Assembly (NCBI GenBank): GCA_950295325.1
Contig: OX485805.1
Coordinates: 47,330,758 to 47,394,757 of the forward strand
Direction of reading: 5' to 3'
Length of the DNA: 64,000 nt
From: Polytrichum commune
Lineage: Eukaryota; Streptophyta; Polytrichopsida; Polytrichales; Polytrichaceae
In this document: one piece after another, positions 1 through 64,000 of the stretch
How positions within the stretch are numbered: the first letter of the stretch is position 1
Layout: each line of letters begins with the position of its first letter
Program-made: the position numbers and the translations under genes
Notes under the pieces: model-generated
Told to the model about the DNA's origin: nothing
Databases searched by the model: none
What the model saw: the letters and a program-made list of their open reading frames with translations, nothing else

Positions 1-89
1 AGGTTATAAATTCCTTCCGTTGAATCCTCAAAGAAGTGTTTTTTTTTTATAAATTCACACTGATACAAGTCGCAATTGCTGCTGTCTAC

Positions 90-410
90 GGTAGATGGGT
101 GTTAAAAGGTTACTTTTTCCAACTAGCCCACATCCTCTTAGGATATGAAAGACACAATTAGTACAAGATGGTAATCAAATCCAAATCGAGGCCATGGCCA
201 ATTTCCTCATAATGTCGAAGCTCACATGAAATATCTTGTTCATTATTAAAATGAAGATTCTCATTCTTGTTTAAATGCTCATATAGGTCCTCCCAATTCT
301 GTTGACTAGTGACCCTAGAAGAGTTAGCATATATTTGAGCACGTAGACTAATCTCTTTTTAAAATATGTATTTTTGTTGTCCATTCTTAGATCCACACCT
401 AACCAACAAA
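90..410 (-). mobile_element. E-family repeat, copy at 0.1 kb
   Basis: Starts GGTAGATGGGTGTTAAAAGG and includes CAACTAGCCCACATCCTCTT, AAATGCTCATATAGGTCCTC and GATCCACACCTAACC. The same order of words is seen at 53419-53745. The opposite end is not preserved. Confidence 0.55.
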
Positions 411-805
411 ACTTGATTCTCATGCTCGTGAGTGATGACACACAACTTCAAAAGCTGTCTGCATAATTGGGCTCTTGTGCGGATCAAATCAGTAAGTTAC
501 TGTATGTTTTATGATATTGTCAAAGCTGGTGCAGAGTACTTCAATATCAAAAGCATGAATCTTATACTTACCGTTTGGAAATAATGCCTAGCACTTGTTT
601 CTTTGACCATGAAGGATCCCAAAATGTGCAGTCAGAGCTTGAAATTAAATGCAACATAATTTCAAAATTGCGATGGTGGATCTTAGAAGAACGTATGTGC
701 CTCTTCATTCAACCATCTTTCATTGCACTTTTCGAAGTTCCAAATTCTTACATAAACAACTCTGAAAGAATCGCTGCAGTATCTCAATCGGGAATGCACA
801 TAAGC

Positions 806-1215
806 AAGGTATATGGGCCTCACGTGGTCACTCTTCTCTAACAGACAGCTATAATTGAGTGGTATAAGGTACGTGGGCCTTATTCGGTTACTTATCTTTC
901 ATTAGACACCTATATTTGAGTGGTGTGTAGAGAGGGGAAGACCTAAGAATGGAACCCAACATGGCATTTTTTTTAAATAATTTTTTGAAGAGATTGGTCG
1001 TCGTGCTTAAAATTTTATGCAACGCTCTAGACTTGATGGTCAACATAATTAGGGACCTGAATTTTCATGATTGATTTAAGGGAGGTCCAATTTTCAATCC
1101 AATGTTTTGTTGATGCTTCATCATAGACTTGCTATCGCAATACAAGTTTCGTTGTGTAAATCTAGTTGGTAGAAGTTGGAGAACATGAAAAACAAACCGA
1201 ACCGCACCCACATAC
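806..1215 (+). mobile_element. E-family repeat with a duplicated terminus
   Basis: The E end GGTACGTGGGCCTTATTCGG begins at 868, preceded by a 61-bp tandem copy of the same end (806-866, GGTATATGGGCCTCACGTGG). Both continue into [AT]TTGAGTGGT. The body runs to about 1215 and resembles 20815-21095 (GTTGGTAGAAGTTGGAG[AG]ACAT). Confidence 0.55.
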
Positions 1216-1824
1216 CTACCTTATGGCAAGGCCTACCTTTAGTATATTCGAACATGTCAATACAACACATAGGAAATTGAAATTAGGCACAACAACACAT
1301 TTGCCTCAATAATTGAGTGTTTTTTAACCCATCTTGATCTAAGGTATGTAGGTGTTATTCGGATTCTTTTCCTCTAACACCCACATTTCCTCATAAGAAA
1401 CTATGTTGGTGTAAGGTTGAGGCATCTATAACAAATAAAATAAGAGAGTTTGCATGTGGAGTCATAGTGGGGAATTATTTTTTTTGCGAAGGGAAACATA
1501 TGCTAAGGAGGATGCGATTTTCTTTTGCTTTTTTTTAATCATGAACATGAAAATTGCTACATATTTTGAAGTGTAGATTTTAGGATTACACATAGTCGAT
1601 CTATAGGTTAACCCATAACCGCTCACCTCAATGCTACTTCTTGGCTATGACAATCATCAAAACTGTTATGAGGTTCGTCATAAGCTGCCAGCACATAAAA
1701 TTAAACTTTTTGTTCGCCAAGAAAATATAGATCTCATCTACGTCAGCATCACATGAACCCAGTGAGGGGTTGAATGGGACATGATCGACTATGAATGCCT
1801 TGACCAATGATCAAGGAGATTTTT

Positions 1825-2302
1825 GAGCATAATCGGTTGGAATCCCAGTGTTTGCAAGTCCAACAAGTTACATGTTGACATCCTTCAGTTTTCTATATTA
1901 ATTTGAGATATATTCTCCATAGATTCTTCATAAATGATCGGTAATTCTCCTGAAATCTCCAACTTTAACCGGTTATTTCTTAAACTCAACCGGTTCATCT
2001 GTAATTAACTGCCGGTTCTCCCCGATCATTGGCCTTCGACCTTACCGATTGCACTGTAATAATAATAAGAAGAATGATGTTTGGGTGGTGGTGGTGGTGA
2101 TTGCAGTCAGAGTACATCACAAACTCACAGCTATTTTCCAGCTACTATCAATTTCCGTAAAGTAAAATATACTACAAATGAACACTCCACTTGTAATCTT
2201 GACCTCGCTCTCTTCAAGCATTTTATATGTACCTAATAGCTAATGGATTTAGAACCACTAGGATCTTGACCAACTATGCCCAAAAACTTTCCGGGCACTG
2301 GT
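1825..2302. repeat. Two B-family fragments in opposite orientation
   Basis: 1825-2045 is a + strand B copy (TACATGTTGACATCCTTC, TTTAACCGGTTATTTC, ACTCAACCGGTTCATCTGTA). 2240-2302 is the left terminal part in reverse (GGATTTAGAACCACTAGGAT, TATGCCCAAAAACTTTCCGG). A (GGT)n run lies between them. Confidence 0.6.
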
Positions 2303-2439
2303 ACGTGAGGTTATTGAAAAAGTCTATGATATTTTTCCGTAGCATATTTTGAAATCGTTTACATCAATTGCCTACATCGTTCAATAAGATTTATAAAAGT
2401 ATAGTTGTAGAGGTTGTGTGCACAAAGTCTGATTAGTGT

Positions 2440-2813
2440 TATAATACCAAGGTAAGCTAGATGTGCCTAATGGAGGTTATTCATTTGAGTGGTATGTGGT
2501 TAGGTATGGCTCCAAGAATGGATATCAACATACGTATGTTTAAAAGAGATTGGAATATGTGTTCAAAATATGATAATCGTTCAAGGTTCAATATAATCGG
2601 GGAGATTTTAGATATGACCACTTCACGAGCATGAAAATCTTATCTTTGTTGTTAGTTAAGGCATTCATATGAGCTTCAAAAATCATGAGGAAAGTGACAA
2701 CAACCTCGATTTGGATAGGCTAACCATCTTGTACTAATCGCGTGTTTCATACCCGAGGAGAAGTGGCCTAGTTGAGAAAAGTAAACCGTTGAAGACCTAT
2801 CTACCTTGAAATG
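2440..2813 (+). mobile_element. E-family repeat, complete-looking copy
   Basis: Contains TTTGAGTGGTATGTGG near the left end and finishes CCTAGTTGAGAAAAGTAAAC, then GACCTATCTACC, the complement of the E end GGTAGATGGG. Length about 370 bp. Confidence 0.55.
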
Positions 2814-2981
2814 GTGGCTACCCATCTTTGGGATCCAGTTTATGTGACCTTAAAGTATGCCATGATGGTAGATGTCGCAGACTCCCATGCTAATAGAGTT
2901 ATCCTTGAAGTTTCTCAAAAAATTGTTTTTTAGGTAGGGAATTCTTCCGTACTTTTGACTTTTTTAGGATGTTTATTGAGT

Positions 2982-3210
2982 GTTCAGGTGGTGTGGGAAC
3001 CCCTAATTTTGGTGAAATGAAAGGAAGGCATTTGACATTGCCCAAAAGACAGCTCTATAATAATGAACTCCTTGCCAAACTTTTGAGAGCATCATTTTGG
3101 GTGCTTTCAGGAGTTTGCCAAGGAATTGGTTTTAATATAGTTGTCTTTGACCAAAGTCAAACGCCTCCCCTTCACTTCACCAAGATTAGGGGTTCCAACA
3201 CCACTTGAAC
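2982..3210. mobile_element. Foldback MITE with roughly 70-bp inverted repeats
   Basis: Left arm GTTCAGGTGGTGTGGGAACC (2982) pairs with the complement of the right arm, GTTCAAGTGGTGTTGGAACC (ending 3210). Pairing continues through CCCTAAT.TTGGTGAA.TGAA to TTTGAC and CAAA.GACA. The loop is about 80 bp. The open frame across it (2969-3208) is incidental. Confidence 0.8.
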
Positions 3211-5051
3211 CATCCTCACACTTTCAAAAATGTCGAAAGTGGCACGCCCAACTCCCCACCAAAATATGAGTATTTAAGAGACTCTTTGATTAAATCTAAT
3301 AGGTATGGGTCCTCGGATCAAGGGATAAATTCAAGAAGACCAAACATGTTCATCAAATCTTTGTCAATAGCATAGGCATCTCCCACCCCCAAAAATCAAA
3401 ATCATGATGACATGGATACCATCTCATTACACTACAAGGTTTCCTTAGTTGAATCGAAGTACGTTTCTTCCCAACAAAAAGGATATTTGACCTATGACTT
3501 GTCGCAATGTGCTCATTGACAATTTGACATAGATAGAGCATCAAGAGATGGTGCTTCATTCAAAAACTTTCCACTCTACACTATCTATATCTGAATTTGA
3601 TTCTTTTTTGTACATTACTACGCCCTTGAAGTGGGTGTTTTAGGACACACCTCATGAAGTATATTTTGGGACTCTTCTTGAAATCAAGGATGAATTCAAA
3701 CCAATTCATGTCGATGGTTTGGTAGGCCATCCTTTTGAAGTTTGGACGTGCTGCTCTAGACGTTGGATGCCTACGATAGGTTAATACGTATTAGGTTCAT
3801 CTTGACCGTAAAAAAAAGAAATGATCATTGTTCCTAAACCCACGATTTGTCAACCTAACTTTGATTTTCTTGATGATTTGTCCTTTTATATAACACATAA
3901 CAAATTCAAAGTTGGCATCGAAGACAACAAGAATATTTTCAATAAGAATGGATGACGTCAGTTCTAAGATCGATTTCCAAGAAATTTGTTCATCACATGT
4001 TGGGATTTTTTTATCAATATTTTGATGTCATTTCATTTTAATGAATGTGACAAAAAAAAAGTAACCACTTGGGTAAAAAAAAAATTTGCCACAACTCTTC
4101 CAAAGGGGATTCTCAATTCGAAATGATGGGATCTTGCTAGAAAAATACGTATTTCTAACCACTTTTTGATTCGCACAGGTAGTTATTGATACTTTCTACA
4201 ACCTCTATAACCTTGGTCACATTTTATAAATGGTTACTCTTTAACATGGCATGAAGTGCTCACATTTCAAGTGACATTTTCACAACTTGGTAGCAAGTGT
4301 CCAACAATCTACAATATTGTAATTGTAAGCAACCCTATCAAGTTTCTTATCAAATCAACAATGACATTCAAGATTACGATGAGTTTCAAAATCAAACCAT
4401 GTAACTTCACAATTCCCTCAAAGAATACAGTTGAAGAATATAAACTCGAGGGATACTCATTACATATATTACATTTATAAACACACGGATGTGATTCTTT
4501 GACGGTGTCTCACAACTCCTCTTCTTCATGATCATGCTTAAGAAACCCTTGGCAAAGCTAATTGCTTTTGTGAACATCCTCATATACAATGATATAGGAC
4601 CTTCAAGAGCTACTATGGGACAAAATGTTGCCACAAAGTGCACCTATTGAAATGGAATTAATTTCATTTTAGGGTTTGGGAAGCCACAAGGCTAACGGCT
4701 ATGGCACGACACAACTGACTACTGCAAAAGTGACAAGTGATGTGAGCCATGTGCACTTTTCATCCCACTCAACGTCCAATTATGTACTCTTGCTATGGCA
4801 ATGGGGCCCACTCCCTTGCCATCAAGGGGCCCACTAATAAGTAAAGAGTATTGTACCCAAACCAAATGTAGTACAAACTAAGTGTTTGTCTCCTTTCAAA
4901 AGCTCATTGTTATTCGGGTGTCGGATTAAGAAAAGGAATCGAATAACATCCGCAAACTTTTATATTAGGATTAGTGCATTGTGCAATGTTATCCAATGAA
5001 TTTAAGTGAAATAGGTGAATTTGTATGTGAAGGTGGACGTGCTCACAATAA
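3211..5051. other. Intergenic, no gene seen
   Basis: AT-rich with scattered old repeat-like words. Open frames are under 80 codons and unrecognisable. Confidence 0.5.
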
Positions 5052-5557
5052 GGGCCACTTCACACACGAGCCAAGAGCCATGACCATGGAACTTTGAGAG
5101 CCCAAAAGAAAGAGTCCAAAGGCCGTCCCAAGACACCTCCAACATCATGTATTGTGGTCACGGACCCTCAAGTGTGGTGTGAAGTCATACGTGACCAGGC
5201 CCTCAACCAAATGCTATTTCAATGAATTTCTATTCACGCAAGTTCTCACGCATGATAAAAACAGAATAAAAACCAACGGTTGTGAACGTTCGGAGTGCCA
5301 TGGTCTCCCGATGGTTTTGTGTTAGGCCTACCTTCAAGAGGTGGTTTTTGAAAACAATCCAAGTGACCATGAAACATGATCCATTGGATGCCAAGTAGGA
5401 ATCCATGTAGACTTTTACATCCATCTTTCATGCACAAACTCCGTTGGTCCCTCAAGTGGAGTGTGGAGCGAACTTGGACCGGCTCCGCCATTTCCACCAA
5501 TGAGAGTGCTTGACGTGTAATGGTCACGGGCTCTCAGTCTCATGTGTAAAGTGGCCC
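5052..5557. mobile_element. D-family MITE, copy 1, 506 bp
   Basis: Terminal inverted repeats: GGGCCACTTCACACACGAGC at the left, and GGGCCACTTTACACATGAGA reading inward from the right. Internal words are shared with the copies at 8652 and 13179 (GGCCGTCCCA, CGTTCGGAGTG, CAAGAGGTGGT). The flanking TAA/TTA may belong to the inverted repeat. Confidence 0.75.
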
Positions 5558-5649
5558 TTACCCACCTACGTACCAAATGGAAAATAGCCTTACTCATGTA
5601 CATGGTAGATGTACATTGTATGCTTTGGTGACATGGGGCTTCTTAGTGT

Positions 5650-6160
5650 CTACATAAACTCATCTACTGTGGATAAGGGCTCCGGTAAGACCTTAGGATA
5701 ATACTCCGCTTTCGGTACATAGAGGTGTATGTTGTATTTGCTCCGGGGATAGTTTTGGGGATATTCGATTGAGATCCTAGTGTTTTCAAGTCTAACTACA
5801 CTAAATATGATATTAGTGTTAGATACACTAAATACGAACAGTAAACTAAATATCACTAACCCTATGAAAGTAAGTAACATTAAATGTAAACTCAAACACT
5901 AAATATCATCTATGGTAATATGTGAAAGTTACATGCACGAATTTAGTGTTTAGTAGGAAAGAGGTGGCAACAAGGAAGGCGGCGGTGACGCATTTATGTC
6001 TAACACTAATTATCAAAGAATTAAAAATTAGTGTTGAGCATAATAGGGTGGTAAAACACTAAATATCATATTTAGTGTAGTGGTCACAAGTTGATATTCT
6101 TTGGTTATTTCTCTAATGATTTGAGGTATATTCCACATATTCCTTTAAAACGATGGGTGA
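5650..6160 (+). repeat. B-family repeat split by C element C1
   Basis: GAGATCCTAGTGTTTTCAAG before the insertion and AAGTTGATATTC, GAGGTATATTCCACA, CTTTAAAACGATGGGTGAG after it match the order of words in the uninterrupted B copies. Confidence 0.55.
5796..6080. mobile_element. C-family MITE C1, 285 bp
   Basis: The left end is CTACACTAAATATGATATTA and the right end read inward is CTACACTAAATATGATATTT. It is inserted in a B repeat. Confidence 0.65.
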
Positions 6161-6469
6161 GTTTCCTAAGCATATCATATTCAGTTGTATGGTTTCATTC
6201 TATGTTTAGCATATGACAAGGGCCTTCACTATCTTACCTTCATGGGAAGGAACTTGGATAACACGAGGAAACTAATGCCGGTACGAATAATGAATAGTGC
6301 TAGGAATATGACTCTACCCAAATTTTCAAGTGTCAGCCTACATGTATAAATAATAAATGAATAATCTTACTTTGTTTGAGGGACTCATAGAATATAATTG
6401 GCATATTCCACAATCACGGAACCGACCCACATGATTGAATAATGCTACGAAGTCGGTTCATCTATAATG

Positions 6470-7632
6470 ACGCTAAATATGATATTCAGTGTTGCATGGT
6501 ATTTAGTGTCATATGGTAACTTTCCGGATGACACTTCTTATGAATAGGTGAACAAATACCGTCACGGCTGATGGATGAGTTCATCCATTGGCCAATACCC
6601 TACCGTCTCTTGTCAGCAACTTGCGATGAAATATTGGCATGGGATGTTTTGAAATTTGGATGAAAAAATCACTTGGTACGTGACAGTAATTGCAACACTG
6701 TAAATCGATAATCCCCCAGAAAATTTACAAGGAATGACAAATAATGTTGGGGTTAACATTTAGTGTTGGTGATGCTACACCGTGGTTTTCAATTACTGTT
6801 TTCCCTCTTTAGTATGACACGATTGGGAAACACAAAATAAGTCGTATTATCGAGGTGTCATCTTCTCATTAATATGCCAAATGGCATAAAATTGTCGTAC
6901 TATTGAGGGAATACAAAAACATAAGTAATATGAGCTTTTATATATATACACACACACACACACAACAAGTTTTAGCAATATAGACGGTATGAAATAATAA
7001 CTTATAACTCCAAACAAATACAAATATTCTCAAGAACTCTTAAAATTGGAGTCCACAAATCTTTGGTGTTGCCTACCCAAGTTAGCAACTGCCATCTTGT
7101 CTAAATTCCCTACTAACTTTTGAAAACTAATAATTTCATTAACATCAAAATATAAAGAGTTCTCTAATAAGAAACTAGCCAACAATGATGCATGCTCTTT
7201 AGCATCAAGATATCGGTGATACTATATCACCCGTATACAAGGCAACATACTAGGCAGGAGGCCACTCTAACCCTAACCATTCCATTCTACACTAGTCACC
7301 CTAATTCTCATTAAGTTCCCAATGATAAGCGAAGTTCCCAAGTAGTTTCCAAGTGAAATGGATGTATTCTAGATGTACATAACATAGATGAAAGGAAACT
7401 TTAGCATTAACTACCTCTTCAATATGACAAAATGGAGATTCCTAAATGTCGCATGATCGAGTGTCGTAGTCATATAAAAGAGGGAGTTTTGGACTAAAAA
7501 GTTGGGTCTCGCAAAAATATGTCGTAATATCGAGGGTGTCATATAAACGAGCGTCGTGTTCATGAGGTTAGACTGTAGTATGGAGCCAAGACCGATGAGA
7601 AGTGGTGACACTAAATATCATGTTTAGGGTAG
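6470..7632 (-). mobile_element. C-family MITE C2, interrupted by a pogo-type MITE
   Basis: 6470-6795 and 7576-7632 together (383 bp) match the reverse complement of the 373-bp element at 48724-49096: ACTTCTTATGA, CAACACTGTAAATC, AATTTACAAGGAATG, GTTAACATTTAGTGTTGGTG, ACACCGTGG, then after the gap GGTGACACTAAATATCATG. The element between is bounded by TA on both sides. Confidence 0.7.
6796..7575. mobile_element. pogo/Lemi-type MITE, copy A, 780 bp
   Basis: Starts CTGTTTTCCCTCTTTAGTAT, ends GAGGTTAGACTG, with TA at 6794-6795 and 7576-7577. Closely related to 24384-24930 (TATGACACG.TTGGGAAACAC, GAGGGAATACAAAAACATAA). Confidence 0.65.
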
Positions 7633-8375
7633 CAATCAGGTCTCCCCCGTTCATTGGCGGTGGGGTCGTCGGAAGGGGCTTCAAGGATCAGGAGACCTAG
7701 TCTTGCCATCAGTGATGAGCACCTCCTGCAGTGACACTGGCCACACCGGGGGGGTCCAGCCGGGGCCCGGCCGGCTCGGGCCCTCCGGATCATGGGCCGG
7801 CCATCCAGGTGCTCATCCGGGGCACTAGAGACACTGTCCCAAAGGCCCTCGGCTGGCTAGATGCACAGGGGTGTCATATTCACGAGGTTAGACTGTAGTA
7901 TGGAGCCAAGACCGATGAGAAGTGGTGGCACTTAATATCATGTTTAGGGTAGCAATCGGGTCTCCCCCGGTCATTGGCGGTGGGGTCGTCGGAAGGGGCT
8001 CCGATGATCGGGAGACCTAGTCTTGCCATCAATGATGAGCACCTCCTGCAATGACACTGACCACACCGAGGGGTTCCAGCCGGGGCCCACCAAGCCCGGC
8101 TGGCGCACACCCTCCGGATCATGAGCCGGCCATCCAGGTACCCATCCGGGGCACTAGAGACGCCGTCCCAAAGGCCCCTGACTGGCTGGATGCAAAGGGG
8201 TGCCATATTCACGAGGTTAGACTGTAGTATGGAGCCAAGACCGATGAGAAGTGGTGACACTAAATATCATGCTTAGGGTAGCAATCGGGTCTCCCCCGGT
8301 CATTGGCTGTGGGGTCGTCCAAAGGGGGTCCGAGGATCGGGAGACCTAGTCTTGCCATCAATGATGAGCACCACC
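7561..8375. repeat. GC-rich tandem repeat, about 2.5 copies of 320-329 bp
   Basis: CA[TC]GAGGTTAGACTGTAGTAT starts at 7561, 7881 and 8210. Each unit contains the right end of the pogo MITE, the right end of C2 (ACTAAATATCATG.TTAGGG), a B-like piece (TCTCCCCCG.TCATTGGC) and a very GC-rich segment (CAGCCGGGGCCC, GGCCGGCCATCCAGG). The tandem duplication therefore happened after the nested insertion. Confidence 0.85.
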
Positions 8376-8554
8376 TGCTGCAGTTAAGTTACATCGTCCT
8401 CATGGAGTCGGATTCATACAACTGCTTGCTAGGCTGGAAACCAAACCATCCACACACTATCATCAATTCAACGTTTTTGGACGGCCAATAAAACGGGAGT
8501 TCGGAGAGGACACCATCAATGCACGGGGGAGGACCGACCGCATTTGTTATATAT

Positions 8555-8637
8555 ATATATGAACCCGGTTGAAGCTCAAGACTTGAGGAGAATCACCAAC
8601 TCTTCTAACGGAATCCGTGGAATATACCTTCGATTCA
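8555..8637 (-). repeat. B-family fragment (reverse)
   Basis: Words ACCCGGTTGAAG, GAGGAGAATCACC, CTAACGGAATCCGTGGAATA match the complement of B (TATTC..CAGATTCC, CCTGAAG, AACCGG). Confidence 0.45.
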
Positions 8638-8651
8638 TAAGACAACAATGA

Positions 8652-8964
8652 GGGCCACTTCACACATGTGCCACGAGCCGTGACCATGAAAATGTGAGGG
8701 CCCAAAAGAAAAAGTGTCCAAAGGCCGTCCCAACACACCTCCAACATCATGTAGTGTGGTCACCGACCTTCAAGTGTAGTAGTGTGAAGTCATATGTGAC
8801 CGGGCCCTCAACCAAATGCTATTTCAATGAATATTCTTTTCCAGCGGGTCCTCACACACGATAATATAGAATAAACGAACGGTTGTGAGCGTTCGGAGTG
8901 TTGTGGTCTCCCAATTTTGTGTTAGGTTTACCTCCAAGAGGTGGTGTTTGAAAATAGTCCAAGT
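8652..8964. mobile_element. D-family MITE, copy 2, truncated
   Basis: Matches D copy 1 from its left end (GGGCCACTTCACACATG) to AATAGTCCAAG at 8964, where B-type sequence (TTTTCAAACTTG) takes over; the right 190 bp are absent. Confidence 0.7.
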
Positions 8965-8998
8965 ATTTTCAAACTTGTTCCACTAGTTCATTTGTAAC

Positions 8999-9390
8999 CA
9001 CACTAAATATTGTACTTAGTGTCAGCGATTCTATTTGTTTTGCTCGATACTAACTGTCAATTGCCCGTGTAGTATCACCAACACTAAATGTAAACTCAAA
9101 CATTATTTAACATTCCTCATACCAAGTTTTAGATATTACAGATTTACAATGTTGCGTTTATTGTCTTCCTCTAAGTGAATTCTCATCCAAATTTCAATCA
9201 TCCATGACAACATTTCATTACAAAAAAATGTTAGGATGCAGAGTATGCTAAACTTTGGTAAGTATTTCATTATGAAAATGTAAGTTAGGATGAAAATACT
9301 TGTAAACTTAATCATAAGAAATGTCATTAAAAAAGCTACCACAGTGACATAAAATATTGTAGGGCACTCAATACAATATCTAGTGTAGTG
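8999..9390 (+). mobile_element. C-family MITE C3, 392 bp, in a B repeat
   Basis: Left CACACTAAATATTGTACTTA; right end read inward CACTACACTAGATATTGTAT. Interior words are shared with the 48.7-kb copy (TGTAGTATCACCAACACTAA, ACATTCCT). B sequence flanks it on both sides (TTCATTTGTAAC before, CCGGTTCATTG after). Confidence 0.65.
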
Positions 9391-9394
9391 GCCG

Positions 9395-12300
9395 GTTCAT
9401 TGACACCATTGAATATTTGACTCACGGACTTTCTAGGAGCCTTATAATAGGCACAGTGACTGGCAACTAGGATTTGCTACTAGAGCCCAGGAAGTATCTT
9501 TTGTTTTGAGTTAGATATACGGAAAATAAGCTGATTCAGTCAGAAAGAGTGGCTTGAAATTTGTGCAATGTTTTTTCAGAAAAGGAGTAGAGGACATGAT
9601 GAGGAATGCAAGTCGTTCTGTAATTCGATTCCCTGGAAATAAGTAGTTATATTTTCTCAAAGAGGCACGTAAGTCAAACCCCTTTTTTTTGTACATTAGA
9701 GTCTCCCTAAAATGAGCATCAAATCGTCCTACTATGAGTGCAAATGCACACAAAATGGTTAACTCAATAGCACCCAAAAGTGATCGCAAGTGGTGTTAAA
9801 TCAACATCTATCCAGCTAATTATTGCATCTCTCCTATCATTACATCCTTTTTAGGTCACCACTTTTACAGTTAGTCCAAATAGGAATCATTCCGCCCCTC
9901 GTATAGTGCACTAATAGTGGTCATTCACCTTATTGAAAACATTTATGGGTTGTTAAATGGGGATTCATCTCTCTGCACATTCCAAAGGCTTCTTCTTACA
10001 CTAAACTTTGAAATGTAGCAACTATTTCCTAATCCAAGGATTGTACCACACTTGTAACATTAGATGATAAGAAAGCAATAATAAGAATGCTCAATTGCAA
10101 GGTTGAAAAACCAAATGATCCACCCTTACCAACATGCCTAAGGGAACGAGTAGCATGTTTGTCCATAATTAAAGTACCTTCCACTTTTTGAGCTTTGAAA
10201 TGTTCATTGATGCTCATCCTCCAAACTGTCAAAGACATAATATGATGTCATCCAAGTTGTTTAGTTTTGCAAACCACCACACATACTATGTTTGGCAACC
10301 ACCTTCCAAAGCATCTTGGGCATAGAGATTTGTAAATAATCACAAGTTTCAACTTGTCATTGCATGTCGTGTTTACAACAAGAACAAGAGTGAGACGGTC
10401 GTTCTGATTTTTGTGCCCACAAACTTTTCCTTGCGCTTAGTGTCTTGTTTGGTTGGGCACAATAACATACACCAGTCCCATCTATATTGTAAACATCTTT
10501 TGGTGCCATAACCAATGCGGAGGAGGCTAGTGCTTACCAAATTGTGTGAAAGTTGTGCAAATGTGGTCATCAACACTGTAATTGTTGAAATTATAACTTG
10601 AATTAAATGCATCCTTCACTTCAGATTGCCGTCACCTCCAGAGCCAAGAAATTGAAAAGTGGCATGGGCAAATCTAGGGTATTGAGATGGCAAGGACTAA
10701 AACTTTCAATCTAAAAAGATGTGAGATTTAGGTGTGAGGACAAATTTTGAATCAAGCAGAGAATCAAATAACTTCATATTTCTAGTTTGTATGCAATAAT
10801 TCTCTCTCTCCAACAACTTTGGCCATTGGATCGAATCAAGAGTCATCTCATATGGTTAGCAATAGCAAATCACAAAGCTAATCATCATTTCAAATCTCCC
10901 AATAAGCATTAAGGTGGAAAAGTTCTAAGTGGTAAAATTGAGGATTCACATTCTCTATAAGTGATCACATTAGTACTCCAAATTATGTAACTAATGAGCG
11001 TTTAATCTCATCGACACATGTGTCATTTTATTGTTAATTCTTGAGTAAAATCCTTGTCATATATCACTCACATATAAGTGGCATATTAAGAAGAGTGACC
11101 ACATAAGGTTCACATAAGTGAATTGCAAAAGGCCGGGAGAGAGGGGGGGGGTGTGGCTTCATAGTGTCTAGGTTAGCTTATCCATCGTGGACGAAGGGGC
11201 TCTAGTATATGGAACTTCCATATAGATTAAGGGCCACTTCGCTCCAATTGGATCCCTTGAACTAATTCGGGATATCATAAGCCATAATTTTAGTAAAATC
11301 ATCTCTATATAAAACACTATAATATATTTTCACCTTCCCAATGGATGAATCTACCTACACCAGGTATTACTAGTTGGGATGTTTGGGATAATACTGTGAG
11401 CACATGAAGTTGGAAAAGGACAATAAGAACGGACCCTAATGTCAATTGCTTTAAAAAGAAGAATAAAAAAGAAAGTGGGACACTGGAGGCGGAGGAAAAA
11501 TAAAAATAAAAATCTTCTATTGGTTGTTGGTTCATTTGACTTTGTGAACTGCATGAAGGAAGTGTGGGTGGTATTAGCAGAAAGTGGCTTTGATGCACCT
11601 ATTTATTGGGATTTTGGATAATCAATCGACGTATATCCATGCACACAAGTGACTCCAATAGCTGGTGGTATCGCGGACATGATGGTATAGTATGTAAAGT
11701 ATTTGACCCTAGTGAGGGCACTGCCAATTCCAACAAAAACAACCAATCAATAGTTGGATTGGATCATGAAACGTCTCGTTCAAATTACCAATTGCAATTC
11801 ACAAAGTTTTTTATTTCATATTTTAAAACAAAAAGAATCCCTAATGTCACATGAAGATGTTTAGTCCCAATAATCATTTCTAGAAAGGTGGATGGTGATA
11901 CAAACTGATTTAATTTTCACTTAAATTGCACTCTGGTAGTAGATGGAATATGTATCTACTTGTGACCAAGATTCGCATTAGAATTCAACAAGGAGGTTTC
12001 ATTCGTGTTATAAAGATGTATTATAAATGGGTGTGCAACCTAGGAACGTTTTTCACCGGTTCAATGCAAAGGAATAAAAAAAAATTGTGATGATAAGAGT
12101 TTCCCATGTCCAAATTTATCTTCTCAAAAAACAAAATGTTATAAGTAAGTTCGTATAAAAGATTTTGATGCAAAGGTTGCATGGTTGGGATCCTCCAATG
12201 TCCCAAAATTGTTTTAAAATGATATAAACGTCAGTGTAATATAGGAAATGCACATCAATTCATTAGGGAACTTGACACAAAGGCATTGACCATCATTGAA

Positions 12301-13178
12301 TATATCATCATAAAACACTCACTTGGAAACGTTTTTATTTAATGTCATTCTCATTCAAACTAACTTTTCTTTCCAAATCTTTCATAAAGAAAATTTCGCC
12401 TCTCACGTGCTCATAACACCCAAAGAGTTTCAACCAAAACCTAAGTGATCTATATTTAGGGAGGAACTTATAACTCTAAAACTAAGAAATACTTACATGG
12501 ACTTTACCATGTTATTTAAGGACATCAAGCAAATTGACGTGAACCTTAAATCGATATCAACAAGTCTTTTGCTTCTTAATCTTGCAGCCTTCATTTTACA
12601 CCACACGAACAACGTGTGTTACACTATGTGAAAAACACTTGGACTTTTAGGGGGGCAAAAATGCATAAGTTATACAAGACCAAAGCGAAGATTCTCTTCC
12701 TCTTTAACACCTCAAGACCGAGCTCTCCAAACCTTGCCATTGTTCCCTTTGGGGGAAGCCAAAACTCCAACTAGTTTGGGTCCACCTTGGGCACTCATAG
12801 CTAGGGAAATATCCTTTCCCCAACTCTCGCATCTTTTGGGACGACACCATGTGGCACCACCAAACTAGCAACTTGGAATCCAAACAAATTTGTCCTTCTC
12901 GACCTTTAGGGGTTAAACAAGAACACAAACCCTTGAAGAAGTTGTGTGGATTGTCGACCCCACAATTGTATCTCTAATTTGAGAACATAATCCAATCTCC
13001 TCATAACACATGTCTTTTTTCTTTAGCGTCTGTTCAAATGTTTTCATGTACCACTTGAAGTTGTGTCAACTTTTGAGCCCATAATTGTGTCTGTATTTCG
13101 AAAACCTAGTCCAATCTCCTCATAACACGTGTCTTTTTTATTCATGGCCGTTCAAATGCTTTTCACATACCACTCAAG
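9395..13178. other. Intergenic, no gene seen
   Basis: Long AT-rich stretch. Open frames up to 93 codons are low-complexity or unrecognisable. No terminal inverted repeats were noticed, although diverged repeats may remain. Confidence 0.5.
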
Positions 13179-13682
13179 GCCACTTCACACACGAGACTGA
13201 GAGCCCGTGACCGTGACACTTCCAACGCTCTCTCATTGGTGGAAACGGCGGAGCCGGTCCAAGTTCGCTTCCCACTACACTCGAGGGACCATCGGAGTAT
13301 GGGAAACCAAGATGGATGTAAAGTCTACGTGGATTCCTACATGGCATCAAACAGATCACGTTTCATGGCCACTCGGACTATTTTCAAAAACCACCTCTTG
13401 GAGGTAGGCCCAACATAAAACCCGGAAACCATGACACTCCGAACGCTCACAACCATCAGTTTATCCTATTCTATCATACGTGAGAACCCACGTGAACAGA
13501 AAAAAAATCATCGAAACGGCATTTCGTTGAGGGCCCGGTCACATACGGCGTCGCACGACACTTGAGGGTCCGTGACCACACCAACACGGTGTCGGAGGCG
13601 TGTTGGGACGGCCTCGGGACACGTTCTTGTGGGCTCTCACAATCACATGGTCACGGCTCTTGGCTCGTGTGGGGAAGTGGCT
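13179..13682. mobile_element. D-family MITE, copy 3, about 504 bp, inverted relative to copy 1
   Basis: Left GGCCACTTCACACACGAGAC, right end read inward AGCCACTTCCCCACACGAGC. The body is the reverse complement of D copy 1 (GGAGCCGGTCCAAGTTCGC, CCACCTCTTGGAGGTAGGCC). CTCAA occurs immediately on both sides and could be a partial target duplication. Confidence 0.75.
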
Positions 13683-14330
13683 CTCAAATAACATGCGTGT
13701 GTCCACTTAAGAAGCCAAGTCGCCCCATACCGTCCACACATCTCCTTGTTACCTCCACGAACGGACGGAGGTGGCCACAAAGAAGAAGAAGAATAATAAT
13801 ATTATTATTATTATGATTATCATCGTGGTTTAGTGGGGTACACTACTACCTTGTATTCTCGGCGGCCAAGAAGGGGTTATAGGGGGTGGGGTCGGCGGAA
13901 AATCAAAGCCAAGCCAATGGAGACTCGGTCTCTCGCCACTCATGATAAGGAATGTAACTTAAGAAGAAGGGCCGGGGCCGCCTCTCCCACCGAACCAAGA
14001 GAAATGGAATGGGGAAAGCATTGCCAGGCTGGAGCTGGAATATTGTATGTGTCCACATATTAAACATAGTTTGAGCGACCAATAAAAGGTCGCCAGCTGG
14101 CACCTACTACTACTACTATGGTGGATCCTTTGGAGTGAGGGGTTATGATAATAAACAACTGAAGGAAGGACAGCCTTGCCTGCTGGAGGGAGGGAGGGAG
14201 GGAGCCTCACTTTGCAAGGGAAAAAAGGGTACCCTAGGATATCCATGGAACGATTCAACCTCTTGGGTATCGGGATTTCATTAACCGACGTCTTTGGACG
14301 TTACGGTGGAACCCCGGTTTGGTTTCCTAT
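13683..14330. other. Intergenic, microsatellites only
   Basis: AAG/AAT trinucleotide runs at about 13785-13815 and a GGGA run near 14187. No gene recognised. Confidence 0.5.
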
Positions 14331-14565
14331 GGTGCCCGGGAAGTTTGTGGGCATAGTCGGTGAAGATCCTAGTGATTCTAAATCCAATTGGTAACATGTT
14401 GACATCTTTCGGTTTTGGTTTCGTTCATTGGAGGTATATTCCTTTTGTAGATTCCTCTAAAACGATCTGTGTTTCGTCTGGAGTCTTCACCTTCAACCGG
14501 TTGTTTCTCAAACTTAACCGGTTCATTTGTAACTAACCGCCGGTTCTTCTCGAGCCCTGATTTTC
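14331..14565 (+). repeat. B-family repeat, least interrupted copy
   Basis: Starts GGTGCCCGGGAAGTTTGTGG and runs through GATCCTAGTGATTCTAAATC, ACATGTTGACATC, AGATTCCTCTAAAACGATC, CAACCGGTTGTTTCTCAAAC and TAACCGCCGGTTC. Used here as the reference for the family. Confidence 0.7.
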
Positions 14566-16261
14566 TAATACCCATGGAGGGGGGAGTAATAAAAACAAAC
14601 ATGTTGTAGGTTGGTTGTTGGTTCATCCCAATTGAAGTTTGCTAGAATGATTTGGGGGGTTTAACCCTAGTGCAGGGGTTCATTTAGTTTAAAATGTAAG
14701 TTTGGGCTCTACCATAGCAATCAACAGTGTTCATCCTATGCTTCGGTAGGTATCGTGAACATTTATGTGTAGGAAGTAGGCACTGAAGGACCTTGTGTGG
14801 CAGTGTTGTATATATGAGCATCCTCGTGTCCATGGTAGCTTGACCTTGTTAATTTGGGATTGAAATTGGGTCAATGGAATTTTTGTTATCATGATCATCA
14901 AAACTGAAGAATTTGATCATGTGTCACCATACTGGTTGGGAAGTTGGAAAATCCCACAAGCAGCTTACACTCCCTGTTATATTTCAACATATGTAGGGTT
15001 GAAGTGGAAATCATGGTGCACTACTAAGTTATATCTCATTGTTACCTATTTTTTGAGACTTTAGAAAGAAAGAAAAAAAGACATGAAAATGAATGTGACC
15101 AACATTGTGATATTGACATGATTGAGGGCATGTCTAAGCTATCCCATAGCGTATGGTTTCACCCCATTCAACTTTGAAACCTTGTTTGCCAAGAGTTTCA
15201 TAGAGTCTTGAGAATTCATGATTGTTCAATTATTCTTCATTTTTATTCATTTTTATGAGTATAATAATTTGCATAGAGTCTAGAAGCACGTAGCCTTTTG
15301 CACCAAGCAACCCCAACTTGGGAACATCATAGCAACCATCGTTTTACTATGCTCAAATGTAGGTTGGATGGGTCCCATATTACTTACAAGGCTTGACATT
15401 ATGTTGACAGTGAAATTACTCTTTCCAACCACTTGTAGAGAGAGAGAGAGAGAGAGAGAATCCTCTTCATAGGCCAAATCCTTCAAACTCTTCTTCATTG
15501 CAGTGCAAGGGTGGATGGATGGGGATTTCCACTCAACTGTTTCAACTCATTTTACATCATATTAACTTGTAATTAAAGTATTTATTTAACAATGTACATT
15601 GCTTGCGAACACATATCGAGTGGATATAAAGGTAAGATATGGCCATGTTGTGCCTTGATGTAAATCACTCGCATCAAAAATGGTTCATGGTTTCCAATGC
15701 CTCGAGAAAAATTCCCTTGGCCCGGGGTTGAACAATGTTGTCTTCACTTTGGACATGTGGGCCGAGTTCTTGTTATCTTAAAATGTGTACCTTGTCGTCG
15801 TGGATTTCTTCAAGAGATGCCATAGTGCCATCAAGCAAGTCGACAAAACTTATTAATATGACGGATAAAATCTAATTGAGTATGTTGGGTGATTGTGTGC
15901 ATGTAGACTCAATTCAACCCATGTGTCTATCATGATTAAACTTCATCTATGTGGCTAGAATAAGGAACAATACCATTGACTCCCCCAAATCATTTTGAAA
16001 CATGTTATTTGAAAAATAATTATAATCCAAAACCAATAAAAACCATCTAAGCTTTTTCTCAATGGCCTAAAATATAAACTTATAAATTGGTGGGAACACA
16101 CAACATTGTTGATAAATAGTCTAGGACACATTGACTTGCCCTGTATGGTTATAGACATGTCGTTTTATTCATGACGTGCCTACTAAGATACACCATTAGA
16201 AAAAGCATAAACTTGGTTGTACAAGAGAGCAACCATTGGAGCTCATGTACGACTTCACTAA
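14566..16261. other. Intergenic, no gene seen
   Basis: AT-rich, with a (GA)n tract at 15438-15459. Open frames are short and without features. Confidence 0.5.
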
Positions 16262-16640
16262 GGTAGATGGGCATGATTCCAACACAACAATAATATGCAC
16301 ACCTATATTTTTGAGTGGTATGTGGTTATTGTGGATCTAGGAATAAACACCAAAAATACACGTGTTAAAAAGAGATTGGACTACATACTCATAATGTGCT
16401 AACCATTCTAGGTTCAGTAGTCAACATGAATGGAGGGATTGATCTGACCACCTAATGAACACAAGAACCTCCACTTTGATAATGTATAAGACATTCATAC
16501 GAGTTCCAAATATCACGAGACAAATGACTATGAGCACGAGTTGAATTTGCTAATCATCTTGCACTAATTGCGTATTTCATATCCTACGAGAAGTGGGTGC
16601 AATGCAAAGATAGAAGTATCCAAACCACACACGTCTACCT
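16262..16640 (+). mobile_element. E-family repeat with both ends
   Basis: Begins GGTAGATGGGCATGATTCC and ends CACACACGTCTACC. The interior (TTTGAGTGGTATGTGG, AAAAAGAGATTGGACTACAT, CGAGTTGAATTTGCTAATC) is close to 2440-2813. Confidence 0.6.
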
Positions 16641-16929
16641 TACAACTACACCAAGATTTTGATTTAGTATGATGGCACACCTAGTTCAAGAGGCTTCATA
16701 CTATTGCATTCCTATGATGACATTTGATGCGCTTTTCGTTCCAAACAATACATATGAATCTTCGCTTCATAGCATAAGGGTTTTATGTACTAAATTTTTC
16801 AACCGCACTAAATTAGATGTTAGTGTGCTAAGTTCATTGACCTTGGATTCATAAAAAAAAATTTAAACCGTAAGGATGTTGTGCTAGAAATAAGTACGGT
16901 GCTCTATAAAGACCAAGGATATCCGGCAG

Positions 16930-17152
16930 CTACACTAAATATTGTAAGTATTGTCACTTACTATTCGAGGTTACACAATGCTATATATGTTCATTAGTAA
17001 TGTAATTTTTTACCAAGTAAAGATATTAACGTTGTATGAAATCCAAACAACCAATTTGACCTTTGTTTGCAAAAAATAAGACATGTAATTTATAGTTATA
17101 GCATTGCGTCGTTAAAAATAGTAAGTGACACTAAATACAATGTTTAGTGTAG
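16930..17152. mobile_element. C-family MITE C4, 223 bp, long inverted repeats
   Basis: The left CTACACTAAATATTGTAAGT pairs with the right end read inward, CTACACTAAACATTGTATTT; similarity continues through GTCACTTACTATT and CAATGCTATA, about 60 bp in total. Confidence 0.7.
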
Positions 17153-20079
17153 TTAGCTGGTGTTAAACTAGTTTCACCTTCTTTTGGGTATCAATTGGGT
17201 ATATTTAGTGAGGATTGCACATTTGATTGATACTCAAAGGTACGGGTACTTAAAGGTATTTAAGACAATTTTGTCTTTGATACCATTCGGATCAATATAT
17301 TACCTCAAAACCTTCAACATGTTTAGGTAATAATATTTTAGCATTGATATGACATTAGGATAGTACAGATCCAAACAATAACTTGAGTATACAAAGATTT
17401 TTCATGTTGTGATATCCATCAAATATCAACTTGATCAAGTCTGAAAATTTGGAAACCAATTGGGTAGGGTTTGTGATACCAATAATGATATTGTGTATTG
17501 AATCCATGCATTCACATTTATAGCATCCCAAAATTGTTAATGTTCTAAATAACCCAACAATGATGGAGGAGTATAGGCAAATACGAGATAGTCAACCCCC
17601 CCAGAAAAGGATACCAAGTCCGTACAGACACCCCGCCTTCCTCCCCTCCGAGATGGCTTTGAAGTTTCTTTGGTGGTTTGGGGGTTGCCCCTGGTTGGTT
17701 GGTGGCGTTGTGAGTCGTGGCTTTCATATTTTGTTCTCTCTTTTACATGGTGGTGTGAGATACTTCAAGGGCTCCGACTTCCAACCGATTGGGCGTTTCT
17801 TCTTTGATTCTTTGATTCATTCTTAACCTTATGTCTCAAAACCTTTTAAAAAAAATATTGTTCAAAAAGAAAGAAAGAAAGAAAAAACCGCGTCAAGACA
17901 CTTATACCCTTAAAATCACTTGAAGATTATTTAAAAACAAACTTCTATATCATAGGGAATCATGAGGATTTGAATTTAAGGTGTCAAGGTTGGAATTAGC
18001 AATTAAAGACCTCATATACGTGTCGGGCAATTGGACAAATATATAGTTGACTACAGACACTTGCTTGGGAATAGCACCACAAATGTTGTATTGGCATGAC
18101 TTGGATATATAGTCCGTCTTGGGCCAAGTGGCAAAAGCCAAAATGACGATTAGCTTATAATTGCATTGCAATCCGCAATGGGGCCGCAATCCCTTCTATT
18201 CCATTTGTTCCCCATTTTGAATCCGTAAGAGCATCATGACCACACGTTCTACACTAAACACTAAGACAACGTGGTGCTAACTTGGGTAACACTACTCTAG
18301 AGGGGAGTTGTGCCACTATATGTCCCACACATTCACTCTCTATATAAGTACTACAAGTTGTAGGTCTCATGATAATATCTCACAATACACAAGGCTTTAC
18401 ATAGAAATAATCGAAGCAATGGTTCCATCTCATAGAAGATTGTGAGATATTGACTATTGATTCATGTACAGAGGGGTTGAAATTCACCCCTCTGAAAAGT
18501 TGCATATTGGAAGGGGCGGAAGGCTTTAGAGGGGAGGGAGCATCTCCAAATTGGCGATAATGAGAACATGTGGGAGCATGTTTTTGTCGAAATATCTTTA
18601 AATTGGCGGTACAGGTTCAGAGGTGTGTGTATTTAAAAACGTGCGAACATACTTTTGACATCATGAAAAAAATCCAATTTATGCACTGACACTCATTTGT
18701 GTCATTAGGGGATTGAAACCATCAATCTTCAATGCTAGACAAATTGATCTTTACGTGAATGAGATAAGGTATACGAACTTTATGTCGTCGTTCTCGTTAT
18801 TAAATTGGACACATATCTTTGAGTGGTACAAAGCCACGCTTGCAATCAAGACATACATCATAAAGACATGCATTATGATGAGATTGGATTGTGCGCTTGA
18901 AATGTAAACATTAGTCTAGGTCCAATAGTGAACACAATCAAGAAAAAGGACTTTCACTCAAAGAGAAAGAGAATCTTTACTTTCATTACTATATTATACG
19001 CCATCGTTTCGAAGTATGTTGGCCATATTCCAAAATGACTATTTTTGTGCTAACTTTTCAATAGTGTGCATGTGTTGAATTTTCTTGACCTAGACAATGT
19101 GCAAGTCCAATTTCGAATAATGTGCATGTGTATCCCAATCAAGGGCCAAGTTTAGAAGTAGAATATATTCTCTTGAACACCCATGGACTCATTTTATTCC
19201 ATTCTATTTTATGGTTTTAGTGGTTAATAAATGTATGCCAATTTTATTTTTCTGGTGTGTTCCAATGTTTTGTGTGTTAGTATGAATCACACTCTTGGTG
19301 TTTCTTTTGAGTATTGTGGGGGTCAACTATTCCTTATGTGGTCCACACTACATACCATATTTCGCATGCATCAATTTTGATTACCAATGAAGCTTTTGAT
19401 TTGACGTGAAGGGAGGATATGTGTTATGTGCTTCATATTAACATTGTATCCTCCATAGTGAATGGACTCCAAACTGTTACTTTGTTTCTCAGCATATAAA
19501 GTAACATACTTAAATCAATTGTTTGAAGCATTTTACACAACATTCTTCATACAACATTGTTCCTTCTTTTGTCTATTCATACTACACCGTTTATGCTATT
19601 TAGTGTCACATGCATAATAGTGTCACTTACACTATTTGGAGGCGTACCCTAGGTTACATTGATGATTAACAATTTCATTATTAGTGTCATCTCAAGATAC
19701 TTGGTGTTAAATAAGTGTTCAAGTGAGGGTTACTAATATCTTGGTATGAGTGTTTTAATTGTGTTGTGGACTGCATGCCTATGTTACACAATGGTCTACA
19801 AGTTGACTAAAGTGTACACAAATGACACTTACCATTTGTATGCTCGAGAATATTCTCCTCTTGCATACTAAAATGTAAACACATGACACTTACCATTCGT
19901 ATGCTCAAAATAATGTTCCTTTTTGCATACTAAAACGCAAGACTATCACATAAAGTAGCCTAATGTGCTACTCTAAATGTCTTAATGTAGATATTTGTTC
20001 ACTCAAAGAAGGTACTTATGTTGATGAATGGAATCATATTGGCAATTAGCGGGCATGACACTTTGAGACCTCTAGGCAT
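17153..20079. other. Intergenic, no supported gene
   Basis: Mostly AT-rich non-coding sequence. Two local features: a TATA-like CTATATAAG at about 18341 followed by a tiny ATG frame, and a roughly 63-bp tandem duplication at 19815-19945 (TGACACTTACCATT[TC]GTATGC). Confidence 0.5.
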
Positions 20080-20271
20080 CTATACTAAATATGATATTTA
20101 GTGTCACAAATTTTAATTGTCATGCTTAATACTTATTGTAAATTGCGGTATAGTGTCACCAACACTAAAATGTGAACCCAACAGTATTTGTCATTATTAG
20201 TGTTAAGCAGGGTGGGGTGGTAACAACATTAAATATAATCAAACACTAAATATCCTTCCTATTTAGTGTAG
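20080..20271. mobile_element. C-family MITE C6, 192 bp
   Basis: The left is CTATACTAAATATGATATTT and the right end read inward is CTACACTAAATAGGAAGG. It carries the internal word AGTGTCACCAACACTAAAAT. Confidence 0.6.
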
Positions 20272-21095
20272 CACCACTCAACTACACGTGTCCGATTAAC
20301 GATAAGTAACCGAATTAGGCACCTCTACTTTCGGTATGAACCATTTTGTCCGATAATATGAGAGGCTTAATATCACGTGGGCCACATCGAATATCATGAA
20401 CCACGGGCATACATACAAACATAGAGCTTCCGATGGTCGGCATGAATCGAAGCATCACCCTTGGGTGTGCTCCAAGCAATGTTTCTAAATCATGCCGACC
20501 CTCTCGCCCCACCACCGCCAAGAGCCAAGGCTAGAGCCATGGAACGTTCTAGCTATTAACTTACCCATCGTTACTTCCCGTTGGCAAATTCAACCCACAC
20601 TATTAAGCCTAGAATGAGTATTATATTTTGAGCACATACATAGTCCAACAATCTCATTATCACATGTGTCCTTTAGGTGCCTGTTGTTAACTACACACCT
20701 TACCATATACCACCCACATAGAGGTCCTTGATTAATGAGAGCGAGCACATAAGGCCCACACATAAAGGTACGGAGCCACTGTAGTTTTGTCACTTTTCTT
20801 GAACATGTCCCTATATTTGATTGGTACGTGGCTCAGCGAAGATCAAAACACAAACACCGTAAAGGCAAAGGTTAACAAGAAGATTGAACTACATCTTCAA
20901 ACTTGATTAACAGCTCCACACCCTAACGGTGAACACAGTGAGGAGGACCACTTCATTCGATTAAGAGATCGACCACCGTAACTAACTCAAGGTAGGTTCG
21001 AATCTCAATCCGATTTTTCCTAACGATTCATCGTAGATTCGCTAACGCAATTGACTTGGTAGAAGTTGGAGGACATGAAAGACGGACCTAGAATA
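20272..21095. repeat. E-related repeats upstream of the giant gene
   Basis: 20600-20780 reads as the reverse of an E end (ACCATATACCACCCACATAG, GCACATAAGGCCCACACATA). 20815-21095 resembles the body at 868-1215 (TGACTTGGTAGAAGTTGGAG). No gene seen. Confidence 0.45.
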
Positions 21096-21289
21096 ACACT
21101 TGGCATAGTTATTATTACCGAACCCTAGGGGCCTTTGGGATGAAAACGTCGTAGTATCATAAGCACAAATACTCTCTATCGTAACGGTGGTGATATGAGT
21201 TGGCGCCTAGGACTTGGTCCTCAGAATACGAAATGTTAGGTGCGGCAACCGAAAGCAATACAAGCCCCTACTAGGGCTTCTAGAGTAGG

Positions 21290-21560
21290 AGGGGGCGCAA
21301 GACGACAAAAGAGCCGGTCACCTTCTGACCCTGTCCCCACCGGTTGAACCCGTCGGCCGGGTGTGGGGCCGGGCCGGGTGGAGGGGGCGGTCGGGGTTCC
21401 CATGGGCCCGCGCCGGCCCGGCCCGGCCCGTCCCGTCCTGTGTCATTCGTCTCCCAGGCTGGCGACTAGCACCTCGCCCGCCCAGTCTGCTCTGCACTGA
21501 GAGCGGGCCTGGTCCGACCTCGTCCGCCATAGCTGCGGATACCTCGAAACAAAGCTTTAA
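21290..21560 (+). promoter_or_regulatory. GC-rich block upstream of the giant gene (probable promoter/leader start)
   Basis: A sharply GC-rich stretch (GGGCCGGGCCGGGTGG and neighbours) in otherwise AT-rich DNA, followed at 21660-21900 by pyrimidine-rich sequence typical of a plant 5' leader. It lies about 1.7-2 kb before the ATG at 23293, so the leader probably contains at least one intron. No TATA box could be assigned with confidence. Confidence 0.4.
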
Positions 21561-22056
21561 GTTAAGTCCCCTAGTCTCCCTCGCATCTTCCATCTATGCC
21601 TGCATCGAGCACATAATCCTACACCTCTCGATCATCCCGAAACCGATCCTGCCTTGATTTTTTCTTGCCCCTTCGTGTCGGAGAATTGTGAATAAGGACT
21701 GCAGCTGCTCCATTTGCTGTTTCTTGCTCTCATCCATCGCCGCTGCTCCTGTGAAGATTCACATTTGCTTTTTTTCTTTCCCCCCCTCCCCTCCTTTCCG
21801 TCAATTTATTAATCCTTCCTTGTCAATTTCTGTCCTGTTCTGCTCTGTTCTACTCTGGCGATCCGGTTTCGGGTAGAGCTCTTCTTGTTGCAGCGGGTTA
21901 TTTGAGAGGTGTTTTCAAGCTCACAGCGTGCTCCCTGGTACAAGTTCGGTTGTGGTCCCTCTGTGTCGAGTTGTGGTGATCTGTGCTAGACTGGTGTAGC
22001 GAAGTAAAAGGTGTCGGAGGAGGTTGGAATTGGGAGGATTGTGGTGAGTGAGTGAG

Positions 22057-22062
<6 letters not shown>

Positions 22063-22113
<51 letters not shown>
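22063..22113 (+). repeat. (GA)n tract in the leader region of the giant gene
   Basis: About 50 bp of uninterrupted GA dinucleotides preceded by GTGAGTGAGTGAGTGTGTGT. GA tracts in plant leaders are known binding sites for BPC (GAGA-binding) proteins; a role here is inference from position only. Confidence 0.8.
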
Positions 22114-22116
<3 letters not shown>

Positions 22117-23292
22117 TACTGTGTGCCGGCCCTCCTGTCTCCTCGAGTCAGCTCATTTTTGTGACTTAATTGGCTAACTCGTCTCATTTTTGTACTCTTT
22201 GCCAGCTGTGTCCATTAGTTTCTCGTTACATTCAATCTGGTGTTATCCGAGGTTGTGTACAATTCATAAACTGATTGAGGATCTGTGAACTACGTGATAA
22301 CTAAACTGCATTAGGCAGGCTTGCTCTTTTATTCACGCAGGCCACTTAGTTTCATCTCATAGATTTCTCGCAGTCTGTAGTACTACAAATCGGCAATATT
22401 CTTTCCCATCCGGATTTTTCCTTCCAACGAATTCGTCGAAGCGCAGAAAATAAGAAGTGAAAGGGGTTTTATCCATTGCAGGTTTGCCATTGATTGACAC
22501 TGGCCGATCATCACTCTCGAGTATAGCTACTCGGGACTGTAATTCTTTTCCGAATATTTTTCTTACGGGCGTGACACGCAGATTCTCGGAGCCGCGTGAT
22601 TCTTGTACAACCATTTGATCATATTGTCATCATCACTTTGTAGAGCTAATTTCAGTTCTCTCAATATTCACTAACTCGGGGATCGGTACAGTTATCGGTC
22701 CATTTCGCAATTCCTCATCTTCTGCTCCATTCTCGTAATCTCTAATTCATCTGGTTGCCTGCAGAGCACTACTAGTTCGAACTAGTAATTCCTCTGCAAG
22801 TTGCAGCTCGCATTTTGTTCTGGAATCGAGCGTACACCATCCTACCTGTAGTTTATGCTCCAGAGTGTTCAGCCTCTTTTGAGGTGTGGACAGATTTGGC
22901 GTCCGCAAGTGTTTCATTCAAGTAACCAGTGCTTTACATTCACAAGTTCGAGTCATCTGCTCTGAAGTACATCGGATTTCGTCTTAGACGAAGTTTGACA
23001 AGTTTTTGTCCATTATTGCTGAGTATCATAAAATTGAGGCTCATAAGTTGTAACTTAGTAAGATAGTCCACATTTTGGTCTGGATCTTTTGTTTCATACG
23101 TGTATTTTTTGTACGTTTCACCTAATTTCGCACCAATATTTGTACTCTGTCCACACTATACAATCTTAAACAATTTTGATCCACGGTAACATAATAGCAT
23201 TCTTGTTCTTGGTAATAAGGAATTTTCTGTTCTGAGTGATCTGACCTTACTTTACTGTGTAGAGAGGTGGTATTGTTGTATAGTCTCCAAAG

Positions 23293-26200
23293 ATGATTGG
23301 CAAGAAGATTCGTGTCTGTGGCCAATGTCGCCATGGATACGTAGGAAAAGGTGGAAGATGTGGGAGTGCAGAGTGCTTCGAGAGCTCAACAATGAGCTCG
23401 ACGGTGAAACCTTCGAAGCCGTCTTCATACGGTGCTAAACCTGCTGTGCTTGAGACCTCCAAGGCTTCCACCCTGAAAGCCAAGGCTGCAGAGCCCACAC
23501 CTCAATCAAGTGGCAGGAAACCTGTCGTTCCCAAGGTATGACTACTTTCCTTCTACTTATAGATTTTGAACATGTCATAGATATGGCTATCAACTTCCAG
23601 AACTGGGCTGTGAAATTTGAGAGTGTGCCAACAGAGGGCAAGACATTCTGTTGAATCTTCAGCCAATGGCACTGCTGCCAGCACTGTTGATGTACAAGTA
23701 ATTTCTTGTGCTGTCTGGGGATCTCTTTATATAAGAGAGAATCTGACAGAACCACTTGGCACCACATGCATAACTGTCTTGTAATATTAATAATATTTTA
23801 GTAAAACTTTTAATGTGTCCTTTTCGGTATGCGCCAGTAACTTAATAACGATGAAGCCTATGGCGGGAACTTTCTCAATGGCAACTCCTATGTTTTGTAT
23901 AACTTTCTGAATTTTTACTACTAATTTACAATAAGGTCCTAATATATTCGGCATTGAAGAATTTAGTATATTCTCCAGCACGAAGCAGCGATCACCAAGA
24001 TTGGCTCACACTAAAATTGTGGTTTTGGAAGCTAAGATGAGATGGAATGCCAAAGTGAAAGTTCTGTTGGACACAGAAGTCATGTGTTATTATTTTACAG
24101 CTAAACTAGTAAACTGTCTCTTTAACTAGATAGTCTATAGTATGGCATTGTAGAAATCCCGAAGCAACAGAAATCATCCAAATAGGAAAATCGTTGGTTT
24201 CCAATGTTCAGAACTTCCTGTATTTTTACAAAGTTACATTCGAGTCCTAAGTTTTGCATTGAAGAGTAAAGTTCACTCTCCAGCATGAAGCAATTTATCA
24301 ATTTTGGCTTCCCTGGAAATGTGGATATGGAAGCCAAGTTAAGATCTGCTAAGCCGTCCGTCCTATGTTGGTCATATATCTTACTGTTCTCCCTCTTTAG
24401 TATGACACGTTTGGGAAACACAAAAAAGTCGTATTCTCGAGGTGTTGTCTTCTCATTAATATGACAAATGGCGTAAAGTTGTTGTATTATCGAGGGAATA
24501 CAAAAACATAAGTAATATGAGCTTAAAAAATTATACAACGAGTTTAAGCAATATAGATGGTATGAAATAATAATTGATAACTCCAAACAAATACAAATAT
24601 TCTCAAGAACTCTTGAAATAGGAGTCCAAAGATCTTTGGTGGCATGCCACTCTAAACCTAACCATGTCCATTCTACACTAGTCACCCTAATTATCATTAA
24701 GTTCTCAATGATAAGTGAAGTTCCCAAATAGTTTCCAAGTGAAAATGGATGTATTTTAGATGTACATAACATAGATGAAAAAAATATTAGCATTAACTAC
24801 CTCATTAACTATTGTCATTAATATATTACAGAACAGAGATTCTAAATGCCACAAAAATGTGTCGTAATATCGAGGATGTTGTATAAACGAGTGTCGTATT
24901 AACAAGTGTTGTATTAACGAGGTTAGACTGTATTTCATATTTAACCTAACCTACACTATAGTATGGTAAGGGATCCCGAAGCAACGGAAATCATCCAAAT
25001 AGAAACTCGTTAGTTCGCAATTGGTGTTGAGGTGACAGAGTGTAGGTTAGCCAATCACAACTTGCCAACGTGGCATGCGCTTTATGGGAGCTTAGCGAAT
25101 CAGCCGAAGCTACCAATCCAGGATACCCCTGTCGTGCGGACCGTTGGTTGTCGGCCGAAGCTACCTATCCAGGATACTCCTGTCGTGGCGGAGGATTTCC
25201 TTGTAGCAGTTGTGAACTGTCGTTGCTGTGCTTTTCTACTCATAATAGAATACTCACTTGCCGTGACATTACTCTGCAGAGAGAGGAGGCTCCAAAGGCG
25301 GCGGAGAAGAGGAAAGGCTCATGGAAGGATGAGGAAGACGATATTGAGAGCACGTACGTTATTCTAGAGCAACCTCTTCCAGCTGCCGCACGCACATCTT
25401 CAAGACCCAACGTTGCTGATTCCAGGAGCAAGGAAATACCGAGCACAAATACGAACCTTAACTCAAAAGGCGCCTCAGGGCAACATTCTGTCGGTGTGCG
25501 GACGTCGACAAAGCCTGGGAGCGATGGTAAGAAAGGTACGAGTATCAGCAGCAGTGTCTCAGTGCCACGAACTGACGTGGTAACGCCATCCATTTCTGCA
25601 CCTACTTTTAGGAAGCCGGGTCCTGTCGTTAACCTTGCGGCAGGTTCTTCAAGACAAGGAGCTCAGAGTGCGGTTGCAGGGCCTTCTCATGTAAATGAAG
25701 AGTCTAAAAAGGTACCGATTCCTCAAATTGTACAATCAAGGGATATCAAGAATGCATGGAATATTCCTCCCTCGTCAAGTTCGGGCCCAGGTACAAGTGT
25801 GCAGCAAGATTCTAGTCTGGATGAGCCCCAGGAGCCAACCTACACATTTGCAGATAGATCCATATCCGTTGCTGCAGTCCCCGTTACGAGATTCCGCAGT
25901 GTTCCATTTGGCACAGTTCAAAGTGAATCAAGGGATGTCACGCCAAATGATAGTTTACCAACATGGATGGGTGAAAGAGCATTTCCTAACTTGCAATCTG
26001 GGCCAGCCGAGATTGCCAGTGAAAATAAAAGCTCTCCGTCTCGTGTTTCAGAAGAAATCTCGATTGAGAGATCATTACCCACTTTTAGTTTCTTCAGTAG
26101 GAAATTTGACGTGGTGGGTCCTTCGCAGCCTTCGGTGCTGAAGAATGACCGTGAGGATGTTGAGCCAACTTCCGTCCCAGAGGATGAGGATCCGGTAGAG

Positions 26201-29200
26201 ATGTGGAGCTCAGAACAAGAACACCCAGTGAAAGATGCTGCTGATTTTGGTGACAACTGGGAGCTAGTGTCAAGAGATTGGTCAAGAAGAACTTCCGAAA
26301 AGGTTGTTGAAGAGGCTGGGCCTGAAGCCTCACAATCTGAAGAGGGTGCGGGATCTGTCGATAATATTGCAGGGGGGTATGTATTACTTGGATCCCACAT
26401 GTTGGGAGCACCGGATCTGAATCAGTCAGAGACCTCCAATGACGAACCTCCAATGAGCTTTGACACAAGTGCCCAATCACAGAGCAAGGTATGTGCATTC
26501 ATAATTATGAGTTATCCAAAGTGAACAATTTCTGGTATGATGTGGAGACACCCATTAAGGGCACAAACCTACAATCTCATTTGGGGAACATACTTCCTAT
26601 GTAGAGTACTTCCCTCTTTTAAATTCAAAAGTTGCTTTACATAACTCCCACAAGATTATGCTGTGCAAAATTTTAAACTTCAAATTAAAGGCGCAGGCAA
26701 TCCTAATCTACGAGGAAACTGGCTCATAGCAGCTAGGAGATGATATAGATGATATACAATACTTACCATCTCTAATGTAGCTCTTCATTCTAGACTCAAA
26801 TTTATGCAAGACATATTCACAAAAATGAAGTTTGATCAACTGTGAGACGTCTTGACATGATTGCATTTATATGTAGCAGGTTGTTGCGAATGACAAAGAG
26901 CTGAACACAAAGGTTGTGCCCGACTCGGAAACTACTGATAGAATATCTGCCAAAGAGACAGATATGGAAATGCCGCCACTGGAGGTAGATGAAGAGGCCC
27001 CTGATACTGATGACCTTGAACTTGAAATGGAAGAAGAAGAAGAAGAAGTCGTTGTTGCACCCCTGGAGGACGCTCTGGTTGGAAAAACCACAGTTGAGGA
27101 GCAAATCATTGAGCAGGAGATGGCACCCGAGGTTGATGAGAAGGAATTCATTGAACCCACGGCTGAATTTGAGGAGATTGCCGCTCCCACTGAAGACACA
27201 CCCATTGAGGAAGAGGAATCGCCCACATTGCAGGCCAAGGAACTCGGAGCGCCAATTGACGCTCCACTTGAAGGAGCTGCATTGGAGGAAGAGAGCCCGG
27301 TTAAGGAGGACAAGGATGTGGAGGTTGAACGTGAAGAGGAAGAAGAAGAAGCTGTAGTTGCACCCGTGGACGAGGCTCCAGTTGAAAAAGCACCGGTCGA
27401 GGAGCAAGCTGCCATTGAAGAGGAGGCGACACCCGAGGTTACGGAGAAGGAATTCGTTGTACCCGAGGCTGAGGTTGACGAGGTTAACGCTCCCACAGAA
27501 GCCGCACCCATTGAGGACGAGGAATTTCCCGCATTGGAGATCAAGGAACTTGCTACACCAGTTGAGGAAGCACTTGAAGAAGCTGCAATGGAGGAAAAGA
27601 TCAGCCTGGTTGAGGAGGACAAGGTTGTTGAAGTAGAGGAAGCCGTTGTTGCACCCGTGGAGGAGGCTGCTCAGGTTGACGAATTACCCGTTGAGGAGCA
27701 ATGGATTGAAGAGGAGGCGGCTCCAGAGGTAGCGGAGAAGGAATTCGTCGGCCCTGAGGCTGAGGATGAGGATGTTGCGGCTCCCACTGTAGACGCACCC
27801 ATTGAGGAAGAGGAATTGCGGGCTGCGGAGACCAAGGAAGTTGCAGCACCAATTGAAGAACCTGCATTGGAAGAAGAGAGCCGGGTTGAGGAGGACAACG
27901 CTGTGGAGGTTGAACGTGAAGAGGAGGAAGAAGAAGCTGTAGTTGCACGCGTGGAGGAGGCTCCAGTTGAAGAAGCACCGGTCGAGGAGCAAGTTGCCAG
28001 TGAAGAGAAGGCAACACCCGAGGTTACGGAGAAGGATTACGTTGTACCTGAAGCTGAGTTTGACGAGGTTACCGCTCGCACAGAAGCCGCACCCATTGAG
28101 GACGAGAAATTGCCCGCATCGGAGATCAAGGAACTTGCTGCACCAATTGAGGAACCACTTGAAGAAGCTGAAATGGAGGAAAAGATCAGCCCGGTTGAGG
28201 AGGACAAGGTTGTTGAAGTAGAGGAAGCCGTTGTTGCACCCGTGGAGGAGGCTGCTCAGGTTGACGAATTACCCGTTGAGGAGCAAGGAATTGAAGAGGA
28301 GGCGGCTCCCGAGGCTGAGGATGAGGATGTTGCGGCTCCCACTGTAGACGAACCCATTGAGGAAGAGGATTTACGGGCTGCGGAGACCAAGGAAATTGCA
28401 GCACCAATTGAGGAACCACTTGAAGAAGCTGCATTGGAGGAAATGATCAGCCCGGTTGAGGAGGACAAGGTTGTGGAGGTCGAACGTGAAACGAAGGAAG
28501 AGCAAGGGAATGTTGCACCTGTGGAGGAGGAGACCCAGGTTGAAGAAGCACCCATCGAAGAGCAAGCGACTGAAGAGGTGGAGGCACCCGAGGTAGCGGA
28601 GAAGGAATTCGTCGCACCCGAGGCTGAGGATGAGGATGTCGCGGCTCCCACTGTAGATGCACCCATTGAGGAAGAGGAATTACGGGCTGCGGAGACTAAG
28701 GAAGTTGCAGCACCAATTGAGGAACCACTTGAAGAAGCTGCATTGGAGGAAGAGAGCCTGGTTGAGGAGCACAAGGTTGTGGTGGTTGAACGTCAAGACG
28801 AGGAAGAAGAAGCTGTAGTTGCACCCGTAGAGGGGGCTGCTCAGGTTGACGAAGCACATGTCGAGGAGCAAGCAATTGAAGAGGAGGCGGCACCCGAGGT
28901 GGCGGAGAAGGAATTTACTGCATTCGAGGCCGAGGATGAGGATGTTGCGGCTCCCATTGAGGAAGAGGAATTGCCCGCATTGGATAGCAATGAAGTCTAC
29001 TCACCAATTGAGGAGTCACTAAAAGAAACTGCAGTGGAGGAAGAGATCAGCCCAGTTGAGCAGGACAAGGTTGTTGAGGTAGAAGAAGCCGTTGTTGCAC
29101 CCGTGCAAGAGGCTGTTCAGGATGAGGAAGCATCAGTCGAGGAGCCGACAAGTCAAGAGGAGACGTCACCCGAGGTTGCCGAGAGGGAATTCGTCGCACC

Positions 29201-32200
29201 CGAGGCTGAGGATGTTACCGCTCCCACTGTAGAGGCACCCATTGAGGAAGAGGAATTGCCCGCATTGGAGAGCAATGAAGTCTACGCACCAATTGAGGAA
29301 CCACTTGAAGAATCTGCAGTGGAGGAAGAGATCAGCCCGGTTGAGCAGGACAAGGTTGTTGAGGTAGAAGAAGCCGTTGTTGCACCCGTAGAAGAGGCTG
29401 TTCAGGATGAGGAAACATCAGTCGAGGAGCCGACAAGTGAAGAGGAGACGTCACCCGAGGTTGTCGAGAAGGAATTTGTTGCACCCGAGACTGCGGTTGA
29501 GGAGGTTGCCATTGCCCCAGAAGAGGCACCCGTGGAGAAGGCTGCTCCCCTTGAAGAAGATGTAGTTGCACCTGTAGAGGAGGAGGCTCCAGTTGAAGAA
29601 GCACAGGTCGAGGAGCAAGCTGCCATTGAACAGGAGGTGACACCCGCGGTTGCGGAGAAGGAATTCGTTGTACCCGAGGCTGAGGTTCACAAAGTGACCG
29701 CTCCCACAGAAGCCGCACACACTGAGGAAGAGGAATCGCTAGCAGTGGAGACAAATGAACTCGACGAATCAATTGAGGAGCCACTTGAAGAAGGTGCAGT
29801 GGAGGAAGAGATCAGCCCAGTTGAGCAGGACAAGGTTGTTGAGGAAGAAGAAGCCATTGTTGCACCCGTGCAAGAGGCTGTTCAGGAAGAGGAAGCATCA
29901 GTCGAGGAGCCGGCAAGTAAAGAGGAGACGTCACCCGAGGTTGTCGAGAGGGAATTCGACGCACCCGAGGCTGAGGAGGTTACCGCTCCCGCTGTAGAGG
30001 CACCCATTGAGGAAGAGGAATTGCCCGCATTGGAGAGCAATGAAGTCTACGCACCAATTGAGGAACCACTTGAAGAAGGTGCAGTGGAGGAAGAGATCAG
30101 CCCAGTTGAGCAGGACAAGGTTGTTGAGGTAGAAGAAGCCGCTGTTGCACCCGTGCAAGAGGCTGTTCAGAATGAGGAAGCATCAGTCGAGGAGCCGGCA
30201 AGTAAAGAGGAGACGTCACCCGAGGTTGTCGAGAGGGAATTCGTCGCACCCGAGGCTGAGGAGGTTACCGCTCCCACTGTAGAGGCACCCATTGAGGAAG
30301 AGGAATTGCCCGCATTGGAGAGCAATGAAGTCTACGCACCAATTGAGGAACCACTTGAAGAAGCTGCAGTGGAGGAAGAGATCAGCCCAGTTGAGCAGGA
30401 CAAGGTTGTTGAGGTAGAGGAAGCCGTTGTCGCACCCGTGGGGGAGTCTACTCAGGTTGACGAAGCACCGGTCGAGGAGCAAGCGATTGAAGAGGAGGCA
30501 TCACCAAAGGTTGCAGATAAGGAATTCGTCGCACCCGAGGCTGAGGAGGTTACCGCTCCCACTGTAGAGGCGCCCATTGAGGAAGAGGAATTGCCCGCAT
30601 TAGAGAGCAAGGAAGTCTATGCACCAATTGAGGAACCACTTGAAGAAGCTGCAATGGAGGAAGAGATCAGCCCAGTTGAGCAGGACAAGGTTGTTGAGGT
30701 AGAAGAAGCCGTTGTTGCACCCGTGCAAGAGGCTGTTCTGGATGAGGAAGCATCAATCGAGCTGGCAAATGAAGAGGAGACGTCACCCGAGGTTGCCGTG
30801 AAGGAATTTGTTGCACCCGAGGCTGCGGTTGAGGAGGCTGCCATTGCCCCAGAAGAGGCACCCGTGGAGAAGGCTGCTCCCCTTGAAGAAGATGTAGTTG
30901 CCCCTGTAGAGGAGGAGGCTCCAGTTGAAGAAGCACCGGTCGAGGAGCAAGCTGCCATTGAACAGGAGGTGGCACCCGCGGTTGCGGAGAAGGAATTCGT
31001 CGCACCCGAGGCTGAGGAGGATACCGCTCCCAGTGTTGAGGCACCCATTGAGGAAGATGAATCGCTAGCAGTGGAGACAAATGAACTCGACAAATCAATT
31101 GAGGAGCCACTTGAAGAAGCTGCAGTGGAGGAAGAGATCAGCCCAGTTGAGCAGGACAAGGTTGTTGAGGTAGAGGAAGCCGTTGTCGCACCCGTGGGGG
31201 AGTCTACTCAGGTTGACGAAGCACCGGTCGAGGAGCAAGCGATTGAAGAGGAGGCATCACCAGAGGTTGCAGATAAGGAATTCGTCGCACCCGAGGCTGA
31301 GGATGTTACCGCTCCCACTGTAGAGGCACCCATTGGGGAAGAGGAATTGCCTGCATTAGAGAGCAAGGAAGTCTATGCACCAATTGAGGAACCACTTGAA
31401 GAATCTGCAGTGGAGGAAGAGATCAGCCCAGTTGAGCAGGACAAGGTTGTTGAGGTAGAAGAAGCCGTTGTTGCACCCGTGCAAGAGGCTGTTCAGGATG
31501 AGGAAGCATCAGTCGAGGAGCCGGCGAGTGAAGAGGAGACATCACCCGAGGTTGCCGAGAAGGAATTTGTTGCACCCGAGGCTGCGGTTGAGGAGGTTGC
31601 CATTGCCCCAGAAGAGGCACCCGTGGAGAAGGCTGCTCCCCTTGAAGAACCTGTAGTTGCACTTGTAGAGGAGGAGGCTCCAGTTGAAGCACAGGTCGTG
31701 GAGCAAGCTGCCATTGAACAGGAGGTGGCACCCGCGGTTGCGGAGAAGGAATTCGTTGTACCCGAGGCTGAGGTTCACAAAGTGACCGCTCCCACAGAAG
31801 CCGCACACACTGAGGAAGAGGAATCGCTAGCAGTGGAGACAAATGAACTCGACGAATCAATTGAGGAGCCACTTGAAGAAGGTGCAGTGGAGGAAGAGAT
31901 CAGCCCAGTTGAGCAGGACAAGGTTGTTGAGGAAGAAGAAGCCATTGTTGCACCCGTGCAAGAGGCTGTTCAGGAAGAGGAAGCATCAGTCGAGGCGCCG
32001 GCAATTGAAGAGGAGACGTCACCCGAGGTTGCCGAGAAGGAATTTGGTGGACCCGAGGCTGCGGTTGAGGAGGTTGCCATTGCCCTAGAAGAGGCACCCG
32101 TTGAGAAGGCTGCTGCACTTGAAGAAGCTGTAGTTGCACCTGTAGAGGAGGAGGCTCCAATTGAAGAAGCACCGGTCGAGGAGCAAGCTGCCATTGAACA

Positions 32201-35200
32201 GGAGGCGGCACGTGAGGTTTTGGAGAAGGAATTCATTGTACCCGAGGCTGAGGTTGACGAGGCTACCGCTCCCACAGAAGCCGCACACACTGAGGAAGAG
32301 GAATCGCTGGCAGTGGAGACAAATGAAATCGACGAATCGATTGGGGAGCCACTTGAAGAAGGTGCATTGGAGGAGGAGACTAGCCCAGGTGAGCAGGACG
32401 AGGTTGACGCACCCGTGCAAGAGGCAGCTCAGGATAAGGAAGCATCAGTCGAGGAGCCGGCAATTGAAGAGGAGTCGTCACCCGAAGTTGCAGAGAAGGA
32501 ATTTGTTGCACCCGAGTCTGCGGTTGAGGTTGCCAGTCACCACGAAGAGGCACCCGTGGAGGAGGCTTCTCCGGTTGAAGAAGCTGTAGTTGCACCTGTG
32601 GATGAGGAGGCTACAGTTGAAGAAGCACCGGTCGAGGAGCAAGCTGCCATTGAGGAGGCGGCGGCACGTGAGGTTGTGGAGAAGGAACATATTGTACCCG
32701 AGGCTGAGGCTGAGGTTACCGCTCCCACAGAAGCCACACCCATTGAGAAAGAGGAATTTCCTTCATTGGAGACGAAAGAACTTGCCGCACCAATTGAGGG
32801 ACCACTTGAAGAAGCTGCATTGGAGGAAGAGAGCCCGGTTGGTGAGGACAAGCTTTTGGAGGTTGAACATGAAACGGACAAAAATCAAGCCGATGTTGGA
32901 CCCGTGGAGGAGGCTGCCCCGGTTGAAGGAGCCGTAGTTGCACCCGTGAAGGAGGAGGCTCCGGTTGAAGAAGCACTGGTGGAGGAGCAAGCTGCCATTG
33001 AAGAAGAGGAGGTACTCGCGGTTGCGGTGAAGGAATTTCTTGCATCCGAGGTTGGGGATGAGGAGGTTGCTACTCCCACAGAAGAAGCAGCCATTGAGGA
33101 AGAGGAATTACCGGTCTTGGAAAGCAAGGAACTCGCTGCACCCATTGAGGAGACACTTGAAGAAGCGGCATTGGAGGAGAGCCCGATTGAGGACGACAAG
33201 GTTGTTGACCAAGAGGAAGCCATTATCACACCCGTGGAGGACAACGCTCAGGTTGAAGGAGCCGTTGAGGAGCAAGCGATTGAAGAGGAGGCGGCACCCG
33301 AGGTTGCGGAGAAGGAATTCTTCACACCCGAGGATGTTGCAGCTCCCACTGTAGAGGCACCCATCGAGGAAGAGGAATTGCTCGCATTGGAGAGCGAGGA
33401 AGTCGCAGAACCAATTGAGGAACTACTTAAAGAAGCTGCATTGGAGGAAAAGATCAGCCCAGTTGAGGAGGACAAGGTTGTTGAAGTAGAGGAAGCCGTT
33501 GTTGCACCCGTGGAGGAGGCTGCTCAGGTTGATGAATCACCCGTTGAGGAGAAAGAGATTGAAGAGGAGGCGGCACCCGAGGTTGTGGAGAAGGAATTCG
33601 TCGCACCTGAGACTGAAGCTCAGGAGGTTGCGGCTCCCACTGTAGAGGCACCTATTGAGGAAGAGAAATTGGAGGCTGCGGAGACCAAGGAAGTCTCCGC
33701 ACGGATTGAGGAGCCACGTGAAGAAGCTGCACTGGAGGAAGAGATCAGCCCGGTTGAGAAGGACAAGGTTGTTGAGGTAGAGGAAGCCGTGGTTACACCC
33801 GTGGAGGAGGCTGCTCCAATTGAAGAAGCACCTGTTGAGGAGCCAGCTGGCATTGAAGAGGAGGCGGCACCAGAGGTTGTGAACAAGGAATTTGTTGCAC
33901 CTGAGTCTGAGATTGAGGAGGCTACCGCTCCCACGGAAGAGACACCCAAACTTGCCGCACCTATTGAGGAGCGAGTTAAAGAAGCTGCATTGGAGGAAAA
34001 GATCAGCCTGGTTGAGGAGGACAAGGCTGTTGACGTAGAGACAGACGTTGAGGCACCGGTGCAAGAGGCAGCTTCAGTTGAGGAAGCACCAGTCGAAGAG
34101 CAAGCCTTTGAAGAGGAGGCGGCACCCGAGGTTGCAGAGAAGGAATTCCTTGCGCCTGAGCCTGAGGTTGAGGACGCTGCCGCATCTACGGAAGAGGCAT
34201 TCATTGAGGAAGAGGAATTGCATCCAGTGGAGATCGAGGAACCAGTTGATGAAGCTGCATTGGAGGAAAAAATCAGCCCGGTTGAGGAGGACAAGGTTGT
34301 TGAAGTAGAGGAAGTCGTTGTTGCACCCGTGGAGAAGGCTGCTCAGGTCGAAGAAGCACTCGTCGAGGAGCAGGCGATTGAAGAGGAGGTGGCACCCGAG
34401 GTTGCGGAAAAGGAATTCGTTGCGCCTGAGGCTGAGGATGAGGAGATTGCTGCTCCAACAGAAGAGGCACCCATTGAGGAAGAGGAATCACCAGTATTGG
34501 AGACCAAGGAACTCACCGCACCCATTGATGAGACATTTGAAGAAGCTGCATTGGAGGAAGAGATCAGCCCAGTTGAGGAGGGCAAGGTTATTGGGGTAGA
34601 CAACGCCATTATCGCACCCGTGGAGGAGGCTGCTGAGGTTGCAGAAGCACCCATCGAGGAGCAAGCGATTGAGGAAGAGGAGACACTCGAGGTTGCAGAG
34701 AAGGACTTTGTTACACCCAAGTCTGAGGTTGAGGAGGAGCCAGTTGAAGAAGCTGTATTGGAGGAAGAGATCAGCCCCATTGGCGAAAACAAGGTTGTTG
34801 AGGTAGAGGCAGACGTTAACGCACCCGTGCAGGAGGCCGCTTCAGTTGAGGAAGCACCAGTCAAAGAGCAAGGCTTTGAACAGGAGGCGGCCCCTGAGGT
34901 TGCAGAAAAGGAATACCTTGCACCGGAGGCTGGGAATGAGGACGTTGCCACTCCCACAGAAGCGGTACCGAATGAGGATGTAGAATCACTGGAATTAGAG
35001 ACCAAGGATCTCGCTGCACCCATTGAGGAGAAACTTGAAGAAGCTGCAGTGGGGGAAGAGAACCCGGTTGAGGAGGACAAGATTGTGGAGTTTGAACGTG
35101 AACAGGAGGAAGAGCCAACTGTTGTTTCGCCTGTGGAGGAGGATGCTTCGGTTGAAGAAGCATTGGTCCAGGAGAAAGCTGCAGTTGAAGAGGAGACGGC

Positions 35201-38200
35201 ACCCGAGGTTGCAGAGAAGAAATTCATTGCACACGACGTTGAGATTGAGGCTGCCGCTCCAACAGAAGATTCATCCCTGGAGAAAGCTGCTCCAGTTGAA
35301 GAAGCTGTAGTTGCACCTGTGGAGGAGGATGCGCGGGTTGAAGAAGCACCGGTCGAGGAGGAAGCTCCAGCTCCAACAGAGGAGGCAGCCGTGGAGGAGG
35401 ATGCACCAGTTGAAGAAGCACCAGTCGAGGAGCAAGCTGCCATTGAAGAGGAGGCAGCATCCGAGGTTGTGGAGAGGGAATATCTTTCACCGGAGGCTGG
35501 GGTTGAGGATGCTCCAGCTTCGACAGAGGAGGCAGCCGTGGAGGAGGATGCACCAGTTGAAGAAGAACCAATCGAGGAGCAAGCTGCCATTGAAGAGGAG
35601 GCAGCACCCGAGGTTGTGGAGAGGGAATTTCTTTCACCGGAGGCTGGGGTTGAGGATGCTCCAGCTCTTAGAGAGGAGACAACCGTGAAGGAGGACGCAC
35701 CAGTTGAAGAAGCAGCAGCCGAGGAGCAAGCTGCCATTGAAGAGGAGGCAGCCGTGGAGGAGGATACACCAGTTAACAAGGCACCGGTCGAGGAGGAAGA
35801 TGCCATTGAAGAGGAGATGGCACCCGAGATTGTGGAGAAGAAAATTGTTGCGCCCAAGGCTGAGGTTGAGGAGGCTGCTCCGGTTGAAGAAGCTGTCGTT
35901 CCACCCGTGGAGGAGGATGTACCAGTTGAAGAAGCACCGGTCGAGGAGCAAGCTGGCATTCAAGAGGAGGAAGTACCCGAGGTTGTGGAGAAGGAATTTG
36001 TTGCGCCCGAGGCTGAGATTGAGGAGGCTGCCACTCCCACAGAGCAGGACCCCATCAAGGACGCAGAACTGGAGACCAAGGAACTCGCCAAGCCCATTGA
36101 TGAGCCACTTGAAGAAGCTGCCTTGCAGGGAGAGAGTCCGGTTGAGGAGGACAGGATTGTGGAGGTTACAAATGAGTTGGAGGAAGAAAAAGCCGTTGTT
36201 CCACCCATGGAGGAGGATGCTCCTGTTGAAGATGCACATGTCGAGGAAGTTGCCATTGAAGAGGCGGCTGCACCTGAGGTTGCAATGAAGGAATACATTG
36301 CACCCGAGGATGAGGAGGTCGCCACTCCCACAGAAGAGGCACCCATGGAGGAGGCTGCTCCGATTGAGGAAGCTGTAATTGCATCCATGGAGGAGGATGC
36401 ACTGGTTAGAGAAGCACCGGTGCAGGAGCAAGCTGCCCTTGAGGCAGCACCCGCAACTGTGGAGAAGGAATTTGTTGCACCCGAGGCTGAGGTTGAGGAG
36501 GCTGCCGCTCCCACAGAAGAAGCACCCGTGGAGGAGGCTGCCGCTCCCATAGAAGAGGCACCCGTGGAGGACGCTGCTCAGGTTGAAGAAGCTGTAGTTT
36601 CACCTGTCGAGGAGGATGCACCGGTGCAAGAGCAAGCTGCCCTTGAAGAGGAGGCAGCAACCGCGACTGTGGAGAAGGAATCTCTTACACTCGAGGCTGA
36701 GGTCGAGGAGGCTGCCGCTCCCACAGAAGAGGCACCCGCGGAGGATCCTGCTCAGGTTGAAGAAGCTGCAGTTGCACCTGTCGAGGAGGATGCACCTGTT
36801 GAAGAAGCACTGGCGGAGGGGCAAGCTGCCCTTGAAGAGGAAGCGGCACCTGCTGTTGTGGAGAAGGAATTCGTTGCGCCGGAGGCTGAGTTTGAGAAGG
36901 CTACCACTCCCACAGAAGAGCCCCCCATTGAGGAAGTGGAATCGCCGGCATTGGAGACCAAGGAACTCACCGCACCAATTGAGGACACACTTGAGGATAC
37001 AGCTGCAGTGGAAGAAGAAAGCCTAGTTGAGGAGGTCGAGCTTGCTGAGGTTGAACGTGTAGCAGAGGAAGAGCAAACTGTCGTTGCACCCGTGGAGGTG
37101 GACGCTCCGGTTGAAGATGCACCGGTCGTGGAGGACACGGCCATTGAAGAAGCACTGGTGGACGAGCAAGCTGCCTTTGAAGAGAAGGCAGCACCTGAGG
37201 TTGCGGAGAAGGAATTTGTTGCACCTGAGGCTGAGGTTGGGGAGGCTGCCGCTCCCACAGAGGAGGCACCTGTCGAGGAGGCTCTTCCGATTGAAGAAGC
37301 TGTAGTTGCACCCATGGAGGAGGATGCACTGTTTGAAGTAGCACCGGTGAAGGAGCAAGCTGCCATTGAAGAGGAGGCGGCACCCGCGGTTGTTGAGAAG
37401 GAATTCATTGCACCCGTGGCTGTGGTTGAGGAGGCTACGGCTCTTATTGAAGAGCCACCCATTGAGGAAGTGGAATCGCCAGCATTGGAGACCAAGGCAC
37501 TCGTGGCACCAATTCAGGAGACATTTGAAGAAGCTACAGTGGAGGAAGAAAGCCCAGTTGAGGATGTCAAAGTTGCAGAGGTTGGACGTGAAGTGGAGGA
37601 AGAGCAAGTCGTCGTTGCACCTGTGGAGGCGGATACTCATGTTGACGATGCACTGGTAGTGGAGGAAGCTGCCATTGAAGAGGGAGCAGCACCCGAGGTT
37701 GTGGAGGAGGAATTCGTTGCACTGGAGGCTGGTGTTGAAGAGGCTGCTGCTCCGACAGAAGAGGCACCCCTGGAGAAGGCTGCTCTGCTTCAAGAAGCTG
37801 TAGTTCCGCCCGTGGAGGAGGATGCTCCGGTTGAAGAAGCACCGGTCGTGGAGGAAGCTGCCATTGAAAACGAGGCGGCCCCCGAGGTTGCAGGGAAGGA
37901 ATTTGTTGTTCCGGAGACTGAGGTTGAGGAGGCTGCCACTCCCACAGTGGAATCGCCGGCATTGGAAACCGAGGAACTCGCAGCACCAATTGAGCAGACC
38001 CTTGAAGAAGCTGTAATGGAGGAAGAGAGCCCGGTTGAGGAGGACAAGGTTGTGGAGGTTGAACATGAAGCGGTTGAAGAAGCACTGGTCGTCGAGCAAG
38101 CTACCATTGAAGAGGAGGTGGCTCCCAAGGTTGCGGAGGAGGAATTCATTGCAACTGAGGCCGAAGTTGAGGCTGCCACTCCCACTGAAGAGGCACCTGC

Positions 38201-41200
38201 AGAGGACGCTGCTCCAGTTGAAGAAGCTGTAGTTGCATTCGTGGAGGAGGAGGCTCCAGTTGAAGTAGCACCGGTCGAGGAGCAAGCTGCCATTGAAGAG
38301 GAGGCGGCACCCGTGGTTGCCGAGAAGGAATTCGTTGCACCCCAGGCTGAGGATGAGGATGTTGCCGCTCCCACAAAAGAGGAAGCTGCATTGGAGGAAG
38401 ATAGCCCAGTTGAGAGCGAGAAGGTTGTGGAGGTTGAACGTGAAGTGAAGGAAGAAGAAGCTGTAGTTGCAGCCGTGGAGGAGGAGGCTCCAATTGAAGC
38501 ACCGATGGAGGACAAAGAGGCGGCACCCGAGGTTGCTGAGAAGGAATTCGTTGCACCCGAAACTGAGGTTGAGGAGGACGAGATCCCAATCGAAGAGGAG
38601 CAGGCTGTGGAAATATCCCCTGAAGTTGTGGAGGAGGTTGCAGGTACTGCACGTGGCGCGGATCATGCTGGGATTGAGCAGAGTTCAGGGGATGATGAAA
38701 CAGCGGAGGTTGCACAGAAGGAATGCATTGTATCGGATGCCGAGCTCGTTGAGCCAACTGAGGAGAAAGCAACAGAAGCTTCACTTGAGGAAGATAATGT
38801 AGTGGTAGTTGAACCTGAATTGGTGGAACTTGAGGTTGTAGAGGAGGGATTCGTTGCACCTGTGGCCGTGGTTGCTGGAGAGACCGCAACATCAATTCCA
38901 GTTGAGGAGGACGAGAAGGCAATTGAAACTGATCTGAGGATGGAGGAGGCTAGGTCACCACCTGCAGGTGCGGAAGTAGAGGCCCCAGTTGAAGAAGAGA
39001 CTTTGATGGAAGAGGTAAAAGTCGAGGAAAAGCACTTGCCCGTAGTGGAGGCGGAGGATGTGGCTGGAGCATTTCAGGAGCCAATCTCTGAGGTTGCATT
39101 GGAGGAAGAGAGCCCAATCGAAGAGGAGAAGGTTGTGGAAGTAGGCCCAGAAGTCGAGGAGGAGGTTGCAGCTCCTGCACCCGTTGAGATGCACGCTGCA
39201 GGTGAAGAGAGCCCAGTGGAAGATGCAGCACCCAAGGTTACAGAGAAGGAAATAGTTGCACCCGAGGCCGAGCTCGTTGAACCCACTGAGGAGCAACCAA
39301 TAGATACTCCACTTGAGGAAGATAATGTAGTGGTAATTGAACCTGAAATAGAAGAAGCTGAGGTTGTAGAGAAGGAATTAGTTGCACCTGACACCGAAGT
39401 TGTGGGAGAGCCTGTGACATCGACTCCAGTTGAGGACGAGAAGGCAGTTGGAGTTGTTCAAGAAGAGGATGCAGTTCATGAGACTTTGATGGAAGAGGCA
39501 ACAGCAGAGGAAAAGGAATTGCCCGTAGGGGAGCCAACCCCTGAAGCTGCATTGGAGGAAGAAAGCCCAATCGCAGAGGAGAAGGTTGTGGAAGTAGGCC
39601 CAGAAGTCGAGGAGGAGGCTGCAGCTCCTGCACCCGTTGAGGTGCACGCTGCAGGTGAAGAGAGCCCAGTGGAAGATGCAGCACCCAAGGTTGCAGAGAA
39701 GGAAATAGTTGCACCCGAGGCCGAGCTCGTTGAACCCACTGAGGAGCAACCAATAGATACTCCACTTGAGGAAGATAATGTAGTGGTAATTGAACCTGAA
39801 ATAGAAGAAGCTGAGGTTGTAGAGAAGGAATTTGTTGCACCTGAGACCGAAGTTGTGGGAGAGCCTGTGACATCGACTCCAGTTGAGGACGAGAAGGCAG
39901 TTGGAGTTGTTCAAGAAGAGGATGCAGTTCATGAGACTTTGATGGAAGAGGCAACAGCAGAGGAAAAGGAATTGCCTGTAGGGGAGCCAACCCCTGAAGC
40001 TGCATTGAAGGAAGAAAGCCCAATCGCAGAGGAGAAGGTTGTGGAAGTAGGCCCAGAAGTCGAGGAGGCTGCAGCTCCTGCACCCGTTGAGGTGCACGCT
40101 GCAGGTGAAGAGAGCCCAGTGGAAGATGCAGCACCCAAGGTTGCAGAGAAGGAAATAGTTGCACCCGAGGCCGAGCTCGTTGAACCCACTGAGGAGCAAC
40201 CAATAGATACTCCACTTGAGGAAGATAATGTAGTGGTAATTGAACCTGAAATAGAAGAAGCTGAGGTTGTAGAGAAGGAATTCGTTGCACCTGAGACCGA
40301 GGTTGTGGGAGAGCCTGCAAAATCGACTCCAGTTGAGGACGAGAAGGCAGTTGGAGTTGTTCAAGAAGAGGCTGCAGTTCATGAGACTTTGATGGAAGAG
40401 GCAACAGTAGAGGAAAAGGAATTGCCTGTAGGGGAGCCAACCCCTGAAGCTGCATTGGAGGAAGAGAACCCAATCGAAGAGGAGAAGGTTGTGGAAGTAG
40501 GCCCAGAAGTCGAGGAGGAGGCTGCAGCTCCTGCACCCATTGATGAAGAGGCAACAGCCGAGGTTGCAGAGAGGGAATTCATTGCACCCGAGGAGGTGGA
40601 GGCTGAGACATCCCGAGTTGGAGTGGCAAGATCAGAGGAGGCAGAGGCTCAAGATTCGGTCGAGGTGGCTACTGCCAAAGCAAGTGAGGAAGCATCCACT
40701 GGGGAGCCGGCGGAGTCTGTTCCTTCTTATGTTGGGAACCCTCTTCTGAAGACTACATCAAGAGATCTTTCATTCAGAGGTTGGCAACCCTCTTTGGGCA
40801 TTGGCGGGCAACCCATTGAAGATGTCACCAAAGTAGACGATGTCCTAGGACAGGAATCTTCTACACCACCTTCACAAGACAAGCACGTAGAAGAGAAAGT
40901 GGACAAAGCAGAAGCACTAGTAACTTCAACAGGTCAGTACATGAGTATGCACATATGTGCCTCATGCGCTTAACTCGTTGTAATTTAACACTTTGCATTT
41001 GAGACAGAAAGTGAGGAAATTTTCAAACATTGTTGATTGAGAAGTTTGAAAATGGCAATATTTTCGAATTCCAAGGCAATGAATCACAACCACCCCTGCA
41101 ACAAGACATATTTGCCGCCATGAGGTGAACATTGCACAGCATGACGTGAATATTTCAAAACGATGACAACTGGATGGACTGACATGTGGTTTTGCCTCAG

Positions 41201-41391
41201 GAGAAGAGACTGTCGCTGCAAATGACAATGGTGCCGCATTCAACTACCCCCTAGACACCGTACTACTCAAATCAGATGAGAAAAAAGAAGAGTTATTAAA
41301 TGTCTTCCACTCGCTTGACAGTAGCTCCACCAGTCTAATGAGCAACTTGCTGCTTGAAGGAGAAGAAACCACAGCAGCAGCATCTGCTTGA
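23293..41391 (+). CDS. Giant acidic Glu/Ala/Val/Pro-repeat protein, 4 coding exons, about 5,231 aa
   Basis: I do not recognise this protein. Exons joined by eye: 23293-23535, 25280-26488, 26880-40932 and 41201-41391. Every junction has GT-AG and keeps the frame (phases 0, 0, 1); total 15,696 nt including TGA. An in-frame TAG lies 12 nt before the ATG, supporting this start. The N-terminus has four cysteines (C9, C12, C23, C28; CxxC...CxxxxC) that could bind zinc. Residues about 82-484 (exon 2) are Ser/Pro-rich and disordered-looking, with short aromatic motifs YVIL (107-110), WELV (408-411) and YVLL (448-451). Exon 3 encodes about 4,680 residues of acidic repeats. The last about 110 residues are non-repetitive and end in a Leu/Ser-rich segment (VFHSLDSSSTSLMSNLLL). 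Composition resembles titin PEVK-type entropic springs, but that is analogy only. The open frame before exon 2 extends upstream to about 25070, so an alternative first exon is possible. Existence of the gene: confident. Function: unknown. Confidence 0.85.
23920..25194 (+). repeat. Duplicated segments inside intron 1 of the giant gene
   Basis: The intron (23536-25279) holds degenerate copies of a roughly 160-bp segment at 23920-24080 and 24225-24370 (sharing CTCCAGCA[CT]GAAGCA), a direct repeat at 24131-24215 and 24955-25035 (sharing CCGAAGCAAC[AG]GAAATCATC), and a 54-bp tandem duplication at 25098-25194 (sharing CCGAAGCTACC and ATCCAGGATAC). It therefore grew by local duplication as well as by transposon insertion. 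Confidence 0.65.
24384..24930 (-). mobile_element. pogo/Lemi-type MITE, copy B, within intron 1 of the giant gene
   Basis: 547 bp bounded by TA on both sides (24382-24383 and 24931-24932). The right end read inward, CAGTCTAACCTCGTTAATAC, matches the left end CTGTTCTCCCTCTTTAGTAT imperfectly. CAGT..AACCTC ends with a TA target are typical of plant pogo-like (Emigrant/Lemi) elements of the Tc1/mariner superfamily. Its left half is close to the copy at 6796-7575. No transposase frame is present. Confidence 0.65.
29463..31996 (+). repeat. Internal segmental duplication, offset about 2,088-2,091 bp, inside the repeat exon
   Basis: The block at 29463-29910 reappears at 31553-31996 almost unchanged, including the rare stretch TTCACAAAGTGACCGCTCCC (29686 and 31774). 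The offset is 2,091 bp before and 2,088 bp after a single GAA codon loss. This indicates duplication of a roughly 696-residue block on top of the short unit repeats; intermediate partial copies of its first part occur near 30832 and 32065. Confidence 0.85.
39096..40545 (+). repeat. Recent 453/453/450-bp tandem triplication near the 3' end of the repeat exon
   Basis: Units begin at 39096, 39549, 40002 and (partial) 40452, each starting GCATT before GAGGAAGA or a near variant. They encode 151, 151 and 150 residues and are nearly identical by eye, unlike the diverged units further upstream, so this array was amplified or homogenised recently. The 150-residue unit lacks one glutamate codon. Confidence 0.9.
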
Positions 41392-42097
41392 CGTAATTCA
41401 TAGAGACTCTATCATCCTGCTAGACAAGTTCAGTAGACAACGCTTTTGCTGTTCATGTCTAGCCTTCATCACTCCCCTTCACATGTGAGACTCTCTCGAG
41501 GTGTGATGCGTAGGTCCTTGCTCAGTTTTAAAGTATGTGCATTAGCAAGTTCAGTTCCCCCAACGATCCTTGCATTGTACTTCCACTCTATTGAGGCTTG
41601 CAATCTACCCACCCAGGGCTTGTTTCACAAAGTCTCTGATCTGATCAGGTGTTTTTATCGAGAGATGCACTTGCAGGCACCAAAGTTCCTAGCTCTAAAT
41701 TCAAATTCCTTCATATTTCTTGCTCTCGATCGTCTTTAAGGCCACACAATCAAACAATGACGACAAATACATGTGAATGGTATGTACACTTCCGTGATCA
41801 TCTCAATTTGACATTCGAATCATTGTGACTGAGACAATTGTCATAGATGTAAGATAAAAAGCCCAGTATCAAAAGATTAAAAAAGGAATCCACTGCTTCA
41901 AACGAGGAGTTCTAGGATCTTGGAAAACAAATGAAGGAACGGAAGTGAGTGGAATATCTTCTCCACTCATTGTATTCTTCATTCCGTTTGTTTGCTTGCA
42001 AAGTGTCTCATGAACAGAGTTTGCACCAGCTGAGTCTCACGAATGGAGAACACGTGTTTTGATGTGTGACTAACTTGGTCACCGGTGACAATTCCTC

Positions 42098-42103
42098 AAT
42101 AAA
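42098..42103 (+). terminator. Candidate polyadenylation signal AATAAA of the giant gene
   Basis: A canonical AATAAA about 700 bp after the stop at 41391. Plant poly(A) signals are loose, so the real 3' end may lie elsewhere; no other canonical hexamer stood out in between. Confidence 0.25.
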
Positions 42104-42720
42104 ATGACTTCCACTGCTTTTTATAAATTACTGGAACCTGATGAGAACCTGCCCCTTCCAATCAAGGATAGAAAGTCGCATACAGATTGCCAAGCTCGAC
42201 TGCTCATAGCTCCTGAGAAGGAGACAATCTTCAGAACCTCACAATCGCCCTCACTCAGAATTAAGATTGAAAAATGGGGTCGTACCAGGCATTCCCAACA
42301 AAACAGAGAACTTGAGGTGCAAATCCTGCTTGAGCTTTTGCAGCTTCTCACAATCAAAGACATCACACGTGATACAGTAGAGGACAGTTGCATTTATGAG
42401 CGATTTGATAAATCCAAATTCAGACCTGTGACTCCCAACTAGCTATGGTAATCTACAATGGTGATGATGTCCTATCAGGAGAGTTCAGATTTATACAAGG
42501 ATTTTTTACAAGGACCCATCTAACCAGGACCTTTAACGCTCTACTGGAATCTGATGAGATGCCACCCGCCAGCCCCTTCCAATCATGGAAAGAAAGTTAC
42601 ATTCAGATTGCCAAGCTCTGAGAATAATCAATCTCCAAAGCCTCACAATCGCCATGACTCAGAATTAAGATTGAACAACGGGGTTTAGTGACAGGCTTTT
42701 CCAACAAATTACTGATAGGG
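42104..42720 (+). repeat. Duplicated fragment between two convergent genes, possibly a decayed gene piece
   Basis: Two related segments, 42115-42320 and about 42535-42715, share ACTGGAA[CT]CTGATGAGA, CCCCTTCCAATCA, CAGATTGCCAAGCTC and CTCAGAATTAAGATTGAA. The first lies in a 112-codon open frame (42104-42442) containing LEVQILLELLQLL; the second is stopped in all long frames. In a different but mutually consistent frame both encode PFQS..ES.IQIAKL. I cannot name a parent gene. It could also be ordinary 3' flanking sequence duplicated in tandem. Confidence 0.45.
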
Positions 42721-42736
42721 TTTGGGGCTTAGGGGT

Positions 42737-44416
42737 TTAGAGCCGACTCTTCGGAGAAAGGCTGCCCAGAGCCTTGGCTTTCGTGCGAAGAATATGCTTT
42801 TGAATCTTGCCGGTAGCAGTTTTGGGAAGCGGACTAAACACCACGGAGCGAGGCACCATAAAATGCGGCAGCTCTTTTCGACAGAACTGAATCACATCTG
42901 CTTCCGTGAGAGTCGCATTCTCCTTGAGTGTAACGAAAGCACATGGCGTCTCGCCCCACTGCTCATCCGGCCTCGCCACAACCGACGCTTCGAGGATTGC
43001 CGGGTGCCGGTACAGAATACTTTCGACCTCGAGGGAGCTGATGTTCTCGCCTCCGGAGATGATGATGTCCTTCGCACGGTCTTTGATTTCGATATACCCA
43101 TCTGGGTGTTTTACGGCAATGTCCCCAGAATGGTACCACCCGCCTTTGAAACTCTCCTCGGTCGCCTTCGGATTGTTCAAGTATCCTTTCATCACCATGT
43201 TGCCACGCATCACGATTTCCCCTAATGTGACGCCGTCCGCAGGAACGGGGGCTAGGGTTTTAAGGTGCACAACATCGAGCGCCTCGAGCCCCACGTACCG
43301 AACCCCTTGGCGAGAGTTCAAAACTGCGCGATCCTCCAACGGCAACTCGTCCCACTCCGGCTTCCATGCGCAGATCGTCGACGGGCCGAACGTTTCCGTG
43401 AGCCCGTACGTGTGTGTCACCCTAAACCCTTGCTCCTCCATTTTGGCAAGCACCACCGCGGGCGGGGCCGCACCCGCGGTCATCACATGCACCTTGTGCG
43501 GCATGTAAGGTCTCTCCGACTCCGGGGAATTGATCAACATGTTGAGCACCACGGGGGCACCGCAGAAATGCGTAACCCCATGGTCCGCGATCGCTTTGAA
43601 GATGTCGGACGCTGTGACATGGCGGAGACACACATTCGTCCCTGCTTGTGCAGCCATACCCCATGTGTAACACCATCCGTTGCAATGGAACATGGGGAGC
43701 GTCCAGAGGTAAACAGCACCGATCGGAACCTCCCATACAAGAATGTTGCTCAAAGCTGCGAGGTACGCTCCTCGGTGGCCGAGAACCACACCTTTAGGGC
43801 TGGAGGTTGTGCCTGAAGTGTAACATAGGGAGATCGAGTCCCACTCATCTGCAGGGGGATTCCAAGCAAATTCTGGATCACCCTCAGCAAGAAAAGTCTC
43901 GTACTCAATTGCACCGCGGGTTATGGCGGTGGCGAAACCCTTGTGTTTGCTGCGATCAATGTGGCCAAGACCTTCCTCCGCAATGATGAGCAGGGGGAGC
44001 TTGAATGACCCGAGCTTCTCAGCCATGACGGAGAGTGCTGTGTCGATGAGAGGGAAAAACTCTTCGTCGACGATGAGTGCTTTGGCTTTTGAGTGTTGCA
44101 GGAAGAAGGCGATCATGCGCGGGTCGAGACGGATGTTGATGGTGTTTAGAACCATTCCGGCCATAGGAACTCCGAAATGGGCCTCGTACATCACCGGGAC
44201 GTTGGGCGCGACCACGGCCACGATGTCGCCCGCGGTTAGTCCGTTGCGGAGGAGAGACGATGCCATCTTTCGGCACCGCGCGTAAGTCTCCGACCATGTG
44301 TAGCGGTGCGGGCCGTAAATCACTGCGGTTCGGGATCCATAGACGAACGCCGCCCGCTCCAGAAATCCCAGCGGGGTCAAGGGGGTGTAATTTGCTGGCA
44401 CTTTCCCCAACGCCAT
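42737..44416 (-). CDS. Acyl-activating enzyme (AMP-binding acyl-CoA synthetase), probably peroxisomal, 559 aa
   Basis: Single-exon member of the ANL superfamily (plant acyl-activating enzymes, acetate/butyrate/benzoate-CoA ligase-like clade). It activates a carboxylic acid with ATP to an acyl-adenylate and then forms the CoA thioester. Visible motifs: YTSGTTSSPKG (199-209, ATP phosphate loop), YGLTETFG (337-344), GWYHSGD then YIEIKDRAKD (426-451), SGGENIS (454-460) and PKTATGKIQK (531-540) with the catalytic lysine near 537. The C-terminus is SRL, a canonical type 1 peroxisomal targeting signal. The open frame runs four codons further upstream, but its first codon is TTG; the ATG at 44416 (MALGKVPANYTPLTPLGFLE) matches where the family usually starts. 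The length is normal. The exact substrate cannot be told from the sequence. The gene is convergent with the giant repeat gene. Confidence 0.93.
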   Translation of the reverse strand: MALGKVPANYTPLTPLGFLERAAFVYGSRTAVIYGPHRYTWSETYARCRKMASSLLRNGLTAGDIVAVVAPNVPVMYEAHFGVPMAGMVLNTINIRLDPRMIAFFLQHSKAKALIVDEEFFPLIDTALSVMAEKLGSFKLPLLIIAEEGLGHIDRSKHKGFATAITRGAIEYETFLAEGDPEFAWNPPADEWDSISLCYTSGTTSSPKGVVLGHRGAYLAALSNILVWEVPIGAVYLWTLPMFHCNGWCYTWGMAAQAGTNVCLRHVTASDIFKAIADHGVTHFCGAPVVLNMLINSPESERPYMPHKVHVMTAGAAPPAVVLAKMEEQGFRVTHTYGLTETFGPSTICAWKPEWDELPLEDRAVLNSRQGVRYVGLEALDVVHLKTLAPVPADGVTLGEIVMRGNMVMKGYLNNPKATEESFKGGWYHSGDIAVKHPDGYIEIKDRAKDIIISGGENISSLEVESILYRHPAILEASVVARPDEQWGETPCAFVTLKENATLTEADVIQFCRKELPHFMVPRSVVFSPLPKTATGKIQKHILRTKAKALGSLSPKSRL

Positions 44417-44484
44417 CTCCGCAAGCAACTACTACCAACAATCACCGAAACTCTAACTCTACCTCTAACTCCGCAATATACCCC

Positions 44485-45200
44485 TGCACCCTAACCCTCG
44501 GAAACCGAAGAAATCTCTCCCCTCCTCTACAAATCCATCACCGAACAACCACTTTGGTAATCAAAGCTTGGTTACAGATTTGAGAATCAAACAACGCCGA
44601 ATCGATCACCTACATGCAATGCAATGTCGACCACACTGTCTCAGACGCAGCAGAGGGAATTAATCAACTCCTTGAATTGTTTCCAAAATATAATGAAGGA
44701 ACCTGAAACTTACGATTTCGGAGAAAGAGTGTTCACCTTTGAGACTCCTCCGTAAAATCCTCGCTGCACCCTAACGCTCGGAAACCGGCAAATTGTAGAA
44801 ACTCTCACCAATCAATGCTTGGTCACAAATTCGAGGCTCGAACAACGCCGAACCGATCACCTACATTCAAAGTCCACCACTTTGTCTCAGTCGTGTGAGC
44901 CAACAAATTCCCCACGCACCCTAACTCTCGGAAACCTTTAAAAATCCTCGAATTTCTCTCACCTTCTCCACAGCCCCATCACAGCACAACAACCTCGGCA
45001 GTAAAAGCTTGGTCACAAATGCGAGGCTCAAACAACGTTGAACCGATCACTTGCATGCAATGTCAACCACTCTGTCTCAGACGCAGCATGAGAGGGAATT
45101 AGCCGCCTCCTTGATTCATCTCAAAAAAAACATAGAAGAGCATGAAACTTACAAAATTCGGAGGAGGAGTGTTCACCTTAGAGGAACAAATGATTTCACG
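44485..45200 (-). repeat. Tandemly repeated upstream/leader block of the acyl-activating enzyme gene
   Basis: Three imperfect copies begin at 44485, 44765 and 44915 with GCACCCTAAC[CGT]CTCGGAAACC and share TTGGTCACAAAT-like, CAAACAACG..GAACCGATCAC and GTCTCAGACGCAGCA pieces; the middle copy is shortened. The block starts about 70 bp upstream of the ATG on the - strand, so it may provide alternative leaders or promoters. No internal gene is seen. Confidence 0.7.
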
Positions 45201-45235
45201 AGGACTTTAGCTCATCCGCGTATCCCAATCGCCTA

Positions 45236-46080
45236 GATGACCGTTGTAAGTCTCGCCATTCTTCGGCTCGACAAGCTGCGCATGTGCACAACACAGCATA
45301 TTTCAGAATGTGACTTAAGAAACTTGAGCAATTCATAAAAATGCGTGACTAATTCCTGGTCCAGCGTAAAGGTGGAAGATGTGATCTTAAGCCAAAGTTC
45401 CTCCATCAAGCATCAAGTCGACAAAACCTAATACGGAAACATACTCGGAGGTGGGAGGTCAAAGATTCATCAAGGCTCGATCGAAACCAGAAATCCTGGA
45501 ATTCCTCCCTTTACCCAACCCAGAAACTCCAAACCCAGAAAAGGAATCCTTCCCTTAACCAGCCACGCTATGTATTAAAACCCATCACCGAATCCACATC
45601 GGACGATCGAAGATTCGCTTGCCACAGATCCCAAGAAACCCAACATCCTCCAAAATCCTCCAAAACTCTCCAAAATCTCAAACAACACATACACAACTCT
45701 CTAGCTGAAACCTCGCCGATCGAACTTCACCCGGTACGAGATTCGAGGCTCACATAAAACCCAGAACCCACAGAAAAAGGATCCTCACTTCACAACACCT
45801 AAAACACCCAGACACCCAAGAAATTCCAAACAACTCAACCCCACACACCATTGGTACCTGAAAGCCTCGGTAATCGAAACTCCTCCGCCAAGAGATCCGA
45901 AGCGCAGATGCTCAAACCACGCACACAATTTCACATTCGGACTTGCAATTCCCCAACATTGTCAAGTTGCGGAAGCATGTCTGTTATCGACCTTCAGTGG
46001 GCGTGGGAAGTGCGGAATCCTTCCAATCGATGGCTTGCACCAAAACGATGGTTAACTTTTACCTACTGAGGATTGAAGTT
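45236..46080. other. Further upstream region of the acyl-activating enzyme gene, no gene recognised
   Basis: C/A-rich on the + strand (many AAACCCAGAA, CTCCAAAA runs), resembling the antisense of a purine-rich leader or promoter. Short open frames here show no recognisable protein. A distal leader exon for the minus-strand gene is possible. Confidence 0.35.
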
Positions 46081-47354
46081 AGCTCAGCATGTGCACCATG
46101 TGCGAAATAGAAATACCATGTCCCTCGAGAAGCATGCATTTGCGTTGGGATGAATCCCAAATTTTTCGCTCAGAAAAACGGAAAACGGTGAATGACCACA
46201 ACTGCTGCACTATACAAGGAGTACAATGATTCATGTGGGACCAAAATGGTCAATTGTAAAAGGCGTGCCCAAAAAGGATGCATATATAGGTCAGATGTAG
46301 CGATTGACCAGATAGATAATGTTTCACATCATTTGTAACAATGTTTGGGTGTCATTGAGTTAATCTTGTATGCATTTTGTGTGCATTTGTATGTAGAGTA
46401 GGAAATTTTGATGCTCGAATTAGGGAGACTCTACTATACAAGTAGGGGGTTTGACTTACTTGCCTCTTTGAAAAAATGTAACCAATTATTTACAAGGAAA
46501 AAAATATTATGGAACAACTTGCATTCCTTGTCATTTCCTTTACTCCGTCTCTAAAAATATATATTGCACAAATTTCAAGCCCCTCTTTCCAGAAAAATCG
46601 GCTTATCTTCACCATTTTTTTGTTTCCCGCCTTAAAGCCCATCTATGCCCTTCAAGGTTATGCCAATGCATGGTGTGAATAATGAACGTCAATAGTTAGA
46701 ATATTTATATACCTGAGTTATTTTTTGCTTCAATACCATTCTAAACCATATTAATACTAGGGTGATTTTATCTAGTTAGGAAGGTTCTTGAATGGTATCT
46801 ATATAGACCCCAATATTATAATATAAAAAACAAAACAAAACAAAAAAATCATGAAGTACCAATACTCTACTAGTTTATATTATAAAAATGTGAAATTCTC
46901 ATTATTATGGATACCTATTAATTATTCTTATGAGAAACTCCCATTGTTTGGTCAAAGGTTGTGAGCAAGATATGATCTTAAAGTGATCAAAATGCCTCTT
47001 GAGATGCAAGCACTTCATGACATACGGAGTATAACCTCACATGCAATATCTTACTGAAACTTTTGGAGCTATTAGACAATTTCAGCATCTATTAGTCACA
47101 TCTAGGGAGAGATGAACTAATCATATATAACCGTACGTCTCATTCATCCAACATTATAAAAATGTTTAAAAAAAAAGAGGCTTTAAAACACCTATTATTT
47201 AGCACTATAAGACCATATATGTTCAGATATTATTTATGATTGTTACTGCAAGTCCCGTACTAATATTATGTTGATTTATAATATTGAACATATATTAAAT
47301 GCGTACAAATTATTATTATTATTATTATTATTATGAGGACATGGGAGCAATGAA
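46081..47354. other. Intergenic, no gene seen
   Basis: AT-rich sequence with poly(A/T) runs and a 25-bp (ATT)n microsatellite at 47309-47333. No open frame with protein-like composition and no clear repeat boundary. Confidence 0.6.
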
Positions 47355-48446
47355 CGGGGAGTACTGAACTTTAGTTACGAGCTAGCCGAATTTTTTTGGA
47401 GATTTCCGAATGAGTTCGCAATGATTCGGACGAGGTACCGACTTAAAATTGTTAAGGTCGGAAATTGACCAGTTCAAATGAGAAAAGATCGGCAATATAG
47501 CCGGTTGAGGCATCATATTTTAGGATATTTACCGAGCCAATTTTTAAATTTTAGGCAAGTAGCCGAAAGGACTAGGGGTAGGGCGGAAATTTCTACTAGG
47601 GTAATACTAGAGTCATGACTCATAAGGTCAAGAACCATGGAGGCTACTTAATTTAGGGTTGGTTCTGTTCACTGGGCCGATTACGGTTTTGAGGCTCTAA
47701 GCACCCAAGGACCCTCTCTCATGAGTATAAGGAGTTTGAGTCCCTTGTGCAAAGTATCTCACTCCTCTCACTCCTCTACTAGGATTTCTCTATGTGCTCT
47801 TTCGTTATTGCTCTTCTGCTTCTGTTTGCGGCGATCGTTTGTTTGTGCATCCACCTGTGATTTCTCTTCTATTTGCGGCGATCGTTTGTTTGTGCTCCAC
47901 CTGCGATCTACTGGGATCCACGTTTGTTTGTGCGATTTCTCTCTGTTTGTGGCGATCGTTTGTTTCTGCATCCACCTGCGATCTAGTTGGAGACATCTGT
48001 TTCGGAGGTCCAGTTTGAAGGTCCAGTTCGGAGGTCAGGGACTCCATATTCATCATGTTCGAACTTACTCCAATTCGGTGCATCTTGCGCTCAATTTTTT
48101 GATCCTCAGCTAAATCCTTGGCCCCAAGTTGGTGGGGGCTTGGCAAGGTTCAAATCCTCCCAAGGATACTTGGATTTTCTATCAACACAAATTCACCCCT
48201 TTAAAAGCATAACACCAATTTTTTTTTACAATATTTGAAAAAACAAATCCGACATACAATACAAATCTTCGGAAACATACCGAAATGAAATCCAAAAAGT
48301 CGGAAAATTACCGAATGGTAAAGTTAAATATCGGTTTTTAACCGAGAATAAAAATTGGATTTAGGTAGCTTCCGAGCAAAAAAATAAAAATCCGAATGTC
48401 TTTATAAAAGATCGGAAATGTACCGATTTTTGTATAAAACTCCCCG
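47355..48446. mobile_element. Candidate non-autonomous DNA transposon with subterminal repeats, about 1.09 kb
   Basis: The ends are short inverted repeats CGGGGAGT (47355-47362) and ACTCCCCG (48439-48446). Both subterminal regions carry many variants of the near-palindrome TCGGAAATTTACCGA (for example GTCGGAAAATTACCGAA near 48300 and GATCGGAAATGTACCGA near 48412), the arrangement of transposase-binding subterminal repeats in CACTA and related elements. The interior (47810-47990) holds a minisatellite built on GCGATCGTTTGTTTGTGC. No target duplication could be recognised. Confidence 0.45.
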
Positions 48447-48594
48447 GACTGTGCATGGGAGTCATATGTGGCATTGATAATCAAATATGCATTTATAAAG
48501 TCAGACATGACACAGAGTATCAAATATACATTCTGACAGCTGTAGTCAGTCAACCCATAACACAAAAACCAATATTCTTGTCTTTCCAAGTCCA

Positions 48595-49125
48595 ACCGGT
48601 GACTTCTTGTGATCATTTGGTTTTTTCTTTACTATATAAGGTATATTCTACAGATTCCTCTAAATTGATCGGTAATTTTCCTGAAGTCTTTGAACTTTAA
48701 CCGGTATTTTTCAAACTCAACTACACTACACTAAATATGATATTTAGTGTCACCAATTCTAATTCTCTTGCTCTAATTGTAAACCACGGTGTAGTGTCAC
48801 CAACACTAAATGTTAACCCAACACTATTTGACATTCCTTGTAAATTTTTGTGGGGATTATAGATTTACAGTGTTGAAATTACTGTCACTTACCAATTGAT
48901 TTTTCACCCAAATTTCAATCATCCATGACAATATTTCATCACAAGTTGCAGTAAAAGGAAGGTAGGGATTCGGCCAATGTATGAACTCATCCATCATCCA
49001 TGACAGTACTTGTTCACTTACTCATAAGAAGTGTCATCTGAAAAGTTACCAGAGTGACATTAAATTATATGATACTAAATATCACATTTAGTGTAGTTCA
49101 TCTGCAACCAGCAGTCAATACTCTC
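48595..49125 (+). repeat. B-family repeat (copy at 48.6 kb) split by a C element
   Basis: 48595-48723 and 49097-49125 together match the B repeat seen at 14331-14560: GGTATATTC, AGATTCCTCTAAA, GATCGGTAATTTTCCTGAAG, TTTAACCGG, CAAACTCAAC and then TTCATCTGCAAC. The C element at 48724-49096 lies between CAAC and TTCATC, showing insertion into a pre-existing B copy. Confidence 0.7.
48724..49096 (+). mobile_element. C-family MITE with CACTA-like ends (most complete copy)
   Basis: About 373 bp. The left end is CACTACACTAAATATGATAT and the right end, read inward, is CTACACTAAATGTGATATTT. CACTA termini are typical of the CACTA/EnSpm superfamily, but there is no transposase and target duplications are unclear. 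Sub-terminal palindromes (ACTAAATATGATATTTAGT) make each end self-complementary. Confidence 0.7.
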
Positions 49126-49126
49126 C

Positions 49127-49690
49127 GTTCAATGCATAAAACAGTTCTTTGTCCAGGGGAGCTCTTCGGGACATCATTTGGGCAATCTCGTATTACAAGT
49201 GGAGTCATGAAGTCTCAGTGATAACTTCACAAGGTGGAATGGATTGCTGAATCTTGCACACATCAACACTGTAACTCAATGTTCATTGTTGCTGACAAAA
49301 CCTTGGCTGAAGATACACTTCAAACTATCTTTTATTCATGGTAACCACCAAAAAATTTGACATCAATATCTTTGTGTGTAAAACCCTTTGCATGACAAGC
49401 ATAAGTAGGGATTTGTCACACGTGACACAAATGCTAAAAAAGAAGAAATAACAGCAATATATGACACGTGCATCTTGCAAATGCGCAGTAAATGACACAT
49501 ACATGCAACAATGCATCTCTCAAATGCAAGCATCTTCTGTACGGTATTTTTATAAAAAAAAAGTGGTGTTGGTGAGCTTGACAACTTGAGAGAGAAAAGG
49601 AAACTCTGAGTAACACAGGAATTACAGCAATCAAATTGGAGTTTGTATACACTACAACAAAACCTTGGTTCTCAATGTGTGCAAGACAAA
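49127..49690. other. Intergenic, no gene seen
   Basis: AT-rich non-coding sequence leading into the tandem duplication that follows. Its short open frames have no recognisable features. Confidence 0.55.
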
Positions 49691-49943
49691 GATACAATTG
49701 AAGCATATTATGCCCCCCAATTATAAATCAGCGAAAGCTTAAACCTGCTCCGGTTTTGCCCAGAACAACGAACACAGTTGCATTTCTGATGTAGCTGCAA
49801 ATGTTGCACCCATCTCCAAATGAAAATAATGAGTGAGCCACACAAAGTTGTGAGGACAAAGAAATCTCAAACATTCACAGGGATTGGAAATGAAAACTCC
49901 CATAGACTTCAACATACTGTGGTTGAATATTTTTGTTTGCATA

Positions 49944-49975
49944 GGGCAAAAGTATAATGTGAGCACATTATGCCC
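49944..49975. other. Perfect 8-bp palindromic stem, copy 1
   Basis: ATAATGTG-AG-CACATTAT (49954-49971), flanked by GGGC and GCCC that can extend the stem across an internal AAAAGT bulge. The equivalent position of the second tandem unit keeps the pairing with different bases. Confidence 0.75.
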
Positions 49976-50374
49976 CGAGATTGCATGTACAGGATCTCAA
50001 TGACGAGCTCAATGACAGATGGCATGAGATGTAACAGCCTCACAATGGCCACAATGCCTCTCTGCCCACAGAGGCACGGACAAACCTCTCACACAGTTGC
50101 CATCAATTGTAGTCCAACATTGTGCTTAGTAAGATATGTGGAGAGAACTTGAACCTGCTCCAGCTTTCCCAGAACAGATAAAACATTTCTGATGTAGTGG
50201 CGACAAACAACTGTTGCATCTATCTCCAAGTAAAAACAATGACCTGCAAGTGACCTCAAGAAACTCGAAAAAAAAAATCTCAAACATTTGCAGGAATCGT
50301 GGTAACCAAACCACCAGAAACCTAGATTCCTGTACACTTCAACATTTTCTAATTGTTGAAGTATTTCTTGTGTA

Positions 50375-50407
50375 GGGGAAAAGTATAATGCAAGTGCATT
50401 ATGCCCC
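50375..50407. other. Perfect 8-bp palindromic stem, copy 2
   Basis: ATAATGCA-AG-TGCATTAT (50385-50402), flanked by GGGG and CCCC. Relative to copy 1 two base pairs of the stem have changed on both arms, so pairing is intact. Confidence 0.75.
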
Positions 50408-50733
50408 ACAATTGCATGTATAAGATCTCAATGAATGAGTCTGAGGTGATGGTATGCCTGCTGCATTCTGCGCAGAATTCCAATATACAGATGGCATGAG
50501 ATTTAAGGGCCTCACAACGGCCACAATGTCTCTCTGCCCACAGTGGCGTGGACCGACCTCTCACATGGTTGCCATCAAATGTGCCCCGCCAATATGCGTA
50601 GTGATTTGCGAGGTATGTGGTGGAGAAAACTATCTACATACTAAATTCGAGGCTGATGTATCTGGATTTCCTCCACATCTGACCCAGAATAAGGCAATCA
50701 AGTCCTAACCCTGATTTACTAATGAAGGAAGAA

Positions 50734-51555
50734 TCACTTCCCTATCTCTTTCTTCCCGAGAAGGACTTCCTCATTCAGGAGCACCACACGCTCAGGAGCC
50801 GGGCGGTCTTGCCCTCCGAAGTGCTGTTGCGCCCAACGCATGATTGGCAGAAGCACTATGTACAAGGCGAGAAATAAGAAAGGGCCGGCGACAAGCCAAC
50901 CTAAGAGGGCGTGCGCTATGGCAAGCAGCAATGCGCTCGACGCTTTCCCTGTGAGGGCCTGCCAAAGCGCGTCTTTCGAAAGCACATACGGGTCGGCACC
51001 TACTAGGGTTTCACCTACACGTAGAAAGGGTATCATCATACTGAACTCCAGCGGCGTGGCAAGGAGATTTCCCAACATCAAGGTGGGGGCGTGACACTTC
51101 CCTCCTAGGATTGCCACTGCTAGGCCGCACAGGAAGACTGTTATGCCGTAGATTGGGAAGACTCCAAGAGTAATGCCCAGAGCTGCGGACATGGCCAGCT
51201 GCTTCGGCTCTGTTCCCCTGTCAAAGTGAAAGCAAATTGACAATGAGTAAGTGATGCCAAACGTGCCCAAGAAAGCCAGCAAATCCTTTATAGGACTACG
51301 GAGCCGAACAACAAAGTATCCAGAAATCAATGTGTTGCCTGCGCAGGATGGCCCTAGGAGGATTGTAGATGGCCAAAAGTGAATTGAGAATGAGTTAAGT
51401 GATACCAAATGTGCACAGGAAAGACCACAAAGACGAGCAACAAGGTAGAAAGCATCCATTGCTCAATGGGTGAGCTACCTGCGCAGGATGGCCATGAGCG
51501 GATTGTAGATGGTCGTTCTCGCCCATCGCACCAGCCAGAAACTACGCCACCCCAT
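50734..51555 (-). CDS. DUF2062-family integral membrane protein, two exons, 186 aa
   Basis: Exon 1 is 51555-51479 and exon 2 is 51217-50734, joined by a GT-AG intron that completes an arginine codon (LRR|GTEPKQLA). The start gives MGWRSFWLVRW...YNPLMAILR, the expected N-terminus of plant DUF2062 proteins, whereas an unspliced reading through the intron would give an unrelated N-terminus. The conserved core is LGVFPIYGITVFLCGLA, CHAPTLMLGNLLATPLE and HALLGWLVAGPF. Three hydrophobic segments lie at about 37-63, 70-91 and 121-152, followed by a charged C-terminal tail. The biochemical role of the family is unknown, and no targeting peptide is obvious. Length fits plant relatives of about 180 residues. 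Confidence 0.88.
51227..51505 (-). repeat. Tandem duplication of the exon-1 end plus intron start of the DUF2062 gene
   Basis: GCGCAGGATGGCC occurs at 51341 and 51481, exactly 140 bp apart, each followed by GATTGTAGATGG. Flanking intron sequence is also duplicated (AATGAGT[T]AAGTGAT[AG]CCAAA near 51244 and 51389). On the minus strand the inner copy reads as a degenerate exon-1 end (IYNPPRAILR) followed by GC instead of the GT donor. Confidence 0.8.
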
Positions 51556-51924
51556 GACCTCCAGATCGTCACTGTCATCGTCTTGCCACCCTCCTCCAGA
51601 GCTCCGGGTCCGTCTCTCCATCGCCAAAGCATCTTCCTCCTGTCTATTCCCCATTTTTCACTTCCTTCACTACTTACGCTCACTATCCATACGCCACTTG
51701 TGTTTCCTGTCGCACTTTCCGCCTCAAAGTTCGCCACAAAACCCCAACCTACGAATAGCTACCTATAAACTCAGTAACGCGTCTCACACGCCACCACGTA
51801 TACAACTTGCTCCTCAAATTTCCACACAAAGAGCTCGATCTCCTCCACGCTATCTGCCTGAAACCACTACCAATTTTTGAATCTAACCCACCTCTCGATC
51901 GATGGATCGATTAACGACTTCACC

Positions 51925-51933
51925 AAACCCTAA
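51925..51933 (+). promoter_or_regulatory. Telo-box AAACCCTAA upstream of the DUF2062 gene
   Basis: AAACCCTAA about 370 bp upstream of the minus-strand ATG. Telo-boxes are known in promoters of plant housekeeping and translation-related genes; relevance here rests on position only. Confidence 0.3.
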
Positions 51934-52544
51934 TTCCCACACCCTCGCAACCATTGAACTCCCAACAGCACATCCTCTGTCAGAACTCAGGAAGCCACCA
52001 ATACTCGACCAGACGAAAAAAAATTGGCGAAATTCAAATAGGATGATGGTAACCGATGCAGGTGGAATCAAATCCCAGATGTGTGGCCTGATGTTCAAAC
52101 CGTAATCACAACACGATTTCCCAAAACACATATGCTCCGTGAAAACTCAGCAGGCCACGATGTGCAGCAAATAATTTGAGCAGATTTTGAGCGCGAAACT
52201 GGCGATCGATGTAAGAAAGGATCGCAATCGAGATCAGAACTAAGAAATTGCTTCTGCACATATTGTGCACAGTTCATCTTTTTGTATTGGACACCGCGGC
52301 AGCGTTTGGAAGGCAGAGGCTCGACAAGTTCCCCTCGTTGCGTTCCCACCGTTCCCCGTGCGTTCGCTTCCATGGTCTCTGAGAAATCGCCGGGCGCCCG
52401 GCCACTTTTTGACTGTACAGATTCTTGACTTCGTCACATTGTGACACGTGCTATGCTTTTGTATTCCACGTCAGCCTGTTGAACTTAAAGCAACTGAATC
52501 TGTGGATGAGAAAGATAGGCTTGTGTATCATTTGTTCCTTTGTA

Positions 52545-53035
52545 CAGTCCACCCTCAATACACTCTAAACTCCGTAGTATCACACCTGTGGCAACCAAAG
52601 TGCACGTGATATTACGGAGTTTTGTAGTGTTAACATGGATGCGTGATACTAGTGAATTAGTGTAGCATGTGACACTATGGAATAACACAAAGTGCAACAT
52701 TTAAATGTCGTGTTGTGGTCTACTCCACTTGGCCTTCCTGGGCAATGTGGCATATGCATGCACCAACATCCAACAAGTGGCATTAGAAGAAGAATAAGAA
52801 TAAGAATAAGAAGGTGACACTCCATGTATTGACACATGGCACAATGCGAGGGTGGGGGTTGACGTCTTTGGCGGTTTGCATTAATGACCAAAATATGTGA
52901 TATTAAGGAGAGAAATGTGACAATAAGGAGTGAGATTTGAACTACGAACATCCGTTCATAGGGTTTGGGATATTAGAGAGCGAGTGATTTTATGGGGGTT
53001 GATACTACGGAGTTTGGGGGGAATATGTTAACACT
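52545..53035. mobile_element. MITE with a perfect 16-bp inverted repeat near its ends
   Basis: AAACTCCGTAGTATCA (52567-52582) is matched by TGATACTACGGAGTTT (53000-53015). Further related words (GATATTACGGAGTT at 52608) lie inside. Similarity continues weakly outward, giving an element of about 480-490 bp. No coding capacity. The superfamily is uncertain. Confidence 0.6.
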
Positions 53036-53418
53036 TTGGAACACGGAAATTTGTACCACTTATGTGGTTTTAACACTTATATGAATAATAATGAATAACA
53101 ATGCATAACATTATTCATATCAATAACAGTGTTTTGTGGGACTGGCAGTATTTCATGTACTATTCCTGGATATTCCCAACATTCAGACTGAGTTTCTCCA
53201 CTAAGACATTCCCCATTGTTATGGATTTGAGTAATGTGTAGTACACTTACAGTATGTGCTTTGGAATTAAAAAATCGGTAACACTCATGTAAATGAAGGA
53301 TGAGAATACATAAGATATGGATTCGTCATACATTTGAAGCGTAGTGGAAGAGCAAATCTATAGCACTTTGATGAGATTTTTGTGCATGTCAAGATCCTAC
53401 ATAGTACATACATACTAA

Positions 53419-53745
53419 GGTAGATGGGTCTTAAATGGTGACTTCTTTTGACTAGCCCACTTCTCCCTAGAAATGAACCACGCGATTCTTACGAGATGGT
53501 TACCAAATTCAACTCGAGGCCGTAGCCACTTTCCTTACAAATTTTTGGAGCATATATGAACATCTTGAGTTGAAAATTCTCATGCTCATTTATTGGTTAT
53601 GTATAGGTTCCCCAAGTTATGTTGACTGTTGAGCTTAAAATGATTATCACATGTTGAGCACGCAATGCACTCTCTTTCAAATACATGTCTTGTTGGTAGT
53701 TGTTCACGGAGCCACACCAAACCACACACCACTTGAATAAGAAAA
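53419..53745 (-). mobile_element. E-family repeat, copy at 53.4 kb
   Basis: Begins GGTAGATGGGTCTTAAATGG and continues TTTGACTAGCCCACTT, then matches the E copy at 90-410 through TGTTGACT and CACACCACTTGAATA. Old and diverged. Confidence 0.55.
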
Positions 53746-56080
53746 ACAACCGAATAGAGGTTGTTTACGTTAGTGATATGCACGATTGGCTTGGACATGG
53801 TAGAAATCAAAATAAGATACATTTCACATCGTACGAATATACTACATTTTTTAAAAGTTGGTTGCCTAGCTATCTAAATCCCTCACTAGACACACATTTT
53901 TTTCCCCACTACAAATGGATCCTAAAACCATCATGACACTAACCCACAATCACCCCCATTTTATGCCTCCAAACCAAACACAAAGACATGTCAACTTGTT
54001 CTTCTTCAAAATCCATCCCTTATACCATGTCCCTAACTACTTGAATTGTAAGATCAATGTGGAATGAATTGGCCCTCAACCTAGAAGGGGATCGTTTATA
54101 CTTAAGCAAAGCTTTGCAATGTCTACATAAACCCATCTATCTTGGACGAAGGGTTCTCAATAATAACAAGGCTCCTCATGCCCCGATCACACCAAACTTT
54201 CTATCTAGTTCTAGTCGTGAAATTGTTGGGGATTATGTTCAGAAATAGATGTTGGCCCATCGTTTTTCACACTATCACAAACAGAGATGCCGACGGATGG
54301 TGTCTGAATTGGCCAGTGTGATCAACCCCTCAGAGGTTTGGAGTCAATTCATGTTAAATGGACTTTCCTATACTCATTTGGACTATCTACTTCCATTTTT
54401 GGGTTGGACCAAATGAAAACACACAAAATCTCGTGTCCAAAACTTCAAGTTTATAGCTACATAATGCACTTAGAGCTTTAAGTCACTGCGATTTTGCATT
54501 GTTATTTCTTCAAAAGGAGTAGCACATGGGGCCTTTGATTTGTATTGGAAATTGCAAACCTCCGTGACAATTGGATAAGACACAAAGACTTGGCAGTCAT
54601 GACTTAGGTAGTCAAGTTGTATTCTTCTCAAGGAACCTAAGATTACTCAACAAAGTAAGGGTCTTCCTACATCAACATGTTGACACTGTAACATGGAGTG
54701 TGAAAATTTGTCAAGATGATGTGATTATACTCCCATGATTCCGTGGCCCACCCAACTGAATGTACGTATTGACTAATGTTATGAACAAGGTATCTGTACT
54801 ATTTAGCAAGAGCAACCTAAGGTTTACACTAAAATGAAGATTTGCTTGAACCCAAGGCCCAAACATGGATGTCATGGGAACTATGACAAGGTTAAGCCAC
54901 TCAAGGTGGAAGAGTGCTAGGTGCATACGACTTGTCCAATCCCATTTAATATCTTCACCTTAGTAAGACGGTACCGTAGAACGCTCCCTATTCCAACACA
55001 AATTAATTATCTTCCCCTTAAAACTTGCCACATTTGCCACAACCCACTTGTATCCCACGTGGAGACTACATTTTGGCACATGTAAAGATGAAATAGAGGA
55101 GCCCTTTACATCAATCTTCTTTGATGTCCTTTTGACTTTTGTGGTGCATGTTATATATAGAACTACTTATAGAATCATATTAGCTTGAAAATGAGGTAAC
55201 ACCATAGTTCACGTTAATGCCAACATTGGAGTCACCCCTCTCCCCCCCTGTTTCCTCTTCACATGAAGATGTGTAATTAGTAGGTACTACATTAAATTCT
55301 TCATTTTTTAAGATTATGAATACTATAATGTGGGATGAACAATTTTATTTTTTATTTGCAACAATAATGATTTAAATATTTTACATGTTCTACTCTTGTT
55401 TGGTGTTCTACAAACTATCATGAATGATAGTCATTTGAAAGCATGACTTGTAATCATCCACAACAATGGAATCTTGAAGAAGAATGGACCCACATTAGTC
55501 TTTTCACTTTCCATCAATTCTTTTTAAAATGTGGTATGCAAAAACTCCACCCCTATGACTACATGCTTTTATATTGACAATGCCATTGAAGACACTAGGA
55601 GAAAGGTAGTCCATTCCAACTGCTTTTACAACTGGGCATAGTGATGTGATTGTTCATTTTTGACCAATGCGACAAGTGACAATTGTTGACCCAATTCACA
55701 TCCTTGTTGGCAATCAAACGGCATTGTTTTGAGACACCGCCGGTGTAACACAAACACTATGCATTGAATTATAAGAGGTATGCCAATGAGACGGTGGTGT
55801 TGTTTCTTGTGTCGCAATGGATGGAAGAGGCATACAAGTTCTTAGTTATAGTTATAGTGAGAGTATAGTGATGACATTTTGATAACTTCCGAGTAATGTG
55901 ACAATGTCTACCATGTACAATTTTATTCTATTTTTTGATAACGGAACATAGTATCATGTAATCCGTCATATGATAAATGACATGCGTTCCATGGTATATG
56001 CAAACCTAGTCCAAAAGGCATGGTCAATTAAGATGAAAAGGTTTATTAAATTAAGGAGGACGTTGGGTCATAGTGAACAA
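53746..56080. other. Intergenic, no gene seen
   Basis: AT-rich, unique-looking sequence. Open frames are short and show no domain; no strong repeat boundary could be placed. Confidence 0.55.
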
Positions 56081-56082
56081 TA

Positions 56083-56460
56083 TCTATGTGCACTCGGGGG
56101 GGGGGGGGCAGTCATTGGTTGGAGTAGCAATACCAGTATACGTGCGAACAAATGATAGGGTATTTTAAAAACATGGGGGCAAAAAATTATAAATGGACTT
56201 AAGAGTAATATAGGGTATCAAAAATGGCACTGGACATCTTTAAAGTACTATAGGGTATGAACTAATAGGTAATTTTGTATTACAAGTAATGCAAGCCATT
56301 TTTTATTAACCCAAAGTAGAAATTTACATAATGATAGCATGTGAAAAAAAGAAGAGAATTGAAAGTAATACCCGCCTATAAAATAGGGGTTGTTCGCACC
56401 TATATCCTTAACTTTTTAACACACTGCCCCCCCCCCCCCCCGAGTATGCACATGGTTTAT
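56083..56460. mobile_element. Foldback element with G-tract/C-tract inner termini
   Basis: A 12-bp G run after GTGCACTC (56097-56108) faces a roughly 15-bp C run before GAGTATGCACATGG (56427-56441). The pairing continues outward (CTATGTGCACTCG versus CCATGTGCATACTCG) and inward (GTGCGAACAA versus TTGTTCGCAC). Span about 375 bp. Confidence 0.5.
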
Positions 56461-57056
56461 GGGGCATAGCGTGACATTGTCTAAAGCACGGTTTGAATTG
56501 CATGCTCAATCCAAAGAGTATATATATTTACAAGAAATTTGACCAATAAATTGATGCTAAATTTAAATACCTAAATACAATAACCATATATCTCACAAGT
56601 GAAATTTGAATTCTTGATTTTGACATTACATTAACAATATCTAGTCACATATTTAGTTTAAGAGGATTCAAACCACATGCATGCGTTCATATCACGGTTC
56701 ATATACTATCTTGATTTTGGTGTTATCTTTACTCAATGGAGAAGTGGTAGAGAGAGAAGTGCATGCTCATTTACTATAGATCCCAAAAAATTATTGCATG
56801 TTCTAAGGTGTTTGTAGAGTGATAGTTTTTTTCATATAAAAACACATGCTTGTCAATGAATAGTGCCAAGTGTTGGTACTCTCAATAAATAATGCTACTG
56901 TGATTAGTATTATTAATGAACAATATTGAGATGAACTATGCTTCCTAGATATTTTGGTGGCGCTAATTTCATAGCTTCAAGAAATTTGGTATCACCTTCA
57001 CTAATTTCCCACTTTCGCTATTAGCCCTCCCTCACTATTTGGGATAATTAGTTTAG
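56461..57056. other. Intergenic sequence upstream of LSM4, no gene seen
   Basis: AT-rich region with no open frame of interest. The LSM4 promoter probably lies at its end, since sequence becomes more GC-balanced from about 57070. Confidence 0.5.
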
Positions 57057-57229
57057 TGTAGGTGTGTAGTGTATTCAGGCCCTAAGAAAGGGGATACGTT
57101 ACGTGTACGTTTAGATTCGGAGACTGCGAGGGACATCCATGGAGAGAGATGGATGAAGTTAAGAATTCATCCATGTCCGAGCAGGCCGGCTGGACTCGCT
57201 CCTGTGTTATGTACTTCGGTCTCGTCCTT

Positions 57230-57238
57230 TAGGGTTTT
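57230..57238 (-). promoter_or_regulatory. Telo-box-like motif AAAACCCTA in the LSM4 promoter/leader
   Basis: TAGGGTTTT on the + strand, 92 bp before the LSM4 ATG. Such motifs are common near the starts of plant RNA-processing and translation genes. Confidence 0.35.
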
Positions 57239-57329
57239 GCGAAAGCAGAGCAATTTTGCGTTTTAGCTTTTGTTGCAGGAAATTCGACCTCGGTCCTGAA
57301 GCATATCGTACATTCGCACAACCGCAACC

Positions 57330-60300
57330 ATGGTATTATCTTCTGACCCTCGCATTTCATGTTTCGGTTGAATTACCTGCTTAAAGAGCTATCTTATGGT
57401 AGTATTTTGAGCTCTTTTGAGGGAGAAACGAGCATCGGGATTTGTAGGTTAAGGTAGACACCTCCACTGCAGTGCTTCGTTATTCGTTCGAGCTTTAAAT
57501 TCACCATTCGTCGCATTTCATGTGTGTTCGTAAATTTTAAGCTCAAAGACCTACTGTTTTGTAGTATTTTGAACTCTTTTGAGGGAGATTTCGAGCATCC
57601 GGATGTGTAGGTTAAGGTGCCTCCGCCACTGCGCTTAGTTCTCTCTTCGTCTTGTAGGCTTCATCCTCGCATTTCCCGTTCTGATTTTTATGCTCAAAGA
57701 CCTGTCGTTTGGTTGCACTTTGAGCTCTTTTGGGCCAGGAATGAGCATCGTATTTGTAGGTTAACGTGGATACCTTTGAAAATGTGCTTCTTTCCTTCTT
57801 TCTTCATCGTGTTCTTTACCCATTCTCGCATATCATACATGTCCCTGTTTTTGTATTTAAAGTGATCGTCCCGTAGCATTTCGGGCTCTTTTAAGCCAGT
57901 AACGAGCATCGGAATTTGTAGGTTAAGGTCACACTCGCGATTTTCTTCCTTCATCCCGTTCTTCTCCCATTCTCGCATGTCATGTCTTGTCCTCAATGCA
58001 GTGCTCCAAGAGCTGTCAAGCTGTAGTGTTCTGAGCTCTTTCGAGAGAGAAATGAATATCAAGATTTGTAGGTTAAAGCGGATATTCTCAACTTTACTCT
58101 TCGCCCTATCTTCATAGTATAGAATATCCACCGCAGTACTTGTAAAGATTTCTGCAAAGGTAACACTGCTCAGATAAGTGGAAAACCGTTGCATCGGTTC
58201 CCTTTTTCCTAATTCTGGTAGCATCACAGGGGCTCTATTGTTCAGGGCTTGTTATTCACAAATTCATACTTTGCCTCTTTTACGGGAAATTCATCAAGAG
58301 TTGGTGAAAGAATATGGGTGTTATCAATCGTTAAGAATCAGGGTTTTCTTAAACCTCTGTGGCTGCTGGGATTTGGTGATGGATTTCTTCGTTTTTGTGA
58401 ATTTTTGGTTGGAAGTTACTTAATTGAGCTGTTTACTGCCCATTTGTGGTAGTGTGCAAAATTGAATTGACCACAGAGAAACTTAGGCGACCAGGGAAGG
58501 ATCCAGTAAGGAAGTGTCTAAGAATGGAAATGGGAGTGGGTGTCCAGGCAGCTCGTTTTTCCTGATCAATAGACCTCTAATTTACTCGCAGGGTACTTGA
58601 GAGCGGACTATCTGTACAGACCATATAGAAAAAGTGTCAAGAAAGAGACTCCTATTTGAATCCCACATGTTTCTACTTGTAGCTCCTAACTATCGACATC
58701 CAATTTGTAATCCTCAAACTTATTGCTCTGATCTAAATTTTACTTTGTGTGTGCTGCAGCTTCCGCTATCGTTGTTGAAGACAGCTCAAGGGCATCCTAT
58801 GGTACACCTCCTTACCTCTCGTGGCATACTCTGTACAACTGTTATGCATGAACTTTTGTTGGGCTTACTATCTTTCTTGATGAGATTTAATTGATCTTAG
58901 GCAATCAAGCATCAGCTTAAGATCACCCCCTCTGCAGCTTATACTGGATGAAGAGATGTTTATGCACGAATCAGTTATTCATGTTTCTAAATATTTCAGA
59001 AAGTAAGTCTTTCTTGTGCACATGTGCAGCTTGTTGAGCTGAAGAACGGAGAGACTTACAATGGTCATCTAGTCAATTGCGATACATGGATGAACATACA
59101 TCTTCGGGAAGTTATCTGTACCTCTAAGGTGATTACTCTTTTGTGAAAGTATATTTCTATGCTTTGTATCATTCTTCAAATGGATGCAACCTTATTCGCT
59201 CAAGGGACTGGTTTCCCCTATATATGGCTGAGACAAAGTGTTGGGCATATTAGGATGGTGATCGGTTTTGGAGGATGCCAGAGTGCTATATCCGTGGTAA
59301 CACTATCAAATATCTGCGGGTTCCTGATGAGGTCAGTCTTCTCCCAAGACCCTTATTGCTCTTGTGCCATCCCTACCTAAACATCTTTTTATTTGATTTC
59401 CTATATTTCATCAGTGAAAACTTTTAAACTTGCCAGAGCAAGTTGATGTAATGGGAACTCCTTACATTACATCTTACTGTTTTTTCCATGTATCTATTTC
59501 AATATGAGCAGTTTTATGGAAATGGGCTATTTTAGTTGATGCTTTAACATGTCTTTAACTCTACATCATTATTTTCTGTTGTGCAGGTCATAGACAAGGT
59601 GCAGGAAGAGACAGTGAAGCGTTCAGGTTGGTATCTTGGTTGATATGTTTTTATTGTTGTATGTTTCTTTGATACATAGGAGAACGGAAAGCTTTTTGTA
59701 ACAGTTTTGTTAAGTGTCCAACAACTGCTGACACATACAAAGATTTGCTTGTTTTGTGTACACTGCCATTCACAATAGTGTTCACAAGAAGAAAATGGAA
59801 AATGTGTTCTATGAAATATTTATATTGTACTTTTATGCAAAATTTGATGTGTGTGATGTTTCTTTCACAATCAGATCGGAAGCCTACAATAGGTGGTCGT
59901 GGACGCGGTAGAGGACGAGGGGAAGAGGGAAGTGGACGTGGCGGGGGAGGAAGAGGGGAAGGGGGTAGAGGTGGAAGAGGGGGTTATCAAGAAGATTCTG
60001 GTGGTGGCGGTAGAGGAGGTGCTCGTGGAGGTGGTGGTCCTCGAGGAGGGGGCAGGTCGGGTGGAAGAGGTATGCTAACAATCTCTAATTTCTAGTATGG
60101 ATATCTACACACATGGTTCACAGAGACTCAACATTGTTTGGGATTGTACTGTTTGCACATTTCAGAGGTGATAAGCTATATGAAGATCTACACATAAGTG
60201 GGTTTTCCGTCAATTGACCTGTGTCATGCACAGCGGCTCAAGTGTTCCGCATTTGGATACTTTTAGTTGTGCTGTCTAGTACTTATGGGCTCAACACCTG

Positions 60301-60401
60301 AGCAGGTTACAGCCCATTCTAGTCCACACTGCTAACTTGCATGTTGAAACTGTTGAAACTGTATACTTGCAGGTGGTGCAGGCAGGGGCCGTAGTCAATG
60401 A
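57330..60401 (+). CDS. LSM4: LSm4, Sm-like protein of the LSm1-7/LSm2-8 rings, 161 aa, seven coding exons
   Basis: Exons: 57330-57332 (only the ATG), 58760-58801, 59030-59128, 59254-59331, 59587-59626, 59875-60069 and 60373-60401; all introns are GT-AG, and the joined frame has 162 codons ending in TGA. Exons 2-4 give the highly conserved core ([56 protein letters not shown]), covering Sm1 (about 14-50) and Sm2 (about 60-75). Residues about 94-159 are an Arg/Gly-rich tail, a known feature of LSm4 (methylated RGG, P-body and RNA binding in other species). The protein is expected in nuclear LSm2-8 bound to the U6 snRNA 3' end and in cytoplasmic LSm1-7, which promotes decapping. The tail is somewhat longer than I would expect from Arabidopsis LSM4. 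Confidence 0.96.
57345..58095 (+). repeat. Five degenerate tandem repeats in LSM4 intron 1
   Basis: Each unit carries CTCGCAT.TCATG, then TTTTGAGCTCTTTTGAG, GAGCATCGGGATTTGTAGGT or close variants. The word TTTGTAGGTTAA (or variant) falls at 57441, 57604, 57753, 57915 and 58065, spacing 163, 149, 162 and 150 bp. The array starts just after the splice donor of the ATG-only exon and fills about half of the 1,427-bp intron. Confidence 0.85.
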
Positions 60402-61810
60402 GGTTCCCATACAGAAGTTCTCACTGGTGCCCCTTGTCCAGTGCTTGCAAAAAAAAAACATGATATCATTTGTGGAACTATGCTCTCGTAAAACGGCAAT
60501 GAGTGGACGATGTTTCTCAGGTCTGCTGGATTGCATTCTCAGAAACCCAAGCTCTGGTTGCTGTGACATGCTACTTTCTTGCTCCCCTTCTTCATGAAGG
60601 TCATCTTGCGAAGTAATTTTGAGTACTTCGTGCTGTTATCCATAGGACTCAGGAAGTGAAATAATTAATTCCACTATGTACATCTTGACCATTTTATGAA
60701 CAAGATGATGGAGCAAGGTACAATCACTCTATCGAGGTGTGGACTTTGTCCACAAGAAGCTGCCATACAAGCAGCAGTGGTTACGTTTGCAGGTGATAGG
60801 ACTTACCACAGGCTATTCATCTTGAAGGCTTGGTGGGATCTTTGAGCAAGAAAACCCTAGTGTGAGATATTCCTCCTCAGTCCCACCTTCACTGGGGAGA
60901 ATGAGGGCCCTCTCAAGCTCATAAGTTATTTGACAACTGCTGGTCAACCTTGTATGTCTTTTGTAATTATCATTGTAGTTATCTATTTTTGTGTCTTGTT
61001 CCTGTTAATTAGATAATGGCTTTAGTGTATGCAATTAATCCTGGCTTTTATTGTTTCACACCATCTGTTGGAGAATGTGCAATCTCTCACAGTGCAAGTC
61101 TTGGTACAGATTGTCTTGGGAAGCTTTGTACCGCCAAGAGTATTACTATTGGTGCAAGTTCAATTGAAGTACTGTCTTATGAAGCAGGGTTAAAATACAT
61201 AGTTTAGTTCTCAAATCTATGACAATTCTCTCCGTTCCTTCGTGGAAACGCAACTTGACTGCATGGACACAAATACTCATGATACCTTCACTGGCCTACT
61301 TGGCTGTTACATTTTCCACAACAACCGCATTTTGCTCGAGTTTTGAAGTCCACATGCTTTTTCTTCATACTTGCTTCCACTACTTGGAAAGTCATCAATT
61401 ACATAATCCAACAGTGTATGCCATGCAGGCTAGCTGACAGGTTGACATTCATGACCTCTAACTAAACATAAAATCCAAACTAAGAAACGCCTACAGTCTA
61501 ACTAACTCAAACTCCAACATGAGCTCGCTATACCAGATAGGCACCATAAAAATTACTTCAATTTCCAATATTTCACAGTCTACCTACACTCCTAAGGTAC
61601 AGTATATCCTACTGCCATTCTGAATCCTGATTCAAAGAAGCCTGGATAATCCTTCTCACAATTGTGCATGAAGAACTATGAAGAACTTTGAGACGGTCAG
61701 AGAGGGTTTCGAGCCTAGTGCACTCTTTTTTGAGATTGAAGTTGATAATAACCATTCAGTATGCTGGAGATCAGTCTGGTCTGTTGTGAAGCACACTGCA
61801 TCACTGTCCG
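60402..61810. other. LSM4 3' region and intergenic sequence, no further gene seen
   Basis: The first few hundred bases are probably the LSM4 3' untranslated region. Beyond about 61000 there is no protein-like open frame and no repeat boundary that I can place. Confidence 0.5.
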
Positions 61811-61811
61811 G

Positions 61812-62012
61812 GGAGAACCGGTGGTTAGATACAGATGAACTGGTTGAAGTTCGAAACTTCAGGAGGATTACCGATCATTTTAGAGGAATCTATAGAATAC
61901 ACCTCCAATGAATAAAGCAAAACCGGAAGATGTCAACATGTAACCGGCTGGATTTAGAATCACTAGGATCTTAAATTGACTATGCCCAAAAACTTCCCGG
62001 GCACTGCACTGC
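61812..62012 (-). repeat. B-family repeat, copy at 61.8 kb (reverse)
   Basis: Reverse complement of the B copy at 14331-14560. It contains GGGGAGAACCGG, GATGAACTGGTTGAAG, TTTAGAGGAATCTATAG, GAAGATGTCAACATGTAACC, AATCACTAGGATCTT and ends TATGCCCAAAAACTTCCCGG, which is the left terminus. Confidence 0.7.
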
Positions 62013-62788
62013 ACTGCATGTCATGCTGAGCTTGTCAATTTTGCTTCCAACTTTACAAGGGGTACAATGATGGTCATGAATATTGACATGAGTCACAGCC
62101 ACAGCCATGGGCAAAGCTGCTAGAATCGAAAGTATCTCTTGTTAAGTTACTGTTATAAGTTGCTAGGTGTTAGTACAAAATGCCTAGTCCTTGTGGCATC
62201 TTTTTGAGGAAGGTGATAAGTTTGAGAGGCACGACAGTACTAGCCGATAAGAACGAGACTGGCAGCATTTCTGGACATGACAAATAAGTGACTCTGACCA
62301 GGTTGTGTTCCAACACTGAGCCGCATTCCAACAAAGCCAGCTTAACGTGAGTGCACCTGTCATGAATTGTGTGAACAAGAATGGATTCTAATGAATAGAA
62401 ACAGATCCAAGTCTGAAATGCACATATCCGAAAGGAAGTCATTATAAGCTCATGTATAACTTCCGTCACATAATCACTTCAACTTTCAAAAATAGCATGT
62501 TCAACTATGGAGTCCTTCATTTGGAGTTGCTGATTGCTCATGTAAGTTTGATTTGGTTATCAAACCTCTATTTTATGTTGATGCATGAAGTGAGCCTAGT
62601 AGGTGAACTCACCTTTACACCTTTTTTTTTACGAAGATTTGAAGAGATTTTTACGAAGGCTGTATTCGGGATGGAAAGTTCTTGGATGAGAAATTTGCCT
62701 CTCAACATGTTGGCCATGTGTCAATCATGTGGCCTTGTTAAAAACCATAGGTGTATGTTAATGCAAAGCAACGCATAAGTATGGAGTA
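62013..62788. other. Intergenic, no gene seen
   Basis: No open frame resembling a protein and no recognised repeat in this stretch. Confidence 0.5.
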
Positions 62789-64000
62789 AAGGTACGTGGA
62801 CCCTATGTGCTTCTTAAATACACTTATGTATTTGGGTGGTATATGGCAAGGCTCGTCGTTAAGAGCTAACACTAAAAAGACACACCTTAAGATGAGATCA
62901 GATTATGTTTTCATTCAAATAACTTTATTTTAGGTTCATTAATTTACGTATTTGTGAGGGCATATTAATATGATCACTTAAAAAATAAGAAAAAAAAATC
63001 TTCACTTTGGTCTCTTATCGTTTAAAATTCTCACCATTGATGTTAGAACTTAAAATGATAGACTCAATAACTCAAAATTGCCAACTGGGTGGGATAGTTC
63101 CCAATCTCATCCAATGGTCAAAATGTTTGTGGATTGCGCACAATAGGGCCGCATACTTTACTTGGTGCCAGGTGAATGAAATCAGACACTCTAACTCTTC
63201 AATTTTGGCATGTACAAAGAGCATGAAGTTAATTAGGGGCGTTTTAGATGGGCCCGGCATCGTAACGTGTAATTGATCATGTCAAATGGTAGGCATAATA
63301 GTGAAGAACACAATTCATGAAGCAAGCTGCATAATTATTGTGAGTACGTGACCATCACAATGACTTAAGAATGATGCAAGCACGAATGGACAACTCCAAA
63401 ATTTGTGTCATTGTTGGTCACACCTTTGTGGTTGTGATCGATGTTTGTGTGTCGCCATGTCAAGAGCAAGGTAAGGTTGGCATATCTTAAACATGCATTT
63501 TTTCTTATTTATTTTCAAAGTGAAGATTCTCCAAGTTATTAAATTCTCATATAGGTATTCCCCGATTATGTGGACTATTGCATCTAGAATGGTTATTATA
63601 TCATGAGCACGTGGTCCAATCTCTTTTGAGCATATTGTCTAGAATAGTTATTGAATTTCAAACACATAGTTCAATCCCTTTTCAATACATGTCTTTTTGG
63701 TGTCCGTTCTTAGATTTACACCTAATTATTCACCACTAAAATATGTGTAGGTGTCCGTTCAAGGTGAAGGTTCGGATTAGGCACACCTACCTACTAGGTA
63801 TGTGGAACTTATGTGGTCACTCTTCTATATTGAACACCTATATTTGACTAGTATATGTCAATGATTGCAATAAACAAAGGAAACCCAAAAGAGGAGTGTT
63901 ATAACTATAATTTACTTTTGACAAATTTTCCATAATAGACAAACTTTAATAATACTGGTAGCTAGGTATGAAAGTTCTTGCATAGTATGTAAACCATGAA
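62789..64000. repeat. Cluster of E-family repeats at the right edge
   Basis: E-type ends GGTACGTGGACCCTATGTG at 62790 and GGTATGTGGAACTTATGTGG at about 63798, plus an internal E segment at about 63530-63760 (TCATATAGGTATTCCCCGAT, CACGTGGTCCAATCTCTTTT). All are diverged; no gene seen. Confidence 0.5.

Follow-up and report, generated by a model that had tools for sequence, protein, structure and literature searches.

A four-exon moss gene appears to encode a giant polyanionic repeat protein of a five-locus family

The window analysed here is a 64,000-nt stretch of Polytrichum commune DNA (GCA_950295325.1, contig OX485805.1, positions 47,330,758–47,394,757, forward strand) from a genome of 408 Mb, and all coordinates below are positions within it. 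The gene at 23293–41391, which we refer to as C3, has four exons that join in frame across GT-AG borders, as a preliminary description of the window had proposed, giving 5,231 codons and a single terminal stop. Exon 1 (plus strand, 23293–23535) carries the start codon and a cysteine-containing N-terminus that begins MIGKKIRVCGQCRHGYVGKGGRCGSAECF, and exon 2 (plus strand, 25280–26488) encodes 403 aa rich in serine and proline. Exon 3 (plus strand, 26880–40932) is indeed the uninterrupted 14,053-bp exon that had been described, lying in a stop-to-stop frame (26877–40973) of 4,698 aa. Exon 4 (plus strand, 41201–41391) encodes a conserved C-terminus that ends SLMSNLLLEGEETTAAASA before the stop and aligns with the last exons of two paralogues, C2 and C7a. 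The gene model is supported because the first exon, the last exon, and the repeat unit are homologous among the paralogues, and, as far as sequence comparison can tell, the paralogues also uphold the use of the splice sites. C3 thus appears to be a real moss gene for a giant polyanionic protein that is probably disordered, and a member of a family with five loci.

The predicted product has a mass of 562.6 kDa and a pI of 4.05, in keeping with the giant, strongly negative, disordered-looking protein that had been anticipated; two pieces of it, folded with AlphaFold without an alignment, had mean pLDDT values of 43.6 and 43.7, which are weak evidence for disorder. Glutamate makes up 28.3% and lysine 3.9% of C3, and the net charge (K+R minus D+E) is about −1,419, compared with about −2,504 for C2 and −995 for C7a. 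The label "PEVK-like" given to the repeats therefore holds for proline, glutamate, and valine and fails for lysine: with these proportions the C3 repeat protein is a polyanion. The PEVK segment of titin is likewise a long P-, E-, and V-rich repeat region within a giant protein, but C3 is strongly negative, low in lysine, and, having no Pfam match, without Ig/Fn3 domains; a PEVK-type spring is rejected on lysine content and charge. Charge and glutamate content of this magnitude would suit a bulk cytosolic buffer of cations, water, or osmotic strength that has no specific partner. We consider such a role quite unlikely, since charge alone explains neither the islands conserved outside the repeats nor a unit sequence held in common beyond composition.

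C3 is not a lone protein, as at least four related loci (C2, C7a, C7b, and C3b) occur in the same genome; the genome searches score the best candidates (e.g., the best 150 of 193), and locus counts are therefore lower bounds. C2 is a predicted giant of 8,779 aa with a pI of 4.05 and an exon of 25.6 kb. Its exon 3 has four in-frame GT donor candidates, of which the one chosen matches the location of the C7a donor, and the alternatives would give 8,726–8,734 aa. C7a is a predicted giant of 4,253 aa, and C7b is a shorter copy whose frame is shifted; compared with C7a, it lacks 1 bp where exon 3 begins. The DNA flanking the arrays of these two loci is 95–96% identical, and the array itself measures about 9.5 kb (3,158 codons) in C7a versus about 2.7 kb of matching array in C7b. 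C3b is an unexpanded relative of 802 aa.

As a genome query, C3 exon 1 matched only itself at E ≤ 10, C3 exon 2 had no second match at E ≤ 1 and missed C3b too, and C3b exon 3 matched only itself, and no giant, at E ≤ 1. C3b exon 2 returned C3b itself, C2, and C7a at E ≤ 10 and no further relative. The C3 region preceding the last intron matched only itself, so this stretch is not common to the family. In pairwise comparisons, C3 exon 1 scores 75 against C2 and 63 against C7a, neither of which was reached in 1,000 shuffles, and C3 exon 4 scores 97.5 and 62.5 against the last exons of C2 and C7a (0 of 1,000 shuffles each). The last-exon frame is also present in C7b, and no last exon was found for C3b. 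The score of C3b exon 1 against C3 (37, reached by 60 of 1,000 shuffles) is not significant, C2 exon 1 matches C3b at E 1.9e-7, C3b exon 2 matches that of C3 at E 7e-9 with composition correction off, and the whole N-terminal parts of C3 and C3b score 206, where 200 shuffles had a mean of 89, an sd of 15, and a maximum of 139. With paralogue borders hand-chosen for open frame and likeness, the phase at the exon 1/2 border is 0 in C3, C2, C7a, and C3b, the phase at the exon 3/4 border is 1 in C3, C2, and C7a, and the phase at the exon 2/3 border is 0 in C3 versus 1 in C2, C7a, and C3b. The Cys4 N-terminus, described as part of the protein's layout, is not a family trait: C2 matches one of the four C3 exon 1 cysteines, and C7a, C7b, and C3b have one identical cysteine (GKC-A-S) in the Cys4 stretch. 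A zinc-ribbon reading was dropped because the cysteines are not retained in the paralogues and exon 1 has no Pfam match at E ≤ 1.

The acidic repeat region (plus strand, 27027–40709) spans 4,561 codons and contains 52–53 detectable units with the core V-x-E-K-E-F-V-A-P-E. This agrees with the earlier estimate of about 54 units: at a cut-off of 15 bits, a unit HMM detects 52 when run on the whole protein and 53 when run on the repeat region, a count that is partly by construction, as the HMM was built from 43 C3 units. Recent expansion is likewise confirmed by the youngest array (plus strand, 39077–40543), which has a 453-bp unit in 3.2 copies with a 96% match. The same HMM finds 64 units over 15 bits in C2 and 25 in C7a, and 30 composition-preserving shuffles average 0.03, 0.17, and 0.00 units for C3, C2, and C7a, respectively; by these counts, repeat unit homology in the three genes is greater than composition would predict. 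C7b has 8 units over 15 bits, counted without a shuffle control, and C3b has only a weak pair, scoring 9.6 and 8.6 bits where the top score among 500 shuffles was 8.8. Long open frames, of up to 553 aa, are also present in the C3 array on its minus strand.

Comparison of repeat blocks bears out the proposed purifying selection on the frame, with dN/dS values of 0.58 in C3 (93 block pairs, bootstrap 0.51–0.66), 0.69 in C2, and 0.60 in C7a and no stops in frame 0; in the compared blocks, the coding frame alone is stop-free. Control frames of C2 give 0.80 and 0.83, reverse frame 1 of C3 gives 0.68, which we take for a shadow cast by the wobble position, and in each of C3, C2, and C7a the bootstrap range of the coding frame overlaps those of some control frames. 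Read from these substitutions, the data show moderate purifying selection on the repeats. Outside them, dN/dS is 0.21 in the C2–C3 last exon (58 codons, pS 0.69) and 0.26–0.40 in C2–C7a segments, with 0.77 in the 5' part of exon 3. Indel length was set aside as a frame test because the self-alignments overlap and the gap placements (multiples of three in 1,193 of 2,188 for C3, 1,820 of 3,261 for C2, and 14 of 30 for C7a) are not independent. The 1-bp deletion in C7b is what an unexpressed, decaying, or chance open frame might show, but selection and exon homology across paralogues speak against this explanation, as do the 1,190 differences among C3 block pairs, which include no stop where about 55 would be expected under random single changes; we judge it very improbable.

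The aromatic residue of the repeat core is fixed in position, most aromatic residues following [KR][ED] (C3, 42/70; C2, 62/95; C7a, 22/32), yet it is conserved no better than other residues: F is retained in best-match block pairs at 0.72 in C3 and 0.78 in C2, compared with 0.81 and 0.83 for all residues. Special constraint on this core was withdrawn on the strength of that unpicked comparison; pattern-picked units had given F or Y in 38 of 43 and a core pN/pS of 0.42, with a pattern that itself demands F, Y, H, or I. The retention result lowers the weight of the adaptor reading that we favour (below) and raises that of a rival in which the termini alone matter. On that view the tandem expansion of the array is tolerated, and its frame stays open because selection removes truncations that would cost the protein its C-terminal exon. 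Tolerated expansion would also account for the unequal arrays of C7a and C7b despite their near-identical flanks, and for a repeat dN/dS (0.58–0.69) that exceeds four of five terminal comparisons (0.21–0.40; the fifth is 0.77). It sits less well with three stop-free arrays with dN/dS below 1 and with one unit core recurring in three genes, and we hold it to be a serious but somewhat improbable alternative.

Several islands are conserved outside the repeats. One (plus strand, 25841–25882, YTFADRSISVAAVP) is 10/16 identical in C3b, and another (ADFGDNWELVSR), the top window at 11/16 identical, contains the AIM-like WELV (plus strand, 26258–26269). A further AIM-like sequence, YVLL (plus strand, 26378–26389), lies in GGYVLLG, and GYVLLG is present in C3b too. 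The best-conserved islands thus include ADFGDxWEL[LV]SR and GYVLLG, which are shaped like ATG8-interacting motifs, and WEL[LV] or YVLL falls inside two of the three best C3–C3b windows. All four complete proteins have both a W/F/Y-x-x-L/I/V core and a WE.[LV]. The non-repeat sequence of C7a has three of the latter (WELV, WEFV, and WEMV), a count reached by 1 of 500 shuffles, and the C2 repeats have three (all WELV; 0 of 500 shuffles), which may be mutual copies. The WE.[LV] count is reached by 40 of 500 shuffles in C3 and 30 of 500 in C3b; for W-x-x-[LIV], chance predicts about one in the non-repeat part of C3, and 351 of 500 shuffles have at least as many as observed. Taken by themselves, C3 and C3b thus stand out only weakly from chance. 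The xLIR pattern is matched by YVLL (C3 and C3b), SEWELV and SDWEMV (C7a), and three copies of EEWELV (C2), but not by TEWEFV or the conserved DNWELV/DKWELL of C3/C3b, which has N or K at position 2. YVIL in C3 (plus strand, 25355–25366) also fits xLIR and was dropped as a conserved AIM because the paralogues read DVIF or NVMF. The two xLIR matches in the C3 non-repeat sequence are reached by 64 of 500 shuffles. No xLIR match was found in the C2 non-repeat sequence and no W-type motif in the C3 repeats, and KEFVAP is not an AIM. The consensus of PAM2 is LNxxAxEFxP; reading the C2 core KEFVP as PAM2-like was dropped by eye, as it disagrees at the leucine and the alanine.

Motifs of AIM-like shape have been reported in other systems. 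The plant ATG8-interacting proteins ATI1/ATI2 have an AIM of the W-E-V-V type within a disordered region (NEWEVV in Arabidopsis, ADWEVV in rice; PMC8666691); ATI1/2 have a predicted transmembrane segment, and giant repeats belong to the moss proteins only. The glycophagy receptor STBD1 has 203-WEMV-206 (PMC7297954), comparable to SDWEMVP of C7a; it is named for a starch-binding domain, whereas the searched moss sequences have no Pfam match.

Our preferred explanation, to which we assign a probability of about 0.36, is a giant disordered polyanionic tether or adaptor that arose from an amplified acidic unit, with putative ATG8 docking and a partner for KEFVAPE. Paralogy, repeat homology, frame conservation, and conserved short motifs are what the comparisons show; ATG8 binding we infer from the shape of the motifs. 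From an ancestor resembling the 802-aa C3b, an acidic unit around V-x-E-K-E-F-V-A-P-E would have been tandemly amplified to yield the giants, whose products may work as multivalent tethers or adaptors. The non-repeat WEL[LV] and YVLL of C3 and C3b, and WELV, WEFV, and WEMV of C7a, would dock ATG8 at autophagic or vacuolar membranes, as might the three WELV in the C2 repeats, and the long acidic arm would display many copies of the KEFVAPE peptide to a second partner. Array length would be unconstrained, in line with protein sizes that range from 802 to 8,779 aa. The fuller proposal is rather improbable as a whole: it holds that moss polyanionic giant tethers, the largest with 8,779 aa and a 25.6-kb exon, evolved from an ordinary 802-aa adaptor by amplification of one acidic unit and connect membranes that are vacuolar or marked by ATG8 with a reader of dozens of KEFVAPE cores.

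No Pfam match was found for C3 exons 1–4, no NCBIfam match for its exon 2 and exon 3 frames, and no PDB match for its 484-aa N-terminal part. The named plant giants Midasin and BIG both have recognised domains, whereas none was found in the searched parts of the moss family. Their likeness to the moss giants is one of size (730 kDa and 568 kDa, respectively; PMC6681478). As far as the parts compared with Pfam-A and NCBIfam are concerned, the claim that C3 belongs to no named family stands, but unnamed giant acidic plant proteins have already been published (PMC6681478), and these include Sphfalx0133s0012.1 of Sphagnum fallax (9,126 aa, 1,027.64 kDa, pI 4.05), XP_002985373.1 of Selaginella (8,462 aa, pI 4.02, "unknown/titin-like"), and OAE35580.1 of Marchantia (7,651 aa, pI 4.83). 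These are alike in size class and pI, the Sphagnum value equalling that of C2 and C3; the survey entries list them by mass without a function, and the comparison made here is by description.

By description, too, the moss giants recall RBB1 (At5g40450, regulator of bulb biogenesis), a very large, plant-specific protein of 2,890 aa that has no domains, occurs in the soluble as well as the membrane fraction, and is conserved mostly in a short C-terminal sequence, with about 40 other plant proteins similar to it only in a 75-aa C-terminal region (PMC4411111). By analogy, the moss family could be a bryophyte version of this type, a huge cytosolic, membrane-associated protein shaping vacuole strands or bulbs. 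The moss giants retain a short C-terminal exon, and C3, too, is very large and, in the parts searched, has no known domain; however, putative RBB1 orthologues of up to 3,715 aa are reported, and the main text of that paper does not use the word "repeat". We consider this analogy unlikely to hold.

Within the searches made, literature on giant moss and bryophyte proteins did not include the family described here. Because unnamed giant acidic proteins are on record for Sphagnum and Selaginella (PMC6681478), the family, although uncharacterised, belongs to a broad type that was known before. Short and expanded relatives stand together in one genome, and the conserved handles (WEL[LV], GYVLLG, the last exon, and the repeat core) are small enough for testing, so that the questions of how giant disordered plant proteins arose and what they do can be put to a direct test.

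The four-exon model of the preliminary description was reproduced exactly: exons at window positions 23293-23535, 25280-26488, 26880-40932, and 41201-41391 (plus strand) join in one frame of 5,231 residues with a single terminal stop. The predicted protein (562.6 kDa, pI 4.05) contains 28.3% E, 15.5% A, 13.6% V, 9.0% P, and 3.9% K. The exon-3 frame is open for 4,698 codons, stop to stop, and most of it is occupied by tandem repeats with listed periods of 33 to 477 bp, the youngest array comprising 453-bp units (39077-40543). None of exon 1, the frames of exons 2 and 3, and exon 4 matched Pfam-A. NCBIfam was searched with those two frames and PDB sequences with the N-terminal part (484 aa), likewise with no match. 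About 1.2 kb 5' of the start codon is a (GA)25 run (22064-22113), a possible GAGA-type promoter element. Directly 3' of the gene lies an unbroken 563-aa AMP-binding frame of the acyl-CoA synthetase type (42737-44428, minus strand; PF00501, E 7e-74). The window also holds a frame matching DUF2062, a family that Pfam describes as bacterial (50737-51462, minus strand; E 3.4e-9), and an RGG/GRG-rich frame with no Pfam matches at E≤0.1 (59673-60092, plus strand).

The window lies at G000:C3:47330758-47394757. Among PDB sequences, the plastid psaB of this genome best matches 8htu, 6l35/7xqp, and 7ksq/7kux, structures of Physcomitrella photosystem I, and the genome is accordingly taken as that of a moss. 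The window gene (C3) is a member of a family, not a lone gene. A composite repeat query against the same assembly (407.8 Mb, 64 contigs) gave at least 61 matches: 39 in C3 itself, 20 in an 8,560-aa frame on contig C2 (E 0.0015 or weaker), and two in a 4,022-aa frame on contig C7. A composite of the C2 units matched the C7 frame (best E 2.4e-14), brought up a 1,110-aa frame (C7b), and weakly matched a place at C3:33.21 Mb (E 1.27), which a C2 exon-2 query matched as well (E 0.05). This last locus is C3b, a relative without the expansion. The resulting gene models encode 8,779 aa (C2; 938.5 kDa, exon 3 of 25.6 kb), 4,253 aa (C7a, the giant on C7; 453 kDa), and 802 aa (C3b; three exons, 87 kDa). 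When C3 exon 1, exon 2, or the stretch preceding the final intron served as a direct genome query, no locus other than C3 itself came up among the candidates scored.

Homology of the exons between paralogues argues for the C3 gene model. Exon 1 aligns with that of C2 (score 75) and C7a (score 63), and exon 4 with the last exons of C2 (97.5) and C7a (62.5), each score being reached by 0 of 1,000 shuffles; for exon 1 against C3b the score was reached by 60 of 1,000 and is not significant. Exon 2 matches that of C3b (E 7e-9, composition correction off), and the N-terminal parts of the two proteins align with a score of 206 (200 shuffles: mean 89, sd 15, maximum 139). C2 and C3b match in exon 1 (E 1.9e-7), exon 2 (E 6.8e-6), and the C-terminal region (E 8e-5), values that are generous because nothing but the 9.9-kb C3b locus was searched. 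Exons 1 and 2 meet in phase 0 in C3, C2, C7a, and C3b, and exons 3 and 4 in phase 1 in C3, C2, and C7a. This agreement is partly by construction, since paralogue borders were hand-picked for likeness and an open frame; at the exon 2/3 border, C3 is in phase 0 and the other three genes are in phase 1. No last exon was found at the C3b locus, where the frame stops after WPPAPLGSE. The gene-and-family part of our explanation very probably holds.

The giants share an acidic unit with the core consensus V-[AV]-E-[KR]-E-F-[VIL]-A-P-E. An HMM built from 43 C3 units (threshold 15 bits) detected 53 units in the repeat region of C3, a count partly by construction because of this training, and 64 and 25 in those of C2 and C7a, whose counts are free of it; the means of 30 shuffles each were 0.03, 0.17, and 0.00. 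Whole-protein scans gave 52, 64, and 23, and eight for the C7b frame. In C3b the HMM picks up two weak units, of 9.6 and 8.6 bits (the top-scoring of 500 shuffles reached 8.8). As a genome query, exon 3 of this gene matched no giant at E≤1, so the unit was probably, though not provably, seeded in a C3b-like protein.

Purifying selection on the repeats, as proposed from the open frame, is real but moderate. Comparing 40-codon blocks with their best in-frame nucleotide match (Nei-Gojobori without transition bias), we obtained dN/dS of 0.58 (0.51-0.66; 93 pairs) for C3, 0.69 (0.62-0.75; 187 pairs) for C2, and 0.60 (0.50-0.75; 78 pairs) for C7a, with zero in-frame stops. A single change in the C3 repeats would create a stop in about 4.6% of cases, so the 1,190 differences would yield ~55 if random. 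The five other frames all contain stops and give 0.68-1.04 (C3), 0.80-1.06 (C2), and 0.84-0.95 (C7a), the bootstrap ranges of the lowest overlapping those of the coding frame in all three genes. Between C2 and C7a, dN/dS is 0.40 in exons 1 and 2, 0.77 in the 5' part of exon 3, 0.26 in the C-terminal region, and 0.27 in the last exon; for the C2 and C3 last exons it is 0.21 at pS 0.69.

Among the 43 C3 units, 38 have F or Y at the aromatic place, and pN/pS is 0.42 within the core, against 0.50 on the left side and 0.77 on the right, figures biased by a choice of units that demanded F, Y, H, or I there. Without unit picking, aromatics in the repeat regions follow [KR][ED] in 42/70 (C3), 62/95 (C2), and 22/32 (C7a) cases, which gives the unit one principal aromatic position. 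A special constraint on this core is unsupported, since F is retained less than residues overall in best-match blocks (C3, 70/97 or 0.72 vs 0.81; C2, 124/159 or 0.78 vs 0.83). That the core serves as a docking peptide is conjecture.

Two protein pieces predicted without alignments had mean pLDDT of 43.6 and 43.7. C3b (L022, G000:C3:33210795-33214450, minus strand) begins with MGKCASRER, which resembles an N-myristoylation/S-acylation start; C2 and C7a begin with MGKG and the window protein with MIGKK, and membrane attachment may differ among family members. Outside the repeats, the top windows shared by C3 and C3b are ADFGD[NK]WEL[LV]SR (11/16 identical), YT[FI]ADRS[IV]S...P (10/16), and GYVLLG (8/16), of which WEL[LV] and YVLL are, by shape, candidate ATG8-interacting motifs. 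The C-terminal region of C7a holds WELV, WEFV, and WEMV, and C2 has EEWELV three times at places where, judged by eye, other units have EEKEFV. Like-shaped motifs are WEMV of STBD1 (PMC7297954) and NEWEVV, which is functional in Arabidopsis ATI1/2 (PMC8666691). DNWELV, DKWELL, and TEWEFV fall outside the xLIR pattern (PMC5119064), and motif counts in C3 and C3b taken alone are near chance. That these putative motifs would engage ATG8 is tentative, and we put the explanation combining this step with the gene and its family at roughly 0.36.

By description rather than by sequence, the moss giants resemble unnamed acidic giants listed in PMC6681478 from Sphagnum fallax (9,126 aa, pI 4.05), Selaginella (8,462 aa, pI 4.02), and Marchantia (7,651 aa, pI 4.83), and also RBB1 (At5g40450), a likeness that does not amount to membership. 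RBB1 of Arabidopsis has 2,890 aa, is plant-specific and domain-free, and is located in the cytosol and membrane fraction; in its mutants, vacuole bulbs are more numerous and strands fewer (PMC4411111). Named plant giants include midasin (730 kDa, PMC6681478; 5,393 aa in Arabidopsis, PMC5099923) and BIG (568 kDa, PMC6681478).

C7b arose recently as a copy of C7a, from which it diverges by 1-2% in exons 1-2 and introns and by 4% upstream. Where exon 3 begins it lacks 1 bp relative to C7a (its frame is given unmended), and it may be a pseudogene. The two sets of loci of this recent duplication, L017-L019 (C7:29.52 Mb) and L020-L021 (C7:27.03 Mb), are 2.5 Mb apart. The copies are 95.7% identical across 5.35 kb of upstream DNA, exons 1-2, and the exon-3 start, and 95.2% identical across 0.95 kb downstream, yet their arrays measure about 9.5 kb and about 2.7 kb, so array length is loosely controlled. 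With flanks 95-96% identical and arrays unequal, the C7 pair is a natural experiment in repeat turnover.
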